Positions 1-64,000 of a stretch of 64,000 nt of DNA are shown in pieces. Under the pieces are notes generated by a model. That model was not told where the DNA came from. It was given only the letters and a program-made list of their open reading frames with translations, and ran no database searches. The position numbers and the translations under genes were made by a program. How positions within the stretch are numbered: the stretch's first letter is position 1; each line of letters begins with the position of its first letter. This DNA comes from Paramacrobiotus metropolitanus (taxonomy: Eukaryota > Tardigrada > Eutardigrada > Parachela > Macrobiotidae), in contig NW_026570272.1 of NCBI RefSeq assembly GCF_019649055.1, forward strand, positions 372,001 to 436,000, given 5' to 3'.

Positions 1-555
1 CCGCTGTTCCTCGCGTGCTGTGATACAGTCCAGGCGCTACTGTACTACTACCGTAGATTTAGAGTGTAATACAGTCAGTAATAAATACTCTGACTCGGTA
101 CTCGATACTCGATAGTTCCCGCAAGCAGGTGAAAATCTGGAAGTTGTAGAACAGCGGTTCAGAAGTTCTGAATCAGAACTTCAGAGTTGATTTTGCTGCT
201 GTTCATAATTGTATCAATCCTGACTTCTGAATTATGAAGACAATTATTATTTATTCGGTTAGTGTTTAATTTTATCTAGAGCTTGCAAGGATGTCACGAC
301 GTGCAGGAGGGTTCTGCTCTTTAATATAGCGCAAACTAGACCGACTCAACAGCGACAAACAAATTTAATACGACAAAGAATTTTATCTCGTTATATGTTT
401 CCATGCATCCTGAGTCCTGACTCAGGGGATCTGGATTAATCTTGCAGACGGCAGTGCGTAATATTATCTTTCCGGCACTGGCCAGTTGCCAGTGATCTGA
501 TCAGTGATCTAACACGGGCAGACAGACGCAGTAAATAATAATCACGAACGGCGCA
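1..555. other. 5' flank, no gene seen
   Basis: AT-rich spacer upstream of the first F-box gene. I see no convincing exon, RNA gene or repeat pair. It presumably holds that gene's promoter, but I could not identify a specific element. Confidence 0.5.
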
Positions 556-3013
556 ATGCTGATTTACGGCGATCGGGTGTACGCGTGGAACGCTGTGGAC
601 GTTCTCGTCGACGGTCGACTGCAGCACGGCCGCGTCATCAGCGTGGTGGACGGCGGCCTGATGATTGATTTCCAGTGGGGCACTCACAGTCAGCTGACAC
701 AGCGCGCGCAGCGGGTGGAATACGGACGCATCTTCCTCTGCAGCCAGCCGCCTCCGGGGCTCTGCCAACTAAACAACGACGTTCGTGTACAGTGGGTGCA
801 GGTGTTGTTGCGGTATGAACCGGCGGCGGCCTGGATCTGGTACCGGGGACAGGTTCGCTCCGTCGCCTCCTACCGCTACGAGGAGTTTGTCAGCGTCGTA
901 GCGGAACTGCCGCTGGCTCTGGTTCGCGCTGGCTGGCCCAGGAGACTGCTGCCCTGCTTTGTCCAAGAACTGGTGCCTTGCCAGCAGGTGCGCGAAGTGC
1001 AGCCATCCGCGGGCGTCGATGGCGGTCGGCCACGCGTGGAGCAGGGGGCCTTCGTGATCCGCTGCTGCCCGCTGCCGGCCACCGCGGTGGCCAAGCGGCT
1101 TGGACAGATCTTCGATGGTCGACGGCACAACGTCTTGTTCGTTTCCCGCTTCAATCAGACCCTCCTGTATCTGCAACGGGAGACGGGCACGGCGCTGACC
1201 GCCGAGCAAGTGGTAAGGGCGCTGCTGGTAGCCATTCATTTGCATCGAGCGCGAGGTGCTGCAGTTAAGCCTTCGTCAAGAGCATAAAACTTGTCTGACG
1301 CCACGAAGAGCGTACGTTACGCTTTTCCAATTCCACGACCCCTATACCATTTCCCAGGGGTATTGGCGCTCGCGCTCGTGCAATAATGTTGTTCGCGACG
1401 ACCGCTAGCATTATCCAGTTCAATTGTCCGTAATCAGCTAGAACGTTGCTGGTTCGTTGCAGGAACGTCTCTGTGCAGACCGCCGCCTACCCGAAGTAGG
1501 CTTCCGAACCGCGCCGCTCCTGATGCCGCGTCCGGTGCCGCTGTTGATAGCCAGTCCGCCCGCTCCACCGGCCTGGAAGCCGACCAGCTACCCGACCACC
1601 GGCCGTGCGGCGGCCGTCCCTCCCGTCAGCCTGCCGCTGCCCGTGGAGTTGTGGCTGGAAGTGCTGCGCTCGCTGGACTCCATCGGGCGCGTCCGCTGCC
1701 GCCGGGTGTGTCCCCTGTGGAACCGCCTACTGGCCCGCCACGCCTACTTCCCCGATGTGCGCGTCGCCGGCACAGAGGGGGAGTATGCGGCCGACCCGGT
1801 GGGGCCGTTGGAGCTCGAGGGCCTCAGCGTGTACTGGGTGGTGGCCTGCCTGCTCAAGTGCCTGACGCCGCGCACCACACGGGCGGTCTTCGTCAACCTG
1901 GCGCTGGACGACGCCCGCCAGCTGTCCGCACCGCTGCGGCACATGCTGCAGGAGCGCCGCCTACCGCTGCTGCTCTTCTACAAGTGCCGGTTCGGTGCCG
2001 CCGACGCCGGCATCCACGAGGTCGTGGCCCGTACCAGTGAGCTGGCCGTGCAGTGTCAGTGCGAGCGGATGTTGTGGAAGCGGTGCCGCCTCGTGGAGTC
2101 CCAACTGGCGGCACTGGTAGTGCAGCACTCCTTCAGTACGCCGTGTACAAGTCAGCCGGAGACGGAGCGGCAGTTGTGGAGTGTCTGGGAGCAGCATCTC
2201 CGGCACCAGCAGGCGCCAGCCAGCAACCGCCAGCAGCTGGCCGCATGGCTGGCTGACTGCATTGCGCACCAGCGCCAGCGGGAGGTTGAGATTAACAAGA
2301 TTCTGCGGGTAGGCCTTTCTGTTTCTTAGGTGGATCTGTACTCTGTAGTGGCTAGTGGCTGCGCCGGCCTAACGTAATGTACTGTTACCCTGCACTTGCC
2401 GAAATTTCGTATAGTGTGCGCAGTTAGCTGTTGTATGCCGTCCATGTGAATCGTGATAGCGAACGTACAACGTACACATGGCTGCACTAGTGAAACTTTC
2501 GGCAAGTGCAGGGTAACAGTACAGTAATCATAATATTGTGGTAATTGTATGACTGTGGGTGCCTACTCAGTAGCACTCAGCAGTACGCGGTATTTGTTTG
2601 CATCATCATTATTAATTCTGACTAATTTTTTTTAGTATGTACTTGTACTTAGCCGGCAATAAGCCCAGTAAATACTCGTATCAGGTGCTTCACGACGCGA
2701 TCGTTTCGTTGACTATAACAGAGCAGGAGAATATGTAAATGACAGCCTGGCGCGTGCTGCTGATTACAAATAGAAATGGCGGTTTGTCGTTGGTGTGCAG
2801 GGCCTCAACTGCTACCAGAGCCTGGATCCCCGCGAGTCCACGCAGTACCGCCATGTCCAGTGGACGCTGTCCAGCCTGGGCGACGTGGACGTCAGTCGGC
2901 TGAGTCCCCTGACGACGGCGTTCCTCCACGCGGCCCTGCTCTTCTTCCAGCGGACTCAGCTGAACGTGTTCCGTGGAATCCGCGCAATCCGACCCCGGCC
3001 GACGGAGACGTGA
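556..3013 (+). CDS. F-box protein, family copy 1 (3 exons)
   Basis: Best model: exons 556-1255, 1479-2308 and 2801-3013, about 580 aa. Exon 1 carries the family's N-terminal half: a block with VDVLVDGRLQHGRVISV and a YGRIF end, then a WIWYRGQV block. Exon 2 carries a full F-box (LPVELWLEVLRSLDSIGRVR, then RRVCPLWNRLL) and a Leu-rich C-terminal region. Exon 3 is a short tail. F-box proteins bind SKP1 and recruit substrates to SCF ubiquitin ligases; the Leu-rich part would be the substrate side (inference). The junction of exons 1 and 2 is uncertain: a second phase-compatible pair is donor 1213 with acceptor 1462. I prefer the longer exon because its end aligns with the paralogues at 10489 and 16211. 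The donor at 2309 and acceptor ending 2800 are phase 0. Unlike in the paralogues, no intron splits the F-box. Confidence 0.72.
2378..2523. mobile_element. 146-bp MITE with about 28-bp terminal inverted repeats
   Basis: The ends are inverted copies beginning TGTACTGTTACCCTGCACTT; the right arm is 2492-2523. GTAA flanks both ends (2374-2377 and 2524-2527). A TA target site with termini CTGTTACCC fits equally well. It lies in intron 2 of the first F-box gene and is too short to code for a transposase. Confidence 0.8.
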
Positions 3014-6000
3014 TGGACGATCCATTGCGGTCCTTCCTCCCCGGGGCCGATGTCGATGTGTAGGTGCGCATCCCGGCCAAGCTTCTGCCGGCTTCGTAAT
3101 CCCCCTGCAATCACCGCCCGCTCTTCCATCGCGCATGGATGCAGCTGCTCGGCGGCCACGAGGCCGGCCGAGCGCGACTACCGTCCACCAGCACACTGTA
3201 CCTAGCACAGCCGACAGATTACCGGTCGGCTGGCAGTTAGCGGGAAGGAGACACCCGCGCTATCCTCGACGCAGTCGCCACAGAATTATCCGCATTGTAC
3301 GGAACCCCTGCTGAGCTGCAATGGCCAGATCGGTGCAGGCCTGATTCACAGTACAAGTTGGCACTGATAGTGATGGATGATTCACTGCAGCTGGTCACGC
3401 TTTCACCCAATTCGCATCAGTTCGTACCAATGCGGCCTGTTGGTGTTAACAACTTTAGCGCCATATAAAAATTAATGAGTGCAAACAACACTTGTTTTTG
3501 TTGTAAAATGTTCTCTTTTCTTGTTTTTCTTATGTTTTCTTGGGCACTTTAAAAATTGTAAGGATTCCAGTATATTTTATACGCATGTCGGCAGGTATCT
3601 GTATAAGGATCAAAGCGAGGCACTAAGAAAAGGTCTTTCGATCACAGACACACTCTGTCATATGGCTCAACCATTCTTTTGATAATTAACAACATATCTT
3701 AACGCAATTAATGAAGAGTCACGTAAGACGCAGCAATTGAGTTAATCCCAACCAGCAGAATCAGCAATGGGATAGATTATGGCGATAATCTTAGTATTAT
3801 TGTGCACAGGTGCTGACGCCTGTTGCAGCGTGTCTTGATGAATCCATGTTTGTAATCTGTATCGATGCTGTTAAGTGTCTAGCGGTTAGAAGCTCTCTCT
3901 CTGGTAGCGATGCGACCTGATTCGTAGATGCCCACTGGGCAGCCACCCGTATATAAGCGATTAATCGGCGAATACTCAGCGTATTTGGCGCTCAGTAGTT
4001 TGCGCATTTTTGATTTTTCTTTTTTCTGTGTCTAGAGGTTGTTTTTCCCTTGCGGTTGTGTTCAATGAGAAATAAATAAGCCCCCTTTTGAGTTGTGGTG
4101 TCGCACCGGAAACAATAATGCACTGCAACACCACAACCCACATTAATGCAAACAGCGGTGTGATAAGCCACACCACACAAACAGCACCATGACGTTGTTA
4201 TGCAGTGTTGTAGCGCTTTCCTCCGAACACTGCACTCTGCAAGTCGTTGTCGTGACAGTGACGCGGGTTTTTGCATGTATTTTATGCATGTGCATGCATT
4301 TTGGCCGGTGTGAAGAACGCCGCAATGTTGAATACAGGGAGTGGTTTTGGCGATTTTGCGTTCTTCCTAGTAGTTTTTGCTGTGATTTTCTGCAGTTTTT
4401 TTTTGTATGCACCTCAGCACATTACGAAGAGTCGGACATCTTTCTCTGTTGGCTGGTATACGGCCAGTGCAGCGCACCATGGTGCAGAAGTTATGATTCA
4501 TAGAAATAAGAACGGGTATGTTAAAAACGGGGATGTGCAGCGCGGTATCTTGAATACGTGCGGTATAGTTGTTATGACCATTCAAAGCGTAGATAAGCTC
4601 CGGATCGTGATGACACACGTTACCAGTCGTTATCTACTGCGCATAATGCACAAAAAACCTACTCGTACATAGGCGTTGGAAGATACCCGCATGCCTGAAT
4701 CTGAGCAACTGATTACGCTGTTCACTGATTGGTGACTGGATACGAGTATTTTGTACATCCAGGTCAGCGATTTTGACTGCTTAAGCCACGTATGGGACTA
4801 TAAGTTACGAGTACGATGTTACAGATAACCGTTAAACTTGTACGCAAGCTAGTTAATTTGGTTATTTGCACATTCCAGTGGCGCTTACTGCGTAAGATGT
4901 CTGCATTCGACTTCAGAGACAGCTGCTGTACAGTGTACATCCAGTTGTACAAACGCCGGCCGGTTAATTGTACGAGCAAGGACAAGAGAGGAAAGGAAGG
5001 AGCGGACGTGCTCCATACGCCTTCCATCTGCACCATGCTGGACGTAGCTATAGGAGGGCGGAGAATAAATTAAAATAAATAAGAGATGTTCGGCAACGAG
5101 GGCTGTGTGATCGCGGATGCTGGGAGAACCGGCAGGGCTTCCACCGGACCGCAGGCCGGTGACTGTGGCGGCGCGACGGGTGAGCCGGGGGCGGTCGAAA
5201 TGAGCGGGTCAGAGAAGAAGGCGTGCGCGGCCAGTGGGAATAACGGTGGACGGGGTCGCTCGTCCAGCTTTCAGTATACACACCGGAAGTTGCCAGTGCA
5301 TCGTTCTTCCCAAGAAATCTTAATGTGGTCGGTCGCCCGGCAGCTACGCCTAACAGCACGCCTCTGTCCGTTTCCGGACATGTGGCTAGAACGTGGCCGT
5401 TGTCGACAACGGACTGGTCTTCTGTGTGGCGGGTACTGACTACTGGGCGCCGAGAAAGTACTGACGAAGGCGGAACGAAAATTACGGAAACCGGATGTTG
5501 CGCGCACAAACGGTTTTCAGTTTTCACGCCAGTGTATACAAATCATCTGGCTAGAGAATGTCATAAAACAAGAGAAAAAAGAGTTTGGAAGTGCGCGAAT
5601 GTGAAACATTTCGTGCATGTACACGACTTTGGTACCATGTACCGGCCCACTTCCCTTAAATAATTCCAGCTGCTATCCCCGGCAGGAATGCCAGCCAGTT
5701 TATCCAATACAGAAACACTCATTACAAGAGGAACTGTTAAATAGCGAGTTTGTTCTGCAAAGTGCGAGTGTCATCTCTCCATGTACATATTATTATAGCC
5801 AAAGTGAAAATTACAGCAACGTATGCTGTATCTGCGACATTTAATTAAGTACTAGTACTCCCTTGAATCTGAGCAGTCTTTCGTCGATATAAATACTAGA
5901 TAATAAATGGGATGTGGGTATGCTGAGCATCTATAGGCTGCTGTGAATTTTCACAAACTTGACTGCTAGAAAGCGTAAAAACGTTTTCCACCAAGGGCGC

Positions 6001-6188
6001 AATAGAATCCAGATCAGCGCCAATTCTCAATCTCACAGAACACAACCCAGCACGATAGCACGACACTAGAACAAGATCAACAAACAAAATCTTCGCAACA
6101 CCCAGCGTATCCCGGTAACGGTCATAATTATGAGACTAGACCTCTCAGAGGAGCTGACAGCTTTCTTTCCGGTGCAGCCGGCATGTAT
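3014..6188. other. Intergenic, no confident gene
   Basis: Mostly AT-rich. A GC-rich island at about 5086-5440 has an ATG-initiated frame rich in Gly, Ser and Ala, but no domain, splice partner or paralogue supports it. The only interpretable piece is the transposon end at 5490-5655. The 3.4-4.7 kb stretch holds only low-complexity sequence and chance ORFs. Confidence 0.5.
5490..5655 (+). mobile_element. Truncated copy of the TTAA-flanked foldback element
   Basis: It matches the right arm of the complete element at 48516-49200. Shared blocks include TTGCGCGCACAAACGG and GTACCGGCCCACTTCCC, and the copy ends exactly at a TTAA (5656-5659). The left part is missing. Confidence 0.75.
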
Positions 6189-7992
6189 TCAGATGGTCAG
6201 CGAGGGATCGGCGATGCGGCCGATGAAGAGCGGCACGTCGAGCTGGTTGTGCCAGACCAGCAGCAGGAAGGGCCGGTTGGCCAGGAAAGCCGGCCTCGGT
6301 ACGCACAGATACTCGGCGGAGAACATGGTGGCCACGCTCGACCGGACGCCCAGCTCGTCCACTTCTACGGAGAGACACACATACACTTCTCCGCAAATTA
6401 ATTCACAAATTATCAATGGTCAAAATGCAGGAATTTTCAACGTGCTAAAATCTCTCCGTTAACGGGTTTTCTACTGCTGTAGCTCCATAGTACTAAAACC
6501 AGGGCGCTATCCACTGGAAACCGAGAAAGTAGAAACGGCCGAAAAATGCACCGATGGGGGAATTGACCCCCGGCTACGTCGTTAGATCCCCGTAAGCAGT
6601 ACCACTGCACCACGGCGCGCATTACGTTGAAATCCTTTGAAAGACTTTGTCGCCGTACGTGTGTCGCTTCTCTCGTTACAGTAGTATAACAAATAACAAC
6701 CGGCCAAATTACTCACCGAACACCACGTTGTGCTGGAACGCGGTAGCGCCCTGCAGCGGACACTCCTGGAACATGTCGGAGAAGCCGGTGGCGGTGCGGT
6801 GCGAGTATAACTCCGCCAGACCCAGCGCCTGCATGCCGCGCTCCAGCTCCAGCTGGCAGTTAACCCGGAATTTCGGCAAGGATAGCGCCATACCATAGCG
6901 AATACTCTGCCGCCGCCATCCGCGCAATAACTTCACACTAAGACTCTCTTCCAGCTGCCGCAATGCCTCCCCGCCCGCGGCCGCCGGTAGAATACACATG
7001 ACACTGTACCGCTTCTCGCCGGCCTCCATAATCACCATCTGCGGATCCGTCGCCGCGGTCTTCTTCTCGACGTTAAACGGCGTCCAGGTCGTGTTTCCCG
7101 ATATCAAAAACGGGACTTTCTTCTGACTGCCGTCCAGGCAGGTAAACACGCCGTCGCGGGTGTCCTTCTCCTCGAACTGCAGCGCCCACGGCGCGGAGAA
7201 CGTCAGCAAATTAATCAGCACTAAACTGGTTAAAGGATTATCGAGAACGCTGCGCATATCGCCCACCGGCAGGCGGTCGGCCATATCGCTGCTTTCATGC
7301 TTTTCAAGAAACTCCGCATACGCCGCCCGGGCGGCGGTTGCGTTCTCAAAATCCACGGGTAAAAACACCACATCGGATTTGTTGAGCATTGCGTCTTTAA
7401 ACGACGGTTTCAGCGTGAGGAGTTGGCTGTACAAGACCGCGTTGACTTGGCTGAACGCCGCGTCACCCGCGACGCAGGATAACGCCGCGCTGACGTCATC
7501 GATGCTGCGCCCGTCGGGACACAGCAGCGCCAGAAGATCCTGGCGCAACTGATCGCGGGCGCCGAGGAGGCGAGCGAATAGAACGTGCTGGATGGAGTAG
7601 GGGCAGACGATCAGGTTGCTGCCGGCGCTGGGCGGTTGCGCTTGCGCCACGGCTTGGTAGATCTTAACGGCCACACCAGCTCCGCATCGCGGCTGCTGCA
7701 CGGCATTTTTTAGCTTTCCCCCTGGCCGTTGTATGCGTCGCGCTCTACTCTGCCGGGAGAAGAAACCAAGGAGGGATGAGCAGCCGCAACAGCTTATTTC
7801 CCGCCCGTCCTCTCCATTCTCACACTGAGATGCTTTCCACGGCATTTCCTTGTGCAATCCACGCGGACAATCTTCAAAATTACTGGATACGTATACAGGA
7901 TTTATTACAAACAATATTACTGCATAAACACGCTCGTATATCTGCTTATGGGGGTTAACATAAAACCCTGTTGCAGGGACATTAAACTGCAC
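6189..7992 (-). CDS. Serpin (serine protease inhibitor)
   Basis: Two exons: 7992-6717 and 6364-6189, with a 352-bp intron (6365-6716) and a phase-1 junction. The serpin fold runs from about residue 107 (VAVKIYQAVAQAQ, then NLIVCPYSIQ) to the end, about 375 residues, normal for the family. Recognisable elements are FSAPWALQFEEKDTRDGVF (gate and strand region), LSLPKFRVNCQLELERGMQ and the C-terminal ANRPFLLLVWHNQ...FIGRIADP. The reactive-centre loop (GVRSSVATMFSAEYLCVPRP) is encoded just after the junction. The hinge is short-sided but not Pro-blocked, so inhibition is plausible. P1 falls near Tyr-Leu-Cys, pointing to a chymotrypsin- or cathepsin-like target (inference). The first ~100 residues before the fold look unlike coding sequence and contain no clear signal peptide. 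The true start may be an upstream exon spliced at about 7700. Confidence 0.85.
6547..6619 (-). tRNA. tRNA-like sequence, probably a pseudogene or SINE head
   Basis: The minus strand has an A-box-like TGGTGCAGTGG, a B-box-like GGGTCAATTCC, and acceptor arms that pair at six of seven positions. A 5-bp anticodon-type stem closes an oversized loop of about 12 nt. Five Ts follow immediately (Pol III terminator). The T loop looks one base short and the D stem is poor, so a functional tRNA is unlikely. It lies inside the serpin intron on the same strand as the serpin. Confidence 0.35.
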
Positions 7993-10488
7993 ATAATTAT
8001 TTCATGAGCCCTTATTCCATACACCCGTTAAGCCGTCTTGCTAAGGTCTAAGGTAAAAAGTATATATATCAGAACTTGCCTTGCTCCTGGTTCAGATTTA
8101 CACAACATGTTCAATATAATCCGAATGATACAGAATGAAAATAAAATCGTAACTGACAGAACACTCAATTCGGCTGCATGGAGACATTTGAGAACGTTTT
8201 CATCTGCCGCTGGCTTGCAGGCCTATGACGATCGGTTGTTAAGTACTCGTACTTGTTACCCACTGCAAGCTGCCATGCGGCTTGCCATGCCATGTGGTTT
8301 AATATTGCATACAGACATACAGTGTAATGCAGCTCGTATAACTGATTGCGCTGTACTGAAATCTATTATACAAGTGCTTCACAGATTGTCCGGCGCCGTG
8401 TACTGACGGCTGGGCACGTGTGCGAGGAGACTTTGGGTAAGCAAAAGTCGAGCCAGGCTGGGAAAGTGGGATCGACGTATAGTGGAGCCGGGCGAGCGGT
8501 CACGATTGGCATCCGTGGCGTTAACTGCTACAAAAATGTCAGCCCTGGCAAACGTGGCAATCGGCACCACGGCGACCTTTGTGTTGCGCGCACCTTGTAC
8601 AAGTTAGTAATTGTAATGGTGAATTAATGTTAATATTTTTAACTCAGATATACGTTACAACTTGATAAAACTAAGTTTTTAAGTATACAGTTCACAATAA
8701 AAATTCTGATTTTTATAAACAATTTCTCTAATAATTATTAATCAACACGATCGTTATTGGCATTATTGTTTTCGCAACACTTAAAACGCTTAAACGCAAC
8801 ACTATGCGCTCCGGATTTACGGCGTGCATTGGAGAAGGTGTCCCCAACGGCTCCGTCGCTGCAGTGTTCCAGGTGCGCACTCGCGTAAGTTGACTGATGA
8901 CTGCAGTCTTCTGATTATAGACGTTAGTTATCCTTGTTACTGCAGCGGTGCCCAGGGATACGCTGAGACCGCCTACTGACGTTGGTGTCCTACAAGAGAG
9001 TGGTCTGGCCGGACACGCAGGGCGGCGGTTAGGTTACTATTGCCAATAACCGGCATTGACAGCTGGATATCAATACTGGGCGCGGGTATTTCTGGTTTTG
9101 GTTTTGTAATACTTCTTACCGATGTCAGAAAGTGGCATCGGTGGACAGACAACTGCGTACGGCAGCGATAATACTGTATACAAATATAAATATATGCCAG
9201 TGCCACTAATTTTCGAACGTTCTTGCTTTATTAGAGCTCTCTAGAGGTCGCAATGGAAAAAAACTGGAACGTCGTTTGCTGAGAACTGGTCGGCCTTCCG
9301 GTGCCAGCTTAACAATGAATAAATAAATGAGCAAATTAATGTATTGTACGAACATTAATATCATGTACAGATAGCAGCGTAAAAATAATAATTGTACGAG
9401 AAATCATATATCGTACGAATATATCGGATTACCCAAGACGCAGCATAAATCGGAGCTGCAGGCTCATACTGTAACTGTTAGAATTAATTTACACGAATTG
9501 CCGTTTAAATTTAAAGAAAACACAACAGCAGCTAGAATGCGTTACGGTAATCATCTACTGCAAAGCCACAGAAACAAGAGCTGTTTTTACGAGATTATGT
9601 ACGTAGCAGTATGAAATTCATATTAATATTATTAATGTACTTTTACAATTAACACTGCATGTGTACACTGAAAAATGGTGTACTCTATATGTTACCCTTG
9701 CGTATACGTGTGTGCATACAGGTATAATATTTAAAATATAGAATACTTACATGTAATTGTCGTGTATCTATATTATTTATGTACACACATGTAGTACACA
9801 TATACATCTACGAACTTGCGCATTTACTATGCGCGCCAAGATATTATTAAATAAGGCTAATGATATTGCCTGGCTTTCAATGATCACATTAATTTGGAAT
9901 CCTTATGTATACAGTGGTGCACTTATTTCCCACATACCGGTGTTTGCGTCGGAAACAATAAGAACTGGCGGACACCGATCATCGCTGACACTGAGAGCAT
10001 TTTCATTTGCGACGCTAACGATCAGCCGTATAAATTTCCGTGAAGCGCTTCCCATGATGGATCGCTTCCCATTATAGCGCAATAATAAAAGCTTGATGTT
10101 GGCGGAAGTTAGCAGGAAGAGGTTATATTACGATTATGTTAGCGTGGCCGGAGTTAGCGGAAGCCGGCGGAGTAGAGAACACTCCAACGGGATTTGCCGG
10201 CAGTCAGCCGTATCATACACCGGCTGAGCACGGCCTATATGCGCGCGTGACTCACCCACTCTTTGCCGAGAAGAGCAGCCGCGCCTGTGCGCTGCTCGGC
10301 ATCCTGTCATGCGCCGGCACTGCTCCTCCTCGAAACTATCGATCCGCCGCTCGGCTGGCGCTGCGGTTAAAACGTGCTGCATCGCCGTTTAATGTTCACA
10401 CTCGCGTTATAATTATCCGCATCCGCGGAATTATTTCCTCCCGTGCCTGCTGTGCATTGTACCCTCGATCGCTCCCATTCCCGTCGCC
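7993..10488. other. Intergenic, no confident gene
   Basis: About 2.5 kb, AT-rich from 8.6 to 10.1 kb with many short chance ORFs. There is no homology to other genes in the window. The GC-richer last 350 bp is probably the promoter or 5' UTR of the next F-box gene. Confidence 0.5.
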
Positions 10489-13400
10489 ATGGCCGACGAC
10501 ACCCAGTCCCCGTTGAAATCCCGCCGCGAGCGCTGGATCAACAAACCCTGGAAGAGCCTGACGCTGCTGCGTCCGCGCAGTAAGGACCGCAGCGACGCGC
10601 CCAGCGCCGCCTTCCGGCAGGTCTTCTGGCCCAGTCAGGAGGCGGTGTTGGTGGAGCAGCTGCCCGGGAAGTTCACCCTGGGCTACGCCTGCGACGTGGA
10701 CACCCACACCCACCGCGTCATGGTCGATCTGCGCTGCCACAACACGCCGCCGCAGTGGGTGCCCGCCGACACGGTGTGGGCGCACTTCCCGGCGGACCGG
10801 GAGCACCTCCGTCCGCACACCCCCGCACTGGCCGCGCTGCGCCGGGACTCCGCGGCCCCCCGCGTCTTCCAGCCGGGCGTGGTCCTCTTCGCCGAGCCGA
10901 AATGCCGCGCCGGCCTCCTGTACGTCGAGACGCAGGCCGACCGCCACGGGCCGCGACTGCGCCGCTTCGTCCACCCGGTGCACCTCCGCGTCGTCGTCCC
11001 AGGCGCCGACGGACGCCCCCGCATCCCGGATCTGGAGCTGCTGACGCAGCGCCTGACGGGGAAGAGCACGTGGCGCTTCCACCACGTGGCGGTCGGCCTG
11101 GAGCCCGGGCAGCACGAGCTGCTGGATCTGCAGCTGCTGCTGGCCACGGTGCGCAAGTACCGCACGGTGCTGCGCATCAGCGTGGAGGAGGAGCGCGTGA
11201 CCTTTGCGCTGAAGGAGTGGAACAGCTGCGAGCCCCTCACCGAGACGCACCTCAAGACCTTCGTCAAGGGGGCGCTGCGCGGCTACGTCGATTCGCCAGA
11301 GCCGGTGCGGGCCAACCGGCGGGCGGCGGTGTATCCGCTGGAGGATAAGAGCAGTGTCGGCTTGGGGCGGTTGCCTTATGAACTGCAGGAGGACATCCTA
11401 ATGGAGATCGAGGACATCCACAGCGTCGTCAACGCGCAAAGGTCACCACTGTTAATTAAAAAAATATTTAACTATTCAGCAATAACAAAATATAATTATT
11501 AATTTTTAGTATTTTATATAGGAAATGGCTATAGGCACCCCCTTTCACCCCCGTTATCTATAGGCACCCCCTTTCGCACCCACTTAGACTATAGGCACCC
11601 CTTTTCGATTAACTAATTCCTGCACCCCGTTGCACACGAAAACAACACATGACCAAGGACGATAAAGTGGAACTAGACAAAAGAAAAGAAGAGGGATGGT
11701 CAATCATGTGCTAGCCAAAATCCTAAGACAGAGGCCGGGCGAATATTAACATCGTGGTGTCCGATGCCCCAAAAGGTCACAAAAACTACCATCATTGCCC
11801 TCAGAAATGCAAGAATATTTATCAAATCAGCCAAACCGGCACATTGTCGGATGGAGTGCTTAGTATCTGTACAAATTTTATGTGAATGACCTAAAAAAAA
11901 AGATCGTCAAAAAAATCTTCAAAAAAATCTTTGTAAACCATGAAACCTGCTAGAAAATCTTTGTCAGGCTTGCGGGAAAAAAGTGAAAACAGGAAACAAG
12001 TGCGTGTAGTCCGCGAGAAAAACGGGGTGCTAGATTTATGTAACAGAAAAGGGGTACCTATAGTACAACAGGGTGCAAAAGGGGGTGCCTATAGCAAACG
12101 GGGGTGAAAGGGGTGCCTATAGTCTCACCCTTTTATATAATATGTTTATGTATACTCAGTATAGTATAAATAAAATAACAAATAATAAATAAATAAAAAA
12201 ATTAAACAAATAAATTTTTAACTAAATAATTAAAAAGAATAATTATGATAAATTTTAACTAATTTTTTAAAATTTAAATTAAATAAATTATAAATAATTA
12301 ATAAAAAAGAATAATTATTATAAATTTGTCAATAACATATATATGTATCATTATTACTTTAGGGTGTGCCGCGGCTGGCACGAAGCCCTGACCCGCAACC
12401 GGCGCGCCAACCACGTGGCCGTCGACCTGAACAAAACGGTAACGGCAACAGGAAGCCGGAAGCCGGACGAAAAGTACAACCTACCGCACCTGGTCAACCT
12501 GCTGGACAACAGCGTCAACGAGGCCACCGTCTCCTTGACCCTCATCGGCGACATCAACCCGGCAACGGAGCTGACCGTCGTCCACTTCCTCACCGCCCGC
12601 AACATCCGCCTGCCGCTCATCATCCTCAAGAAGTCCTCCTGCTGGCGCCCCCTCACGCAGAACCAGCCGGAGCAATCGCTGGAGCTGGCCAATCTCAGCC
12701 AGTTGATGCGCGTCTGCCAGACGTTGCGGCTGCAGGAGGTGACCTTTCCGGGACTGTTCGGGCCCATCGCCGGGCTGTGGTGCTCGCCGGCCCGCGTGCG
12801 CACCGACGTGGATGTGCATGTGCGCCGGGCGGAAGTGGACTGCATGGACAGCGCCGAGCAGCGGCTGGTGCGCTTCCTGCACATCCTGAATGACAACTGC
12901 CCGGAGCTGAGTAGCGGCGAGTGGGAAGTCATCAGCGCTGCGTGTGATGCGCTGGCGGCGTGTGCCGGACATCCCTTTCGCAGCCGGCTCTTCCTCATGC
13001 TGGCGCTGTACGTATTTCTTAGACTTCTTAGGCTTCTTAGATCTCCTAGATTTTTGCCAAATTTTTGCCGGATTTTTCCCCGGTTTCTCCCATATTTTTC
13101 CCTGATACTGCCGGATTTTCTCCCTTTTTTTTCCAAATTTTTCCTAAATTTTTCCTAGATTTGTGCTTAATTTTTTCTTCAGCCTTTCTTAACTTTTTAA
13201 AATTTTTCTTACATTAAGGAAAATGGCCCGGTACATAGCGTCAAAAATGGGATGCATGCACTAAAAGATTTCGCTTTCGCGCACTCCGAATCACTATTTT
13301 GTAATATTTTATGTCATTCTAAAGCTAAATGATTTGTGTACATTGTTCTGAAAACCAACGATTTCTTAGGTTTCTTAGACTTCCTAGATTGTTCTCCGGT

Positions 13401-13768
13401 TCCCAGATTTTTCCAGACTTTTCGTAAATTTTGCCCAGATTTTTTTTCATTTTTTCTAAATTTTTTCTTAGAATTCTTGGGTTTCTTAGATTTCTTATAC
13501 ATCCGGCATTCAATCGTTGCTGTGTAGGTTGAACGACACGCGGCCGTGTCAGCCGCGTGCCCTCGTGCACCAGCCGGCACTGTCCCGTTTAGCCGCGCAC
13601 GCCTTCCGCTACTCGTATCCCGGCGAAGTGCCCTCCAGCGGCCGCAGCCAGGGACGCGCGCTGCCGCGGGCGCACAGCATCACCTTCCAGACGGAGGGCA
13701 CCTGGAATATCGCCGTGCCGCAGTCCCGCCGCACCATATGTATGCTGCCGGGGTTGCCGTCCTTCTAG
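10489..13768 (+). CDS. F-box protein, family copy 2 (3 exons)
   Basis: Exons 10489-11441, 12363-13007 and 13528-13768 give 612 aa; phases match exactly. The N-terminal half has two conserved blocks (EAVLVEQLPGKFTLGYACDV...WVPADTVWAHF and VFQPGVVLF...RRFVHPVHLR), then a basic linker. The F-box is split by intron 1: LPYELQEDILMEIEDIHSVV ends exon 1, and VCRGWHEAL opens exon 2. The rest of exon 2 is Leu-rich (LVNLLDN, VSLTLIGDINPATELTVVHF), the probable substrate-binding part of an SCF ligase adaptor. Exon 3 gives an LNDT-starting tail shared with the copy at 16211. The 921-bp intron 1 carries a 610-bp transposon. Intron 2 is pyrimidine-rich with a degenerate MITE piece. I place the start at MADDTQSP because it aligns with the paralogue. 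Confidence 0.82.
11521..12130. mobile_element. 610-bp foldback DNA transposon (MULE-like)
   Basis: Each end carries three copies of CTATAGGCACCCCCTTTC-type sub-repeats, direct on the left (11529-11610) and inverted on the right (12050-12121). Together they form imperfect inverted repeats of about 110 bp. A 9-bp direct repeat, TTTTATATA, abuts both ends (11512-11520 and 12131-12139). Long inverted termini plus a 9-bp duplication fit a Mutator-like non-autonomous element. The centre codes for nothing. It sits in intron 1 of the second F-box gene. Confidence 0.72.
13218..13352 (+). mobile_element. Diverged left end of the TTAA foldback element
   Basis: It starts right after TTAA (13214-13217) and aligns with the left arm of the 48516 element. 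Shared blocks are GGCCCGGTAC versus GGGCCGGTAC, TTTCGCGCACTCC, TGTCATTCTA and GATTTGTGTACA. It is older and more diverged than the 5490 copy. It lies inside intron 2 of the second F-box gene. Confidence 0.6.
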
Positions 13769-14266
13769 GGCGTGTACGAGTACAGAATACCGGACATGTC
13801 CCATTATTCGCCTTACCGGATGTGTCGACTATTTATATGTATGCTTGCAGGAAAGTGACAGCTCGCCAAAGCATTTATTTATTTTATTTCCGCTACAGTA
13901 TTTATTGATAAACCAAAGCAGATTACACTACCAAAGCAAATTTGTTTATTTTAACTGTTAATGTAATCAGTACGTACGTGCATAATTAACTGGTTCTGTT
14001 TGTTTTACGCAGAGCGGATACAGTTTATTCAAGCCCTCAAGAAGTGTTTATTTATTACAAACTGTATGTATAATTTTTCTGTATAAATAAACAGAGATCA
14101 CATTCTATCAAGAAAGTGCACAATGCATGTGTCGCATAAATAAAACCGCTGATAAATAAAAATAAAGATTATTGTTTGTATTAATTAATATAAAGATTAT
14201 TATTTTTATTAGCGTTATTCCGCAAGAAAACGAATCTTCCATTATGTAGTCCAGTAAGGCAAGTAA

Positions 14267-14631
14267 TTAGCTGGGAATGGTCAGTTCGTCACCGGGATAG
14301 ATGCGGTCGGGATTGGTGAGCCCGTTGATCCGGGCGATATCCCGCCAGTCTTTGCCGAATTTCTTGGCGATCTTGAAGAGCGTGTCCTTCTCCTCGACGG
14401 TGTATTTAGTGGCCTGCGTCTGTCCCGATGATCCCGCACCGGAAGTCCCGTGGCGGTGCCGGCAGGCGCAGTAGCAGCTCTATAGAAAACATAAGAAGAC
14501 ATAAGAAAGCATAAGAAAACCTAAGAAAAAATGAGAAAAGCTTTATATATCGATTAAGCCGGCTTTGCGCGTTAACTGACCATGATGAGACTGCTGATGA
14601 GCATTACGCACAAGAGCGCTTTGGTCTCCAT
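14267..14631 (-). CDS. Small secreted LysM protein
   Basis: Two exons: 14631-14581 and 14479-14267, 87 aa. Exon 1 encodes a signal peptide (METKALLCVMLISSLIM). The donor is GTCAGT, the 101-bp intron ends in CTATAG, and the junction is phase 0. Exon 2 gives a Cys/His-rich stretch (SCYCACRHRHG), a Gly/Ser linker and one LysM domain (KYTVEEKDTLFKIAKKFGKD, then WRDIARINGL and a GDELTIP end). LysM binds N-acetylglucosamine polymers (chitin, peptidoglycan). The domain closely resembles the C-terminal LysM of the astacin at 20547-22373, so I infer duplication of that exon with gain of its own signal exon. The alternative is an orphan exon fragment with a chance signal peptide. Confidence 0.6.
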
Positions 14632-16210
14632 CCAGCCGGAAAGAAAGACTGCCGGGAAATTGGTTTATCTGAGGATTAGCGACGCCGGTTGTCAATGGAA
14701 TGCGCTGGACGCAAGCGGCTTAATTGAATCGCCGTGCTCGAGTGCCGGTTTTCTTTTATATACTTCAATAAGCGATTACAGCGCGTGCGCAGTACCTGCG
14801 CAGTCCGGAATTGTCGTCAATTTCCGCGGCATTACCGGACTCGTTAGGCGGAGTGATAAGCGCGTATATACAGATATTGCGCCATCTTGATTGATGGCAA
14901 TCTCCGTGCCGTTGTTGACCGGCTTCCGCTTCGCTTAATTTCCAGTTATATATACGGTGCCGGCAATTAACTTCCGGTTCGCGGTAGAAAAGGCTAAAAA
15001 CGGCCGGTGTGAGTCAGCCGGGAATCTGCCGCTTAATCAAGCGCGTGCAACTGCGCTAGACAGCGGCCAAATTAATACGCGCACTATTTCACGCTCGATT
15101 TACGCCGCATTTTTCTATGTGGCGCTGTATGGCTCCAGCCAACGCATTTACAACCTAGAACGTTTTTTTTAAATTTATTATTAATTTTGCTTATACAAGT
15201 AGTGCAGAAAAAATAATTTCTTTATAACAAAAATGAAAAAGGAATTTTTTAAAAAATTGCAAGATAAGTTGAAGTTGCGCCGCCGCACCGGGCGGGTGCA
15301 ATTGCGGTATGCGCCGAAAGTCCGTGAATTTCGTTCATTTAAGGCTTTTTGCTTGGAGATTTTCGTGATACGTAAATTATGTTAGGCAGGAAAATGATTT
15401 CCGCGGGAATATAAGTTGTTATAAGGGAAAACTGTCCTGTGCGTTAGGCGATATGCGTATTGAAGCAACCGTCAAAAAAATCAAGCGGTTGTTAATCAAG
15501 CGGTTATAATTCGGCCCGATTAACTGTGGCGCGTCCTTCACGCGTGAGGGCGCACATGCCAGTGCTGCTAGGTCTTCCTCTAGCCTATAGGGTCCCCTGC
15601 CGCGCCCCCGCCTCATTAGCCGACCTGTCACCACCGCTTTCCACTGTCTTCCATCAACTGCGCTCTTCAGCGGCCGCTCCGCACAGAAAAACACTGTACA
15701 GACCATTGTGCGGCCGGCGCAGTTAATGACGCCCGCTGACCTTTGCAGCTGCACAGCCGCATTGTTGCCGGCACGAAGTCAGCTGGAATCGGCTGGATGT
15801 AATGCGCTTAGCGGCCGCCGCACGCGCCTATACACTGGGATTACGACGCTCCATTAACCGGCACACAATCGCAGTGACGGATTGCCGGCGCAGTGGATTG
15901 AACGAGAGCGGCGGTTAATGCCGGTAAACAGCTAACGCTGTTAGCGGCACTTTAGCCGCAGCGTCTAATCCGCTGCCGACGTATTATCTATCGATCTATC
16001 CGCGGATTGCGCACATTCCCATCCGCCGCCGTTCACTTCCGCGGGGCATGTAGCTGCTGCTGCGCGCTGCGCTCTTCCCAGCCGACCTTCATAATCTCGC
16101 ATTAATCCCGGCTGACTTTTACCGCGGTAACCTTTTCCCGGGAATTAATTTTCCATTTCTCCGCCGTGGCACTTTCCACGTTCCTCCCGAGGTCATCTCG
16201 CTGTCCGACC
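14632..16210. other. Intergenic, no confident gene
   Basis: GC-moderate spacer rich in CCGC/GCGG motifs, with no supported exon. It contains one copy of a dispersed repeat (15296-15425). Open frames at 15419-15754 show no domain or paralogue. Confidence 0.5.
15296..15425 (-). repeat. Dispersed repeat family, copy a (minus)
   Basis: Similar to the pieces at 36719-36842 (minus), 38282-38545 and 42052-42310 (plus). Shared landmarks include TTTCGTGA and AGGAAAATGA..CGCGGGAATA. It is non-coding and probably the relic of a transposon; I did not find its ends. Confidence 0.55.
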
Positions 16211-19200
16211 ATGTCGGCGGAGAACCACAACCTCCTGACGGCTAGTAGCCGGCGCGAACGCATCGACCGCTGGTTCAGCTCCCCCTGGAAATCCCTCATC
16301 CTCCTGCGCTCCCGCAGCAAGGAGATCAGCGACGCCGACCTCCATTCCCCCACGCCGGCACCCGACACCGTCCTCCCACGCCAGATCTTCGGCCCGAACC
16401 GTGACCCCGTCCTGGTGGAGGACGTCGAGGGGGGCCGGTACACCCTGGGCTACCTCTGCGACATCGACGTGCCCAGCCACCGCATCCTGGTGGACCGGAA
16501 GTGCCCGCACACCCCGCCGGAGTGGATCCCGGCCGACCGGGTGTGGGCGCACTGCGCCGTCCCGCGGGACACCATCACGCCGGACACGGCGCTGCTGGCC
16601 GCCGTCCGCGCCGACTCCGGCGCGCCCTACGTGTTCCAGCCGGCGCGGGTGTTGTTCGTCGGGAGTTTACTCTACGTCCAGACGCTGCACGACCACCTCC
16701 GCCGCTTCGTCCATCCGCAGCAGGTCCGCCTGCTGGCTCCCACCGACGCCGGCGTCCCCGGCATCGCCGACCCGGTGCGCGTCATGCAGTCGATTAAATC
16801 GGCGCGCTGGCGGTATAAAAAACGCGCCGTGCATCTGGATCCGTGGCAGGACGCGGAGAAGATCAATATGGAGAAGCTGCTGGACGCGCTGATGGGATAC
16901 AAGAACACCCACGGGGAGCGGTCGGTGGTGCGGATCCGCGTGGAGCGCGAGCGGGTGCATTTTTTCTACCGGGAATACACGGAGCATTCGCTGTCGGAGT
17001 CGGAGCTGCGCGAGCTGGTGCAGGTGGCGCTGCGCGGCGGGGTTCACGGCTCACCGGAAGCGCTGCGCAGTCGGCCGCCGCGGGTCCTGCACAGCCGCAG
17101 CAACTCCGGCGAGGACGGCGCCGGGCTGGCCGCGCTGCCGGCCGCCATGCAGCGCCGCGTCCTGGCGCACGTCGAGGATATCCACAGCGTCGTCAGCGCC
17201 ATGCGGTACGTGTATATATGCGGTAAACAAGTAATTAATCATTTCCCCGTATAAGCATCACGTTGACTTCCGGGCAGAGGGGATTATGTTGCGACAACAC
17301 GGTATTTATAGGGATTCAATTAATCACGCGCAACACTCATTAATTTCACCCGGCATAAATTGCTGATTAGTGATTAAACAACCGCTACTGCAGGATTTAC
17401 AGGATTTACAGATACTGGTCTGATTATAAATAAAATATTTTAATTTAATTAGCAGACAGCGGAGTAGCGATATCTGCCGGCATAAACGGCAGTAAAACAT
17501 AATTATTAAGGGTATATTTGCGATATACATCCACGAATCACGATTGTCTGGAATAACCGGTTAACTATCGGACAGATACTTTCTGTATATAAACACGATT
17601 TATTTTTAACGGTACTTAAAATGAATATTTAAATTATTTATGTTGACGCGATCCACCGGGATATCCTCGATCGTATCCGTAATCTGAAAATAATCAAATA
17701 AATATTTAATCGATTCGTCATTTTATATGGAGCAAGCCGCTTAATTAAGAAATAATTTATAAAAAAAAACGGCTTTAACTCGATTTACTGGAGTAGTCAC
17801 TTACTGTACTAATGACTAATAATTGAAATAATAATAATGCATTATTATTATTTATAAGGCTTATAGTAACTTTCTGATTGCAGCACCAACTTAATAAAAA
17901 AATATTTTAAGGAATATTAAATATTTTGACGAATTTTTTTTGATCATTATTATTAATTTAATAATTTTATTCAGTGTACTATACATACAATCTGCGATGT
18001 GGCTGATGCCGAATAAACCACTATAATGACTCTTTAATTACTGATTACTTAAACAAATATTTGCCGGTTTTATATTAATTAAATTTCCGCGACCACCTAT
18101 TTAATTAAAGTAATGGTACAACCATACTTAAACGGTTTGTATTTAACCGATTGCCCGGTGTAACCACTTGATTACTGTAATTAATCACTAAACTCAAATG
18201 CGTACGCACAGCAGTTAAACGCTTTTCTAATATTATTATCATCTCAATTCTCAATGTACGGAGAGTGTATCACGCGATGATGGTACGAGTATTACGTAAG
18301 AATATTTGTGTATAATTATATAAACTCAGCACGTTTATATTTGTGTACATGCATTATATAGATAAGTAAACGGCATGCAATCGTCGAATGCGGTATGTGC
18401 GCGTTCCGTGCCTGGTTGATTTAATTGAATTAGGGAACGCGAGACGACATGGTAAACATATATCTGCGCAGGGTCTGCCGGCTGTGGCGGGACTGCCTGC
18501 AGGAGCACTGGCCGTCGCCGCACATCGCCGTGGACGTCAGCCGTGCCACCAGCGTGCCGAGCCACAGCCGCAAGCAGGAGCAGAAGGACGGCCTGCACCA
18601 GCTGGTCACCATCCTCGACCACGCGGTCACCCCCCACACCGTGACCTTTACCCTCTTAGGCAACCTGAACCCGGCCCTGGAGGTGGCGGTGCAGCAGTGT
18701 CTGCGCTGCAAGAACATCCGCCTGCCGCTGCTCGTCCTCAAGCAGTGCACCTGGTGGCGCCCCCTGGCCCCCGACCCCCACCGCCCCGCCCTCCACTTCG
18801 CCGGGCTGCAGCCGCTGATGGCCGTCAGTCAGCGCCTGGCCTTCCGCCGCGTCACCGTCCCCGGCGTCTTCGGCCCCATTGCCGATTTGTGGTGCTCGCC
18901 GGCCAAGGTGCGGACGGACGTCGACGTGTGTTTGCAGCGGGCGCTGCTGCACTGCCAGACCGCCGAGGAGGAGCGGGTGCGGTGTTTCCTGGCGGCGCTG
19001 AACGAGAGCTGTCCGGACGTGGCGCCGGCCGACCGCGACCACGTCACCGCCGCAGTCAATAACGTCTTGGCGCCGTTCTCCGCGCATCCGCTACGGAACC
19101 GCCTCCTCATTATGCTGAAACTGTAAGTGCCTCAAAATATATTTTTTTATTATTTATTTAAATGTTTTTCTTATGGTTTCTCAATTTTTTTAAAATTATT

Positions 19201-19896
19201 TTTAGATATTTCCCAGTATATATTTGTTTTATTTTATATATATTTTCTCAATATATATACATTTTTATATATATGTATGTTTTGTTTTATATTATTTTAT
19301 TTTTTATAATTTTTTGAATTAATATTTTTTTATTTTGTACGTATTTGTATATGTTTTTGGAGAATTTGCGATGCGTTTTGATGGCGCGGGCACGTGCTAT
19401 TAGCGCCTCGTAAAGCGATCGCATTACGCGTGACCTTTGGCGGTTTTACGAGCCGGCGATTGGCAGTGCGTGTGACCGAGTGCGGAGTAATTGAATTTCT
19501 CTAATATAATAAATTGCGTGCTGCCACGTCCGCGGCGCATCGATCGCCGGCTGCTCACTTGTCTCCCTGCCGGCGCCATGAAAGGCTTATTTTGATGATT
19601 CCATTATCTCGCAATTGAATGGCCGTATTTTTAGACTGAATGACACGGATACCGCGCCGGCATCCGCGGCATCCGCTGGCGCTGCGGGAGGCCAGCCGTC
19701 CGGCTTGTCCAAACTGGCGATCCTCGCCTTCAAATACTCCTTCCCCAACGAAGTGACGCCCCGCTCGCAGAGCCCCATCCGCGCCTCACCCAAGCCCCGC
19801 CTCCTCGGCCACGACAATGAGGGGGACTTTTCCCGGCTGGCGCCCGACCCGCGCGCCATCCAGACGCGCCTCCCCAAATTCCAGATTTTCATGTGA
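16211..19896 (+). CDS. F-box protein, family copy 3 (3 exons)
   Basis: Exons 16211-17205, 18472-19122 and 19635-19896 give 635 aa. This is the closest relative of the gene at 10489, with identical intron positions and phases. The N-terminal motif SRRERIDRWFSSPWKSLILL matches SRRERWINKPWKSLTLL there. Conserved blocks follow: DPVLVEDVEGGRYTLGYLCD, WIPADRVWAH and LRRFVHPQQVRLL. The F-box is split: LPAAMQRRVLAHVEDIHSVV is in exon 1 and RVCRLWRDCL crosses into exon 2. The Leu-rich half has TFTLLGNLNPALEVAVQQCL and CKNIRLPLLVLK. Exon 3 (LNDTDTAPAS...LAILAFKYSFPNEV) parallels LNDTRPC...LAAHAFRYSYPGEV of copy 2. It is an SCF adaptor by family; the substrate is unknown. I start at MSAENH because it aligns with the paralogue; an in-frame ATG lies at 16166. 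Confidence 0.82.
17206..18471. other. Intron 1 of F-box copy 3
   Basis: A 1266-bp intron with donor GTACGT and acceptor GCGCAG. It is AT-rich with many TTAATTAA-like runs. I see no gene or transposon ends in it. Confidence 0.6.
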
Positions 19897-20546
19897 AATG
19901 AAACACCGCCACCGGAAATCATAGGAATTAAATGGTTTTACAAGGAATCGATACGTATTTTTGCTTTCACGAATTTCTAATTAATTGTATAACTGTTCAA
20001 AGTATTAACACATAAAGGTTTTTGATATCAGTAATAATTCGTTTTATTCTTATATACATAACTGATAATGCTGAATTGATTTTATATTACTGTTTTTCAT
20101 GCCAGATTTATTTGTGTACAGTTAATACTTAATACAATTTCATGTATTTGCCGCACCAGTGTTAAATGATTTGTAGAATTTATTGTGCATTTGTCTGTGC
20201 AAAAATCAGTACTTCGAAATACTGTACATGTTCTTACCGAACTAAAACAACAAATAATTTGTACAATTTATTGTATATAAAAATTAACACATGTATTTTT
20301 CAAATCAAAGTATTAGATTAATGCTGTTTTTTTTGTATTTCTAATTCTCGAACAAAAGAAGCAAAATAATTAGTGAACTTCAATTTGCACACAATCGAAG
20401 GATAAGTATACAAAAATATAAAAATAACTACAGTCTACATGTATTCCCTGTACCACAGAATTAAATAATTTGTAAAAACCAACAAGCTAGCGTATCGTAT
20501 CACAGAGTAAAATCATAACTGAGAAGCGGCGTCCCCTTCCGGCGGC
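19897..20546. other. Intergenic, AT-rich
   Basis: Convergent spacer between the F-box gene and the astacin. It has short imperfect direct repeats around TAAATAATTTGTA. No gene seen. Confidence 0.5.
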
Positions 20547-22373
20547 TTATTTAATAAGCAAGACCTGTCCTTCATGGAGATAATCCGGATCCGTAATACC
20601 ATTATCCCTGGCGATCTGCCGCCAGGTTTTGCCGAATTTGGCGGCGATTTTTGTGAGGGTGTCGCCGGACTGCACCGTGTAGCGGGTACCGCTACCTTTG
20701 CCGCCGCTGGGGGCCGGCGTTGGGGCGGGCGCCGGTGCGGGTGCGGGAGACGGCGAGGGCGACGGCGCGGCCTGGCATTTATATAGCCGGTTGATCTTCT
20801 GCACGTCGACTGGGCTGAGGCCGTGGCGTTGGCCCAGCGTCTTCCCGTGGAATTTGGCTTTGGGCCGGATGGTGTCGAGCTGGCCCGCCTTGCGGGAGAA
20901 GGCGTCCTTGTGGTAGTGCATCACCGAGCCGAAGTCGTACGGCGTGCCCTGCGCGTCCGAGTCCGACTGCTTCCGGAACTGGTCGTCCTTACCTAAAGGT
21001 CATGCCGTTATTAATTAACGCCGGCAACTTGTTTCTAGATTATTATGAAGTAACTGCTTAAATTATTATAATAAATTTTTATTAATAAATATATTTTATT
21101 ACATGTTATTAATATACAATTAATTATTTTTAAATATATATAATTATATATACATAATATATACATATTTGTTATTATATATGCATATAATATACGTGTA
21201 TATAATATAATAATTAGTAATATTTGTTAAAAGTTTAATTGTATTTTATGCATTAATAAAATGAATTGTACCGGGTTGGATGTTCTGCCAGAGGATGTCC
21301 ACGTAGTCATCGCGGTCTTTCCTGGATTGCTCGTGTAAAAAGCCGACGGTGTGCATCAGTTCGTGCTGGATTGTGCCGTGTCCTAAGCAGCCGTCTGCAA
21401 TTATACATACGTACAGAAAAAAATCAGCGCGCGGTAAATCATACGTTCGGCGAGGAGTTTAATTAAAAGCCGCCTACTTCTCTGCAGATTGACCAGCTGC
21501 TGGTTGCGCAGGCCGGTGCCGCGGTTGTGGTAGCGCAGCTGGCTGTGCGTCTGCCGGCCCCAGAAAGCGAAACACCTGGGAAAAAATTGGACCAATCAGA
21601 ACAGGAGAAATTAAACACTGGATTCGGCTTTTTCGTCAGCGAATTACCCTAGAAAGTGTAACTGAAAAGAAACTGGTCGACCGGTTTTCGAGAAAAAAAT
21701 CGGGTAATTAAAAGTAATTGATAAGTAATTAATTGCTGAAATTATTGTAGCCATTATTGAGTGAATAAATAAGCGATACGTTGACGTACCCGGATCGCAT
21801 GTGGTCGATGTAGATGGAGTACTCGTCGCCGGCCTGTTTGGGCCGGAAGCGGATGCAGGTCTTCTGCTGGAAGTCGTGAATGGCGTTGAGGATTGTCTGC
21901 TTGTCCTTCGCCGCTGCAACAACGTTAATGAACAGTATTAATCAGCGGTACATTGCAAGAACGCTTACAAACACGAGGAATGGCTACTCACAGTAGACGT
22001 TGGATATTTCGTAGGGAATCGTCCGGTCCGGCCACAAGTTCTCGCCCTTGGTTACGCCGCTGTACAGTGCGCCTTCCTGTTTCGACGGAAAATTGATTAA
22101 GCAAGTTGTTAATTGATACGGCGTGAAATGCTCACCGTTGGCTGGTAGCCGGCAATGTCGCCTTCGAACAGCGAGAACTGGTCTGCAAAAAAAGAGCCGG
22201 TCAGGTCGGAAAAGGTCACACCGGCAACGAACCCACTGACCTTCGTCCGCGCCCGCGTCCACCTCGTTTCCGGTGCTGTGCGTGTCAGCGTGGGCCAGCG
22301 CCAGCGGTAGATTGAGGCGCAGCAGCAGCAGACTGCTCACCAACGACACAACACTATAAAAACTGTGCATCAT
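20547..22373 (-). CDS. Astacin metalloprotease with C-terminal LysM domain
   Basis: Seven exons: 22373-22241, 22182-22136, 22076-21992, 21913-21790, 21575-21478, 21394-21272 and 20992-20547. All phases agree; 351 aa. Order: signal peptide ([20 protein letters not shown]), short pro-region ([16 protein letters not shown]), then the catalytic domain starting [10 protein letters not shown]. The zinc site is [12 protein letters not shown] in exon 6 and the Met-turn is SVMHYH in exon 7. The zinc-binding His residues, catalytic Glu and Met-turn Tyr are all present. After the domain ends ([12 protein letters not shown]) comes a linker of repeated Pro-Ala and Pro-Ser, then LysM ([20 protein letters not shown]...GQVLLIK). 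Astacins are secreted zinc endopeptidases. LysM binds N-acetylglucosamine polymers and could anchor the enzyme on chitin or bacterial walls (inference). There is no CUB or EGF domain, the usual astacin partners. Confidence 0.9.
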
Positions 22374-23026
22374 TCAGCAATCAGCAGTAAAAAAAGTAAG
22401 TAATAAGCAGACGACCGGTGAGTTGAATAATCCTAATTCTAGTACAACTGCAAATTACACTGGCACTTTGGACAGCGCAGCTGACTGGATCAATTTCTAT
22501 ACCGTATATTAATTAAGAGACTCCTTATATTATACTGTACAACATGTACAGCCAGCTTCGATCCGGAACTGACCGATTCCCGCTAAGGGAGCTGTCGATG
22601 CGCTGATAACAGGGAAATCGCGTCATGTTGTCGTTTTTGTATGGCCATGCCGGCTGTTGTGCGTGTCGCGGCTAGATGCCTATCCATCGCGATAACGGCG
22701 TTGCCGGCAATGACCAGCCGGCGTCGGAGGAAATTTCCGGCTGCGTCCACATGGCGTCGGCGCTTTACGGACACTGTACACCGGCAACATCTGATCTAAG
22801 ACCGGCGTGGTGATTAAGCACCTATCTCGCCGATGATCTACACACTCTGCGCGTCATTTGGACGTGTTCGGCAGCTTTTCTATAAATTAACCAAAAGCTG
22901 CACGTAGAGCGCCACCAGTGGGTACGCGCGTTAATAAAAATTCGGCTTGTATTTACTCGCTATACGTGCATAAATATTAGCCTTATATATACAATCATAT
23001 ATACGACTGTTATAAAATTATCGACA
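22374..23026. other. Divergent promoter region
   Basis: It separates the divergently transcribed astacin and Cys-rich genes. No supported exon. Palindrome-rich GCCGGC-type motifs occur at 22.6-22.8 kb. Confidence 0.5.
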
Positions 23027-23833
23027 ATGATTTGGCTGATCCGCAGCGCTGTCCTCCTCGTCCTGTCCGTCACCGCTCATGCCAACGGCAAAGGTAAAAC
23101 CAACAAGCCGGTGTATTTGGATTTAAGCGTGCCGTATTATTTCCTGAGCAGCGGCGCGCAGCCGACACCACCGCCGCCGGCGCCGACAACGCAGCGGCCG
23201 CTTAACCGCATTTCGACCAGTCTCCCTCCGACCACCATTGCGCCGGTGAATATCCCCGACGGCGAGCGCGAACCGGCGGAGGAGACGCCGACGTACCAGT
23301 GCTTCTACCAGCGCGATTTAACCGCCTACTGCCAGAAGATGGAGCGGTGCCGCGGCGTCCAACGCAGCCAGTTGCCGCTGCCGGGGAATCGTACCTACAC
23401 CGGCTACGCCTGTCCCGCCGCGCCCCTCACCCGCCTCAAGTACCACGTCAAGAGCGGTACGTCCGGGAATGTTCTTCTCTTAACCGGAAGTTGAAAAGGT
23501 TTCTCTTAGGCATCGCGTCGCGCGGTTTCGCCGGGCTCTTGTCGAAACCGGCCGCCGGCTCCGCGGAGCTGTTGTTCGTCTGCCACTTCTTCGCGCATTC
23601 TACGCCGGGGGAGCAGTCCTTCAGCTGCGCCCCGCCCATCGACTGCCGCACCCCGGGACTGCACGGGACGTCCTGCTCCGCCGGCGCGCCGTGGTTCGGC
23701 GTGTGGACCGGTGATTTGCAATTAGGTACGCAAAACAATTTCGGAGAATACTTCGTATAGGTACTTCGAGTTAATCATGTGCTTTGTAGGTTTGTGGGGC
23801 GTGGTCACCAGTGAGGCCCTGGAGAACGCGTAA
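23027..23833 (+). CDS. Secreted cysteine-rich protein of unknown function
   Basis: Exons 23027-23456, 23510-23725 and 23790-23833 give 229 aa. It opens with a signal peptide (MIWLIRSAVLLVLSVTAHA), then a Pro/Thr-rich stretch (residues ~45-75). A Cys-rich domain follows with CFYQRDLTAYCQKMERC, YTGYACPAAPLTRLKYHVKS, LLFVCHFF, SFSCAPPIDC and WTGDLQLGLWG. Introns are tiny (53 and 64 bp). The third exon encodes only GLWGVVTSEALENA; I trust it because the pseudogene at 56294-57133 has the same exon (LWGMVSTEAFA) after the same splice phase. I do not recognise the family. The secreted Cys-rich layout suits a matrix or defence protein, but no function is assigned. Confidence 0.8.
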
Positions 23834-24623
23834 ACGTGCGCCGAATCCGCGTTTCGGTTCCGGTCGGTCGCATCACCGGGGAATTTTGTACGCCAGCGGG
23901 CAGTCATTTTCTAAGTGGCGTCTGTGGCAGACTACCAACTGTGATCTAACATTTAATTACACTTAAATGTCGCCAGCCTGTACAGTGCTTAAGGCTTCTG
24001 TATTTTTGCCTTTAAATCGCTTTGCGGATGTGATATTTCATCGCCGGTATTTCAGCTTACAACGAAGCTGAAATACAACGACAATAAAATTATTGAATTA
24101 GATACAACAAAATTATTAAATCTGGTTATGTGCACAGCATGCATATGGGTGATTCTTTAATTTTATTGTCATAGTTAAAGGTCACCACTAGTATTATCTA
24201 CACAGCCGGTCATCGTTTGATCAACTGAGCATGAGACTTAATTCAGATCATAAATTCAGATCATAAACACAGCAGCGATTCAAGTTTGTACGTTATAATT
24301 ATTATTTTACCGGAATATTAGATATAAATACTGTCGGCAATTAAAACCAGATCAGAGCGCTAAATTAGTTGATTCCTGCTATTCCAGCAATGAGAACTTT
24401 GATGCAATAGTTTGAGGAGGCGGATCAGATCACCGGTTTTGAGACTGTTCAGGTTAACGTTGAAAGGTCACTGTTAAATCGCCATTTCATTCTGTATATA
24501 CACTGGGCGCAAGGCGGCGCCACCGACTGCTGGAACCGGCGTGAAATGGGGACGGATGAGCGTATTGCGCATTACCTTAGGTCATCTGCACATAAATAAG
24601 GAATTTTTATAAAAGGATATTTT
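23834..24623. other. Intergenic, no gene seen
   Basis: AT-rich spacer between two convergent genes. No supported exon or transposon ends. Confidence 0.5.
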
Positions 24624-27600
24624 TTATTTATTTTTATATGCGTGTCTTACATCGACCATCTTCTGCTTGGCGAACTCGATGCGGATGCCCTGGCCGTTGG
24701 CCGGGGAGCTGGAGAGCTTGACGCCCTGCAGCGCCAGCAGGGCGTTGCTGGCACAGCGGATATCCACGAAATCCACGAAAGCCACGGCGCCCGGCGCAGG
24801 ATGGCCGTTCTGCAGGCTGCCGGCGGCGGCGCCCAGCATGGCCTTGCTGCTCACCCGGCACCGGCTGAAGCCCGGACAACTACGAGAACCAAGAGTGTCT
24901 TAGCAGCCTGCCGCCTGCGGGCGGTGGGCAGCGGTATAGGCCTACCTGGCGAAGAGGTGGCGCACCTCCAGGTCGGAGGCGTTGGCGCCCAGGTTGGCCA
25001 CGAAGAGCGTATTGCAGGGCGGATTGGCGCCCAACGGGAGGGCGGTGGTGAGGAGGGCCGGGTTGACGGGGGACGACAGGTTCAGCGGGGACGGGACGGT
25101 GCCGGCAAGCTGCAACACACGCCGCATTGGATTTATCGGCAGAGGGTGAGAAATAACGGGAGCTTACGTGGTTGGTGAGCGAGTGAAAGTAGTTGGTCGC
25201 CGGCGGGAACGACCCGGCGCCGCTGTGCAGGACGCCGGCCAGCTGCTCGGCGCTCAGGTACTCGCCGCCCGCGGGAGCAGCGGCGGCGGGCGCCGACGCG
25301 GCCGACTGGTACATGTGCAGCGCCGCCAAGTGCTGCAGCGACCACGGCGGCCAGTTGACGTTCTCGCACCCGAGGGCGGCCGCCTCGCAACCGGTGGGAT
25401 ATCCACCTTTAACGACCACTCCATTAGAAATCAAAGTACAGCCGGCTGGACAAAATCTACGCACCGGGAAAATGCGGGCCGAGGAACACGTTGCTGGTGT
25501 TGTTGACGTTGTGGCAGCCGTTGGTGGGCGGGGCGAGGACGGTGGCGGTCGGTGCTTTAGGTTTGGGCACTTTGGTGTTGCTCTTGGCGAACTCTAGGCG
25601 CAATGTCTGTGGTGCGTCGGGGTCGAAGCGGATGCCCTGAGAAAGAGGAATATGAATAATTCATATACCGGTAATATCTGCACCGACTGCACGTAGTTTA
25701 TTTATACATAGCAAATTTATGTAGAATTATGGAATCATATATGCCGAAGAAATAATTTAATATGATATGCTCTATAGAATAGCATTCAGAACATATACAA
25801 AGGCCATAATGATATATATCTTAATAAAGGTCAAATTACATATAAAGCTCATCATTGTTAATTTTATATGCTATATATATATATATATAGCTGCCGAACG
25901 CCGGTGTAAGGCGGCAATGCATTAAGAATTGTCAAAGCTATGTTGATACAACGAAAATAATTGCCAGCCGTGCAAATACACCCACCTGCAAATCCTGGCG
26001 CGCAATCTCCGCCAGAGCGCGACTGGAAAAGGTCACGAATCCCACGGGCTGAAGGCACAACAACAGCGTGGTGTCAGCACGTGCTATCCTATTCCCCGGT
26101 GTACATTTCGCGCATGGATACCCCGTGCTCATCAAATAATATCAGGTCGTAATCAATATTGTATTACGTTAAGCATACATTTTGATTATTCTACAGAACT
26201 GGGCGCTGGCAGCGCCTGTTTACGATGGACGCTGTCGCTCACCGATACGGATTTGCCGATCTTCCCGGTGGCCTTCAGCATGGAATTCTCGTAACCCTGC
26301 TCAAGGAGAATATGTGTGAAAAAGAGAAACAAACTGCAAGACGGCGATAAGGAGAATGTAAATAAGTTAAATGCAGCGTTAAAATGACTGTATAATTACG
26401 TGCCTCGTAGCCGCGGAAGAGCAGGTACAGTTCCCGGCCTTTGACGTCCATCGGCAAGCCACTGATGAAAAGCGTCCGCACCTGCAGTTTAATCGCATAA
26501 TTTAATTTAGCAAATTAAACTAAATACAGCACCCCTCGCTCGTGTATATCCATAAAAATGCATTTAAAGGAACAGAAAAAGTAATAGATAAATAAATAAC
26601 TAAAAAATAAATAATACTTAAATAACTAAAAAAAAGGGCGGGTATAAATGGAGTCTAATTGTGTTCTTCATATTATGCGTTTGTGTGTCATTGCTCAGCG
26701 GTAAAATTAGTTTCATGTACGTACGTATAGTGAGACGTACATGCATATTGCCAGGGAATTTGGTTGAATTTCTGGTTGAACCGGCAATAAACTGGCTTTA
26801 TGTGTATATGTACCACAGCGTACACTATCTGTACGCTGCTTTGCGTATGGTGAGAGCGCGCGCGCAATAACGGAAGATGTTATGGCAACACTGCCGCGTC
26901 TGCTGCAGTGTTGGGACCGGCGGTAAAGACAACATTTACCTTAGCGGTCGGGACAATGCCGGCGCGGTCTTCCGCCGGCAGTAAAAACAATTTACGCTCC
27001 CATGCGCCATTCACCTGTCGCTACTTTGTTGAACTGCCTACAACAGCCATTCGGCGCCCAGTTCAGTGTTATTTCCCTTTACGAGCCTCTTCAGCCACGC
27101 TGTTTATCTGTCGCCAAGTTGACCTTTCACATATTTATGGGCATGTATCATCTCATATCAAAAATGACGTACGATGTTTATTTATCGATAGCCAATAAAA
27201 TATAAGAGAAGCTGCACAAGAAGCGCTATCGATATACAGAAAATCAATTTATATACAGTATACAGTACCGGTATACATCTCCTGGTATCGAAATTGCCGG
27301 TACATGCATATATAAAAATGATTGATAATTACTCCCGGTTGTATATGCCGGTGCAATTAGCGGCCGGCCACAATTAGCTGCCTTCGGTTGCCGGCATATA
27401 TGCCCCGGATGTCGGTGTGCGCAAGGGGATGAAAGACGGGAAGAAAAGCCGGTGGGTGGCCGGTGTGGGCGCGCGCTGAACCGGCACAGTGCCTCTCGTG
27501 ATTAGCGCCACATGGCGCTGGCTGGCTGCGTTAAGTGCGCGTGCAGATGTACCTGGCGGAGCGGGAATTGACCCGAAAACAAGGCCGCATTAACTGTCTC

Positions 27601-29221
27601 ATTCCCGTGCATCCCGCGCTCTATCCCGACCCGTCCCCACCGGGCCATTATCGACGCGGGCGTAATCCGCATTATTGCATCCTGTCCTTCATCCGCCGCT
27701 GCAACAGCGGGAGTCACTGCTTACCTGCGCTGACAGTGACAGCGCGGAGCGGTTGTGTGGAAGAGCGGGAGAGGAAATGCCTACGCAAAGTAGCAACAGA
27801 CCTGCTCGATAATTAAAACTATCGATCCATCACGCTCGTCCCGCTGCATCCGCATCCGGGCCGAACGCGGCAGCCCCCGCACTCCACCGGCTTATACCTG
27901 CGCTCTAGCTAACCAGGCGCTTTCAGACCATTCTACGCCTGTCACCGACGGAATACACCTCGCTCATTTCACAACAGTCCCTCTTTTGTAAGCTGGCTTG
28001 TTTATCAGGGACAACTCAATGCGCGCTTTTATACGTCTTTTGACAACAAGCTTCCCAGCTCGTTTAACCAACCGGCACAGACCACAAAAATTATATTGTA
28101 CATGTCTTTGTTTATGTACATTTATATATCATGTACATGTATATTTGCAGGCCTTTTATAATAACAAAATTCAAATATACAAGCGAATGTTAAATAAATC
28201 ATTTATAAAAAAATTACACAGCGAGTACGAATATGTGGTTTTATCTGTTAACAGCAATTACCGGTATGTGACAAGCAATAAATTTTCCTAGGAGTTGGTT
28301 AATTAGTACCTGAACTTTCCCCACCAACCGATTACTCGCGCTATCAATTTACAGCTGATCACCACGTGGTGATTTCTGAAGGTAGAAAATTCCCAAAATA
28401 ACTGTTTTACATTGTCCTGACTTTCGTTTAACTTTTGTGCATAATTGATTATGTACAAAAATGTAATGATTGTGTACATTTTATGTGTAAATGTTATATG
28501 TATTATGCAAAGTGAAGATTATCTATATGTACAACCACTATTAATAATTTTTTGAAACCTTTATACCTTCAGGAAATCGGAATACCTGGGAAATCAAGTG
28601 CCCAAAATGTGCGAATATACCAACATACAAAAATACATAGCGTAATAAACATATAAAATTAATAATACACATAAAAATGTATATGTATAAATATAGCGCA
28701 GCTGCGCAAGTGGCTGTTGAGAAAAGTCCAAGTACCGCTAGAAAAACAGATGCAACTTCCGTGTGCCGACTGACCTCTTGGTGTTCGGCGACGGCGCCGA
28801 CGAAGGCCTCCAGGCCCATGCCCATCCCGCTGCCGGGCGGACTGCTGCTCCTGCTGTACGTGACCCGTTCCCGCTCCAGCGTCCCACTCGTCGGCGCCTC
28901 CTTCCGGCCCTCCTTGGCGCCGTCGCCCTCCGCGCCCTGCTCCCCCACGGCCCGCTTCCCGTGGCGGACGCCGTTATACATCCGGCCGCCCTCCGCACTG
29001 ACCAGCCCCGGCGTCGGGGACCCTCCGGTGTCCTCGCGGTAGTCGCTGGTGTAGCCCACCCGGCGCGCTTGCTTGGCGGCGCTGTAGCGGTTAGCCAGGT
29101 TGAGCGGGAGGGGATTAGGGTCGTGCGGGGCGGCGGGCAGGCGAATTGGGTCAGGCCGCAGTGCTAACGCCGGATTATCCTCGTCCATCGACACCAGCAC
29201 GCCGCATTTACTCGCCGGCAT
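24624..29221 (-). CDS. RBPMS/MEC-8 family RNA-binding protein, two RRMs
   Basis: Eight exons: 29221-28775, 26481-26404, 26296-26243, 26048-25986, 25636-25465, 25406-25168, 25109-24946 and 24879-24624; 490 aa. Exon 1 is a low-complexity N-terminal extension ending EHQE. RRM1 spans exons 2-5: [52 protein letters not shown] and [22 protein letters not shown]2 spans exons 7-8: [30 protein letters not shown] and [11 protein letters not shown]. The RNP2/RNP1 signatures are LFISGL/VGFVTF and LFVANL/VAFVDF. Vertebrate RBPMS and fly Couch potato have one RRM; worm MEC-8, a splicing regulator, has two and is the better match. Exon 2's donor must be GC (GAG then GCACGT) to keep frame and domain. Exon 1 is joined across a 2.3-kb intron by phase and by the expected residue before VRTLF; that join is the least certain. 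Confidence 0.85.
26482..28774. other. Intron 1 of the RBPMS/MEC-8 gene
   Basis: The largest intron in the window (2293 bp), with GTCAGT donor and CTGCAG acceptor on the minus strand. It contains no supported exon, RNA or transposon ends. A GC-richer patch at 27.3-27.9 kb is unexplained. If exon 1 is wrong, this is simply intergenic. Confidence 0.5.
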
Positions 29222-31514
29222 CCCTGATGCAGAAGTAGAGTGAAGATGCTGCGCAGAAGGAGTGAATTATCTATCGCGGGGAATTATGGTGCATTAGCGT
29301 GTTGTGCCGGTAGCGCGACACTGTCCTGCCGCATCAACATCAACCTCAGCTGACTGCCGTTCTCCCAATGTTCACACAGTCAGGCTAATCGATGCGTGTA
29401 CAGTGTACACAACAGATACATTTTGTTCTTGAGATGTATGCGCTGGCGGCGGCCAATGGGAGCGGTGGAAAGGGAACAGGTAGAGCGGATAAGGAAGCGG
29501 TAATTAGAGTGCATTAGACCGGCAGCGGATACCGGGCTATACAGTCTGTATACAGAGATACTGCTCACTTGTGGCGAGTAAACATTCCGGCCGTCAATTG
29601 GCGCTGGGGCAACATTTGTTTAATCTCCGGCTTCATGATCGGCGGGAATGATTGCAGTCGGAGGGAATGCAATCGAAGGGAACCGGACGGATGCCGATTG
29701 TGTATGTTGTGTAGCCGGGTAGATGAAAAACGGATGGATAAAACGGATGAACAAATCCAGTGGCTGCATAATACCGTACATTCGCTCGATGCCGACGTTA
29801 GACGTACGAGTGCATGCGCGACTAGTGCAGGTGTACGAAAGGGATCTACTCGTACGCCGATGTACCTGTGTTCAATGACGGCATGCGTACGAGTATGTAC
29901 GTGCTTTTGTGTACAGTGGTGGGCGGAACTGTGCGGCGCGGATCAGGCCTGATTTGGCACCTGTTTGTAAACACCGGTACATGCGCGGCAGTTTGCATTG
30001 CATGCGTAGCTAGCCCTGCATACAAGGTATTCGTATACCAGGTACTTACTGTATTAATGTTAATTACGGCTACTGCATCACCAGGAAGAAAACTTGGGAT
30101 CAAAATTAATGTCGTCTGATGTTCACTGGCTACTGCATGTAATGTGCTGCATCTGAGTTATTACTTATATTTTTTCCGGTGAAAAGTGCATGTTATACTG
30201 TATGTACGCATACCGGCCACTCGCACACTGCTGTGGTACGGAATTACGGAATACGGGTATTGCAGTGATATTAAATTTACGAATGGAAATAACTATTGAG
30301 CAAAGATTCTCCGTACGCGTTTTATAGCTAAAAATGTTATATCTATACGTAATTTTATGCTGCTGTACTGCACTGCACATAACGGTGGGCATTAACTGGT
30401 AAAATTTGGTATATCTTGCCGGCAATGAAGAAGATGATGGTACGAAAGCTATCGAAAGCAGGTGAACGGAGGTGCCTGTAAAATGCAATATAAAATATAT
30501 AATTATATGTATATGTGTAGTGTACATCAGATATATGTATGTAAGCGTATAACGTCCACGGCGCAATCGCATACTGCGTAATTAGAACTAGGGTTTTCGG
30601 GAATAGCCGAACAAATGTGGACGAGTTTCGCCGTACAAGCAGCGTCGTTTCGGTTCGGGACGGTGTTTTTTCTTGGAACTGCAGCCTCTAAATCCCACGG
30701 TATCCCACGTGTACAGATATCCTTTTAATAATTTTTCTTTTGTCGTCGTTACGGGATCCGGCCATATGCCTGCGGACCTGCGGTATCCCCTGTGTACACT
30801 GTACACCCATTTTATTCAATGATTAAAATTACCGCCCAGAAAACCTAAGGAGGATACGCGAGGGTTATCTGTATTATACAGTCACCGTTCAACTTCACTA
30901 CAGTTTACATGCCGGTTGCACAGAAGGATACGCTACAGATCCGTTGTACATACGTTAATACAGGGAACCAGCAAAGATGAAGTTCTAGAGTAGGCAGGAT
31001 ATACAAGTACAGATTTGCAGGTAAATATAATTATAACAAAATTTAATAGAGTGATCGAATGATGGAACATTAGAAACGCCTGGTTCGTAATACAGTATTA
31101 TAACTAGTGTTAGAAGTTACACAACGACTAGTAATGAAAATTAATTAGTCGGTGAAAGTGTTGCCGTACAGATTATAATCTGGTTTAGACGAGATAACAT
31201 TCGTGAATGATAAGTATTATTTTCACATCTTAAATCTAGTATCATAAAATGATAATTACTGCCGCCCATCGCAAGGCAGTTACGGTCGTGTTGAATAACC
31301 AACAAATGAGCGATTCGTCATTTGATGATCATATTTCATCATTCTTTTCTCGTGCTTCACACTTCACACTTTACAGTTGAATACTGCTTAGTGACTTACT
31401 GCATGTTCCGCAAACTTTTTCTTGTGAAGTTTGTTTCCGTTACGTCATTATCGTTAGTGTTCTATGTGTACGGTAGGTTTTGAAGTCGCGAAACCGGTGT
31501 GATCGTGTGCTAGC
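29222..31514. other. Intergenic, no confident gene
   Basis: About 2.3 kb. Scattered short ORFs without homology. The last ~250 bp (from CCCATCGCAAGGCAGTT at about 31266) matches the upstream region of the second Gly-rich copy (about 32972), so it belongs to the duplicated unit. Confidence 0.5.
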
Positions 31515-31892
31515 ATGTGCCTGAGCCTTCGCTTCATCGAGCGTTGTGGAACGATTATCGGGGGGAAAATCGGCGCTACGGCGGGTTTCGTCTGGGGATG
31601 CGTCAGTTTCTGGGATGAGAGGAGAAACACGAAAGCGCGGGGCCTGGGGTTTATTACCGGCGGAATGGCCGGGGGAGTGGGCGGCGTGGTGGTCGGGAGA
31701 GGCGAAGCGCGCAAGCTGCAGCTGAGCGCTGTCGCGGGGCAAACGGGGATCATTCGTGCGTGGAATGCGGGGACGATTGCCGGCGCACTGACTGGTTATG
31801 TCGTCGGGGGATTCGTCCACTACCGTTTGAAGGACTACTACGACCAGCAACCAGTCACTCCACCAGCGAGTCCTGCAGTCTCATGGCACTAA
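31515..31892 (+). CDS. Small Gly-rich membrane-type protein, copy 1
   Basis: A single exon, 125 aa. It contains Gly-zipper-like stretches: GTIIGGKIGATAGFVWGC (residues ~12-29), LGFITGGMAGGVGGVVVG (~44-61) and AGTIAGALTGYVVGGFVHY (~85-103), then a charged tail. Small-residue repeats with GxxxG spacing are typical of packed transmembrane helices, so a mitochondrial or other internal membrane protein is plausible. I do not recognise a family. The paralogue at 33189 keeps all three stretches and the RLKDYY segment, which shows selection on the protein. An AATAAA at 32432 would give a 3' UTR of about 540 bp. Confidence 0.75.
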   Translation: MCLSLRFIERCGTIIGGKIGATAGFVWGCVSFWDERRNTKARGLGFITGGMAGGVGGVVVGRGEARKLQLSAVAGQTGIIRAWNAGTIAGALTGYVVGGFVHYRLKDYYDQQPVTPPASPAVSWH

Positions 31893-32522
31893 GGCTGCGT
31901 CGCCAGTTGGCAGCCAAGCCACGTAGCTGGTTCGTTAGCAAGGTTGTTTACTGCGCTTGGCAGTTATTCGCCAATCGATATGCATCGTGTATGTTCGGTC
32001 GGTCCTAGTACTTTTTTTTGGGGGGTTTGGGTTGGCTTACTACTAGTTTGTTTCCCTATGTGTTGAAATGTCGTTTAATATCGTGGGACTATACTGTATG
32101 TGGACTCCGTCCAGGCGTGTGTCGTTTTCGTGGTGCATGCATGATTCCTGTGCGTTCCGTGCTCCCTGGGGTGCCAGTTGCCAGCGGAACCAAGGGCGCT
32201 AAACGGCGTTGATACGGTCGTGTCTTGGCCTTCTTCCGACAGGAAAAGTGCAATTGGATTAGCAAACGCATGCAGCGTTGGAACGCGGCCACTGTCGAGG
32301 AAAGCGCACCACCAGGAATAAAGCTAAATGGAATTTAACGTTCTCGGATGCTCTCCTCCTTAGTCCTTACTGCAAAGTGCTGCAACTATTTTATTTTTTT
32401 TTTTTAGTGCATTTGTTTTGTTTCACAGAGCAATAAAACCTACCTGTTTTTTATTCGCGTCAGTAGCAACAAAATTTTTCGCACTTTTTACGTAAATCGT
32501 GAGAAACTAAAACACAAGCGAG

Positions 32523-32777
32523 TTACACAACATCTACAAACACAGGCGGGCGAATGACAGAGAATATTTCGTCTAAATTCGCCGCCGGTGGTGCTGTTCC
32601 CATTATAGATGCTGTGTTTCCCCGCTGTATTTCGATGCTGATCCGTTGACGCAGAAACTCTAGTGCTCGCGGTTCGCCTGACTGCTGCTGGATCATCTTT
32701 CCTAGCACGTTCAGTAGCTGGGTGGTGGCACGACCGGCAACGGCGCGGTCGTGGACGGTCTTACTGACGTAACACAA
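32523..32777 (-). CDS. Possible terminal exon of an unknown protein
   Basis: An open frame ending at 32523 reads KTVHDRAVAGRATTQLLNVL, then KMIQQQSGEPRALEFLRQ and GNTASIMGTAPP. This looks like real helical protein rather than chance translation. A CAG acceptor precedes it (TTACGTCAG at about 32770). I found no partner exon on the minus strand nearby, and unit 2 of the tandem duplication lacks it. It could be the last exon of a gene with a long intron, a retro-inserted fragment, or chance. Family not recognised. Confidence 0.35.
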   Translation of the reverse strand: MCYVSKTVHDRAVAGRATTQLLNVLGKMIQQQSGEPRALEFLRQRISIEIQRGNTASIMGTAPPAANLDEIFSVIRPPVFVDVV

Positions 32778-33188
32778 TTACTGAACATAACAACGGAAGT
32801 TCACGGCATGTTTAATGACAAGAACAATGCAAGGCACGGTAAATTATGACGCCAAAACACCGGTACATTTCGGTATACGGCACTTGCTGCTGATTGCTGA
32901 TGCAATACGTAAGTACTTGGTATTACGAATCTTCTTTCTTAGATTTTGTTCTATCGAGGATCGGTACTCCCCCCATCGCAAGGCAGTTTAATACTGGCTA
33001 ACAAACCAATGTGGCGATTTATCATTACAGTAACTTATCATATTTTAGACCTTATTCTGCATTTTCCAAAACTGTTTTCTGAAATTCGTCTCTGTTAACT
33101 TGTTAGGTCATTATAATTATCATTAGCGTGCTATTTCTACGGTAGCTTTTGCCGTCGTAAAATTTGTGTACAGTAATCGTTTGCCAGC

Positions 33189-33569
33189 ATGAGCTTAAGC
33201 CAGGCTGTCAGATGTCGCTTAATGGAGCGGTCTGGAATGATTATCGGTGGAACACTAGGGGTGACGGCAGGTTTTGGTTGGGGATTCGTGACTTTCTTCC
33301 ATGGGATGGAAAATCTGGAAGCTCGGTTCTTCGGGTTTATCAGTGGCGGAATTGCGGGTGGAGTGGACGGCGTGGTTGTCGGGAAACTGGAATCGCGTAA
33401 GTTGCAACTGGACGCTGCAGCTGGGAAAGCGGGGATCGTTGCTGCGTGGAATGTGGGGACCATTGTGGGAGCACTGGTTGGATATACCGTCGGAGGATTC
33501 GTCCACTACCGTTTGAAGGACTACTATGAACACAAATCACCAGCCAGTCCTTCATTCTCACGGCACTAA
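33189..33569 (+). CDS. Small Gly-rich membrane-type protein, copy 2
   Basis: A single exon, 126 aa, paralogue of the 31515 gene. Matching small-residue helices are GMIIGGTLGVTAGFGWGF, FGFISGGIAGGVDGVVVG and GTIVGALVGYTVGGFVHYRL. The identical RLKDYY tail is followed by a divergent Ser/Pro-rich end. Differences concentrate at polar positions and the C-terminus, so the helix faces appear conserved. The stop codon overlaps the TAA target site of a MITE, so transcripts may carry transposon sequence in the 3' UTR. An AATAAA at 34983 follows the displaced ancestral 3' region. Confidence 0.78.
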   Translation: MSLSQAVRCRLMERSGMIIGGTLGVTAGFGWGFVTFFHGMENLEARFFGFISGGIAGGVDGVVVGKLESRKLQLDAAAGKAGIVAAWNVGTIVGALVGYTVGGFVHYRLKDYYEHKSPASPSFSRH

Positions 33570-34326
33570 CCAGGGCACATACCGAGGCTATAAATTCAGA
33601 AAAATCTTATTTTTGGCAGAAAGGTAGAACAACTATGTAGGATGTTTAAAAAAATTATTTCATGTGCCATGGCCAATGGGCGTAGCCAAAACAAAATTTC
33701 AAAGTTGATCCTACACCGTGCTGTAGCCTATAGGAAATGCACCGCATCATACGCTATGAGACTCATAACATAACGTTACTGGACAATCTGGCAGCGAAGG
33801 CAGCTAACTCGTACAGAATATGTATTTGTCTAAGCATACTTTATATTTATCTGTACGTTTTCAGTAGAAACGATGAAACGATTTACTTTGATTCGTGTAA
33901 GCAATTTTTCGATTATTACGGGGAACTTGTAAAGTCATAACACACAGAAGCATTCCCAGTTCAGCCGCCTGCATGCGAAATGGTGTGCAACGCATGCTTT
34001 AAGTTGTTTAAGTCGGGATAGATCGGTACGCGCGTGTTACCTAGAATTTGTAATAGTCGAAAAATTCCTCACACAAACACAACTACAAAATTAAAGTTAA
34101 GAGCAGTGAGACTGAGAACCGGTCCTGCATCTAAAGTTCTAAACACAATCTGGAGATATTTCCTATAGGCTACAGCGCAGTGTAGGATTAACTTTTAACT
34201 TTTGTTTTGACCACGCCCATTGGCCATGGCACATGAAATAATTTTTTTAAGCATCTTACATAGTTGTTCTACCTTCCTGCAAAAAATAAGATTTTTCTGA
34301 ATTTATAGCCTCGGTATGTGCCCTGG
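33570..34326. mobile_element. 757-bp PIF/Harbinger-type MITE with about 165-bp inverted repeats
   Basis: The termini are CCAGGGCACATACCGAGGCT and its inverted copy. Inverted repeats extend to CCTATAGG near 33735 and 34165. TAA is duplicated at both edges (33567-33569 and 34327-34329), a TWA site as used by PIF/Harbinger elements. The tandem paralogue shows the empty site: GGCACTAAGGCTGCG at about 31882-31896. The interior has no transposase frame. Confidence 0.88.
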
Positions 34327-36194
34327 TAAGGCTGCGTCGCGAACTGAAAGGCAATCCACTGCTCGACGAAAGACCTCGTGGATCTGTTGGTTAACAGTGC
34401 TGTTTACTGCGGTTTGCAGCTATTCGTCCATCGATATGTATCCCATATGTTCAGTCCTGGTAATTTTTTGTCGTTTCGGTTAATGGCTTATTGCTGGTTC
34501 TTTGTTGCCAAATGTCGTTATCGTGGAACTGTGGACTTCGTCCAGGCGTGTGTCGTTTTCGTGGTGCATGCCTCTGAGTTCCGTTCGCGCTGGGATGCCA
34601 ATTATAATGCCAGCGGAACTAAGTGCCCGGCGAAAAACGTCGTCTATACGGTCGTGTCTTGGTCTTCCGGCAGAAAAGGTGCATTTGGGATTAGCATAAA
34701 CATGCAGCCTTGGAACGCCCCGAACGCGGCCATTGAGGGAACCGCACCACCAGGAACAACCCTCAATAGAATTGAACCTTCTCGGATGTTCACCTCTTAC
34801 TGCGAAGCGTTGTAGCTGTTTATTTTTTGTTCATGTTTTCGGATAGGTGTTCATATCTGTTATTGTATGTACTATCTGCACGGTTGTACATGTACATTTT
34901 CTTAGGTTGCCCGAGGCTGCATAATCAGTATACCTTTACTTTTATAGGAACATTAAGCCTTTTGTACTGTATTGCCAGTCTGAATAAATATTATTAGTTA
35001 CCGGTACTTAGAAAAAGCATACTAAAGCGTGTCTTCATATACGCACACCGGCAATACGTACCGCATAGGTAATCGTGAACAGTATTGTACATATGGTTTT
35101 GGGGGCAGCGGAATTTTGAATTTTATAATTTTATTATCTTCTACTGGAAAGTTACAGTTTGATCCAGCTGTATTGTACAATGTGCATGACGGTTGACATC
35201 TGGGTAAAATTATACGTACTTATTAGTCGCGCATATTAATATTTGTATATGCCGGTACCGTACAGTACCCGTATGTACACTACTGTTCGGTTTTTCGGAA
35301 TATGTTTTTTTTCGGTGGAATACTGTATCGAGCAGACAGTATGCCACCGTGCCTGTCCTGCATGTATCCTCCTGATAATTTTTCTTGTGTGATCGTGTTC
35401 AAGACAAAGGTTTAATTTTTAAGAAACAAAGAAATTCATCAAACTATTTGAAGTCAGACAGCCGAGCCGCACTTGTGTGGCGGTGACTGCAGATATCGTG
35501 GTGTAGTGTAGTGCAGTGGCTCGCGTGGCGTGGCGTGGCCTAAGTGCGTCGTCACTCTTTTTAACGACGCCATTGCTAAAAAAACGGCTCAACATTTTTT
35601 TAAAAATTTCAGGTATCCTGCAAAGGGTGCGATCTTCCTAAACAGGTAAAAAAGAAGCCCGGAAGAAAATCGGTTTGGGAAATGTTTAATTGACGATTGT
35701 CCAACGGAACGTCCATCGCCCATTCGCTCACTTGCTATAGCTGGCCAACCGAACGACCGTACGAGAAGTGATCAGGTTTTTGTCGGCGATGATTTCCTGC
35801 AATCTCCTAGTCCTACATACGTACATATATTTATCGACATTTTGGCGATCAGTTGTACGACGTATCTGGTCATACTGATAATTTAATGGAAAACCAACCA
35901 GTCCAGCGCAGCGCAACCTGGTCCGCAGAGAACACAGCCAGCGGCGCCGAGCGACGCGTGTACACCGCCGCATCGTCAACGCACCACCCGCCACCCAGAG
36001 AAATTAACTCGGCCCAACCAATCATCAAGCAAACAGCCAGAACCTCAACTGGTCGGATCATGCATCCATCCATCCGTTCAGAAATCAACGCCAATTAACC
36101 AACAAACATGGAGAGTAAGAAAAACCGAAAGCATCAAGTCAACCGCCCACGGGGTGCGCTTTAACGGCTCCCCAGGGAACGAACGGGACAACCG
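34327..36194. other. Displaced 3' region and intergenic DNA
   Basis: 34327-34815 is the ancestral 3' flank of the Gly-rich gene, open in one frame (145 codons) but not in the homologous unit-1 sequence, so I treat it as non-coding. 34.8-36.2 kb has no supported gene. Confidence 0.5.
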
Positions 36195-39100
36195 CTACAG
36201 CGTGGGGAGGACCTCGGGGGCCGCCGGTCCCGGGGCGTCCAGTGGGGCCTGGCGCAGTTCGTCGTTGATGAAGCGCTTGAGGCGGTCGTAATACTGCGCG
36301 AAGAGCTCCACGTCGTTGTGGCCGGCGCCCTCGATGAAGAGCGGGTCCACGGCGGCCGGCAGGCGCTCGTAGATCGAGATGCCGTGCGCCACCGGGATCA
36401 CCTCGTCCTCGCTCCCGTGGATCACCAGCGTCCGCGAGTGGATCCGCTCCGCCTTGTCAATGCTATAAATTAACACATTTCACACCATTATACACCGCCG
36501 AAATAAGCTTTACTTTACTCTCAACACGAAACAAGCACTTTTTCGCACACATTATGTAGCCATAATTTAGCTTTTACCTGAAGGATGCTTCCTTATAACT
36601 TATTCCGATTTTTCTTACATAACGTTATTGCAGGGGAAGTATTTTTTCAAGCGAAAATCAGAAAGTAAAAGCACAGGAATTTTGAAAAACTGTCAAGGTA
36701 AATTAGCATTAATTGTTTCATGCGCCGGAAGTCCCTGAATTGCCTTCATCTAAATTGTTCAGTTTTATATATTTTCGTGAAACATAAACTATATTCAACA
36801 GGAAAATGAATCGCACGGGAATACAGGTTACTCTCAAGAAAATCACTCTTGTGCGTTGGAAGCAGTGCATCTCGAAGCGCTTTCCAGACAGCCAAATGGT
36901 ATAGGAAGAATTAATAAAAAATTCCAGGAAAAGAAATAATAAATTTTTGGAAAAAAATGTGTACGGGATTTTCTGGGATGGAGTGATGGTGGGAGGGAGT
37001 GTATCAGAGTTAATTCCGGTGGGCAAGTGGCCGGGTGAGAGTGCGCAGGGCGAGTGTATTCTGTATTATGGCTGCGTTGATTTAGTGCAGCCACTTGACA
37101 TCCTGTTATCGCGGGAGAGGAGGGATGGATGTGTTTTGACAAGCAGCTAATCGATTGATCTTTTGACTAGCCATCACGGCATTCAAATGGCCTGAAGGGA
37201 GCACTTCGTCGGTCGTCCATTACACAATACTGCCTTCCAGCAGTAGAATAATACGGACTGCGCCTACACAGGCGCAGTCCTTGTCTACCGGGAACCATTG
37301 CTCGATATGCATTCGAATATTTAAAAGTCACAATAATATTCTTTCAATTATTTATTCTAATTTAATTTATTATAAAATAAAAAGATATTTTAGTATTTTA
37401 AGCCGGATTATGGTTATATAAGACGTCCTAGGATTATTTTATCAATTCAATTAAATTTAACTACGTAAAAAATTAGTAAATAAGTTTCAAGAGGTACCTT
37501 TTGAAGACGTCGAAGAACCAGTTGCGGCGCGTCTCGGGGAAGGCGACGCGCAGCCCCGAGGCCAGCGTCCCGTGGAGAATGACCCCACCGAAGCGCTCCT
37601 TGGCGGCCAGGTCCACGGCGGCCACGGTGCCGATGCTCTGGCCGTACAGGATCACGTTCTCCGCTTTGATCCCGTAGCGCGTCTGCAGCTCGCGCCAGGC
37701 GGCCTCCACGTCGGCGTACACGTTCTTCTCCGACGGCGTGCCCGTGCTCACCTATACCAACGACAAACCTTTGCTAATCTGTATCAAAGGGACCGTCTGT
37801 CGCCCGGCCACCCACCCCGTAGCCCGAGTAGTCGTAGCTGAAGATGTTGACGCCCAGCCGCTTGCCGAGCGCCCAGTAGAAACTGCACATCTGTCCGAGA
37901 TCAACGGCGTTCCCGTGGCTGAAGAGCATGGTGAAGCGCGCCTCCGGGCTGCAGCTGCGCATGTACATGCAGGCGATCTGCTGGCCCTTGGCGCTGCGCG
38001 CGTAGAACGCCTCCACGGCCTCTAGTTGCGAGGGGACAAAGTGCCAGTCCAGTGGGTCGTTTAAGACGATGCGGAAGCGCTCCCGCGGCCCACTCCCGCC
38101 CACCGACGCCGAGGAGGCCTCGCACTCGCCGGGAGTGACCACGGGCACGAACTTGTAGCTGGCTTCCGGGGGGACGAACGCTAGTTTGGCTGCAATGCAC
38201 GCAAATTCATTATTACTAAACAAGTCACGATATATCTGACTGTTTGTCGAAAGTGCTATTTTGACTGCCTGGGAGGAGCTTCAAGACGCATAGCTCCTAA
38301 CGCGCATGAGCGATTTCCTTCAAAATAACTTGTACTTCTGTGGAAAACACTTTTCTATCGAACACCATGTACGTTTAACGAAAATCTCCCAGCTGGAAAT
38401 TTCAAATAAAAAAATTCCGGCACTTCCGACGCTGGAAGCAATCGTAACCGCTCGGTGATTCAGCCTAATGCTAATTTTAGCTAGAATTGTTCCAAAATTC
38501 CCATTCTTTCCCTTGTTGATTTTCGCTATAAAAAATTACTTTTCTCTGCAATACTTCTATTCAAAAAATTAAGAGGAAGTTCTTAAAAATTATGCAATTT
38601 CTAAATGCGACGTTGAAACCTGACTCATGCAAAAGCAACATGATGCAGAGGAAACTGGGACGTAAATCGAACGTGAAATAGTGCGAAAATTCTCAAGCAC
38701 TGATCAGTGAAAAGGAACAGCCAGGTTTTTCTATGACTTCCGCTCTAGTTGTACAGCATAAAAAGCGCACTACGCCGGCACTCCCCCGGGAGCAAGTGGT
38801 GTGGAACGTTTTTCTCGCGTGCAATGTCAAAGAACGCGGATGCGCGGTTGAGGCCGCTGAGCCGCTTGCACAGCGCTTCATCCTTCGTCGAATCCGTAAT
38901 TCCTCACGAGTATGCGAGCGCTTTATCGCCGCTGCGCTCCCGGGCCCATCATCCCATTCTCATCCCACTCAAAAGAAACCCCATCCCTTCCGACCCCATC
39001 CAGCCAACTAACCCCTTTAATCGGCCGGCTGCCGTGTCTCTGTTGACACTACTTCTGCACTTAATCTTTCCGCGAAACCATTTGCCGCACTCTTCCTTTT

Positions 39101-40206
39101 TTCAACCGGATGAATTTTCCCGTTCGCTGAATTACCTAAGCGGCTAATGATTAATCCATTAGCGGTTGCAGCAACCCGCTGAGAAATTGCCAGGGAAATT
39201 AAAAATTAAATTGTATCCTCACTGAAAAATATGTCAAGATGCTCTCATTAATCTAATACGCTTCCGGGACGGCGCTAACAACATGACACGCGGATTATGT
39301 GCTGAACGGAGGGAAATTGAAACGTTTCTTTCCCTCTTGACAGACGCCACCGTCAGCGCTGTTTGCCAACGACAACATGCACCACAAAACACCGTCAACA
39401 CGTCAACAATGCCCCGCACAACGCAGCACAAACACTGGCTATCGACCCACACAGTCACACAGCGGCGTGACGAAATCAGCCGACTACACACAAATTTCTT
39501 TTCCGACAACAATACGCAACGAACGCCGCTGTGAATAGCGCGATTGTCCGCGGAAGAGACGATGCTATTACTTTGCAAAAAGGCTTCCGTAAACCGATAC
39601 ACTTTCAGCGAATTATTTCCATTAAAATAAATTAGAAAAATAATTACACGTCCTTTATAACTGAAGCGCTTTCCACGCTGAAAATACAGCAAAAAATGAA
39701 GGATATTCCATTATTATTTCCATTAAAAAAAATTAATAAATCAGACACAATTTCCAAAATGGGAATTTCCATTAAAATAATTAAGGAAATTAACTTCACG
39801 TTTTTATATAATTAATTGATACACTTTTTATTTTTATATAATTAACTGATGATGCCACTTCCAATAGAAAAAATTTCATAATTTCAATAAGATAAACAAG
39901 TTAATTTCCATTAAAATAAACGAAGAAAATAAATGCTCGTTTTCAAAAACTGATGCGCTTTCGACGATGCCATTTCTAACTAAAAATACAGCAGCAAAAT
40001 TAAGAGGAAAGTTGATTGATAGACTGACCAGCAATGGAAGAAGGCCAGGGCGGACAGCAGAAGAGCCAGCAGACATCGCGGCAGGTGATGCCGGCGTTCT
40101 GGCGCTGCTCGGCGTCCAGCAGCGCCCGCGGGCCCTGGGCGCCGGGGGCCGGCGCTCCCGGGGGATTCTGCGGCACGGCCTGGGCGCTCATGCGGGCGGC
40201 CGGCAT
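36195..40206 (-). CDS. ABHD17-like depalmitoylating serine hydrolase
   Basis: Exons 40206-40029, 38189-37816, 37751-37498 and 36462-36195; 357 aa. ABHD17 enzymes remove S-acyl groups from membrane-bound proteins such as Ras and PSD-95. Exon 1 ends in the Cys cluster [18 protein letters not shown], which in the family is itself palmitoylated and targets the enzyme to membranes. The fold follows: [15 protein letters not shown] (oxyanion side), [11 protein letters not shown], the nucleophile Ser in [13 protein letters not shown], the acid in [10 protein letters not shown] and the His in [10 protein letters not shown]. All three catalytic residues are present. The start is ambiguous: ATGs at 40206 and 40191; either adds about 40 residues before the Cys cluster, more than in vertebrates. 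Intron 1 is 1.8 kb and carries a dispersed repeat. Confidence 0.92.
36719..36842 (-). repeat. Dispersed repeat family, copy b (minus)
   Basis: Reverse-complement match to part of the 42052-42310 copy. Shared blocks are CACGAAAATAT, GACTTCCG.CGC and TTTCCTG. It lies in the last intron of the ABHD17-like gene. Confidence 0.6.
38282..38545 (+). repeat. Dispersed repeat family, copy c (plus)
   Basis: Aligned with 42052-42310 over about 260 bp: CAAG.CGCATAGCTCCTAAC, AGCGATTTCCTT, CACTTCCGACGC.TGGA, AACCGCTCG and TTGATTTTCGC. It lies in intron 1 of the ABHD17-like gene. Confidence 0.65.
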
Positions 40207-43200
40207 CCTCAGCACTCAGATCCCGGTGAGATTAATCCACACTCCACACCGTCACATCTCCCGTAACAACGAAATTTCAATCCAACAGATACAGATGATT
40301 TCCACGCCAGTTAAAATCCCTCCACGCTCACTGTAAAATAAAATTTAATTCCGATTATTCCAATTAAACTCTAACCAAAAATAATCTGAGTAGCACAAAA
40401 TCGAAATTAGAAACGCATACAAAGTACGGAAAGTGGCACAGTGAGTGCTACAGCGGACAGATGGGTGCAGCATGCGGAAAAGCATCAATTTCTACTGTTC
40501 ATCCACGCCGACTGCTGGCTGCACTCGCTCGCTCTCTCCCTGCACAATTGGATTACTGCGCCGGCCGCGGGAACCGGGAAGGGAAGAGGGGAACACATGC
40601 GCGCATTTTATTCCCTATTCATCGGGTCAAATCAACTTAGAATGCCCATCCATTTCCCCTCTCCTCAATCGCATACAACGACGCAGTCTGATCATCTTAA
40701 ACAAAGTTCCATCTACACGCGCGCGCTCACTGAATTAATCACCACTGATTTTAGGCTAATTTTTTCCCGCAGCCGTTGACTTCATTGCATTACAAATGAT
40801 TAAAGAGCTCAGTTCTCTGCCTTTTCTCGTTCGTTAGCATACAGGAATCAATCTTCCAGCACACATTTATTTTTAACAAAAAAACTCCTTCAAATGTATC
40901 CACAAAAATAATCATTAATTTAGTAAAGTTAAAAGTTGATTAAATATTAAATTAATAATTACCTTAAATTCAAATCACTACGCCGCACTGTCAGTCAACA
41001 TTAACCGGAAAGACTGAGCGGATTAAATTGCATTTTTATAATGAAATGGCCATCATGATGGAATTTCTGCTGATTGGCAATCAGCGCAGTCATCACGTTG
41101 CAGAACGCATTAAAACTGACCGAGATTTCGCCAATAAAAAACTCTGCGGTGCAAATGACGATACGGAAAAAAAGCACAGGCCGATCCGTCTGATCAGAAA
41201 TGATTTTTCGCGTTTACGACGCGAGCGGCAGGAGGCCAGCTGGCATCATCTCGGAGGCCGGCGGGCGCAAGTCGCAGCAACGGCCAGCGTATCGCGGCGT
41301 AATATAAGCAGCAGCCGGGCCGGTAATTGACTGGCCAGTCATTGGGGCTGCATCAAAATGATCGAATGACGAAGCGACTGGTTTAATTACAAGAATGCTC
41401 GGTCGTCAAACAGCGCGAGCAGGAGCAATAAAAAGGACGCCGGGGATGCGATCATGCGGGGATTGTTTTAAGCGGAGGGTTTGATTAAGCGGCGGGGTTA
41501 TTACGGTGTGCGCGCCGTGGCGTCCAGTCCGGCGCATGCTCAGGGGGCGGGGACGGGATGCAGGCGGCGGCCAATGGCGGCGAGCGGAAGCGGCTCGGCT
41601 GGCGGCAGCTGGCAATTATCGCCGCACGACAAGACAAACACGGCCTAGCGGGCTGATTGCGGCCGTGCAGAGTGTGCCTGTACAGGCACTAACTGTAAAG
41701 TATACGCACACAGCGCGGATTCATTTCCACGTCCTGTTTACACTCCCGCACCCCCGCGTCAACAGGCCCGTACTGCGCTCTTCCGGGAAATCATGTAACC
41801 AGTAACCACAACCAACCAACAACGCCTCACGTTCATCATTCTACCAACACTATTTTACACAGCAAACGCTTTTCCCCAACAAAAATATAGCCGCAATTCC
41901 CCAGCTGCAAACCGGCACAACTACGTATTAACAATAATTAATCGGACTTATGTGTAAATTGCATCTGCCTGTACAAGATTGCAAATAAATTGCATTAATC
42001 GGACTGGTGGACTATTAATTAATTAGCGTGGAAAGCGCACAGGCTCGCTTCAAGTCGCACAGCTCCTAACATACACTAGCGATTTCCTTTAGAGTGACCT
42101 GTTTTCCTGGAGGAATATCTTTCCTGTTTAGCATCATTTATGATTCACGAAAATATCTAAACGGAAAATTTTAAATGAAGAAAATTCAACGACTTCCGAC
42201 GCCTGGAGTAATTGCAACCGCTCGATACGGCAGCGTAATGCAGATATCATAATTATTAACAGTCTGGAAAATTCCCAGTTCTCTTCCTCTTGATTTTCGC
42301 CACAAAAAAATGGCTTCTTCTGCACTAGCTGCACTTATTACTTACTTAAATGAAATTTGGAAAATCACAAGAAAGTTGAAGAAACCATTCCAAGTTCCAG
42401 AAGCAAATTTTAACACACCAACCGATCTGCTTGTACGACGCGTAAAAATGCTGCGGAAATCGAAGAAGAACTGCGAATGTTAACGGGTTAACCAAAGCCA
42501 GCAGTTTTATTGCTGAACTGTTAGCTGTTAGGAATAAACTAGCGGTGGTTGTTAACCACATTATTGCACGAGCGCGAGCGCTAATACCACTGGGAAATGG
42601 TATTGGGATTGTGGAATTGGAAAAGTGTTACGTACGCTCTTCGTGGCGTCAGACAAATTTATGCTCTTGACGATCAGTTAATTGCAGCACCTCGCGCTTC
42701 GCGCTCGGTGCAAATTACAGCCCAGCTGAAAATTACAATTATTACGAGAACCAACAGTATGGATAGAAGCACCATGCTATGCATCAGGAACTGCAACGGC
42801 AGATAATCCCCAATGGAAAATTTCGAAATCAGCACAATTTCTCCCAACTCTCCAACAAACCACAATAACGCCCCGGGGCCACTATTAATATTTCCAAAAT
42901 TATCATACTGTACTCAGTGTACTGGCATCCCAAAACTTGATCTGAGTAACGCTTTTTCGCAATTTTTCGTAGCCAGCGGAATGCCATCACGAACAGACCA
43001 CGTACCTGCAAGAAGACACTCAGCCACGGCGTCCAGAAAATACAAAACCCCGGAGAGGATGCAGATTAGCCTGATTAGGGAATGCGACAGGTTGTAGATT
43101 CCTGCTGCATCGCTCCAACTGCACTCGACAACCTTCAAGATCAACCAACGCACACACCCGCTACTGGCACGCTCCACTTTGGACAATTATGATTGTCAAC

Positions 43201-43927
43201 GTTGCCGTCTGGCGCTGGCTCAATTATACTGCCAACTGCGCAGCACTCAGATCGTTGAACGGATCGCAACACTCGCAACGTGACAGATGCAACGCACTCA
43301 ATCTTCGCCAATAATAAATAATCATGCCATTTCCAATCCCCCACCATCTGTCATCCGCGCCCAACACACCGTTCACCGATGATTAATAATAACCATCATC
43401 CAATAAATTAAAAGAAGAAGGACGTAAATTAACAGATTCCAATTAAACTTAATTTGTTAGCATAAATTCGTGAATCAACGTAGTACTCCACAGTCCACAC
43501 GCACTGTGATGCTTCTTCGATCCCGATCACACACGCGCTTGTATTTCCGCGATGTCAACACTTGACGGCGTGTTACGGGTTGGGAACTCCATTACAGTTA
43601 ACTGGCTCAATGGAAGCGATCAAATCGACCGGTTCGCTTGTGTGCTATGTTACATCCGATTCCAATTCCATTTTGAAAATTCCGTGTGATGGAGTTGTGG
43701 ATGCTGGAACGAGAGAGAAGAGAGACAAACTGTCACAAACATCACAACATGCTATAACGTGAAATTCAAAAAATATCAAAATTCTAAAAACTCTGATCAT
43801 TGAGAATAGATTTGCAAATGTTGGGATTTTTGTAGAATAATTTAGTTGACATTTTAAGGTTGCAGAATCATTGCTGGAAAGGGACTGCATGTGAAATTTG
43901 GTGTAATTGGTTGTGAAGGCAGTGAGA
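40207..43927. other. Intergenic, divergent spacer
   Basis: 3.7 kb between the divergent ABHD17-like and TAPT1 genes. It holds one dispersed repeat copy (42052-42310). No supported exon or RNA gene; ORFs at 40.4-40.8 and 41.5-41.8 kb have no domain. Confidence 0.5.
42052..42310 (+). repeat. Dispersed repeat family, copy d (plus)
   Basis: The best landmark copy of the family; see the matches at 38282, 36719 and 15296. Non-coding. Confidence 0.65.
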
Positions 43928-46900
43928 ATGTCGGTGAGCGTGGAGGACGTGTGCGTGGAAGACGACGATCTGGCGCTGGAGGACGCGGACGAGGAAGCGG
44001 ACAACGAGAACAACCAGCCCCGCTTCGCCGTTTGCGCTTCCTGCCAGCATGTATCGCATCAGCATGCCAAGGTTGACGCTAGGAGAAGCAGTGCATCGAT
44101 GCAGGGAGGGGAGTGTAACAGCACACAACAACGGCGCAGGAGTTGGCAGAGTTCGCACACGCATGCTTCTCCGTATTCCGATGACGATAACGCGTCTTCC
44201 CTGCACCAAACCGACTCCGAGCTCCTCTCCGCCAGTAGCCTGGAGCGGCGTCTACGCAATGTCCTCAAGACGCAGAACGCCGGGGACGAGGAGAATGCCG
44301 CGCAGTCAAGGAAGAAGCTCGCTAAGGAGGTTCGCGGAGGCGCGCCAGTTTCCGTGGATTTCGCTGTTCCGGCGTTGATGGAGGAGGATCTCGGGAGGAA
44401 TCGCGGGGGAGACGAGGGGCGACGGGGGCGGGCGCGGATAAGGACGGAATCGGGGTGCCGGGAGGGGCGGGAGGGCGCGGGACGGGGGTATCCCGCGGAT
44501 TTCGATGCTGTGATGGGTGGCGTTCCGGTGGCGGAGAATTTCAAAACAGGGGACTTTCCTCTGCAGCAGGGTAAGCCTTCGAGTCATGCTGAATTTTTAA
44601 AATAATGGTAAGATAAATCAGGTAAATATTAAATTAATGAATAGGATGGTTTCGCAGATGATTATTTGTTAGACTGATTTAGTGGTTTTGTCGCTTGACG
44701 GGGGTTTTTTCAGGGAGTTTTTGGGATTACGTGGTGCGGTCTTGCCGGCGAGACCAGGGACAACGCGAGGACAAGGAGCGGATGGCGGAGAAGCGCCGCC
44801 GTATTCAGACCTTCCTTTCCGTCCCCTTCGAAGTAGAAAAGGTATTCCTGAATTTTCCAATTTTGATTTGCTTGTTATGTGCTAAATATTAGTTTTTTGA
44901 AAATCTAATATGGTCTTCCTTATCTTTTATTTGCTGTTTGTTTATTTCTAATTTTATTTCTTAATTTGTATTTGTTTTTTTTTGCAATTTTGCTTCGCTT
45001 TGCTTTCTAATTTCTCTTCGCTTCTTGTAATGTTTGTTTATTTCTAGTTTTTCTCAGCTTTTGCTCAGTCTGCATTTCTTATTTAATTACCTAGAAATTA
45101 ACAAATTACAGATTTCACTTCAGAGGGCTTGTTTATTATTTTTATTTGCCTTCTGTAAATTCTTATTTTTTAATTGCCATTTGATTATTTGTTAATTTTT
45201 GCCCTTGTTGTCCACGCCGACAGAAGTAGTTACTGAAATATGCTTGATTAATTTGCCATGTCTCTTAAGCATGGTTGATGTGATGGCAGGTGATGTCGCT
45301 GGGTACAATCCAGTGCGCGGACGCCTTCCTGTACGTGTTCACCATCTTCCCCATCCGGCTGTGCATCGCCTGGTGGCACGTGCTGCTGCTGGTGGGCAGG
45401 CTCTTCCGCAGTCTCCTGCACGTGGCCTGGCTGCGCCGGCGCCGCCTCCCGCCGCAGTCCGCCGACAATCCGCGGCGTCTGTACCCCACCACCTGCATCT
45501 GCGAGATGATCAAGGGCTCCTTCATCTTCCTCGGCGTCTGGCTCTTCACCTGGCTGGACCTCTCCGTCATGTATCACTTTCTGCGCGGCCAGGCCGTCGT
45601 CAAGCTCTACATCATGTTCAACATGCTCGAGGTAAGCCGATTAATCATTCTGCGTCAGAAGGAAGCATTATCAGCGTTAATTGGCAGGTGGCGGACCGGC
45701 TGTGCTCCTCCTTCGGGCAGGACATCCTGGAGTCCCTCTTCTGGACGGCCTCCCCCGCCGGCAAGGACCGGCCGGGCTACAAGACCATCAGCCAGCTGGG
45801 CATCATCCCGCAGATCATCACCGCGCTCCTCTATGTCAGTAAGTGTATTTTCCTTCTCTTTCTTTACGGATCGCGCGTAATTGTTTGGTTGTTGTAGTGG
45901 TGCATTCCTTGGTGGTCCTCGTGCAGATCACCACGCTGAACATCGCCATGAACTCACAGAACCGCGCGCTCCTCGTCATTCTCCTCTCCAACAACGTAGG
46001 TTGTTGCATGTGACAGTGGTGGGATTCTGATTTGATGGCAGTGGTTTTGTAGTTTGTGGAGATCAAGGGCAGTGTGTTCAAGAAGTTCGAGAAGAAGAAC
46101 CTGTACCAGATCTCCTGTAGTGACGTGCGCGAGCGCTTCCAGTTCATCGTGTTGCTGCTGATGGTGGTCATCCGCAACATGACGGAGCTCGGCTGGAAAA
46201 TGGGTTGGTTTCAATTAAGAACTTATCTCTATTTTTTGCTGTTATTTTTCTTGTTTACTAATTTATGATTTTCCCTGAAGAATTTATTTTCCTGTTCAGA
46301 TATCTTTTATTATTTTATTAATATTATTTTTGTTCTGCATGATTAGTTATTTTCCGAATTTCCATTAACGTTTACACTTTATTGGTCAAATCAAAAACGC
46401 AATACATAAACATAAGAAAAACACTGAACTATAACAGAAAAATTTCGTTCAGCTTCTCCAGCCCTTCCATCGTGCCCAGCACCGAAGCCGCATTTCCCTT
46501 AGGATTATTCTGTGTTATACGATACTGTGTAGTGTGTATTTTATTTATTTTGTGATTGATACAGTAATTGTTATTCCCAGTATGAATTTATTTTCCAGTC
46601 CATTTCTTTTATTTATTAATTTATTATTTCCCATTGCGAATTTATTTTCAAATTATTTCTGTAATTATATTACTGGTTAATTTATTACTTTCCATGACGA
46701 ATTTATTTTCTAAATTATTTCTGTTGTGATACGGATTAATTTATTTTTTTGCCACGGTTAATTTATTTGATAAATTATTTTCTATTTTTTGTTGTTGACT
46801 AGTTTATCGTTTTCCGTTATGAATTTATTTGTTGGTTGCAGTATTTGTAGTTTGCTGGTTAATTGCAGATAATTTCTGGGCGTGCCTGCCGGACGCGTTG

Positions 46901-48100
46901 CTGATCATCGTGGCGGAGGTGGTGGTGGACTGGACGAAGCACGCCTTCATCACCAAGTTTAACGAGATCAGCATGTCGGTGTACCAGGACTACACGTACA
47001 GTCTGGCCTACGACTTCGCCACCAGCCACCTGGATAACAACGTGAGACTCTCTATCCTGGCATCGTGTTGCTGAATAATTGAGTAATTAAGCCACCTTGC
47101 AGAAGTTCGCGGACCAGAGCGACTCGGTGGTGCGGCGCATGGGCTTCGTGCCCATCCCGCTGGCCATCATCGTCGTCCGCATCGTCTACCAGAGCTTCCG
47201 CTTCGACGACGTCCGCGACTGGCTCCTCCTCGGCCTCGGCTACGTATGGTAGGCCGGCATTAGAAAAAACATCCACAATTTCCGATTTTCTGACGACAGT
47301 TTGCAATCATTTCCAAATATACATTTTATATACATTTTTTAATGATTCGTACGATAAATTTTTATTAAAAACTTACTGATTTCTGTTTAAATACTCTCAT
47401 CAACGAAAATTATAGAATTAAATGAGTTTTCGCTATGAAAACTGCAACAATAAATAATAATAAAGGGAAAATAATCGGGGAATTTTTATTTAAAGCATTG
47501 CAGTGCGTAAACGCAAAAAAATTGGTCGAAAAAGATGCCATAAATTTTTTTCGGAGTCTGCTTTCGTTTTATAATTAAATTGAAATTATTTTCAAGATAG
47601 CGTGAATTAACAAAATTTGTTTAGCTGGTTATCCGGTGCTCAAGTTGATGATAAAAAATGGATAATAATAAGTCATTGTTAATAAAAAATGGGATAATAA
47701 TTAATTGGTGTGGCGCAGTCTGCTGACGACGAAGCTGCTGATCAACGTGCACCTGCTGCGCTGGTGCTACAACCTCATCACGGAGCACCGCAGCAAGCAC
47801 CGCGCGGAACGCCGCTGCCACAGCACGCCGGGCACGCGCGCCGGCTCCATCAGCAGTCTGGTGGAGGTGATGGAGCGCACTGCCCGCAGCGCCCCCTCCA
47901 CGCCGCCCCCCGCGCCCCCGCGCCGGCCGCGCGCCCCCTCCGTCGGGCAGACGCCGCTCTTCGCCAACAGCGAGCTGGAGCTGACGCTCATGAACGAGCA
48001 CCTCCGCGAGCCGCCGCCGCCGCGGCCCCTCACGCCGGCGCTCAGTCGCTCCACCTCCAGCAACGCCGGCAAGATTGACAAGGACAAGGAGGAACGCTGA
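43928..48100 (+). CDS. TAPT1: TAPT1-family multipass membrane protein
   Basis: Nine exons: 43928-44570, 44714-44841, 45290-45631, 45688-45838, 45898-45995, 46053-46203, 46869-47041, 47103-47248 and 47719-48100; 737 aa, all phases consistent. TAPT1 is an ER/centrosome-associated polytopic protein needed for ciliogenesis and, in yeast (Emp65), ER protein quality control. Exon 1 is a disordered acidic/Ser-rich N-terminus. The conserved core begins SFWDYVVRS and includes TIQCADAFLYVFTIFPIRL, YHFLRGQAVVKLYIMFNMLE, VADRLCSSFGQDILESLFWT, NFVEIKGSVFKKFEKKNLYQ (crossing an exon join) and TKHAFITKFNEISMSVYQDY. Several hydrophobic helices lie between these. The last exon ends in a Pro-rich, probably cytosolic tail. 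Exon 8's donor GTAGGC gives GYVC into LLTTKLLINV; a nearby alternative, GTATGG, breaks phase. Confidence 0.93.
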
Positions 48101-48515
48101 TAGGGTCAAGGATGTTTTCATTAATCAAGAAGGAGAGTTTCTTCCGTTGTAATTTTTTTAACAATTCTTGTGATAACTGCCGGTTGGTTCGGAGAGGGTT
48201 TTTATTCGTCCGCGCTTGTTAGAGAAGCGTTATGTTTGTTTCTGGATTAATTCTCGCTCATTTTCGTGCCCGTATGTATGTTTTTTACCAGTAACTACGC
48301 TGCTTCCGGTGCCGAGTTACTTACTGTATGTTTGTTGAATAATACTGTAGTCAACGACAAATTGACGTTCGACGGCGCTGCCGCGTCCAGCGCCACAGAC
48401 GCAAATTATTTACTGCCGACTGGTTAAGAAATTTGCAGTATATAACGCTGAAAACGGTCTAAACAGAAAATTCCTCCATGGTAGCAGCGCAGAAATATTA
48501 GTACAGTGTACTTAA
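48101..48515. other. Intergenic, TAPT1 3' flank
   Basis: Short AT-rich spacer ending at the TTAA target site (48512-48515). No gene seen. Confidence 0.5.
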
Positions 48516-49200
48516 GGGAAGTGGGCCGGTACCTGGTACCAAATTCGTGTACATGCACGAAAACACACTTTCGCGCACTCCCAAACACATTAATTTTCTG
48601 TTTCGTTTTATGCCATTCTATAGCCAGAAGATTTGTGTACACTGGTGTGAAAACCGTTTGTGCGCGCAACATCCGGTTCGAGAGTTATGGCTGTTAGAAA
48701 TTCCAAAAAGTTTAAATGCATTTCGGTGCACCCAAAGTCTCAGTATGGACCAGATCTCCCTCAAGTTATGCACGTAAATGCGCATGTCCATGAAGAGCGT
48801 TCTTACATCGATCCCGACTTCCATGATTCTTTTTCAGATTTTAAAATGAATTTTAACATTTTTGAAATTCATTTTAAAATTTGAAAACATGTTAGAACAG
48901 TGGATCGGTGTAAAAACGTTTTTCGTGGTTATGTGCATTTACGTGCGTAACTTGAGGGAGATCGGTCCATATAAATGATACTTTTGGTACACCGGAATGC
49001 ATTTAAACCTTTTGGAATGTTGTAACAGCCATAACTTCCGAACCGGGTGTTGCGCGCACAAACGGTTTTCACACTGGTGTATACAAATCGTCTGGCTACA
49101 GAATGTCAGAAACCGAAACAAAAATGTGTTTGGGAGTGCGCGAAAGTGTAAGTTTTCGTGTATGTCCACGTATTTGCTACCATGTACCGGCCCACTTCCC
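48516..49200. mobile_element. 685-bp foldback element flanked by TTAA (piggyBac-type MITE)
   Basis: The ends are GGGAAGTGGGCCGGTAC and its inverted copy, with TTAA on both sides (48512-48515 and 49201-49204). Inverted repeats run for roughly 330 bp each, including TTGTGCGCGCAACA, GTAAATGCGCAT.. and a hairpin of AAAATGAATTT at the centre (about 48843-48880). TTAA target duplication is the piggyBac hallmark; there is no transposase frame. Partial copies lie at 5490-5655 and 13218-13352. Confidence 0.85.
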
Positions 49201-49430
49201 TTAAATGACTCGCGTTTGTACATTATACTTCTCTAACATCTGCAAGTGAATAAACCGACTGCTAGCCGGCTTGAGCCTCGTACTTGCTTGAAAAATCCAA
49301 AAGGGTTGAGTCAATTATTGTACATTATGACAATTTATTATGCCATGACCAAGGTGGTCAGCGTGGTAGCGGAAGCGGAGAAACAAGCGGCTGCTTATGA
49401 TGCTAGCACTGTATTCGTTAAGTACGACAT

Positions 49431-49589
49431 TAAATTCTTGTGGAAATTCCGTACACTCGAGCGGCAGCGGAGTTGGGCGTTTGCGGGAAGAACGGGTCGA
49501 CGGCGCGGCGGCATACGCGAGATCGAAGGTGCAGGTGATGACCTCACCGGTTCGAGTCTCCGATATCCCCACTTCCGCCCGACTGCCCC
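49431..49589 (-). repeat. DIRS terminal repeat B2
   Basis: 159 bp, matching B1 (49888-50046). It begins TAAATTCTTGTGGAAATTCC and ends GACTGCCCC on the plus strand. It contains a B-box-like GGTTCGAGTCTCC, but no matching A box was found at proper spacing. Confidence 0.85.
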
Positions 49590-49664
49590 CGTTTATTGCA
49601 TTGAGTAACATAACAGTTGCGAAAGCAATAACAACAAAGTCCACCATGTAGGGTGGGCGGGTGG

Positions 49665-49890
49665 TAAACGAAAACGGTAGAGGAATAAATCGGCAAACTG
49701 AACGTATCAGATCGTCAGCACGACTGATCAGAAGGCGAGCAACAGAAAAATCGGGCCGTGTGCACGGCCGGCGGCAACATTAAACGTTCTCATGCGCAAC
49801 AAAGAAAGTGGGCCGAGCCGACGTTTAACAAAGCAGTACAGGGAATTTGCCACGAATTTAACTGCACTTAGCTTGCTAACTGTTCTTTAA
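49665..49890 (-). repeat. DIRS internal repeat A2
   Basis: It shares TAAACGAAAACGGTAGAGGA and GAGCCGACGTTTAACAAAGC plus the rest to CTGTTCTTTAA with A1 (53922-54071). About 90 bp in the middle are absent from A1, where only ~13 other bases stand. Confidence 0.85.
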
Positions 49891-50046
49891 ATTCTTGTGG
49901 AAATTCCGTACACTCGAGCGGCAGCGGAGTTGGGCGTTTGCGGGAAGAACGGGTCGACGGCGCGGCGGCATACGCGAGATCGAAGGTGCAGGTGATGACC
50001 TCACCGGTTCGAGTCTCCGATATCCCCACTTCCGCCCGACTGCCCC
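49888..50046 (-). repeat. DIRS internal repeat B1
   Basis: 159 bp, matching B2 and overlapping the end of A2 by 3 bp (TAA). It directly follows the recombinase stop (50054) on the minus strand. Confidence 0.85.
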
Positions 50047-50053
50047 AAACAAT

Positions 50054-50965
50054 CTATCCGGTCCGGTAAGGATTCAGTGGCACGGGTGGCCCAGCGTGGC
50101 GAATGTAGCGGGTGTAACAGTTGCTCCGCCAGCGTCCGGCCAGTTGGATGGCATGGTCAGGCACGTTATTGGCCGCGGCCGTAGTTGCCGCACCAATGCG
50201 GAAACTGTGCGTGCTGATCCGGTCTCTCCGGGTGATCCGTGAGAAGGCGAAAGAGGCACTTCTCCACGTCTGCCCTTGTCACGAACTTGCCGTCTTCGCG
50301 CTGCAACAGCGGCCGCTCGTTCGCAGGCTCGGGCACGCGAGCACGGTAATTCCGGTAAGCCTGCACGGGGCAGACTGAACGTCCAGTCGCCGTCAGCGCG
50401 ACAGAACTACCCTGCCCCGTCTGGTCCGTCTTTGTGAGCTTCAGCTGCACCGTTAGGCGGTGGCCAACATCCACTATGTCCCCCCATAACAAAGTCCGCC
50501 GTGGGTCAAAACGGTTAGTAGCGGCTGCTGTTATTTCTCCAATGCGGAAGAAGCCGAAGAACAGGAAAGTGAACGTCGTCCAGTACAGTGACTGTTCGTA
50601 CTCTGATATGCGGGCCACTCTCAAAGCGTCCTTCAGATATCGCATGTGCGCCAGTGTCACCGGGAGCCGCCGGTCTTTTGTGGCACTGCCAGACGGCGAT
50701 AGCCTTCCAGAGCCCTAAGAACGGTGTCGTTGTCCGTGGGGCTTGCTTCATTAAATTCACGGTGGCGATTCCGGATGCCGGCAAGGTAAACCGTGGCTGT
50801 CCGATAACATTTACTATCTGCGTATAATTTCGCTACAAATTCCGCAACAGTTGCCGGCTTAGCGGGCAGGGATGCCTCCGATCTAACCGCGCAATATTGC
50901 TGGAACTTGTTGAATGCAGCATTGTACGTGGCTCGGGTAGATTCAGCAATATGAGCCTGTAGCAA
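50054..50965 (-). pseudogene. DIRS tyrosine recombinase, frameshifted
   Basis: The N-terminal core-binding part reads STRATYNAAFNKFQQYCA and VYLAGIRNRHRE. The catalytic part contains FFGFFRIGEI, then HSFRIGAATTAA and GRWRSNCYTRYIR, with the nucleophile Tyr in the last motif; the Arg and His of the active site are present. Three reading frames are used, so frameshifts lie near 50660 and 50200. It would catalyse insertion of a circular DNA intermediate without target duplication. Confidence 0.82.
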
Positions 50966-50970
50966 CTCAT

Positions 50971-52970
50971 TCAGCTCTGGGGATGGCAGAGGGCTGCCCT
51001 GAGATCCGGAAAGATGTCGGGACAGTCCACCGGATGTAGCTCTGCCTGTGGCGCTAGTCGTCGGAAGCGGCTTTGCTGGAAACGAGAGAGCGCATCAGCT
51101 ATTTCATTATTAATTCCGGCAATATGCTTAAGCGTTAACGTCATGTTCGCGACTGCTGCGGCTTTAACTAAGCGACGCATGATATCCAGCACCCCGCGGT
51201 TAGTTGATCTGAGGTTTTCCCAAGCGTGCGTGGCGCCGGCATTGTCGCAATGGAAGACAACTTTCAAGCCGGCCAGCTTCTTTCCCCAGACGATCACGCT
51301 CAGCAGTATCGGTACCATCTCAAGATACTCAATGCACGGCTGCAGTTCAGTTATCCACAGTTGCCAGTGGAGCTGAAACCACGCCCCCTGACAATAAGCG
51401 CCGAGGCCATGTGTTGCTGAGGCGTCCGTGTACAGGTGCAGCACATCTGACCGCGTCCAGTCCGGCTGTAAAAAGGATGCGGTGCCGTTCCATGTCGGCA
51501 GAAACTCACGCCACCAGCCCAGATCCTTGTGAAAATCGGAGTTTAAGGGGATCATTTTGGTGTTCCGGTGAGTAGATAACAGCATGATCATCCGGCGAGT
51601 AAAAAGACGACTTGCTGGTACGCACTTCGATGCAAACTGCAGGACTCCGAGCAGACTTTGAAGCTGTTGCCGGGTGCAGAAACGCTGAGATGACCATTCT
51701 TCAAGAGCCGCTTGTATCTCATTTTGCTTTCCGGTTGGGAGACTAAGGGTTTGTCTCACAGAGTCGATCAGGATGCCCAAGAATATCAGCTGAGTAGCGG
51801 GTCCTTCGGTCTTGTCGTGCGCCAAAGGGACCCCCAGCTCACTGCATATTTGCGACATGGTGCTCATGCACGTGCTGCACTCGACACTGCCGGGCTTTCC
51901 GGCAAAAAATAATCATCCACGTAGTGAAGCATTGAGCTTAGACCGCTTCTTCTGCGCACTGCCCAGTCAATAATCTTTGCGAATTGCTCAAAGATGTAAG
52001 GAGAAGATCGTAGCCCAAACGGAAGTACCACGTCGAAGTAGTACTGTCCGTTCCAGCGATACCCGAGCAGATTCCAAAGATCGCGCCGCACCGGAATCAG
52101 GCGGAATGCTGACTTGACGTCCATTTTCGCCATCAACGCGCCCCGGCCCAAGCTGCTCAAGATGGCAACAGCATCGTCGACGGAGCAGTATTCCAACGGA
52201 AGCTTATTGACGTCAATGGCATCGTTCACGCTGTCCCCGGTGGGCTGCGATAAATCCATGATGACTCTTACAGTGCCGTCCTTCTTCAGCCGCGCACCGA
52301 GAGAATTCGTAACAAAGTGGGGTAAAGGTGGTGATAAGAACGGTCCGACGCTGTGACCTTTCTCCACTTCTTTCGTGATGTATTCAGTAACGGCGGCGTT
52401 GTGGGTCTTAGCGGTTGCCGCATTGGGAGTGTACCGTTCTTTCTGCGGTCCATCATAGAAAATATGCGCACCGTGTGCCAGCGTGTCCAGTATAAACGAC
52501 ACTACTGACGCATCAGGATACTCAGTGAGCAGTTCGGCGAAAGCGGTGGTGCGCAGTGGTGTAGTCGCTCTCGCCGGCACTGTCAGCTCAGGTACCAACT
52601 TTGGTGCAGTTAACTGCGCGGTGGTTCGACTCCCCGCATCGCGAACAGGAGTGTTGCCGGCCGGCCTTGCAAGGAGTGGTGCAGCCGCCGAAATTGAAGT
52701 TACGGCAGATTTCTCCGTCCGCGGCGGAAGCGGTCCGAAAGGGCTGCCCGTACCCCGGCTGTCCTTTACGCGGTAGCGGGCAGCTCTTAATAAAATGCCC
52801 AGGCATACCACAGTTGCGACACTTGTCGTCCGCTTTCCGGTTTTTATCTTGACGACTACCAGCATCTGTGCGTTCTTTTTCGTGACGTGGAGGAGCATCC
52901 GTGGTGTTGCGGAGCGGATTCTGGATGCAGTCGATGTATGTGTCCTCATGCTGATGCGCCCATAGTTCAT
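50971..52970 (-). pseudogene. DIRS reverse transcriptase and RNase H, frameshifted
   Basis: RT blocks: VTNSLGARLKKDGTVRVIMD, LMAKMDVKSAFRLIPVRR, VVLPFGLRSSPYIFEQFAK and the active-site YVDDYF. RNase H-type blocks: LHLYTDASATHGLGAY, LVFHCDN-like KVVFHCDNAGATHAW and HIAGINNEIADALSR. The frame changes at about 51905 in a run of six Ts just after YVDD, separating the two halves; this may be a real mutation or a homopolymer sequencing error. Confidence 0.85.
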
Positions 52971-53860
52971 ACTCCCGCGGGTGGCTGGTCATGAATGCAC
53001 GGAACTGCCTGTCGTACTCCGGCCAGTTTGCGGTCGGGACCCCACGCTCGGCATACGACGCAATAATAGCCAAATACTTGAAAAATTTAGCGCTTAACTG
53101 CGGGGCGACAGTGATGCGATATTCCGAGAACACAGAAAATGCACCTGCCCACGATGAAAAAGAATCAATGCTGATTTTACCGTCTTCCGGGGTAATGGTC
53201 ATCTTCCCATCCACAAAGCTTAGATTTGACTGCAATTTCTTGGGCTTTTCCACTCTGTTGCGTCGCAGCAGCAAGTCAAAATCCACGTATTCAGTGAGGT
53301 CCAGCAGTTTCTTCCGCAGCTTTTATCCGGTATGGCCGGGAGCTGGTGATTTGTCTGGTCCGAGACAAATGGCTGCGTAGAAGGTTGTCCCGAATGGCCA
53401 AACATATCGGGGCGGTTGCCATGGCGCTGCAGTACTGCACTGTCTTCTGGCAAGCTCTCATCGTCGCTACCCTGTTCGGAGGATGAGGTAACACTTTCCT
53501 TACCTCGCTTCCGACGCTTCGCCTTTTTTCCATTGTCTGCCTTGCTTGTGGAGTCCACCTGGTGCACGATTCTTCCGAAATCGTCGCCAAGCTGGATCCG
53601 CAAATTAGATGACGGCGAAAGCGGCCGGGCGGCCTGCGGTGGCTGGTTTTTACAATGGCAATCAACGAGTCCATCTGTTGCTGGTGTTTTTGCTGCTGCT
53701 GAAAAATGGACTGGAGAGTGGGCTCCAACAACTGAACTTCGGCAGGCTCAGGGCGAACGATGACGCTCTTCAAGCGCTTCGCGGGCGCTGTTCCACGAGG
53801 TTTTCCGACAGCACGACGCGGTTTCTTGGCTGTCTTCTTGCTTCTCGTGGATGGAGGCAT
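52588..53860 (-). pseudogene. DIRS gag-like protein, frameshifted
   Basis: A basic N-terminus (MPPSTRSKKTAKKPRRA) and a Gln-rich coiled segment, a capsid-like region (WAGAFSVFSEYRITVAPQLS, FKYLAIIASYAERG), then zinc knuckles: CRNCGMPGHFIKSC (CCHC) and CSRCGESNHRAVNC. Frames shift near 53620 and 53320. The 3' part overlaps the start of the RT frame. Confidence 0.78.
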
Positions 53861-53921
53861 CGTTAGTGGGTTTCACAAAGGAAATGAAAATCTGAATTGT
53901 AGACTTATCTAACTGTAGACT

Positions 53922-54071
53922 TAAACGAAAACGGTAGAGGAATAAATCGGCAAACTGAACGTATCAGATCGTCAGCACGACTCCGTGGCACCGTGGAGCC
54001 GACGTTTAACAAAGCAGTACAGGGAATTTGCCACGAATTTAACTGCACTTAGCTTGCTAACTGTTCTTTAA
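53922..54071 (-). repeat. DIRS terminal repeat A1
   Basis: Outer (5' on minus) repeat matching A2. Its edge is defined by CTGTTCTTTAA, after which the flanks differ. Confidence 0.85.
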
Positions 54072-54413
54072 CCGACAATCGCTCTGTCCTCGAATGGACA
54101 GCGCCACCGCGGTACAGTGCTGGTTCTCAGCAGTTACATTACGTGGGTAACGTGTATCTGGTGTTCCCTGCTAACAGCAGCACTATGTTCCAGTCTGACA
54201 ATCGCCCGTTAACCACAGCATCCGCCGGCACCGACTGCCGGTTCTACCGCCTCCCCGGACCTCGACGCCGGGCGCACGATGCGGGACAGTCCGCAAAACA
54301 ATCAGATGCTCTTCTGGAGCATTCACTCGACCTTCCTGTACGCGTCCGCGACACGCGCTGATCCTGACAATGTACGTGCTGCAATTCATGGTCCCGTTGC
54401 GATTCATTTCCGC
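54072..54413. other. Spacer with unassigned open frame
   Basis: GC-rich. One plus frame reads VYLVFPANSSTMFQSDNRPL, but no splice partner or homologue is visible, so I leave it unassigned. Confidence 0.4.
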
Positions 54414-55485
54414 TTAGCTCCCCCTGGCTTCCACGCGCAGCTGGGCTGACTGCACGACCCACTCATGGATGCCGACGTGCGGCCGGAACCAGCATTCCAT
54501 GGTGCCGGTGTCGGCCTGTGTGGCGTTCGGCAAGCGGAAGGTGAAGGGCGCGGTTTCTCCGGGCAGGTTGTTGCCAAACCGAGCAGCCTGGATCAGCTGC
54601 TGGCCCGTCCCACCCGGCGGCAGCCGTGACGCGTACACTTCCTCGGTAGGCGCCCACAGCACCCGTTGATTCAGCCGCCAGATGAAGTGCTGCTGCGGGA
54701 AGTTGTCCAGCACGGGCTGCGCCACCGGCAGCCGCACCGCGCACAGGAACTTGGCGGTGTCGCCTTCTTTGACGGTTTGTGGCGCCATGGGCGGGTCGAA
54801 GACGTCCGCGGCCGACATGACCTTTGGCCAGAGGCTGTAGCGCTGCAGGACGGGGTCGGCGCCGTATTGGTCGCGGACATCAGCGTCCAGACAGACCACG
54901 GCGCCGCTGGACTGCAGTGACACGTTGGCGATGCTAAAGGTCATGGTGTTGTTGTCGCGGCGGAAGGCGTACTGCTGTCCGTCGGATACCGGCAGCGGGT
55001 GACCTTTGGCGAAGACGGTGCGCTCTTGGTGCAACCAGGACAGACTCCGCCAGTCGCTGCCGGCCGGGACGCGGCAGGTGAAGGAGACGTTCCCGCCCAG
55101 TTGCGGACTCCGCACGATCCCCGCCGCACTCGCCGAAGCGTTGACCCCGGGGAAATGCAGCAGCACCCGGTCGTCCTGTCGTCGGTTATTCAGGCCGTCT
55201 TGCAGAATATCGCTCACTGCAAAGATCCCAACGTCATTTCGTCGTTTATTTAGGAAATCGAACGATCAGATTACATAATGGACGGTTGACTTTGATGCGG
55301 GAAGAACGTCCTGCCGGGCAGGCTGCGGAAGGTTGTAGCGTAGCTAGTAGGAAGAAAACTGTAGCAGTTACCAGCGCCAATCCAATGCTAACAGTCCGCA
55401 AAAATCGGCACGTGCGCAAGTATAGAGACCAAGTATCCCCGCTGCAGATACTACGATGCGGCATACTTGTACAGTTAAATTCCAT
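54414..55485 (-). CDS. Two-Ig-domain secreted or membrane-anchored protein
   Basis: Exons 55485-55275 and 55216-54414, 337 aa, with a 58-bp intron (GTAATC to TTTGCAG). Exon 1 has a strong hydrophobic segment (VSIGLALVTATVFFLLATL) about 40 residues in, either a late signal peptide or a type II anchor. Ig1: NVSFTCRVPAGSDW, the Trp-containing LSWLHQERTVF, and SSGAVVCLDADV supply the Cys pair and core Trp. Ig2: AKFLCAVRLPVAQP, QQHFIWRLNQRVLW and DTGTMECWFRPHVG. The canonical D.G.Y.C is altered to DTGTMEC in Ig2. The nearby pseudogene at 57518-58620 is a close copy of both Ig domains and has LRR-type sequence upstream, so the family may originally be LRR-Ig. Surface recognition or adhesion is plausible; function unknown. 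Confidence 0.75.
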
Positions 55486-56293
55486 TTCTACTTGAGGTAG
55501 CACCTATGAACTATGTAAATAAAAAACCAATTAAAACCTCCGTAAGTTTTTACCTTGCTAATGTAACGGTTAAACTGCTACAATCAGCATCTATCTTTGA
55601 AATTAGTTATTAATTAACTGGAAAAAGATTGCGCAGTTATATTTGTCGTCCAGCTACGTCGAAATTGTAACTTGTCCTTATGATTATTGTTGCCAGGCCA
55701 ACAGTAATCGCAGCTGCAGTTTCTGCGGAGGAAAAGTGTGACGGTAAAACCGGCATGTTGGTTGCCACTTGCCAGCACTAAGTTTGCACGGGAACAGAGC
55801 GCTTAATATAACGACAGTGGCACTGTTCACACTGACCTTTAGCTGTGTTAACAATCCATTACGTATAAGTATAACCTATCCTCTTCCTTTTCTCCCGATG
55901 GGAATTACGTCACGTTCTCATTAGGTGACCCCCTCCTCGAGACACACACACCTGCATGTAGAGCGACCGAAATTGGTGTCCAGACAACGAACACTAACAC
56001 AGTAATGTACGTTCCCAAGATGCACTGTATATTGTTTGCGATCCAGTGAAGCGAAAAAAAAACAGCGAAGACCTTCATCTACACAAATAACAAATTATTC
56101 TGAATAATTTCTTATATTATTGCTGCACAGATGTTCAAATAATTATTTTTAGACTCTTTTGATTTCGGCAGTGACCTGATTGTCCGTCGAGTCTGCCGAC
56201 AACACAACCATTGACAGAAGCTCAACACGTGGAACACACACCGCCCCTGTGCCTTAGTCGCCGCTGCCAGCCGGCTTGGATCAACTCTGCGGC
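55486..56293. other. Intergenic, no gene seen
   Basis: AT-rich spacer without supported features. Confidence 0.5.
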
Positions 56294-57133
56294 TCAAGCG
56301 AATGCCTCAGTGCTAACCATCCCCCACAAACCTGCACAACGTACAGCATTAGCGGTGCACGCAGTCCGAAGCGGAGCCGTTATCTGACCGATATAATATT
56401 AGGGAGTGTTCGTACGTACCTAACTGCAGATCACCGGTCCAGGCGCCGGACCAGGACAAGCCGTAGGCGCACCGGGCGTCCCGTGCAGGCCCTGGATGCG
56501 GCAGTTGGTGGGGTCCGCGCAGCTGAAGGACTGCCGGTCCGGCGTCCGGTGGATGTAGAAGTGGCAGACGAAGCTCAGGTCCGCGGCGACGGCGGTCGCC
56601 CCCGGTGTGGACGGCCGCAGCCGCTCGGCGAAACCGGCAGTGGCGATGCCTGCAGACAACGCACACACTACTCGGGTCAGTTCTCGACGCTCGGGTCAGT
56701 TCTCGACGTACCGCTTCTAGCGTAGTACGGGAGGCGGGTGAAGGGCGCGGGGGGACAGACGTAGCCGGAGAAGCTGCGGTCCTCCGGCAGCGGCACTTGG
56801 CCGCGTAGTGCGCCCGGACACCGCGCCATCTCCTGGCAGTAGGCTGTGGAGTCGCGCTGGTAGAAACTGGTAGGCCAGGTCCGCCGGCGCCGGTTTATGC
56901 TTTCTCCCGCCCACAATCACTGGCACCGGCGCAGTGATCAGGATGTCCAGTAAATACTGCGGCACATGCACGTCCTGCTGGACGCCGGATGTGGTGGTGG
57001 ATCGCGTCCCGTGCAGTCCGTATTGCGTCACCTGCACGTCCCGCTGGTCGCCGGTTGTGGCTGTGGATCCAGAGCAGGACGCGGCGGAGTCGGATAGGAT
57101 GAGGACGAGAGCGGTGTGGATTAGCCAAAGCAT
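56294..57133 (-). pseudogene. Frameshifted copy of the secreted Cys-rich gene at 23027
   Basis: Exon blocks 57133-56712, 56649-56420 and 56331-56294 match the intact gene's three exons and splice phases. The signal peptide (MLWLIHTALVLILS) and third exon (LWGMVSTEAFA) are conserved. Two frame breaks exist. In exon 1 the codon for the conserved Cys before FYQRD is shortened to a single T, and the frame changes there. In exon 2, after GLHGTPGA, one extra base puts the ending YGLSWSGAWTGDLQL in another frame. Splice sites are intact (GTACGT donors), so loss is recent or reflects assembly error. Confidence 0.75.
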
Positions 57134-57334
57134 GCTCGATTGCTGACTATATCTGTATACGTGGTTAGTGAACGCGCACATGCACTTGAGATATTCTAAG
57201 TGCAGCATTAACGGAGTCAACTTTGACGACGTCGGCCTTAAGTTTACAGAAGTTAGCGTCGGGTTAGTTGGTATCCTAGCAACGAGGAATTTGTTAAACG
57301 TGGACATAAAGGTCCGTACTATCAGACGACCATA

Positions 57335-57515
57335 CAATGTAGGACTAAATGGTCGCATAGCCCCATACCCAGCATTCTGTACGCAAGCGGTGCAGTGCAC
57401 TTGTACGAAACGGATATTTTGAACTCAGTCGTACAGTGCACTGCGCTGCATACGTACTGAATGTGGAGATGTTGGGTATGCGACCATTTCGTCCTAAGCT
57501 GTATTATTACACTAG
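57335..57515. repeat. Imperfect palindrome of about 180 bp
   Basis: The left arm (57335-57412) contains AAATGGTCGCATA and GCAGTGCACTTGTACGA. The right arm (57428-57515) contains their inverted copies (TCGTACAGTGCACTGC; TATGCGACCATTT). The centre is TTTTGAACTCA-like sequence. Probably a small foldback MITE; no clear target duplication. Confidence 0.65.
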
Positions 57516-57517
57516 GC

Positions 57518-58620
57518 TCAATGTCTTACACCACTGCCGACGTGCAGCCCGAACCAGCACTCGATGTTCCCGGCGTCAGCCATGCTTGCGCGCGGGAGAC
57601 GAAAGGCGAAGTGGGCCGACTGTCCGCGAAGGTTGAGAAACCACCGACCGAGACGGTCCGACGTTGGCCCGGCCACCGCGCACCGTACACTTCCTCCTCG
57701 AGCGTCCACAAAATACGATCGCTGAGCCGCTAGATAACGTGCTCCTTAAGCAAATTATCTAACCGGCAGCCGCAGCCGAGGTGGCGGCGTCGCCCTCCTT
57801 GCCGGTGTGAAGTCCCAACGGGTGGCTCGAAGACCTGCGTGACTTGCATGACCTTTGACCATACAGCGTAGCGCTGCAGGACGGGAGCCGTGCACCCTGA
57901 GGCGTCCAGACAAAGCACCGCTGGGCTGCAGCGACATGTTGGTGATGACAAAGGTCATGGTGACGTTGTCGCGGCGGAAGGCGTACTGCTGTCCGTCCGA
58001 CACCGGCAACAATTGACCTTTGGCGAAGACGGTGCGCTCTTGGTGCAGCCAGGATAGACGCTGCCAATCGCTGCCGACAGGGACGCGGCAGGTGGAGGAG
58101 ACGGTCTCGTTCTGTTGCGGGCTCCGCACGATTCCCGCCATACCCACTGCAAGTATTTTTTTCCGATTTTAAAATAAGTTTCGAAAATGTTAAAAATTTT
58201 CAAAATTACGGGAACGTGCTATGAATCTGAATTGAGTTGACTTTGGACTTTATGGCCAGGAAGCACTGCAGGGGAAAGGGCGGATCGTCCGGGGCCAGCC
58301 GGATGTTGAGGAGGCTCACTTGGGATATCTGCGAGCGAGCCGGCAGCGGGACGACGGTGGTGGGTGAGCAGCGGGGATGGGGATGATGCGCCGACGACGC
58401 CTCGCCCACGGTCAAGTCGTCGACGTCGCGGGGAATGGCGTTGGCGTTGTAGGATGCTGTGTCGCACTGGCAGCGCTGTCCATCCGGATCGGGATGACAG
58501 CCTGGCACAGCGTAGATGGACGAGTAGCCCGGGTAGTCCGAGTTGAATAAACTATAAGCGAACTGCGAACGAGCTGATGTAGCCACAGAACAGTGCGGCA
58601 CACAGCAGCGTCAGGGACAC
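57518..58620 (-). pseudogene. Broken LRR-Ig type gene
   Basis: On the minus strand, 58620-58206 holds a signal-like VSLTLLCAALFCGYISSFA in one frame. In another frame, GQRCQCDTASYNAN and VPLPARSQISQVSLLNIRLA match RCRCDKKAVSYN and VPLPRLPRVWRVGLFNIWVA of the plus-strand LRR gene at 59357. Then 58147-57518 holds a degraded copy of the two Ig domains of the 54414 gene: SDWQRLSWLHQERTVFAKG, VLQRYAVWSKVM and GNIECWFGLHVG, spread over three frames with part of Ig2 missing. At least three frameshifts; clearly not expressed as one protein. Confidence 0.75.
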
Positions 58621-59356
58621 GAAGTTGATAATAAGTAGTTTCTAAAACAGCGAGTGCACACCGTCAATCCGTGCCGCAGCGAATGAATGATTCGTCATGC
58701 CGGCAACGCTGTCGATGCACCAACCGGATGCTGCGACAGCTGGCCATTCAACGGTGATTTATACGGATTCCACGTGTGCAAGCTAGCGACGACGAAATAA
58801 CTGCTAATTATTTTTTAATTGCTTGACTGTTCTCGGCACTATTCGTCTGAACCGTTCTGCCCGCAAAGCAACGCGACCGTTGTGTTCAGTTCAAACGATG
58901 AATCAGCCAAAAAGCAGCCGAGAAAATACGATGATCAGAAAGACTACGGACTACGGTTGCACGCCAAGACACCTCGTCGGAATTTGAAATAATTATAAAC
59001 GTGACGTTGTTTCTTAAAGCTGCGGTTAACAGCTTACAGATAGTTACTTACAGATAGTTAATATCTTGCAGACTGATAATAAATTGGCTACCCAAATGCA
59101 GTAGTTACAGTAATTAATACAGTATGTTTTCCTTGCAGCTGGTACGCGCAGGCAAATAGCACTCGTGGCGGTTTTCTCGAAACCTGCTTTAGTGTTCGTG
59201 GAAGGTGGATAAATCATCATTCTGTCGTTCGTATCCGCATCATCAGACTTAAAGACAGCATTGTCGGGGTGGCGCCAGGCGCATTAATATTGTACCAACA
59301 GAGCGAGTAAAGTACTGACTCGCATCAGAAGCAATATCGTCAACAGTATTTCCATA
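58621..59356. other. Intergenic, divergent spacer
   Basis: It lies between the minus-strand pseudogene and the plus-strand LRR gene. No supported feature. Confidence 0.5.
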
Positions 59357-60019
59357 ATGCACTCTCTTCAGCAATCAATAATAACTATTGCGTTTTTCCT
59401 GCTGCCGATTATTTCAGCCAGCGAGCCGGTATCAGACGGTGGTTATCCGGGTCGCACGGACACCTGCTTCCGCTTCGTCTTGCCAGCCTGCAGTCCCGCC
59501 TCGGAGTGGTCGCGCTGCCGCTGCGACAAGAAAGCCGTCAGCTACAATGTCAGCCAGATTAACAGCAGTATCGGGTACCTGACAATCGGCTCGGATAGGC
59601 AGAACTGCGATGCTAGCTGCTTACTCAACACCTTCGTGCCGCTGCCCCGCTTGCCGCGTGTCTGGCGTGTGGGACTCTTCAACATCTGGGTAGCACCGGA
59701 TAATCAGCCGTTTCCTCTGCAGCGCTTCCTGGTCAATGTAAAAGCCCAAGTGACCTCGCTGCTGCTGTGGGATATTTATCTGCCGGTGTTAACGCGCGAC
59801 ACGCTGGCCGGCTTCGGACGGCTGGATTGCCTTAGTTTGCAACGCAACCAGCTGTCCAGCATCGCCCTGGACACTTTCCAAGCGTTGACGCCCTTGCCCT
59901 TGTCGGGAAATTTATCCGCACCGGCAGCAAAATTAAGTCGCGTCTCCATCAGCGAAAATAATCTGACACGTCTGGATTGGTCGGTGTGGAAGCCGCTGGC
60001 TGGCAGCTTGACGGTATGA
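59357..60019 (+). CDS. Secreted LRR protein, probably incomplete at the 3' end
   Basis: Open for 220 aa. A signal peptide (SIITIAFFLLPIISASEP), an N-terminal Cys-rich cap (CFRFVLPAC, RCRCDKK, NCDASCLL), then degenerate leucine-rich repeats (LLLWDIYLPVLTRDTLAGFG, LDCLSLQRNQLSSIALDTFQ, LSRVSISENNLTRLDWSVWK). The frame ends at GSLTV-stop, and the sequence there is ACG followed by GTATGA, a plausible 5' splice site at 60014. The real gene may therefore continue, but no downstream exon (more LRRs or an Ig domain) is visible before the minisatellite. The broken minus-strand copy at 58206-58620 links this N-terminus to Ig domains. Confidence 0.65.
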   Translation: MHSLQQSIITIAFFLLPIISASEPVSDGGYPGRTDTCFRFVLPACSPASEWSRCRCDKKAVSYNVSQINSSIGYLTIGSDRQNCDASCLLNTFVPLPRLPRVWRVGLFNIWVAPDNQPFPLQRFLVNVKAQVTSLLLWDIYLPVLTRDTLAGFGRLDCLSLQRNQLSSIALDTFQALTPLPLSGNLSAPAAKLSRVSISENNLTRLDWSVWKPLAGSLTV

Positions 60020-60480
60020 CGGAAAGCGTTTTCTTAAGAAAAGCAGCGGAAAGAAGACAGCATATATACTTTTGTACATATAGGTCATCAGTACATATAA
60101 TCCTTATATATGTATAAGGTATCATATATATATACAAGAAACAGCCTCGGCTTCGCCTCCGCGTTTCTTGGGTTCTAAACTCCTTGGCCCGTTTACGGAT
60201 TGTTAACTTAGAACGGATAAATCTGAAGAGCCCGATAACAAAAATTTTATAAAAAAATGGATGTTTTGGTTTCGTGCAGTCGAACGCAATTACTTTGACT
60301 TTACAGATCATTTTTTGTTAAATTTTCTTAGCGAAAGACCATCCGAATCTAATCACCCACGAGAGTATCACATTACAAACTAAAAGGACGCTAAGACTGG
60401 ACAGTGGTGCTAGATAGGTCACCCATTAAGAACTTAGCAGGCCCTGCTCTATTTTGCTCAGTAATATTGCAGTTTGGTCA
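60020..60480. other. Spacer, no gene seen
   Basis: AT-rich, with a TATATA palindromic tract (about 60100-60140) similar to one at 61650-61740. Confidence 0.5.
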
Positions 60481-60900
60481 TACGTTCACCTAACGGGCTT
60501 TGTGCACTGGATAGCTTTGGTAGCTCGGTCACCCACCTACCTAACGGGATCTATGCAAAGGACAGTACTGGTAACTCGGTCACTAGATCACTTAACGGAG
60601 TTTGTGCGCTGGACAGTAGTGCTAGCTCGGTCACTAGATCACTTAACGGAGTTCGTGCACTGGGCAGTATTGGTAGCTCGGTCACCCATCTACCTAACGG
60701 GATCTATGCACTGGACAGTATTGGTAGCTCGGTCACCCATCTACCTAACGGGATCTATGCACTAGACAGTAGTGGTAGCTCAGTCACTAGATCACTTAAC
60801 GGAGTTTGTGCACTGGACAGTAGTGGTATCTCGGTACTCTTTCACCTAACGGGTTCTGGGCACTGGACAGTGGTGGTAGCTCGGTCACGTACTCACCTAG
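60481..60900 (+). repeat. 51-bp minisatellite, about eight copies
   Basis: TAACGG anchors recur at 60492, 60542-3, 60593, 60644, 60695, 60746, 60797 and 60847, a period of 51 bp (last step 50). The unit contains CACTGGACAGTA and GGTAGCTCGGTCAC. Because 51 is a multiple of three, the array stays open in two frames (17-residue unit such as NGIYALDSIGSSVTHLP). Confidence 0.92.
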
Positions 60901-62099
60901 CGATTTTTTGACGCACTCAATCACTAGGTGAGTGACTGACCGAGCTCAACCTGTCCAGTAAGAAATATCGCTAGGTAAGGAGAAAAATCGCTAGGTGAGG
61001 ATGTGACCCTGCTACAACTACTGTCCAGTGCACAGAGCCCGTTAGGTGAGCAAGAGCAAAGCCCGCTCGATGACTCACTCACCTAGAAATTCCGCTCAGT
61101 GGGCAGTAATGGTGTTTCGGTCACTCACTTGTCTAGTGATTTTTCTTACTGGTCAGTGGTGGTAGCTCGGTCACCCACTCATCTAGAGATTCCGCTCAGT
61201 AATCGGTGATAGTGTTTCGGTCACTCACTCGTCCAGTGATTTTTCGTATTGATTTTATATTTGATATTTTTACATTTTATATCGGTTGATTTTAAACGTG
61301 TTTCAAGCTCGGCAACACCGGCAGCAATGTTCGAATAACGCGAGTGTTTGAATAAGTACAATAATTTTTTTATTTTTCAGTTTTAATTAGTGTGATAATT
61401 ATGTCAACTGGTATTTTGTATTGTATCTAGGCAAATATTTCTAAGTTTCAAGGTGACCTTTAAGATGGGTTGGATCAATTTGGTCTTGATGCCGGCTTGA
61501 TACCGGCTCGATATTTTCATAAAAAAAACACATGCCGGCCACTTCTGAACTATCCCGGATCTAATGGCGTTGTCCGTTTTTCCAAAAGTTTTATGGTTAT
61601 AGAGATCTCAAAACTATGGGGCGCCGCGCGTAGTACAGATCTTGTACTTAATATGTATAAGGTATCTTTATATATGTGTAATTAAGGTCATACGTATGTA
61701 TAATCCTTATATACGTATATATAATCCTTATAATATATGAATACATATAATCCTGTACAAGCAGGACGCGCGGCGCTTACGCGCCGCGCTGACGCAGCCC
61801 ATGGTTTCAAACGGCTTAAAAGTTTGGGTACCGCACGCGTGGCTTTCGGAGACCAAAAGGCTTTAAATGGTGGATCCCGCACACGCACCTTTTGGTTTCG
61901 AAAGACGTAAGTCAATCACTAAGTAGTGATTGACCGCGTGGCCTCCAGTTATAAAAAGCTGGAAGGCGTCAAGTCGGGTTCTTAAGGTTTCGTAAGCTTA
62001 GTAAGTACTAAAACTAAAGGTGTAATCTGGATGGTCTGAATATTTGGACTGATCATCGTACGGGTACTAAGAATTTGAAAGCTTAGCACTAATGCTAAA
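60901..62099. other. Degenerate minisatellite flank and spacer
   Basis: 60901-61250 contains further, partly inverted fragments of the 51-bp unit (TGACCGAGCTCAACCTGTCCAG; GGTCACTCACT..CTAGTGATTTTT). The rest is unremarkable; no gene seen. Confidence 0.6.
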
Positions 62100-62365
62100 G
62101 GGAGGATCTGGCTGATCTGGCTATCCAGGCAATTTCGTACAGGTGCTTAAGTTTTGGATGGTTCTGGATGATTCGGTAGGTCAGGCTGATCTGGTAGTTT
62201 AGACTGATTTGGCAGTTCTGACTGATCTGGTAGTTTAGACTGATTGGGCAGTTCTGGCTGATCTGGTAGTTCTGGCTGATCTGGCAGCCCTGGCTGATCT
62301 CGTAGTTCTGGATGATCCGGTAGTTAAGGCTCATCTGGTAGTTTTGGCTGTTTTGGCAGATTGGT
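62100..62365 (+). repeat. 18-bp tandem repeat, about 13-14 degenerate units
   Basis: The unit is close to CTGATCTGGTAGTTCTGG. It abuts the 5' end of the truncated RT element, so it may mark the insertion site or be the element's own 5' repeat. Confidence 0.8.
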
Positions 62366-62378
62366 AGATTTAGCTAAT

Positions 62379-63874
62379 TATGAAAGTTTGAAAAAAGTAA
62401 TAGCGGCCATTAAGCGAATACAAGAACGAGCGGCAAAGTTGGGCCTGGAACTGAATTTTAGCAAATGCGAATTCTTCCCAGTTGTGACGAATGAAGTAGA
62501 TGAATCATTTATTCGCATAAGCCTGCTGAGCAACTGGCCAAACATGATACAGCTCAAAGCAGACAATTTTACCTTGCTGGGAGCTCCAATGACGTCGTCA
62601 GCATGTGCAGGATTTTTGACCAGTAAAACCGAGCAACTTAAAAAATTCGTACATCGCTTGGAGAAACTGCCTGCTCATTACAGCCTTTTCTCCTCAAGAA
62701 CTGTCTCAGCGTCCCGAAAGTGCTATACGGTTTACGCACTTCCCGTTGTTATGAACATCATCAGTTGCTAAAAGAATATGACGATATGCTACGGTTGGGA
62801 GTTGAGCGGTTGGTTAATGTACAGATATCCGAAGTACAGTGGACTCAGATGTCACTTCCAGTACGACGGGGAGGTTTGGGGACGCGCCGCATAGAGACAC
62901 TAGCTGTTTGTGCCTATTTGGCATCGGTGTACTCTGTGCTGCCTATCGTCTCTGAATTCTACCAGCCGACTGAAAAGTGTCTAACGGAAGCAGCTTTGGA
63001 GTCCTGGTTACAGCAGACGCAGTGCGAAACCCCACCAGATTTTATTCGGAAATTTCAATACGCGTGGGATGCGCCAATGATTGAGCGGGACATTTCCATG
63101 TTGATGTCGAGTACAGAAGGAAACGAACGTAACAGGGCTGTGTTGCTGGCTGCACTAAGCAAAGACTCGGGAGCCTGGTTGAATGCGTTGCCTGCTCCAT
63201 GTCTGGGAACATTCCTTAGAGATGATGATGTCCGAATCGGTGTCGCATTGCGGTTTGGATTGCCAGTGGTAGTGGCGCACAACTGTATTGCATGCGGCAA
63301 GCAAGTGGAAACTAACGGACACCACGGGTTGTCCTGCAATAAGTCAACCAAAGGACGATGGGCGCGGCACCAAGAAATGAACAGTATTGCTAAAATTGTT
63401 GCGAAAGCGCCGGTTTTCCTGTCAACTAGAACCGACCGGCTTATCGAGCAAGGACGGAAAAGACCCGACGGGATGACGCTGATTCCAGTCCGCCATGGCA
63501 AACCACTGGTGTGGGATGTAACCAGTTGGTGCACGGTCGCAGACTCTCATGTCACCGGCAGCTCGAGGAAAGCTGGATACGTGGCTCAGCTCGCAGAGAA
63601 TGCCAAGCGCCGGACATATTCATTTGTGGAAAATGGAAACTTTTTTTATCCTTTAGTGATTGAGACGTTGGGAGTATTTGGCCCCGCTTTCAGTGAATTG
63701 CTGCATTTCATGGGCCGTAAAATTCGAGACTTAACTGGAGAAGCGCGTTCTACTGCTTTCATTAAGCAACGTTTTAGTCTCGCCGTTGTAAAAGGAAATG
63801 CTACGGCAGTTTTGAGCACGTTACCTTTTAACCCACGAGAAGATCGAGATTTTGGTTGCTTTTTTAATGTTTAA
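62379..63874 (+). pseudogene. 5'-truncated retroelement: RT remnant plus restriction-like endonuclease
   Basis: The first frame (to about 62700) is the end of a reverse transcriptase (AAKLGLELNFSKCEFFPV, then ADNFTLLGAPM). A shift near 62690 leads to a second frame open to 63874. It carries a CCHC finger (CIACGKQVETNGHHGLSC), a conserved RWARHQEMN and a nuclease-like core RPDGMTLIPV...LVWDVTSW. The finger followed by PD/WDV recalls the restriction-like endonuclease of R2/NeSL-type non-LTR elements. The palm and YADD box are missing, consistent with 5' truncation. Class assignment is tentative. Confidence 0.72.
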
Positions 63875-64000
63875 ATTTTAACTATTAAGTAGTGTACCGG
63901 CGCTTGCAGTTATTGTTATCGTGGTGGCTATTGCCCATTAAAGTTTTTATTGAAAGTTTGCTACGGTGCAAAGGTTTAAAAGCTTAGAAAGGACAAACGA
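63875..64000. other. 3' flank of the RT element
   Basis: Likely element 3' UTR; no poly(A) tail or further feature seen before the window ends. Confidence 0.4.

Follow-up and report, generated by a model that had tools for sequence, protein, structure and literature searches.

An apparently intact tardigrade gene that joins an astacin protease to a LysM domain and lies near a stand-alone LysM gene

Why would an animal protease carry a LysM domain at its C-terminus, and where might such a domain have come from? LysM domains are far better known in bacteria, fungi and plants than in animal proteases. The locus that raises these questions lies in a 64-kb stretch of Paramacrobiotus metropolitanus DNA, the whole of which we call the window. 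The sequence-only reading had described an intact gene in which an astacin protease is followed by a Pro/Ala linker and a LysM domain, and had proposed that the product is targeted to a glycan. The coordinates, strand and motifs that it gave match our splice model exactly (22373-20547, minus strand). The features of the gene are as follows.

20547..22373, minus strand: astacin-LysM gene, coding part, 7 exons, 351 aa (splice model and Pfam)
22373-22241, minus strand: exon 1, signal-like hydrophobic N-terminus (from sequence, by eye)
22182-22136, minus strand: exon 2, pro-segment with FEGDI, the aspartate-switch motif FXGDI (splice model and motif)
22076-21992, minus strand: exon 3, end of the pro-segment and start of the catalytic domain (splice model)
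21913-21790, minus strand: exon 4, catalytic domain with the first conserved Cys (splice model)
21575-21478, minus strand: exon 5, catalytic domain, carrying an insertion of 14 residues (splice model and alignment)
21394-21272, minus strand: exon 6, zinc site (splice model)
20992-20547, minus strand: exon 7, a single frame with the Met-turn SVMHY, the last Cys, the Pro/Ala linker and the LysM (splice model)

The gene model is a prediction from splice signals and homology. All six introns are GT-AG and range from 58 to 279 nt, the first of them being in phase 1. The seven exons are open and the 1056-nt CDS has its sole stop at the end, giving 351 aa; the gene appears intact, as had been claimed. 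The presence of both domains in one gene was also borne out, as the Pfam scores (PF01400, E 3.6e-56; PF01476, E 2e-15) exclude chance. An open frame at 20547-20999 (minus strand) spans the Met-turn, the linker and the LysM, all in one exon; thus, the fusion requires no splicing between the domains. The junction of exons 6 and 7 falls within the catalytic domain and not at the astacin/LysM boundary. RT-PCR across these exons, which had been suggested as a check, would therefore probe the catalytic domain rather than the fusion. These results confirm that astacin-LysM is a real and sound gene, apparently intact, as predicted by splice signals and homology.

The Astacin profile PF01400 matched residues 75-277 with 190.3 bits (profile positions 2-189 of 189), where the Pfam cut-off is 22.5 bits. 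In the 2023 astacin survey, the family is described by its zinc site (together with the family glutamate and an XXRXDRD motif), the Met-turn SIMHY and an FXGDI aspartate switch (PMC9848320). In the tardigrade product, the pro-segment motif FEGDI begins at residue 50 of 351, the zinc site (HEXXHXXGXXH, the family Glu and XXRXDRD) is present from residue 173, and the Met-turn, which had been noted earlier, reads SVMHY at residue 226, with Val for Ile relative to SIMHY and the Tyr ligand kept. The four cysteines of the product (108, 131, 165 and 276) share Cys columns with other astacins in our alignment A1, in which the crayfish fragment ends before the last of them. The N-terminus looks hydrophobic and signal-like by eye. 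Over the parts compared, the catalytic domain is 48% identical to the zebrafish, 45% to the medaka and 40% to the crayfish astacin fragment. Judged by its residues, the predicted astacin domain is complete, with all catalytic and zymogen residues in place. Exon 5 encodes an insertion of 14 residues beside the second conserved Cys, which is absent in all three of these astacins. A mini-intron was considered at this point and rejected, as no GT-AG pair was found by eye, and the insertion was retained as coding.

Several other features were observed in the window. A Pro-rich, secreted-looking gene at 22800-24000 (plus strand) adjoins the astacin gene, and its inverted paralogue lies about 33 kb off at approximately 56305-57140 (minus strand), with 71.6% DNA identity over 486 nt. 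Pfam matches elsewhere in the window were to serpin, F-box, Ig, LRR and DUF747, which give it a metazoan look. The serpin gene has at least two exons (6192-8001, minus strand), and the DUF747 gene (eukaryotic membrane protein family) has several (45284-47071, plus strand). A retroelement at 50971-53322 (minus strand) has CCHC zinc knuckles as well as a reverse transcriptase (RVT_1, 1e-8), and an ORF at 62642-63874 (plus strand) resembles a LINE-type C-terminus by eye and had no Pfam match. Rfam and tRNA scans of the 64-kb window gave no match.

The catalytic domain is followed by a linker of 28 Pro, Ala, Ser and Gly residues, 17 of which are P or A, in agreement with the Pro/Ala linker reported earlier. 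After the linker, PF01476 matched residues 308-351 with 56.9 bits (profile 1-43 of 43; cut-off 20.9 bits). This part of the protein was also modelled on its own.

20550..20696, minus strand: LysM domain as folded alone, 49 aa (structure model, Foldseek, phmmer)

From the single sequence of 49 residues, five models spanned pLDDT values of 59.4-90.3. The best of these (90.3) has a strand at 4-7, helices at 14-21 and 25-32, and a strand at 45-48. Thus, the isolated domain is predicted to adopt the beta-alpha-alpha-beta fold of LysM. With this model, Foldseek returned five matches at E <= 0.001 (best E 4.6e-4), the top ones being LysM structures. Three of the five are chains of 4uz2, which holds the LysM domains of an endopeptidase from T. 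thermophilus; the others are 5c8o (a MoCVNH3 variant) and 2mkx (the AtlA LysM).

The window also contains a second LysM, which had not been recorded in the earlier reading. It belongs to a stand-alone gene about 6 kb from astacin-LysM, and each of the two LysM genes has an F-box-like neighbour.

14267..14631, minus strand: stand-alone secreted-type single-LysM gene, 87 aa; exons 14631-14581 and 14479-14267 (with stop), intron 101 nt, GT-AG
10489..13768, plus strand: F-box-like gene F2, 612 aa, 3 exons (Pfam F-box-like 24.9 bits, just over the cut-off of 24.3)
16211..19896, plus strand: F3, paralogue of F2, 635 aa, 3 exons (Pfam F-box-like 17.4 bits, below the cut-off of 24.3)

When the window was searched by tblastn with the astacin-LysM protein, the second LysM appeared on the minus strand at 14437-14276 (E 6.5e-13; 55.6% over 54 aa), and Pfam matched it as LysM at 1.5e-15. 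The two domains are identical at 27 of 46 residues (58.7%). Exon 1 of the stand-alone gene (51 nt) encodes a hydrophobic, signal-like start, and its first intron is in phase 0. Profiles that included the window's own sequences gave a total of two LysM domains and one astacin for the 64 kb.

F2 and F3 have the same three-exon layout and are identical at 267 of 601 aligned residues (44.4%). F2 is tail-to-tail with the stand-alone LysM gene, with 498 bp between the stops, and F3 is tail-to-tail with astacin-LysM, with 650 bp between the stops. Between these two stretches, blastn found five colinear matches, one of which covers 57 nt within the LysM (77%). Because both LysM genes stand tail-to-tail with paralogues and the blastn matches are colinear, these results suggest that an F-box-like/LysM pair was duplicated locally, after which a LysM was captured by an astacin gene or an astacin part was lost. 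In its specific form, a tandem duplication of the tail-to-tail pair, with one LysM becoming the same-exon C-terminus of an astacin (or with the neighbour losing its partner domain), this history is a real possibility that we put forward tentatively. The direction, fusion or loss, cannot be inferred: by eye, exon 1 of astacin-LysM bears no resemblance to that of the stand-alone gene, and the first introns differ in phase (1 vs 0). Two other features were seen in the window: another F-box exon (1442-2326; PF00646, 3.1e-6), only weakly similar to F2 (E 0.01) and F3 (E 0.042), and a MITE-like inverted-repeat element at 11528-12122 in intron 1 of F2, with terminal CTATAGGCACCCC-type repeats and best arms of 110 nt that are 79% complementary.

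We also computed a maximum-likelihood tree over about 45 columns from 22 LysM sequences: the window's 2, another 10 from plasmids and 10 PDB chain pieces. Its animal LysMs were those of the window. The two window LysMs were not recovered as sisters in this tree, so the duplication reading is without tree support. Instead, the astacin LysM grouped with a Paraburkholderia LysM with a support of 76, other supports being mostly low. The astacin LysM is 58.1% identical to the Paraburkholderia domain vs 57.4% to its stand-alone neighbour, whereas the best match of the stand-alone LysM within the tree set is the astacin LysM (57.4%; next 52.3%). About 45 columns cannot decide LysM kinship, and the tree gives no help to the duplication reading. 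If that reading is true, fused and unfused products stand side by side in the window, and the event would have yielded a protease tethered to chitin or peptidoglycan. We regard the stand-alone neighbour as the most informative addition of this work. It also leads to a concrete hypothesis on the way in which a LysM came to an animal protease.

Could the combination have a prokaryotic counterpart? We sampled 398 genomes, all from the phylum of Idiomarina xiamenensis. Among species genomes there were 37 matching stretches, one of which was confirmed, that of Idiomarina xiamenensis. PF01400 matched at E <= 0.001 in 16 of the 398 genomes, at 19 places, and alignment A1 in 7. Pfam found LysM at E <= 0.001 in none of the 19 ORFs scanned (L003-L020 together with L001, whose gene is also listed as L002). 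The Idiomarina ORF (L001) was alone in being a strong astacin, with 179 bits; the remainder scored at most 57 bits, and many of these weaker ORFs match other metzincin families too. On viral contigs, the astacin-LysM protein matched one stretch and the alignment 16, and none was confirmed. The phage collection gave no match. Matches occurred in 18 plasmid records, and none of the four examined had a LysM. Thus, no prokaryotic astacin-LysM was found in this small sample of one phylum's genomes, four plasmids and phages.

Based on these results, we propose a model for the function of the protein. The product would be secreted as an M12A zinc metalloprotease zymogen, silenced by the aspartate of FEGDI, and removal of the pro-segment would yield the active enzyme. 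The C-terminal LysM, on its flexible Pro/Ala linker, may then keep the enzyme attached to polymers of GlcNAc, with chitin as the likeliest of them, where it would cut proteins in or on a chitinous layer: the moulting cuticle, the pharyngeal or gut lining, or the eggshell at hatching. We infer the secretion, enzyme activity, GlcNAc binding, chitin target and tissue in this model. Given an intact astacin domain and a real LysM, the glycan-targeted protease of the earlier reading is plausible, with binding as its conjectural part; the two roles suggested there, in cuticle remodelling or in defence, would both be candidates. Chitin is favoured for two reasons: protein and chitin together make up the cuticle or eggshell of an ecdysozoan, and among solved structures the catalytic domain comes closest to enzymes of the hatching type. 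We hold this reading, a secreted zymogen tethered by its LysM to GlcNAc polymers, most likely chitin, and cutting the proteins of a chitinous layer, with moderate confidence. If it works in this way, astacin-LysM would amount to a natural enzyme directed at a glycan matrix, relevant to moulting or hatching.

The main rival to this model is that the LysM targets the protease to bacterial peptidoglycan, the enzyme then acting in the gut or at the surface, either in defence or in the digestion of microbial food. In phmmer searches of the PDB sequences with the LysM, the top score belonged to the LysM of a peptidoglycan hydrolase, LytE (8i2e, 57.9 bits). However, the chitin-binding Ecp6 (4b8v) came second with 51.6 bits, and because the domain matches both, sequence cannot separate peptidoglycan from chitin binding. 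The nearest bacterial relatives of the astacin LysM, at up to 58% identity, lie in peptidoglycan-binding and unannotated stretches. The astacin LysM has no cysteines; PMC5297725 describes two groups of nematode LysM domains, one with three conserved cysteines and one without. By these features peptidoglycan would be as fair a ligand as chitin, although the substrate of an astacin is protein and not glycan. On balance, we consider targeting to peptidoglycan rather unlikely.

Less probable still is that the LysM is a passenger, which folds without useful glycan binding on an ordinary digestive or secreted astacin. A single LysM is often a weak binder, and there is a single copy here. Additionally, the stand-alone neighbour has drifted at the first loop, where it reads YTVEEKDTL vs YTVQSGDTL in the astacin LysM. 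The astacin LysM itself, however, retains the consensus residues and has a Pfam score of 56.9 bits, and its low-complexity linker is typical of binding modules. A pseudogene, a chimeric assembly or a false gene join is very improbable: the gene model was built from splice signals only, but its exons are open, its introns are GT-AG, the catalytic C-terminus and the LysM share one exon, and the architecture has been published for a tardigrade (PMC9848320).

The chitin-tethered protease that we favour would not be the first astacin with a LysM. The legend of Figure 1 of the 2023 survey includes LYSM in its list of additional astacin domains, that of Figure 4 names an aligned "LysM RAMVA" astacin of the tardigrade Ramazzottius varieornatus, and Table 1 gives UniProt A0A1D1VZ89 and A0A1D1VI43 for this species (PMC9848320). 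Thus, the architecture is already catalogued and is not new, and the surprise is moderate at best; the novelty implied by the sequence-only reading falls away. That reading had also asked whether the architecture is common and already characterised. It is catalogued, but nothing that we saw suggested a common architecture, and we found no functional study of an astacin-LysM protein in the literature, as judged mostly from titles and the openings of abstracts.

The protein was also compared with known systems. LytE, a peptidoglycan hydrolase, and Ecp6, a chitin-binding fungal effector, match its LysM in sequence, but both have several LysM copies, none of them on a metalloprotease, whereas the window protein has one LysM on an astacin. 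The best PDB match to the catalytic domain was zebrafish 3lqb (LOC792177; 1.1e-41), and medaka 3vtg (High choriolytic enzyme 1; 2.1e-36) was among the best; we take both to be fish hatching enzymes, which soften egg envelopes. Their matched chains consist of the catalytic domain alone, while the window protein has in addition the LysM and the 14-residue insertion. Crayfish astacin (3lq0, 6ht9 and 1ast) likewise is a zymogen with a FEGDI-type pro-segment and the common catalytic core, but its matched chains are without a LysM. The bacterial astacins (Idiomarina L001 and the plasmid-borne ones of Thermus, Flammeovirga and Sinorhizobium) share a full PF01400 match with the window protein but, unlike it, have no Pfam LysM in any of the five. 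Among the closest systems, as far as the figure legends describe it, is "LysM RAMVA" of Ramazzottius varieornatus, likewise an animal protein that has both a LysM and the catalytic domain of an astacin (PMC9848320).
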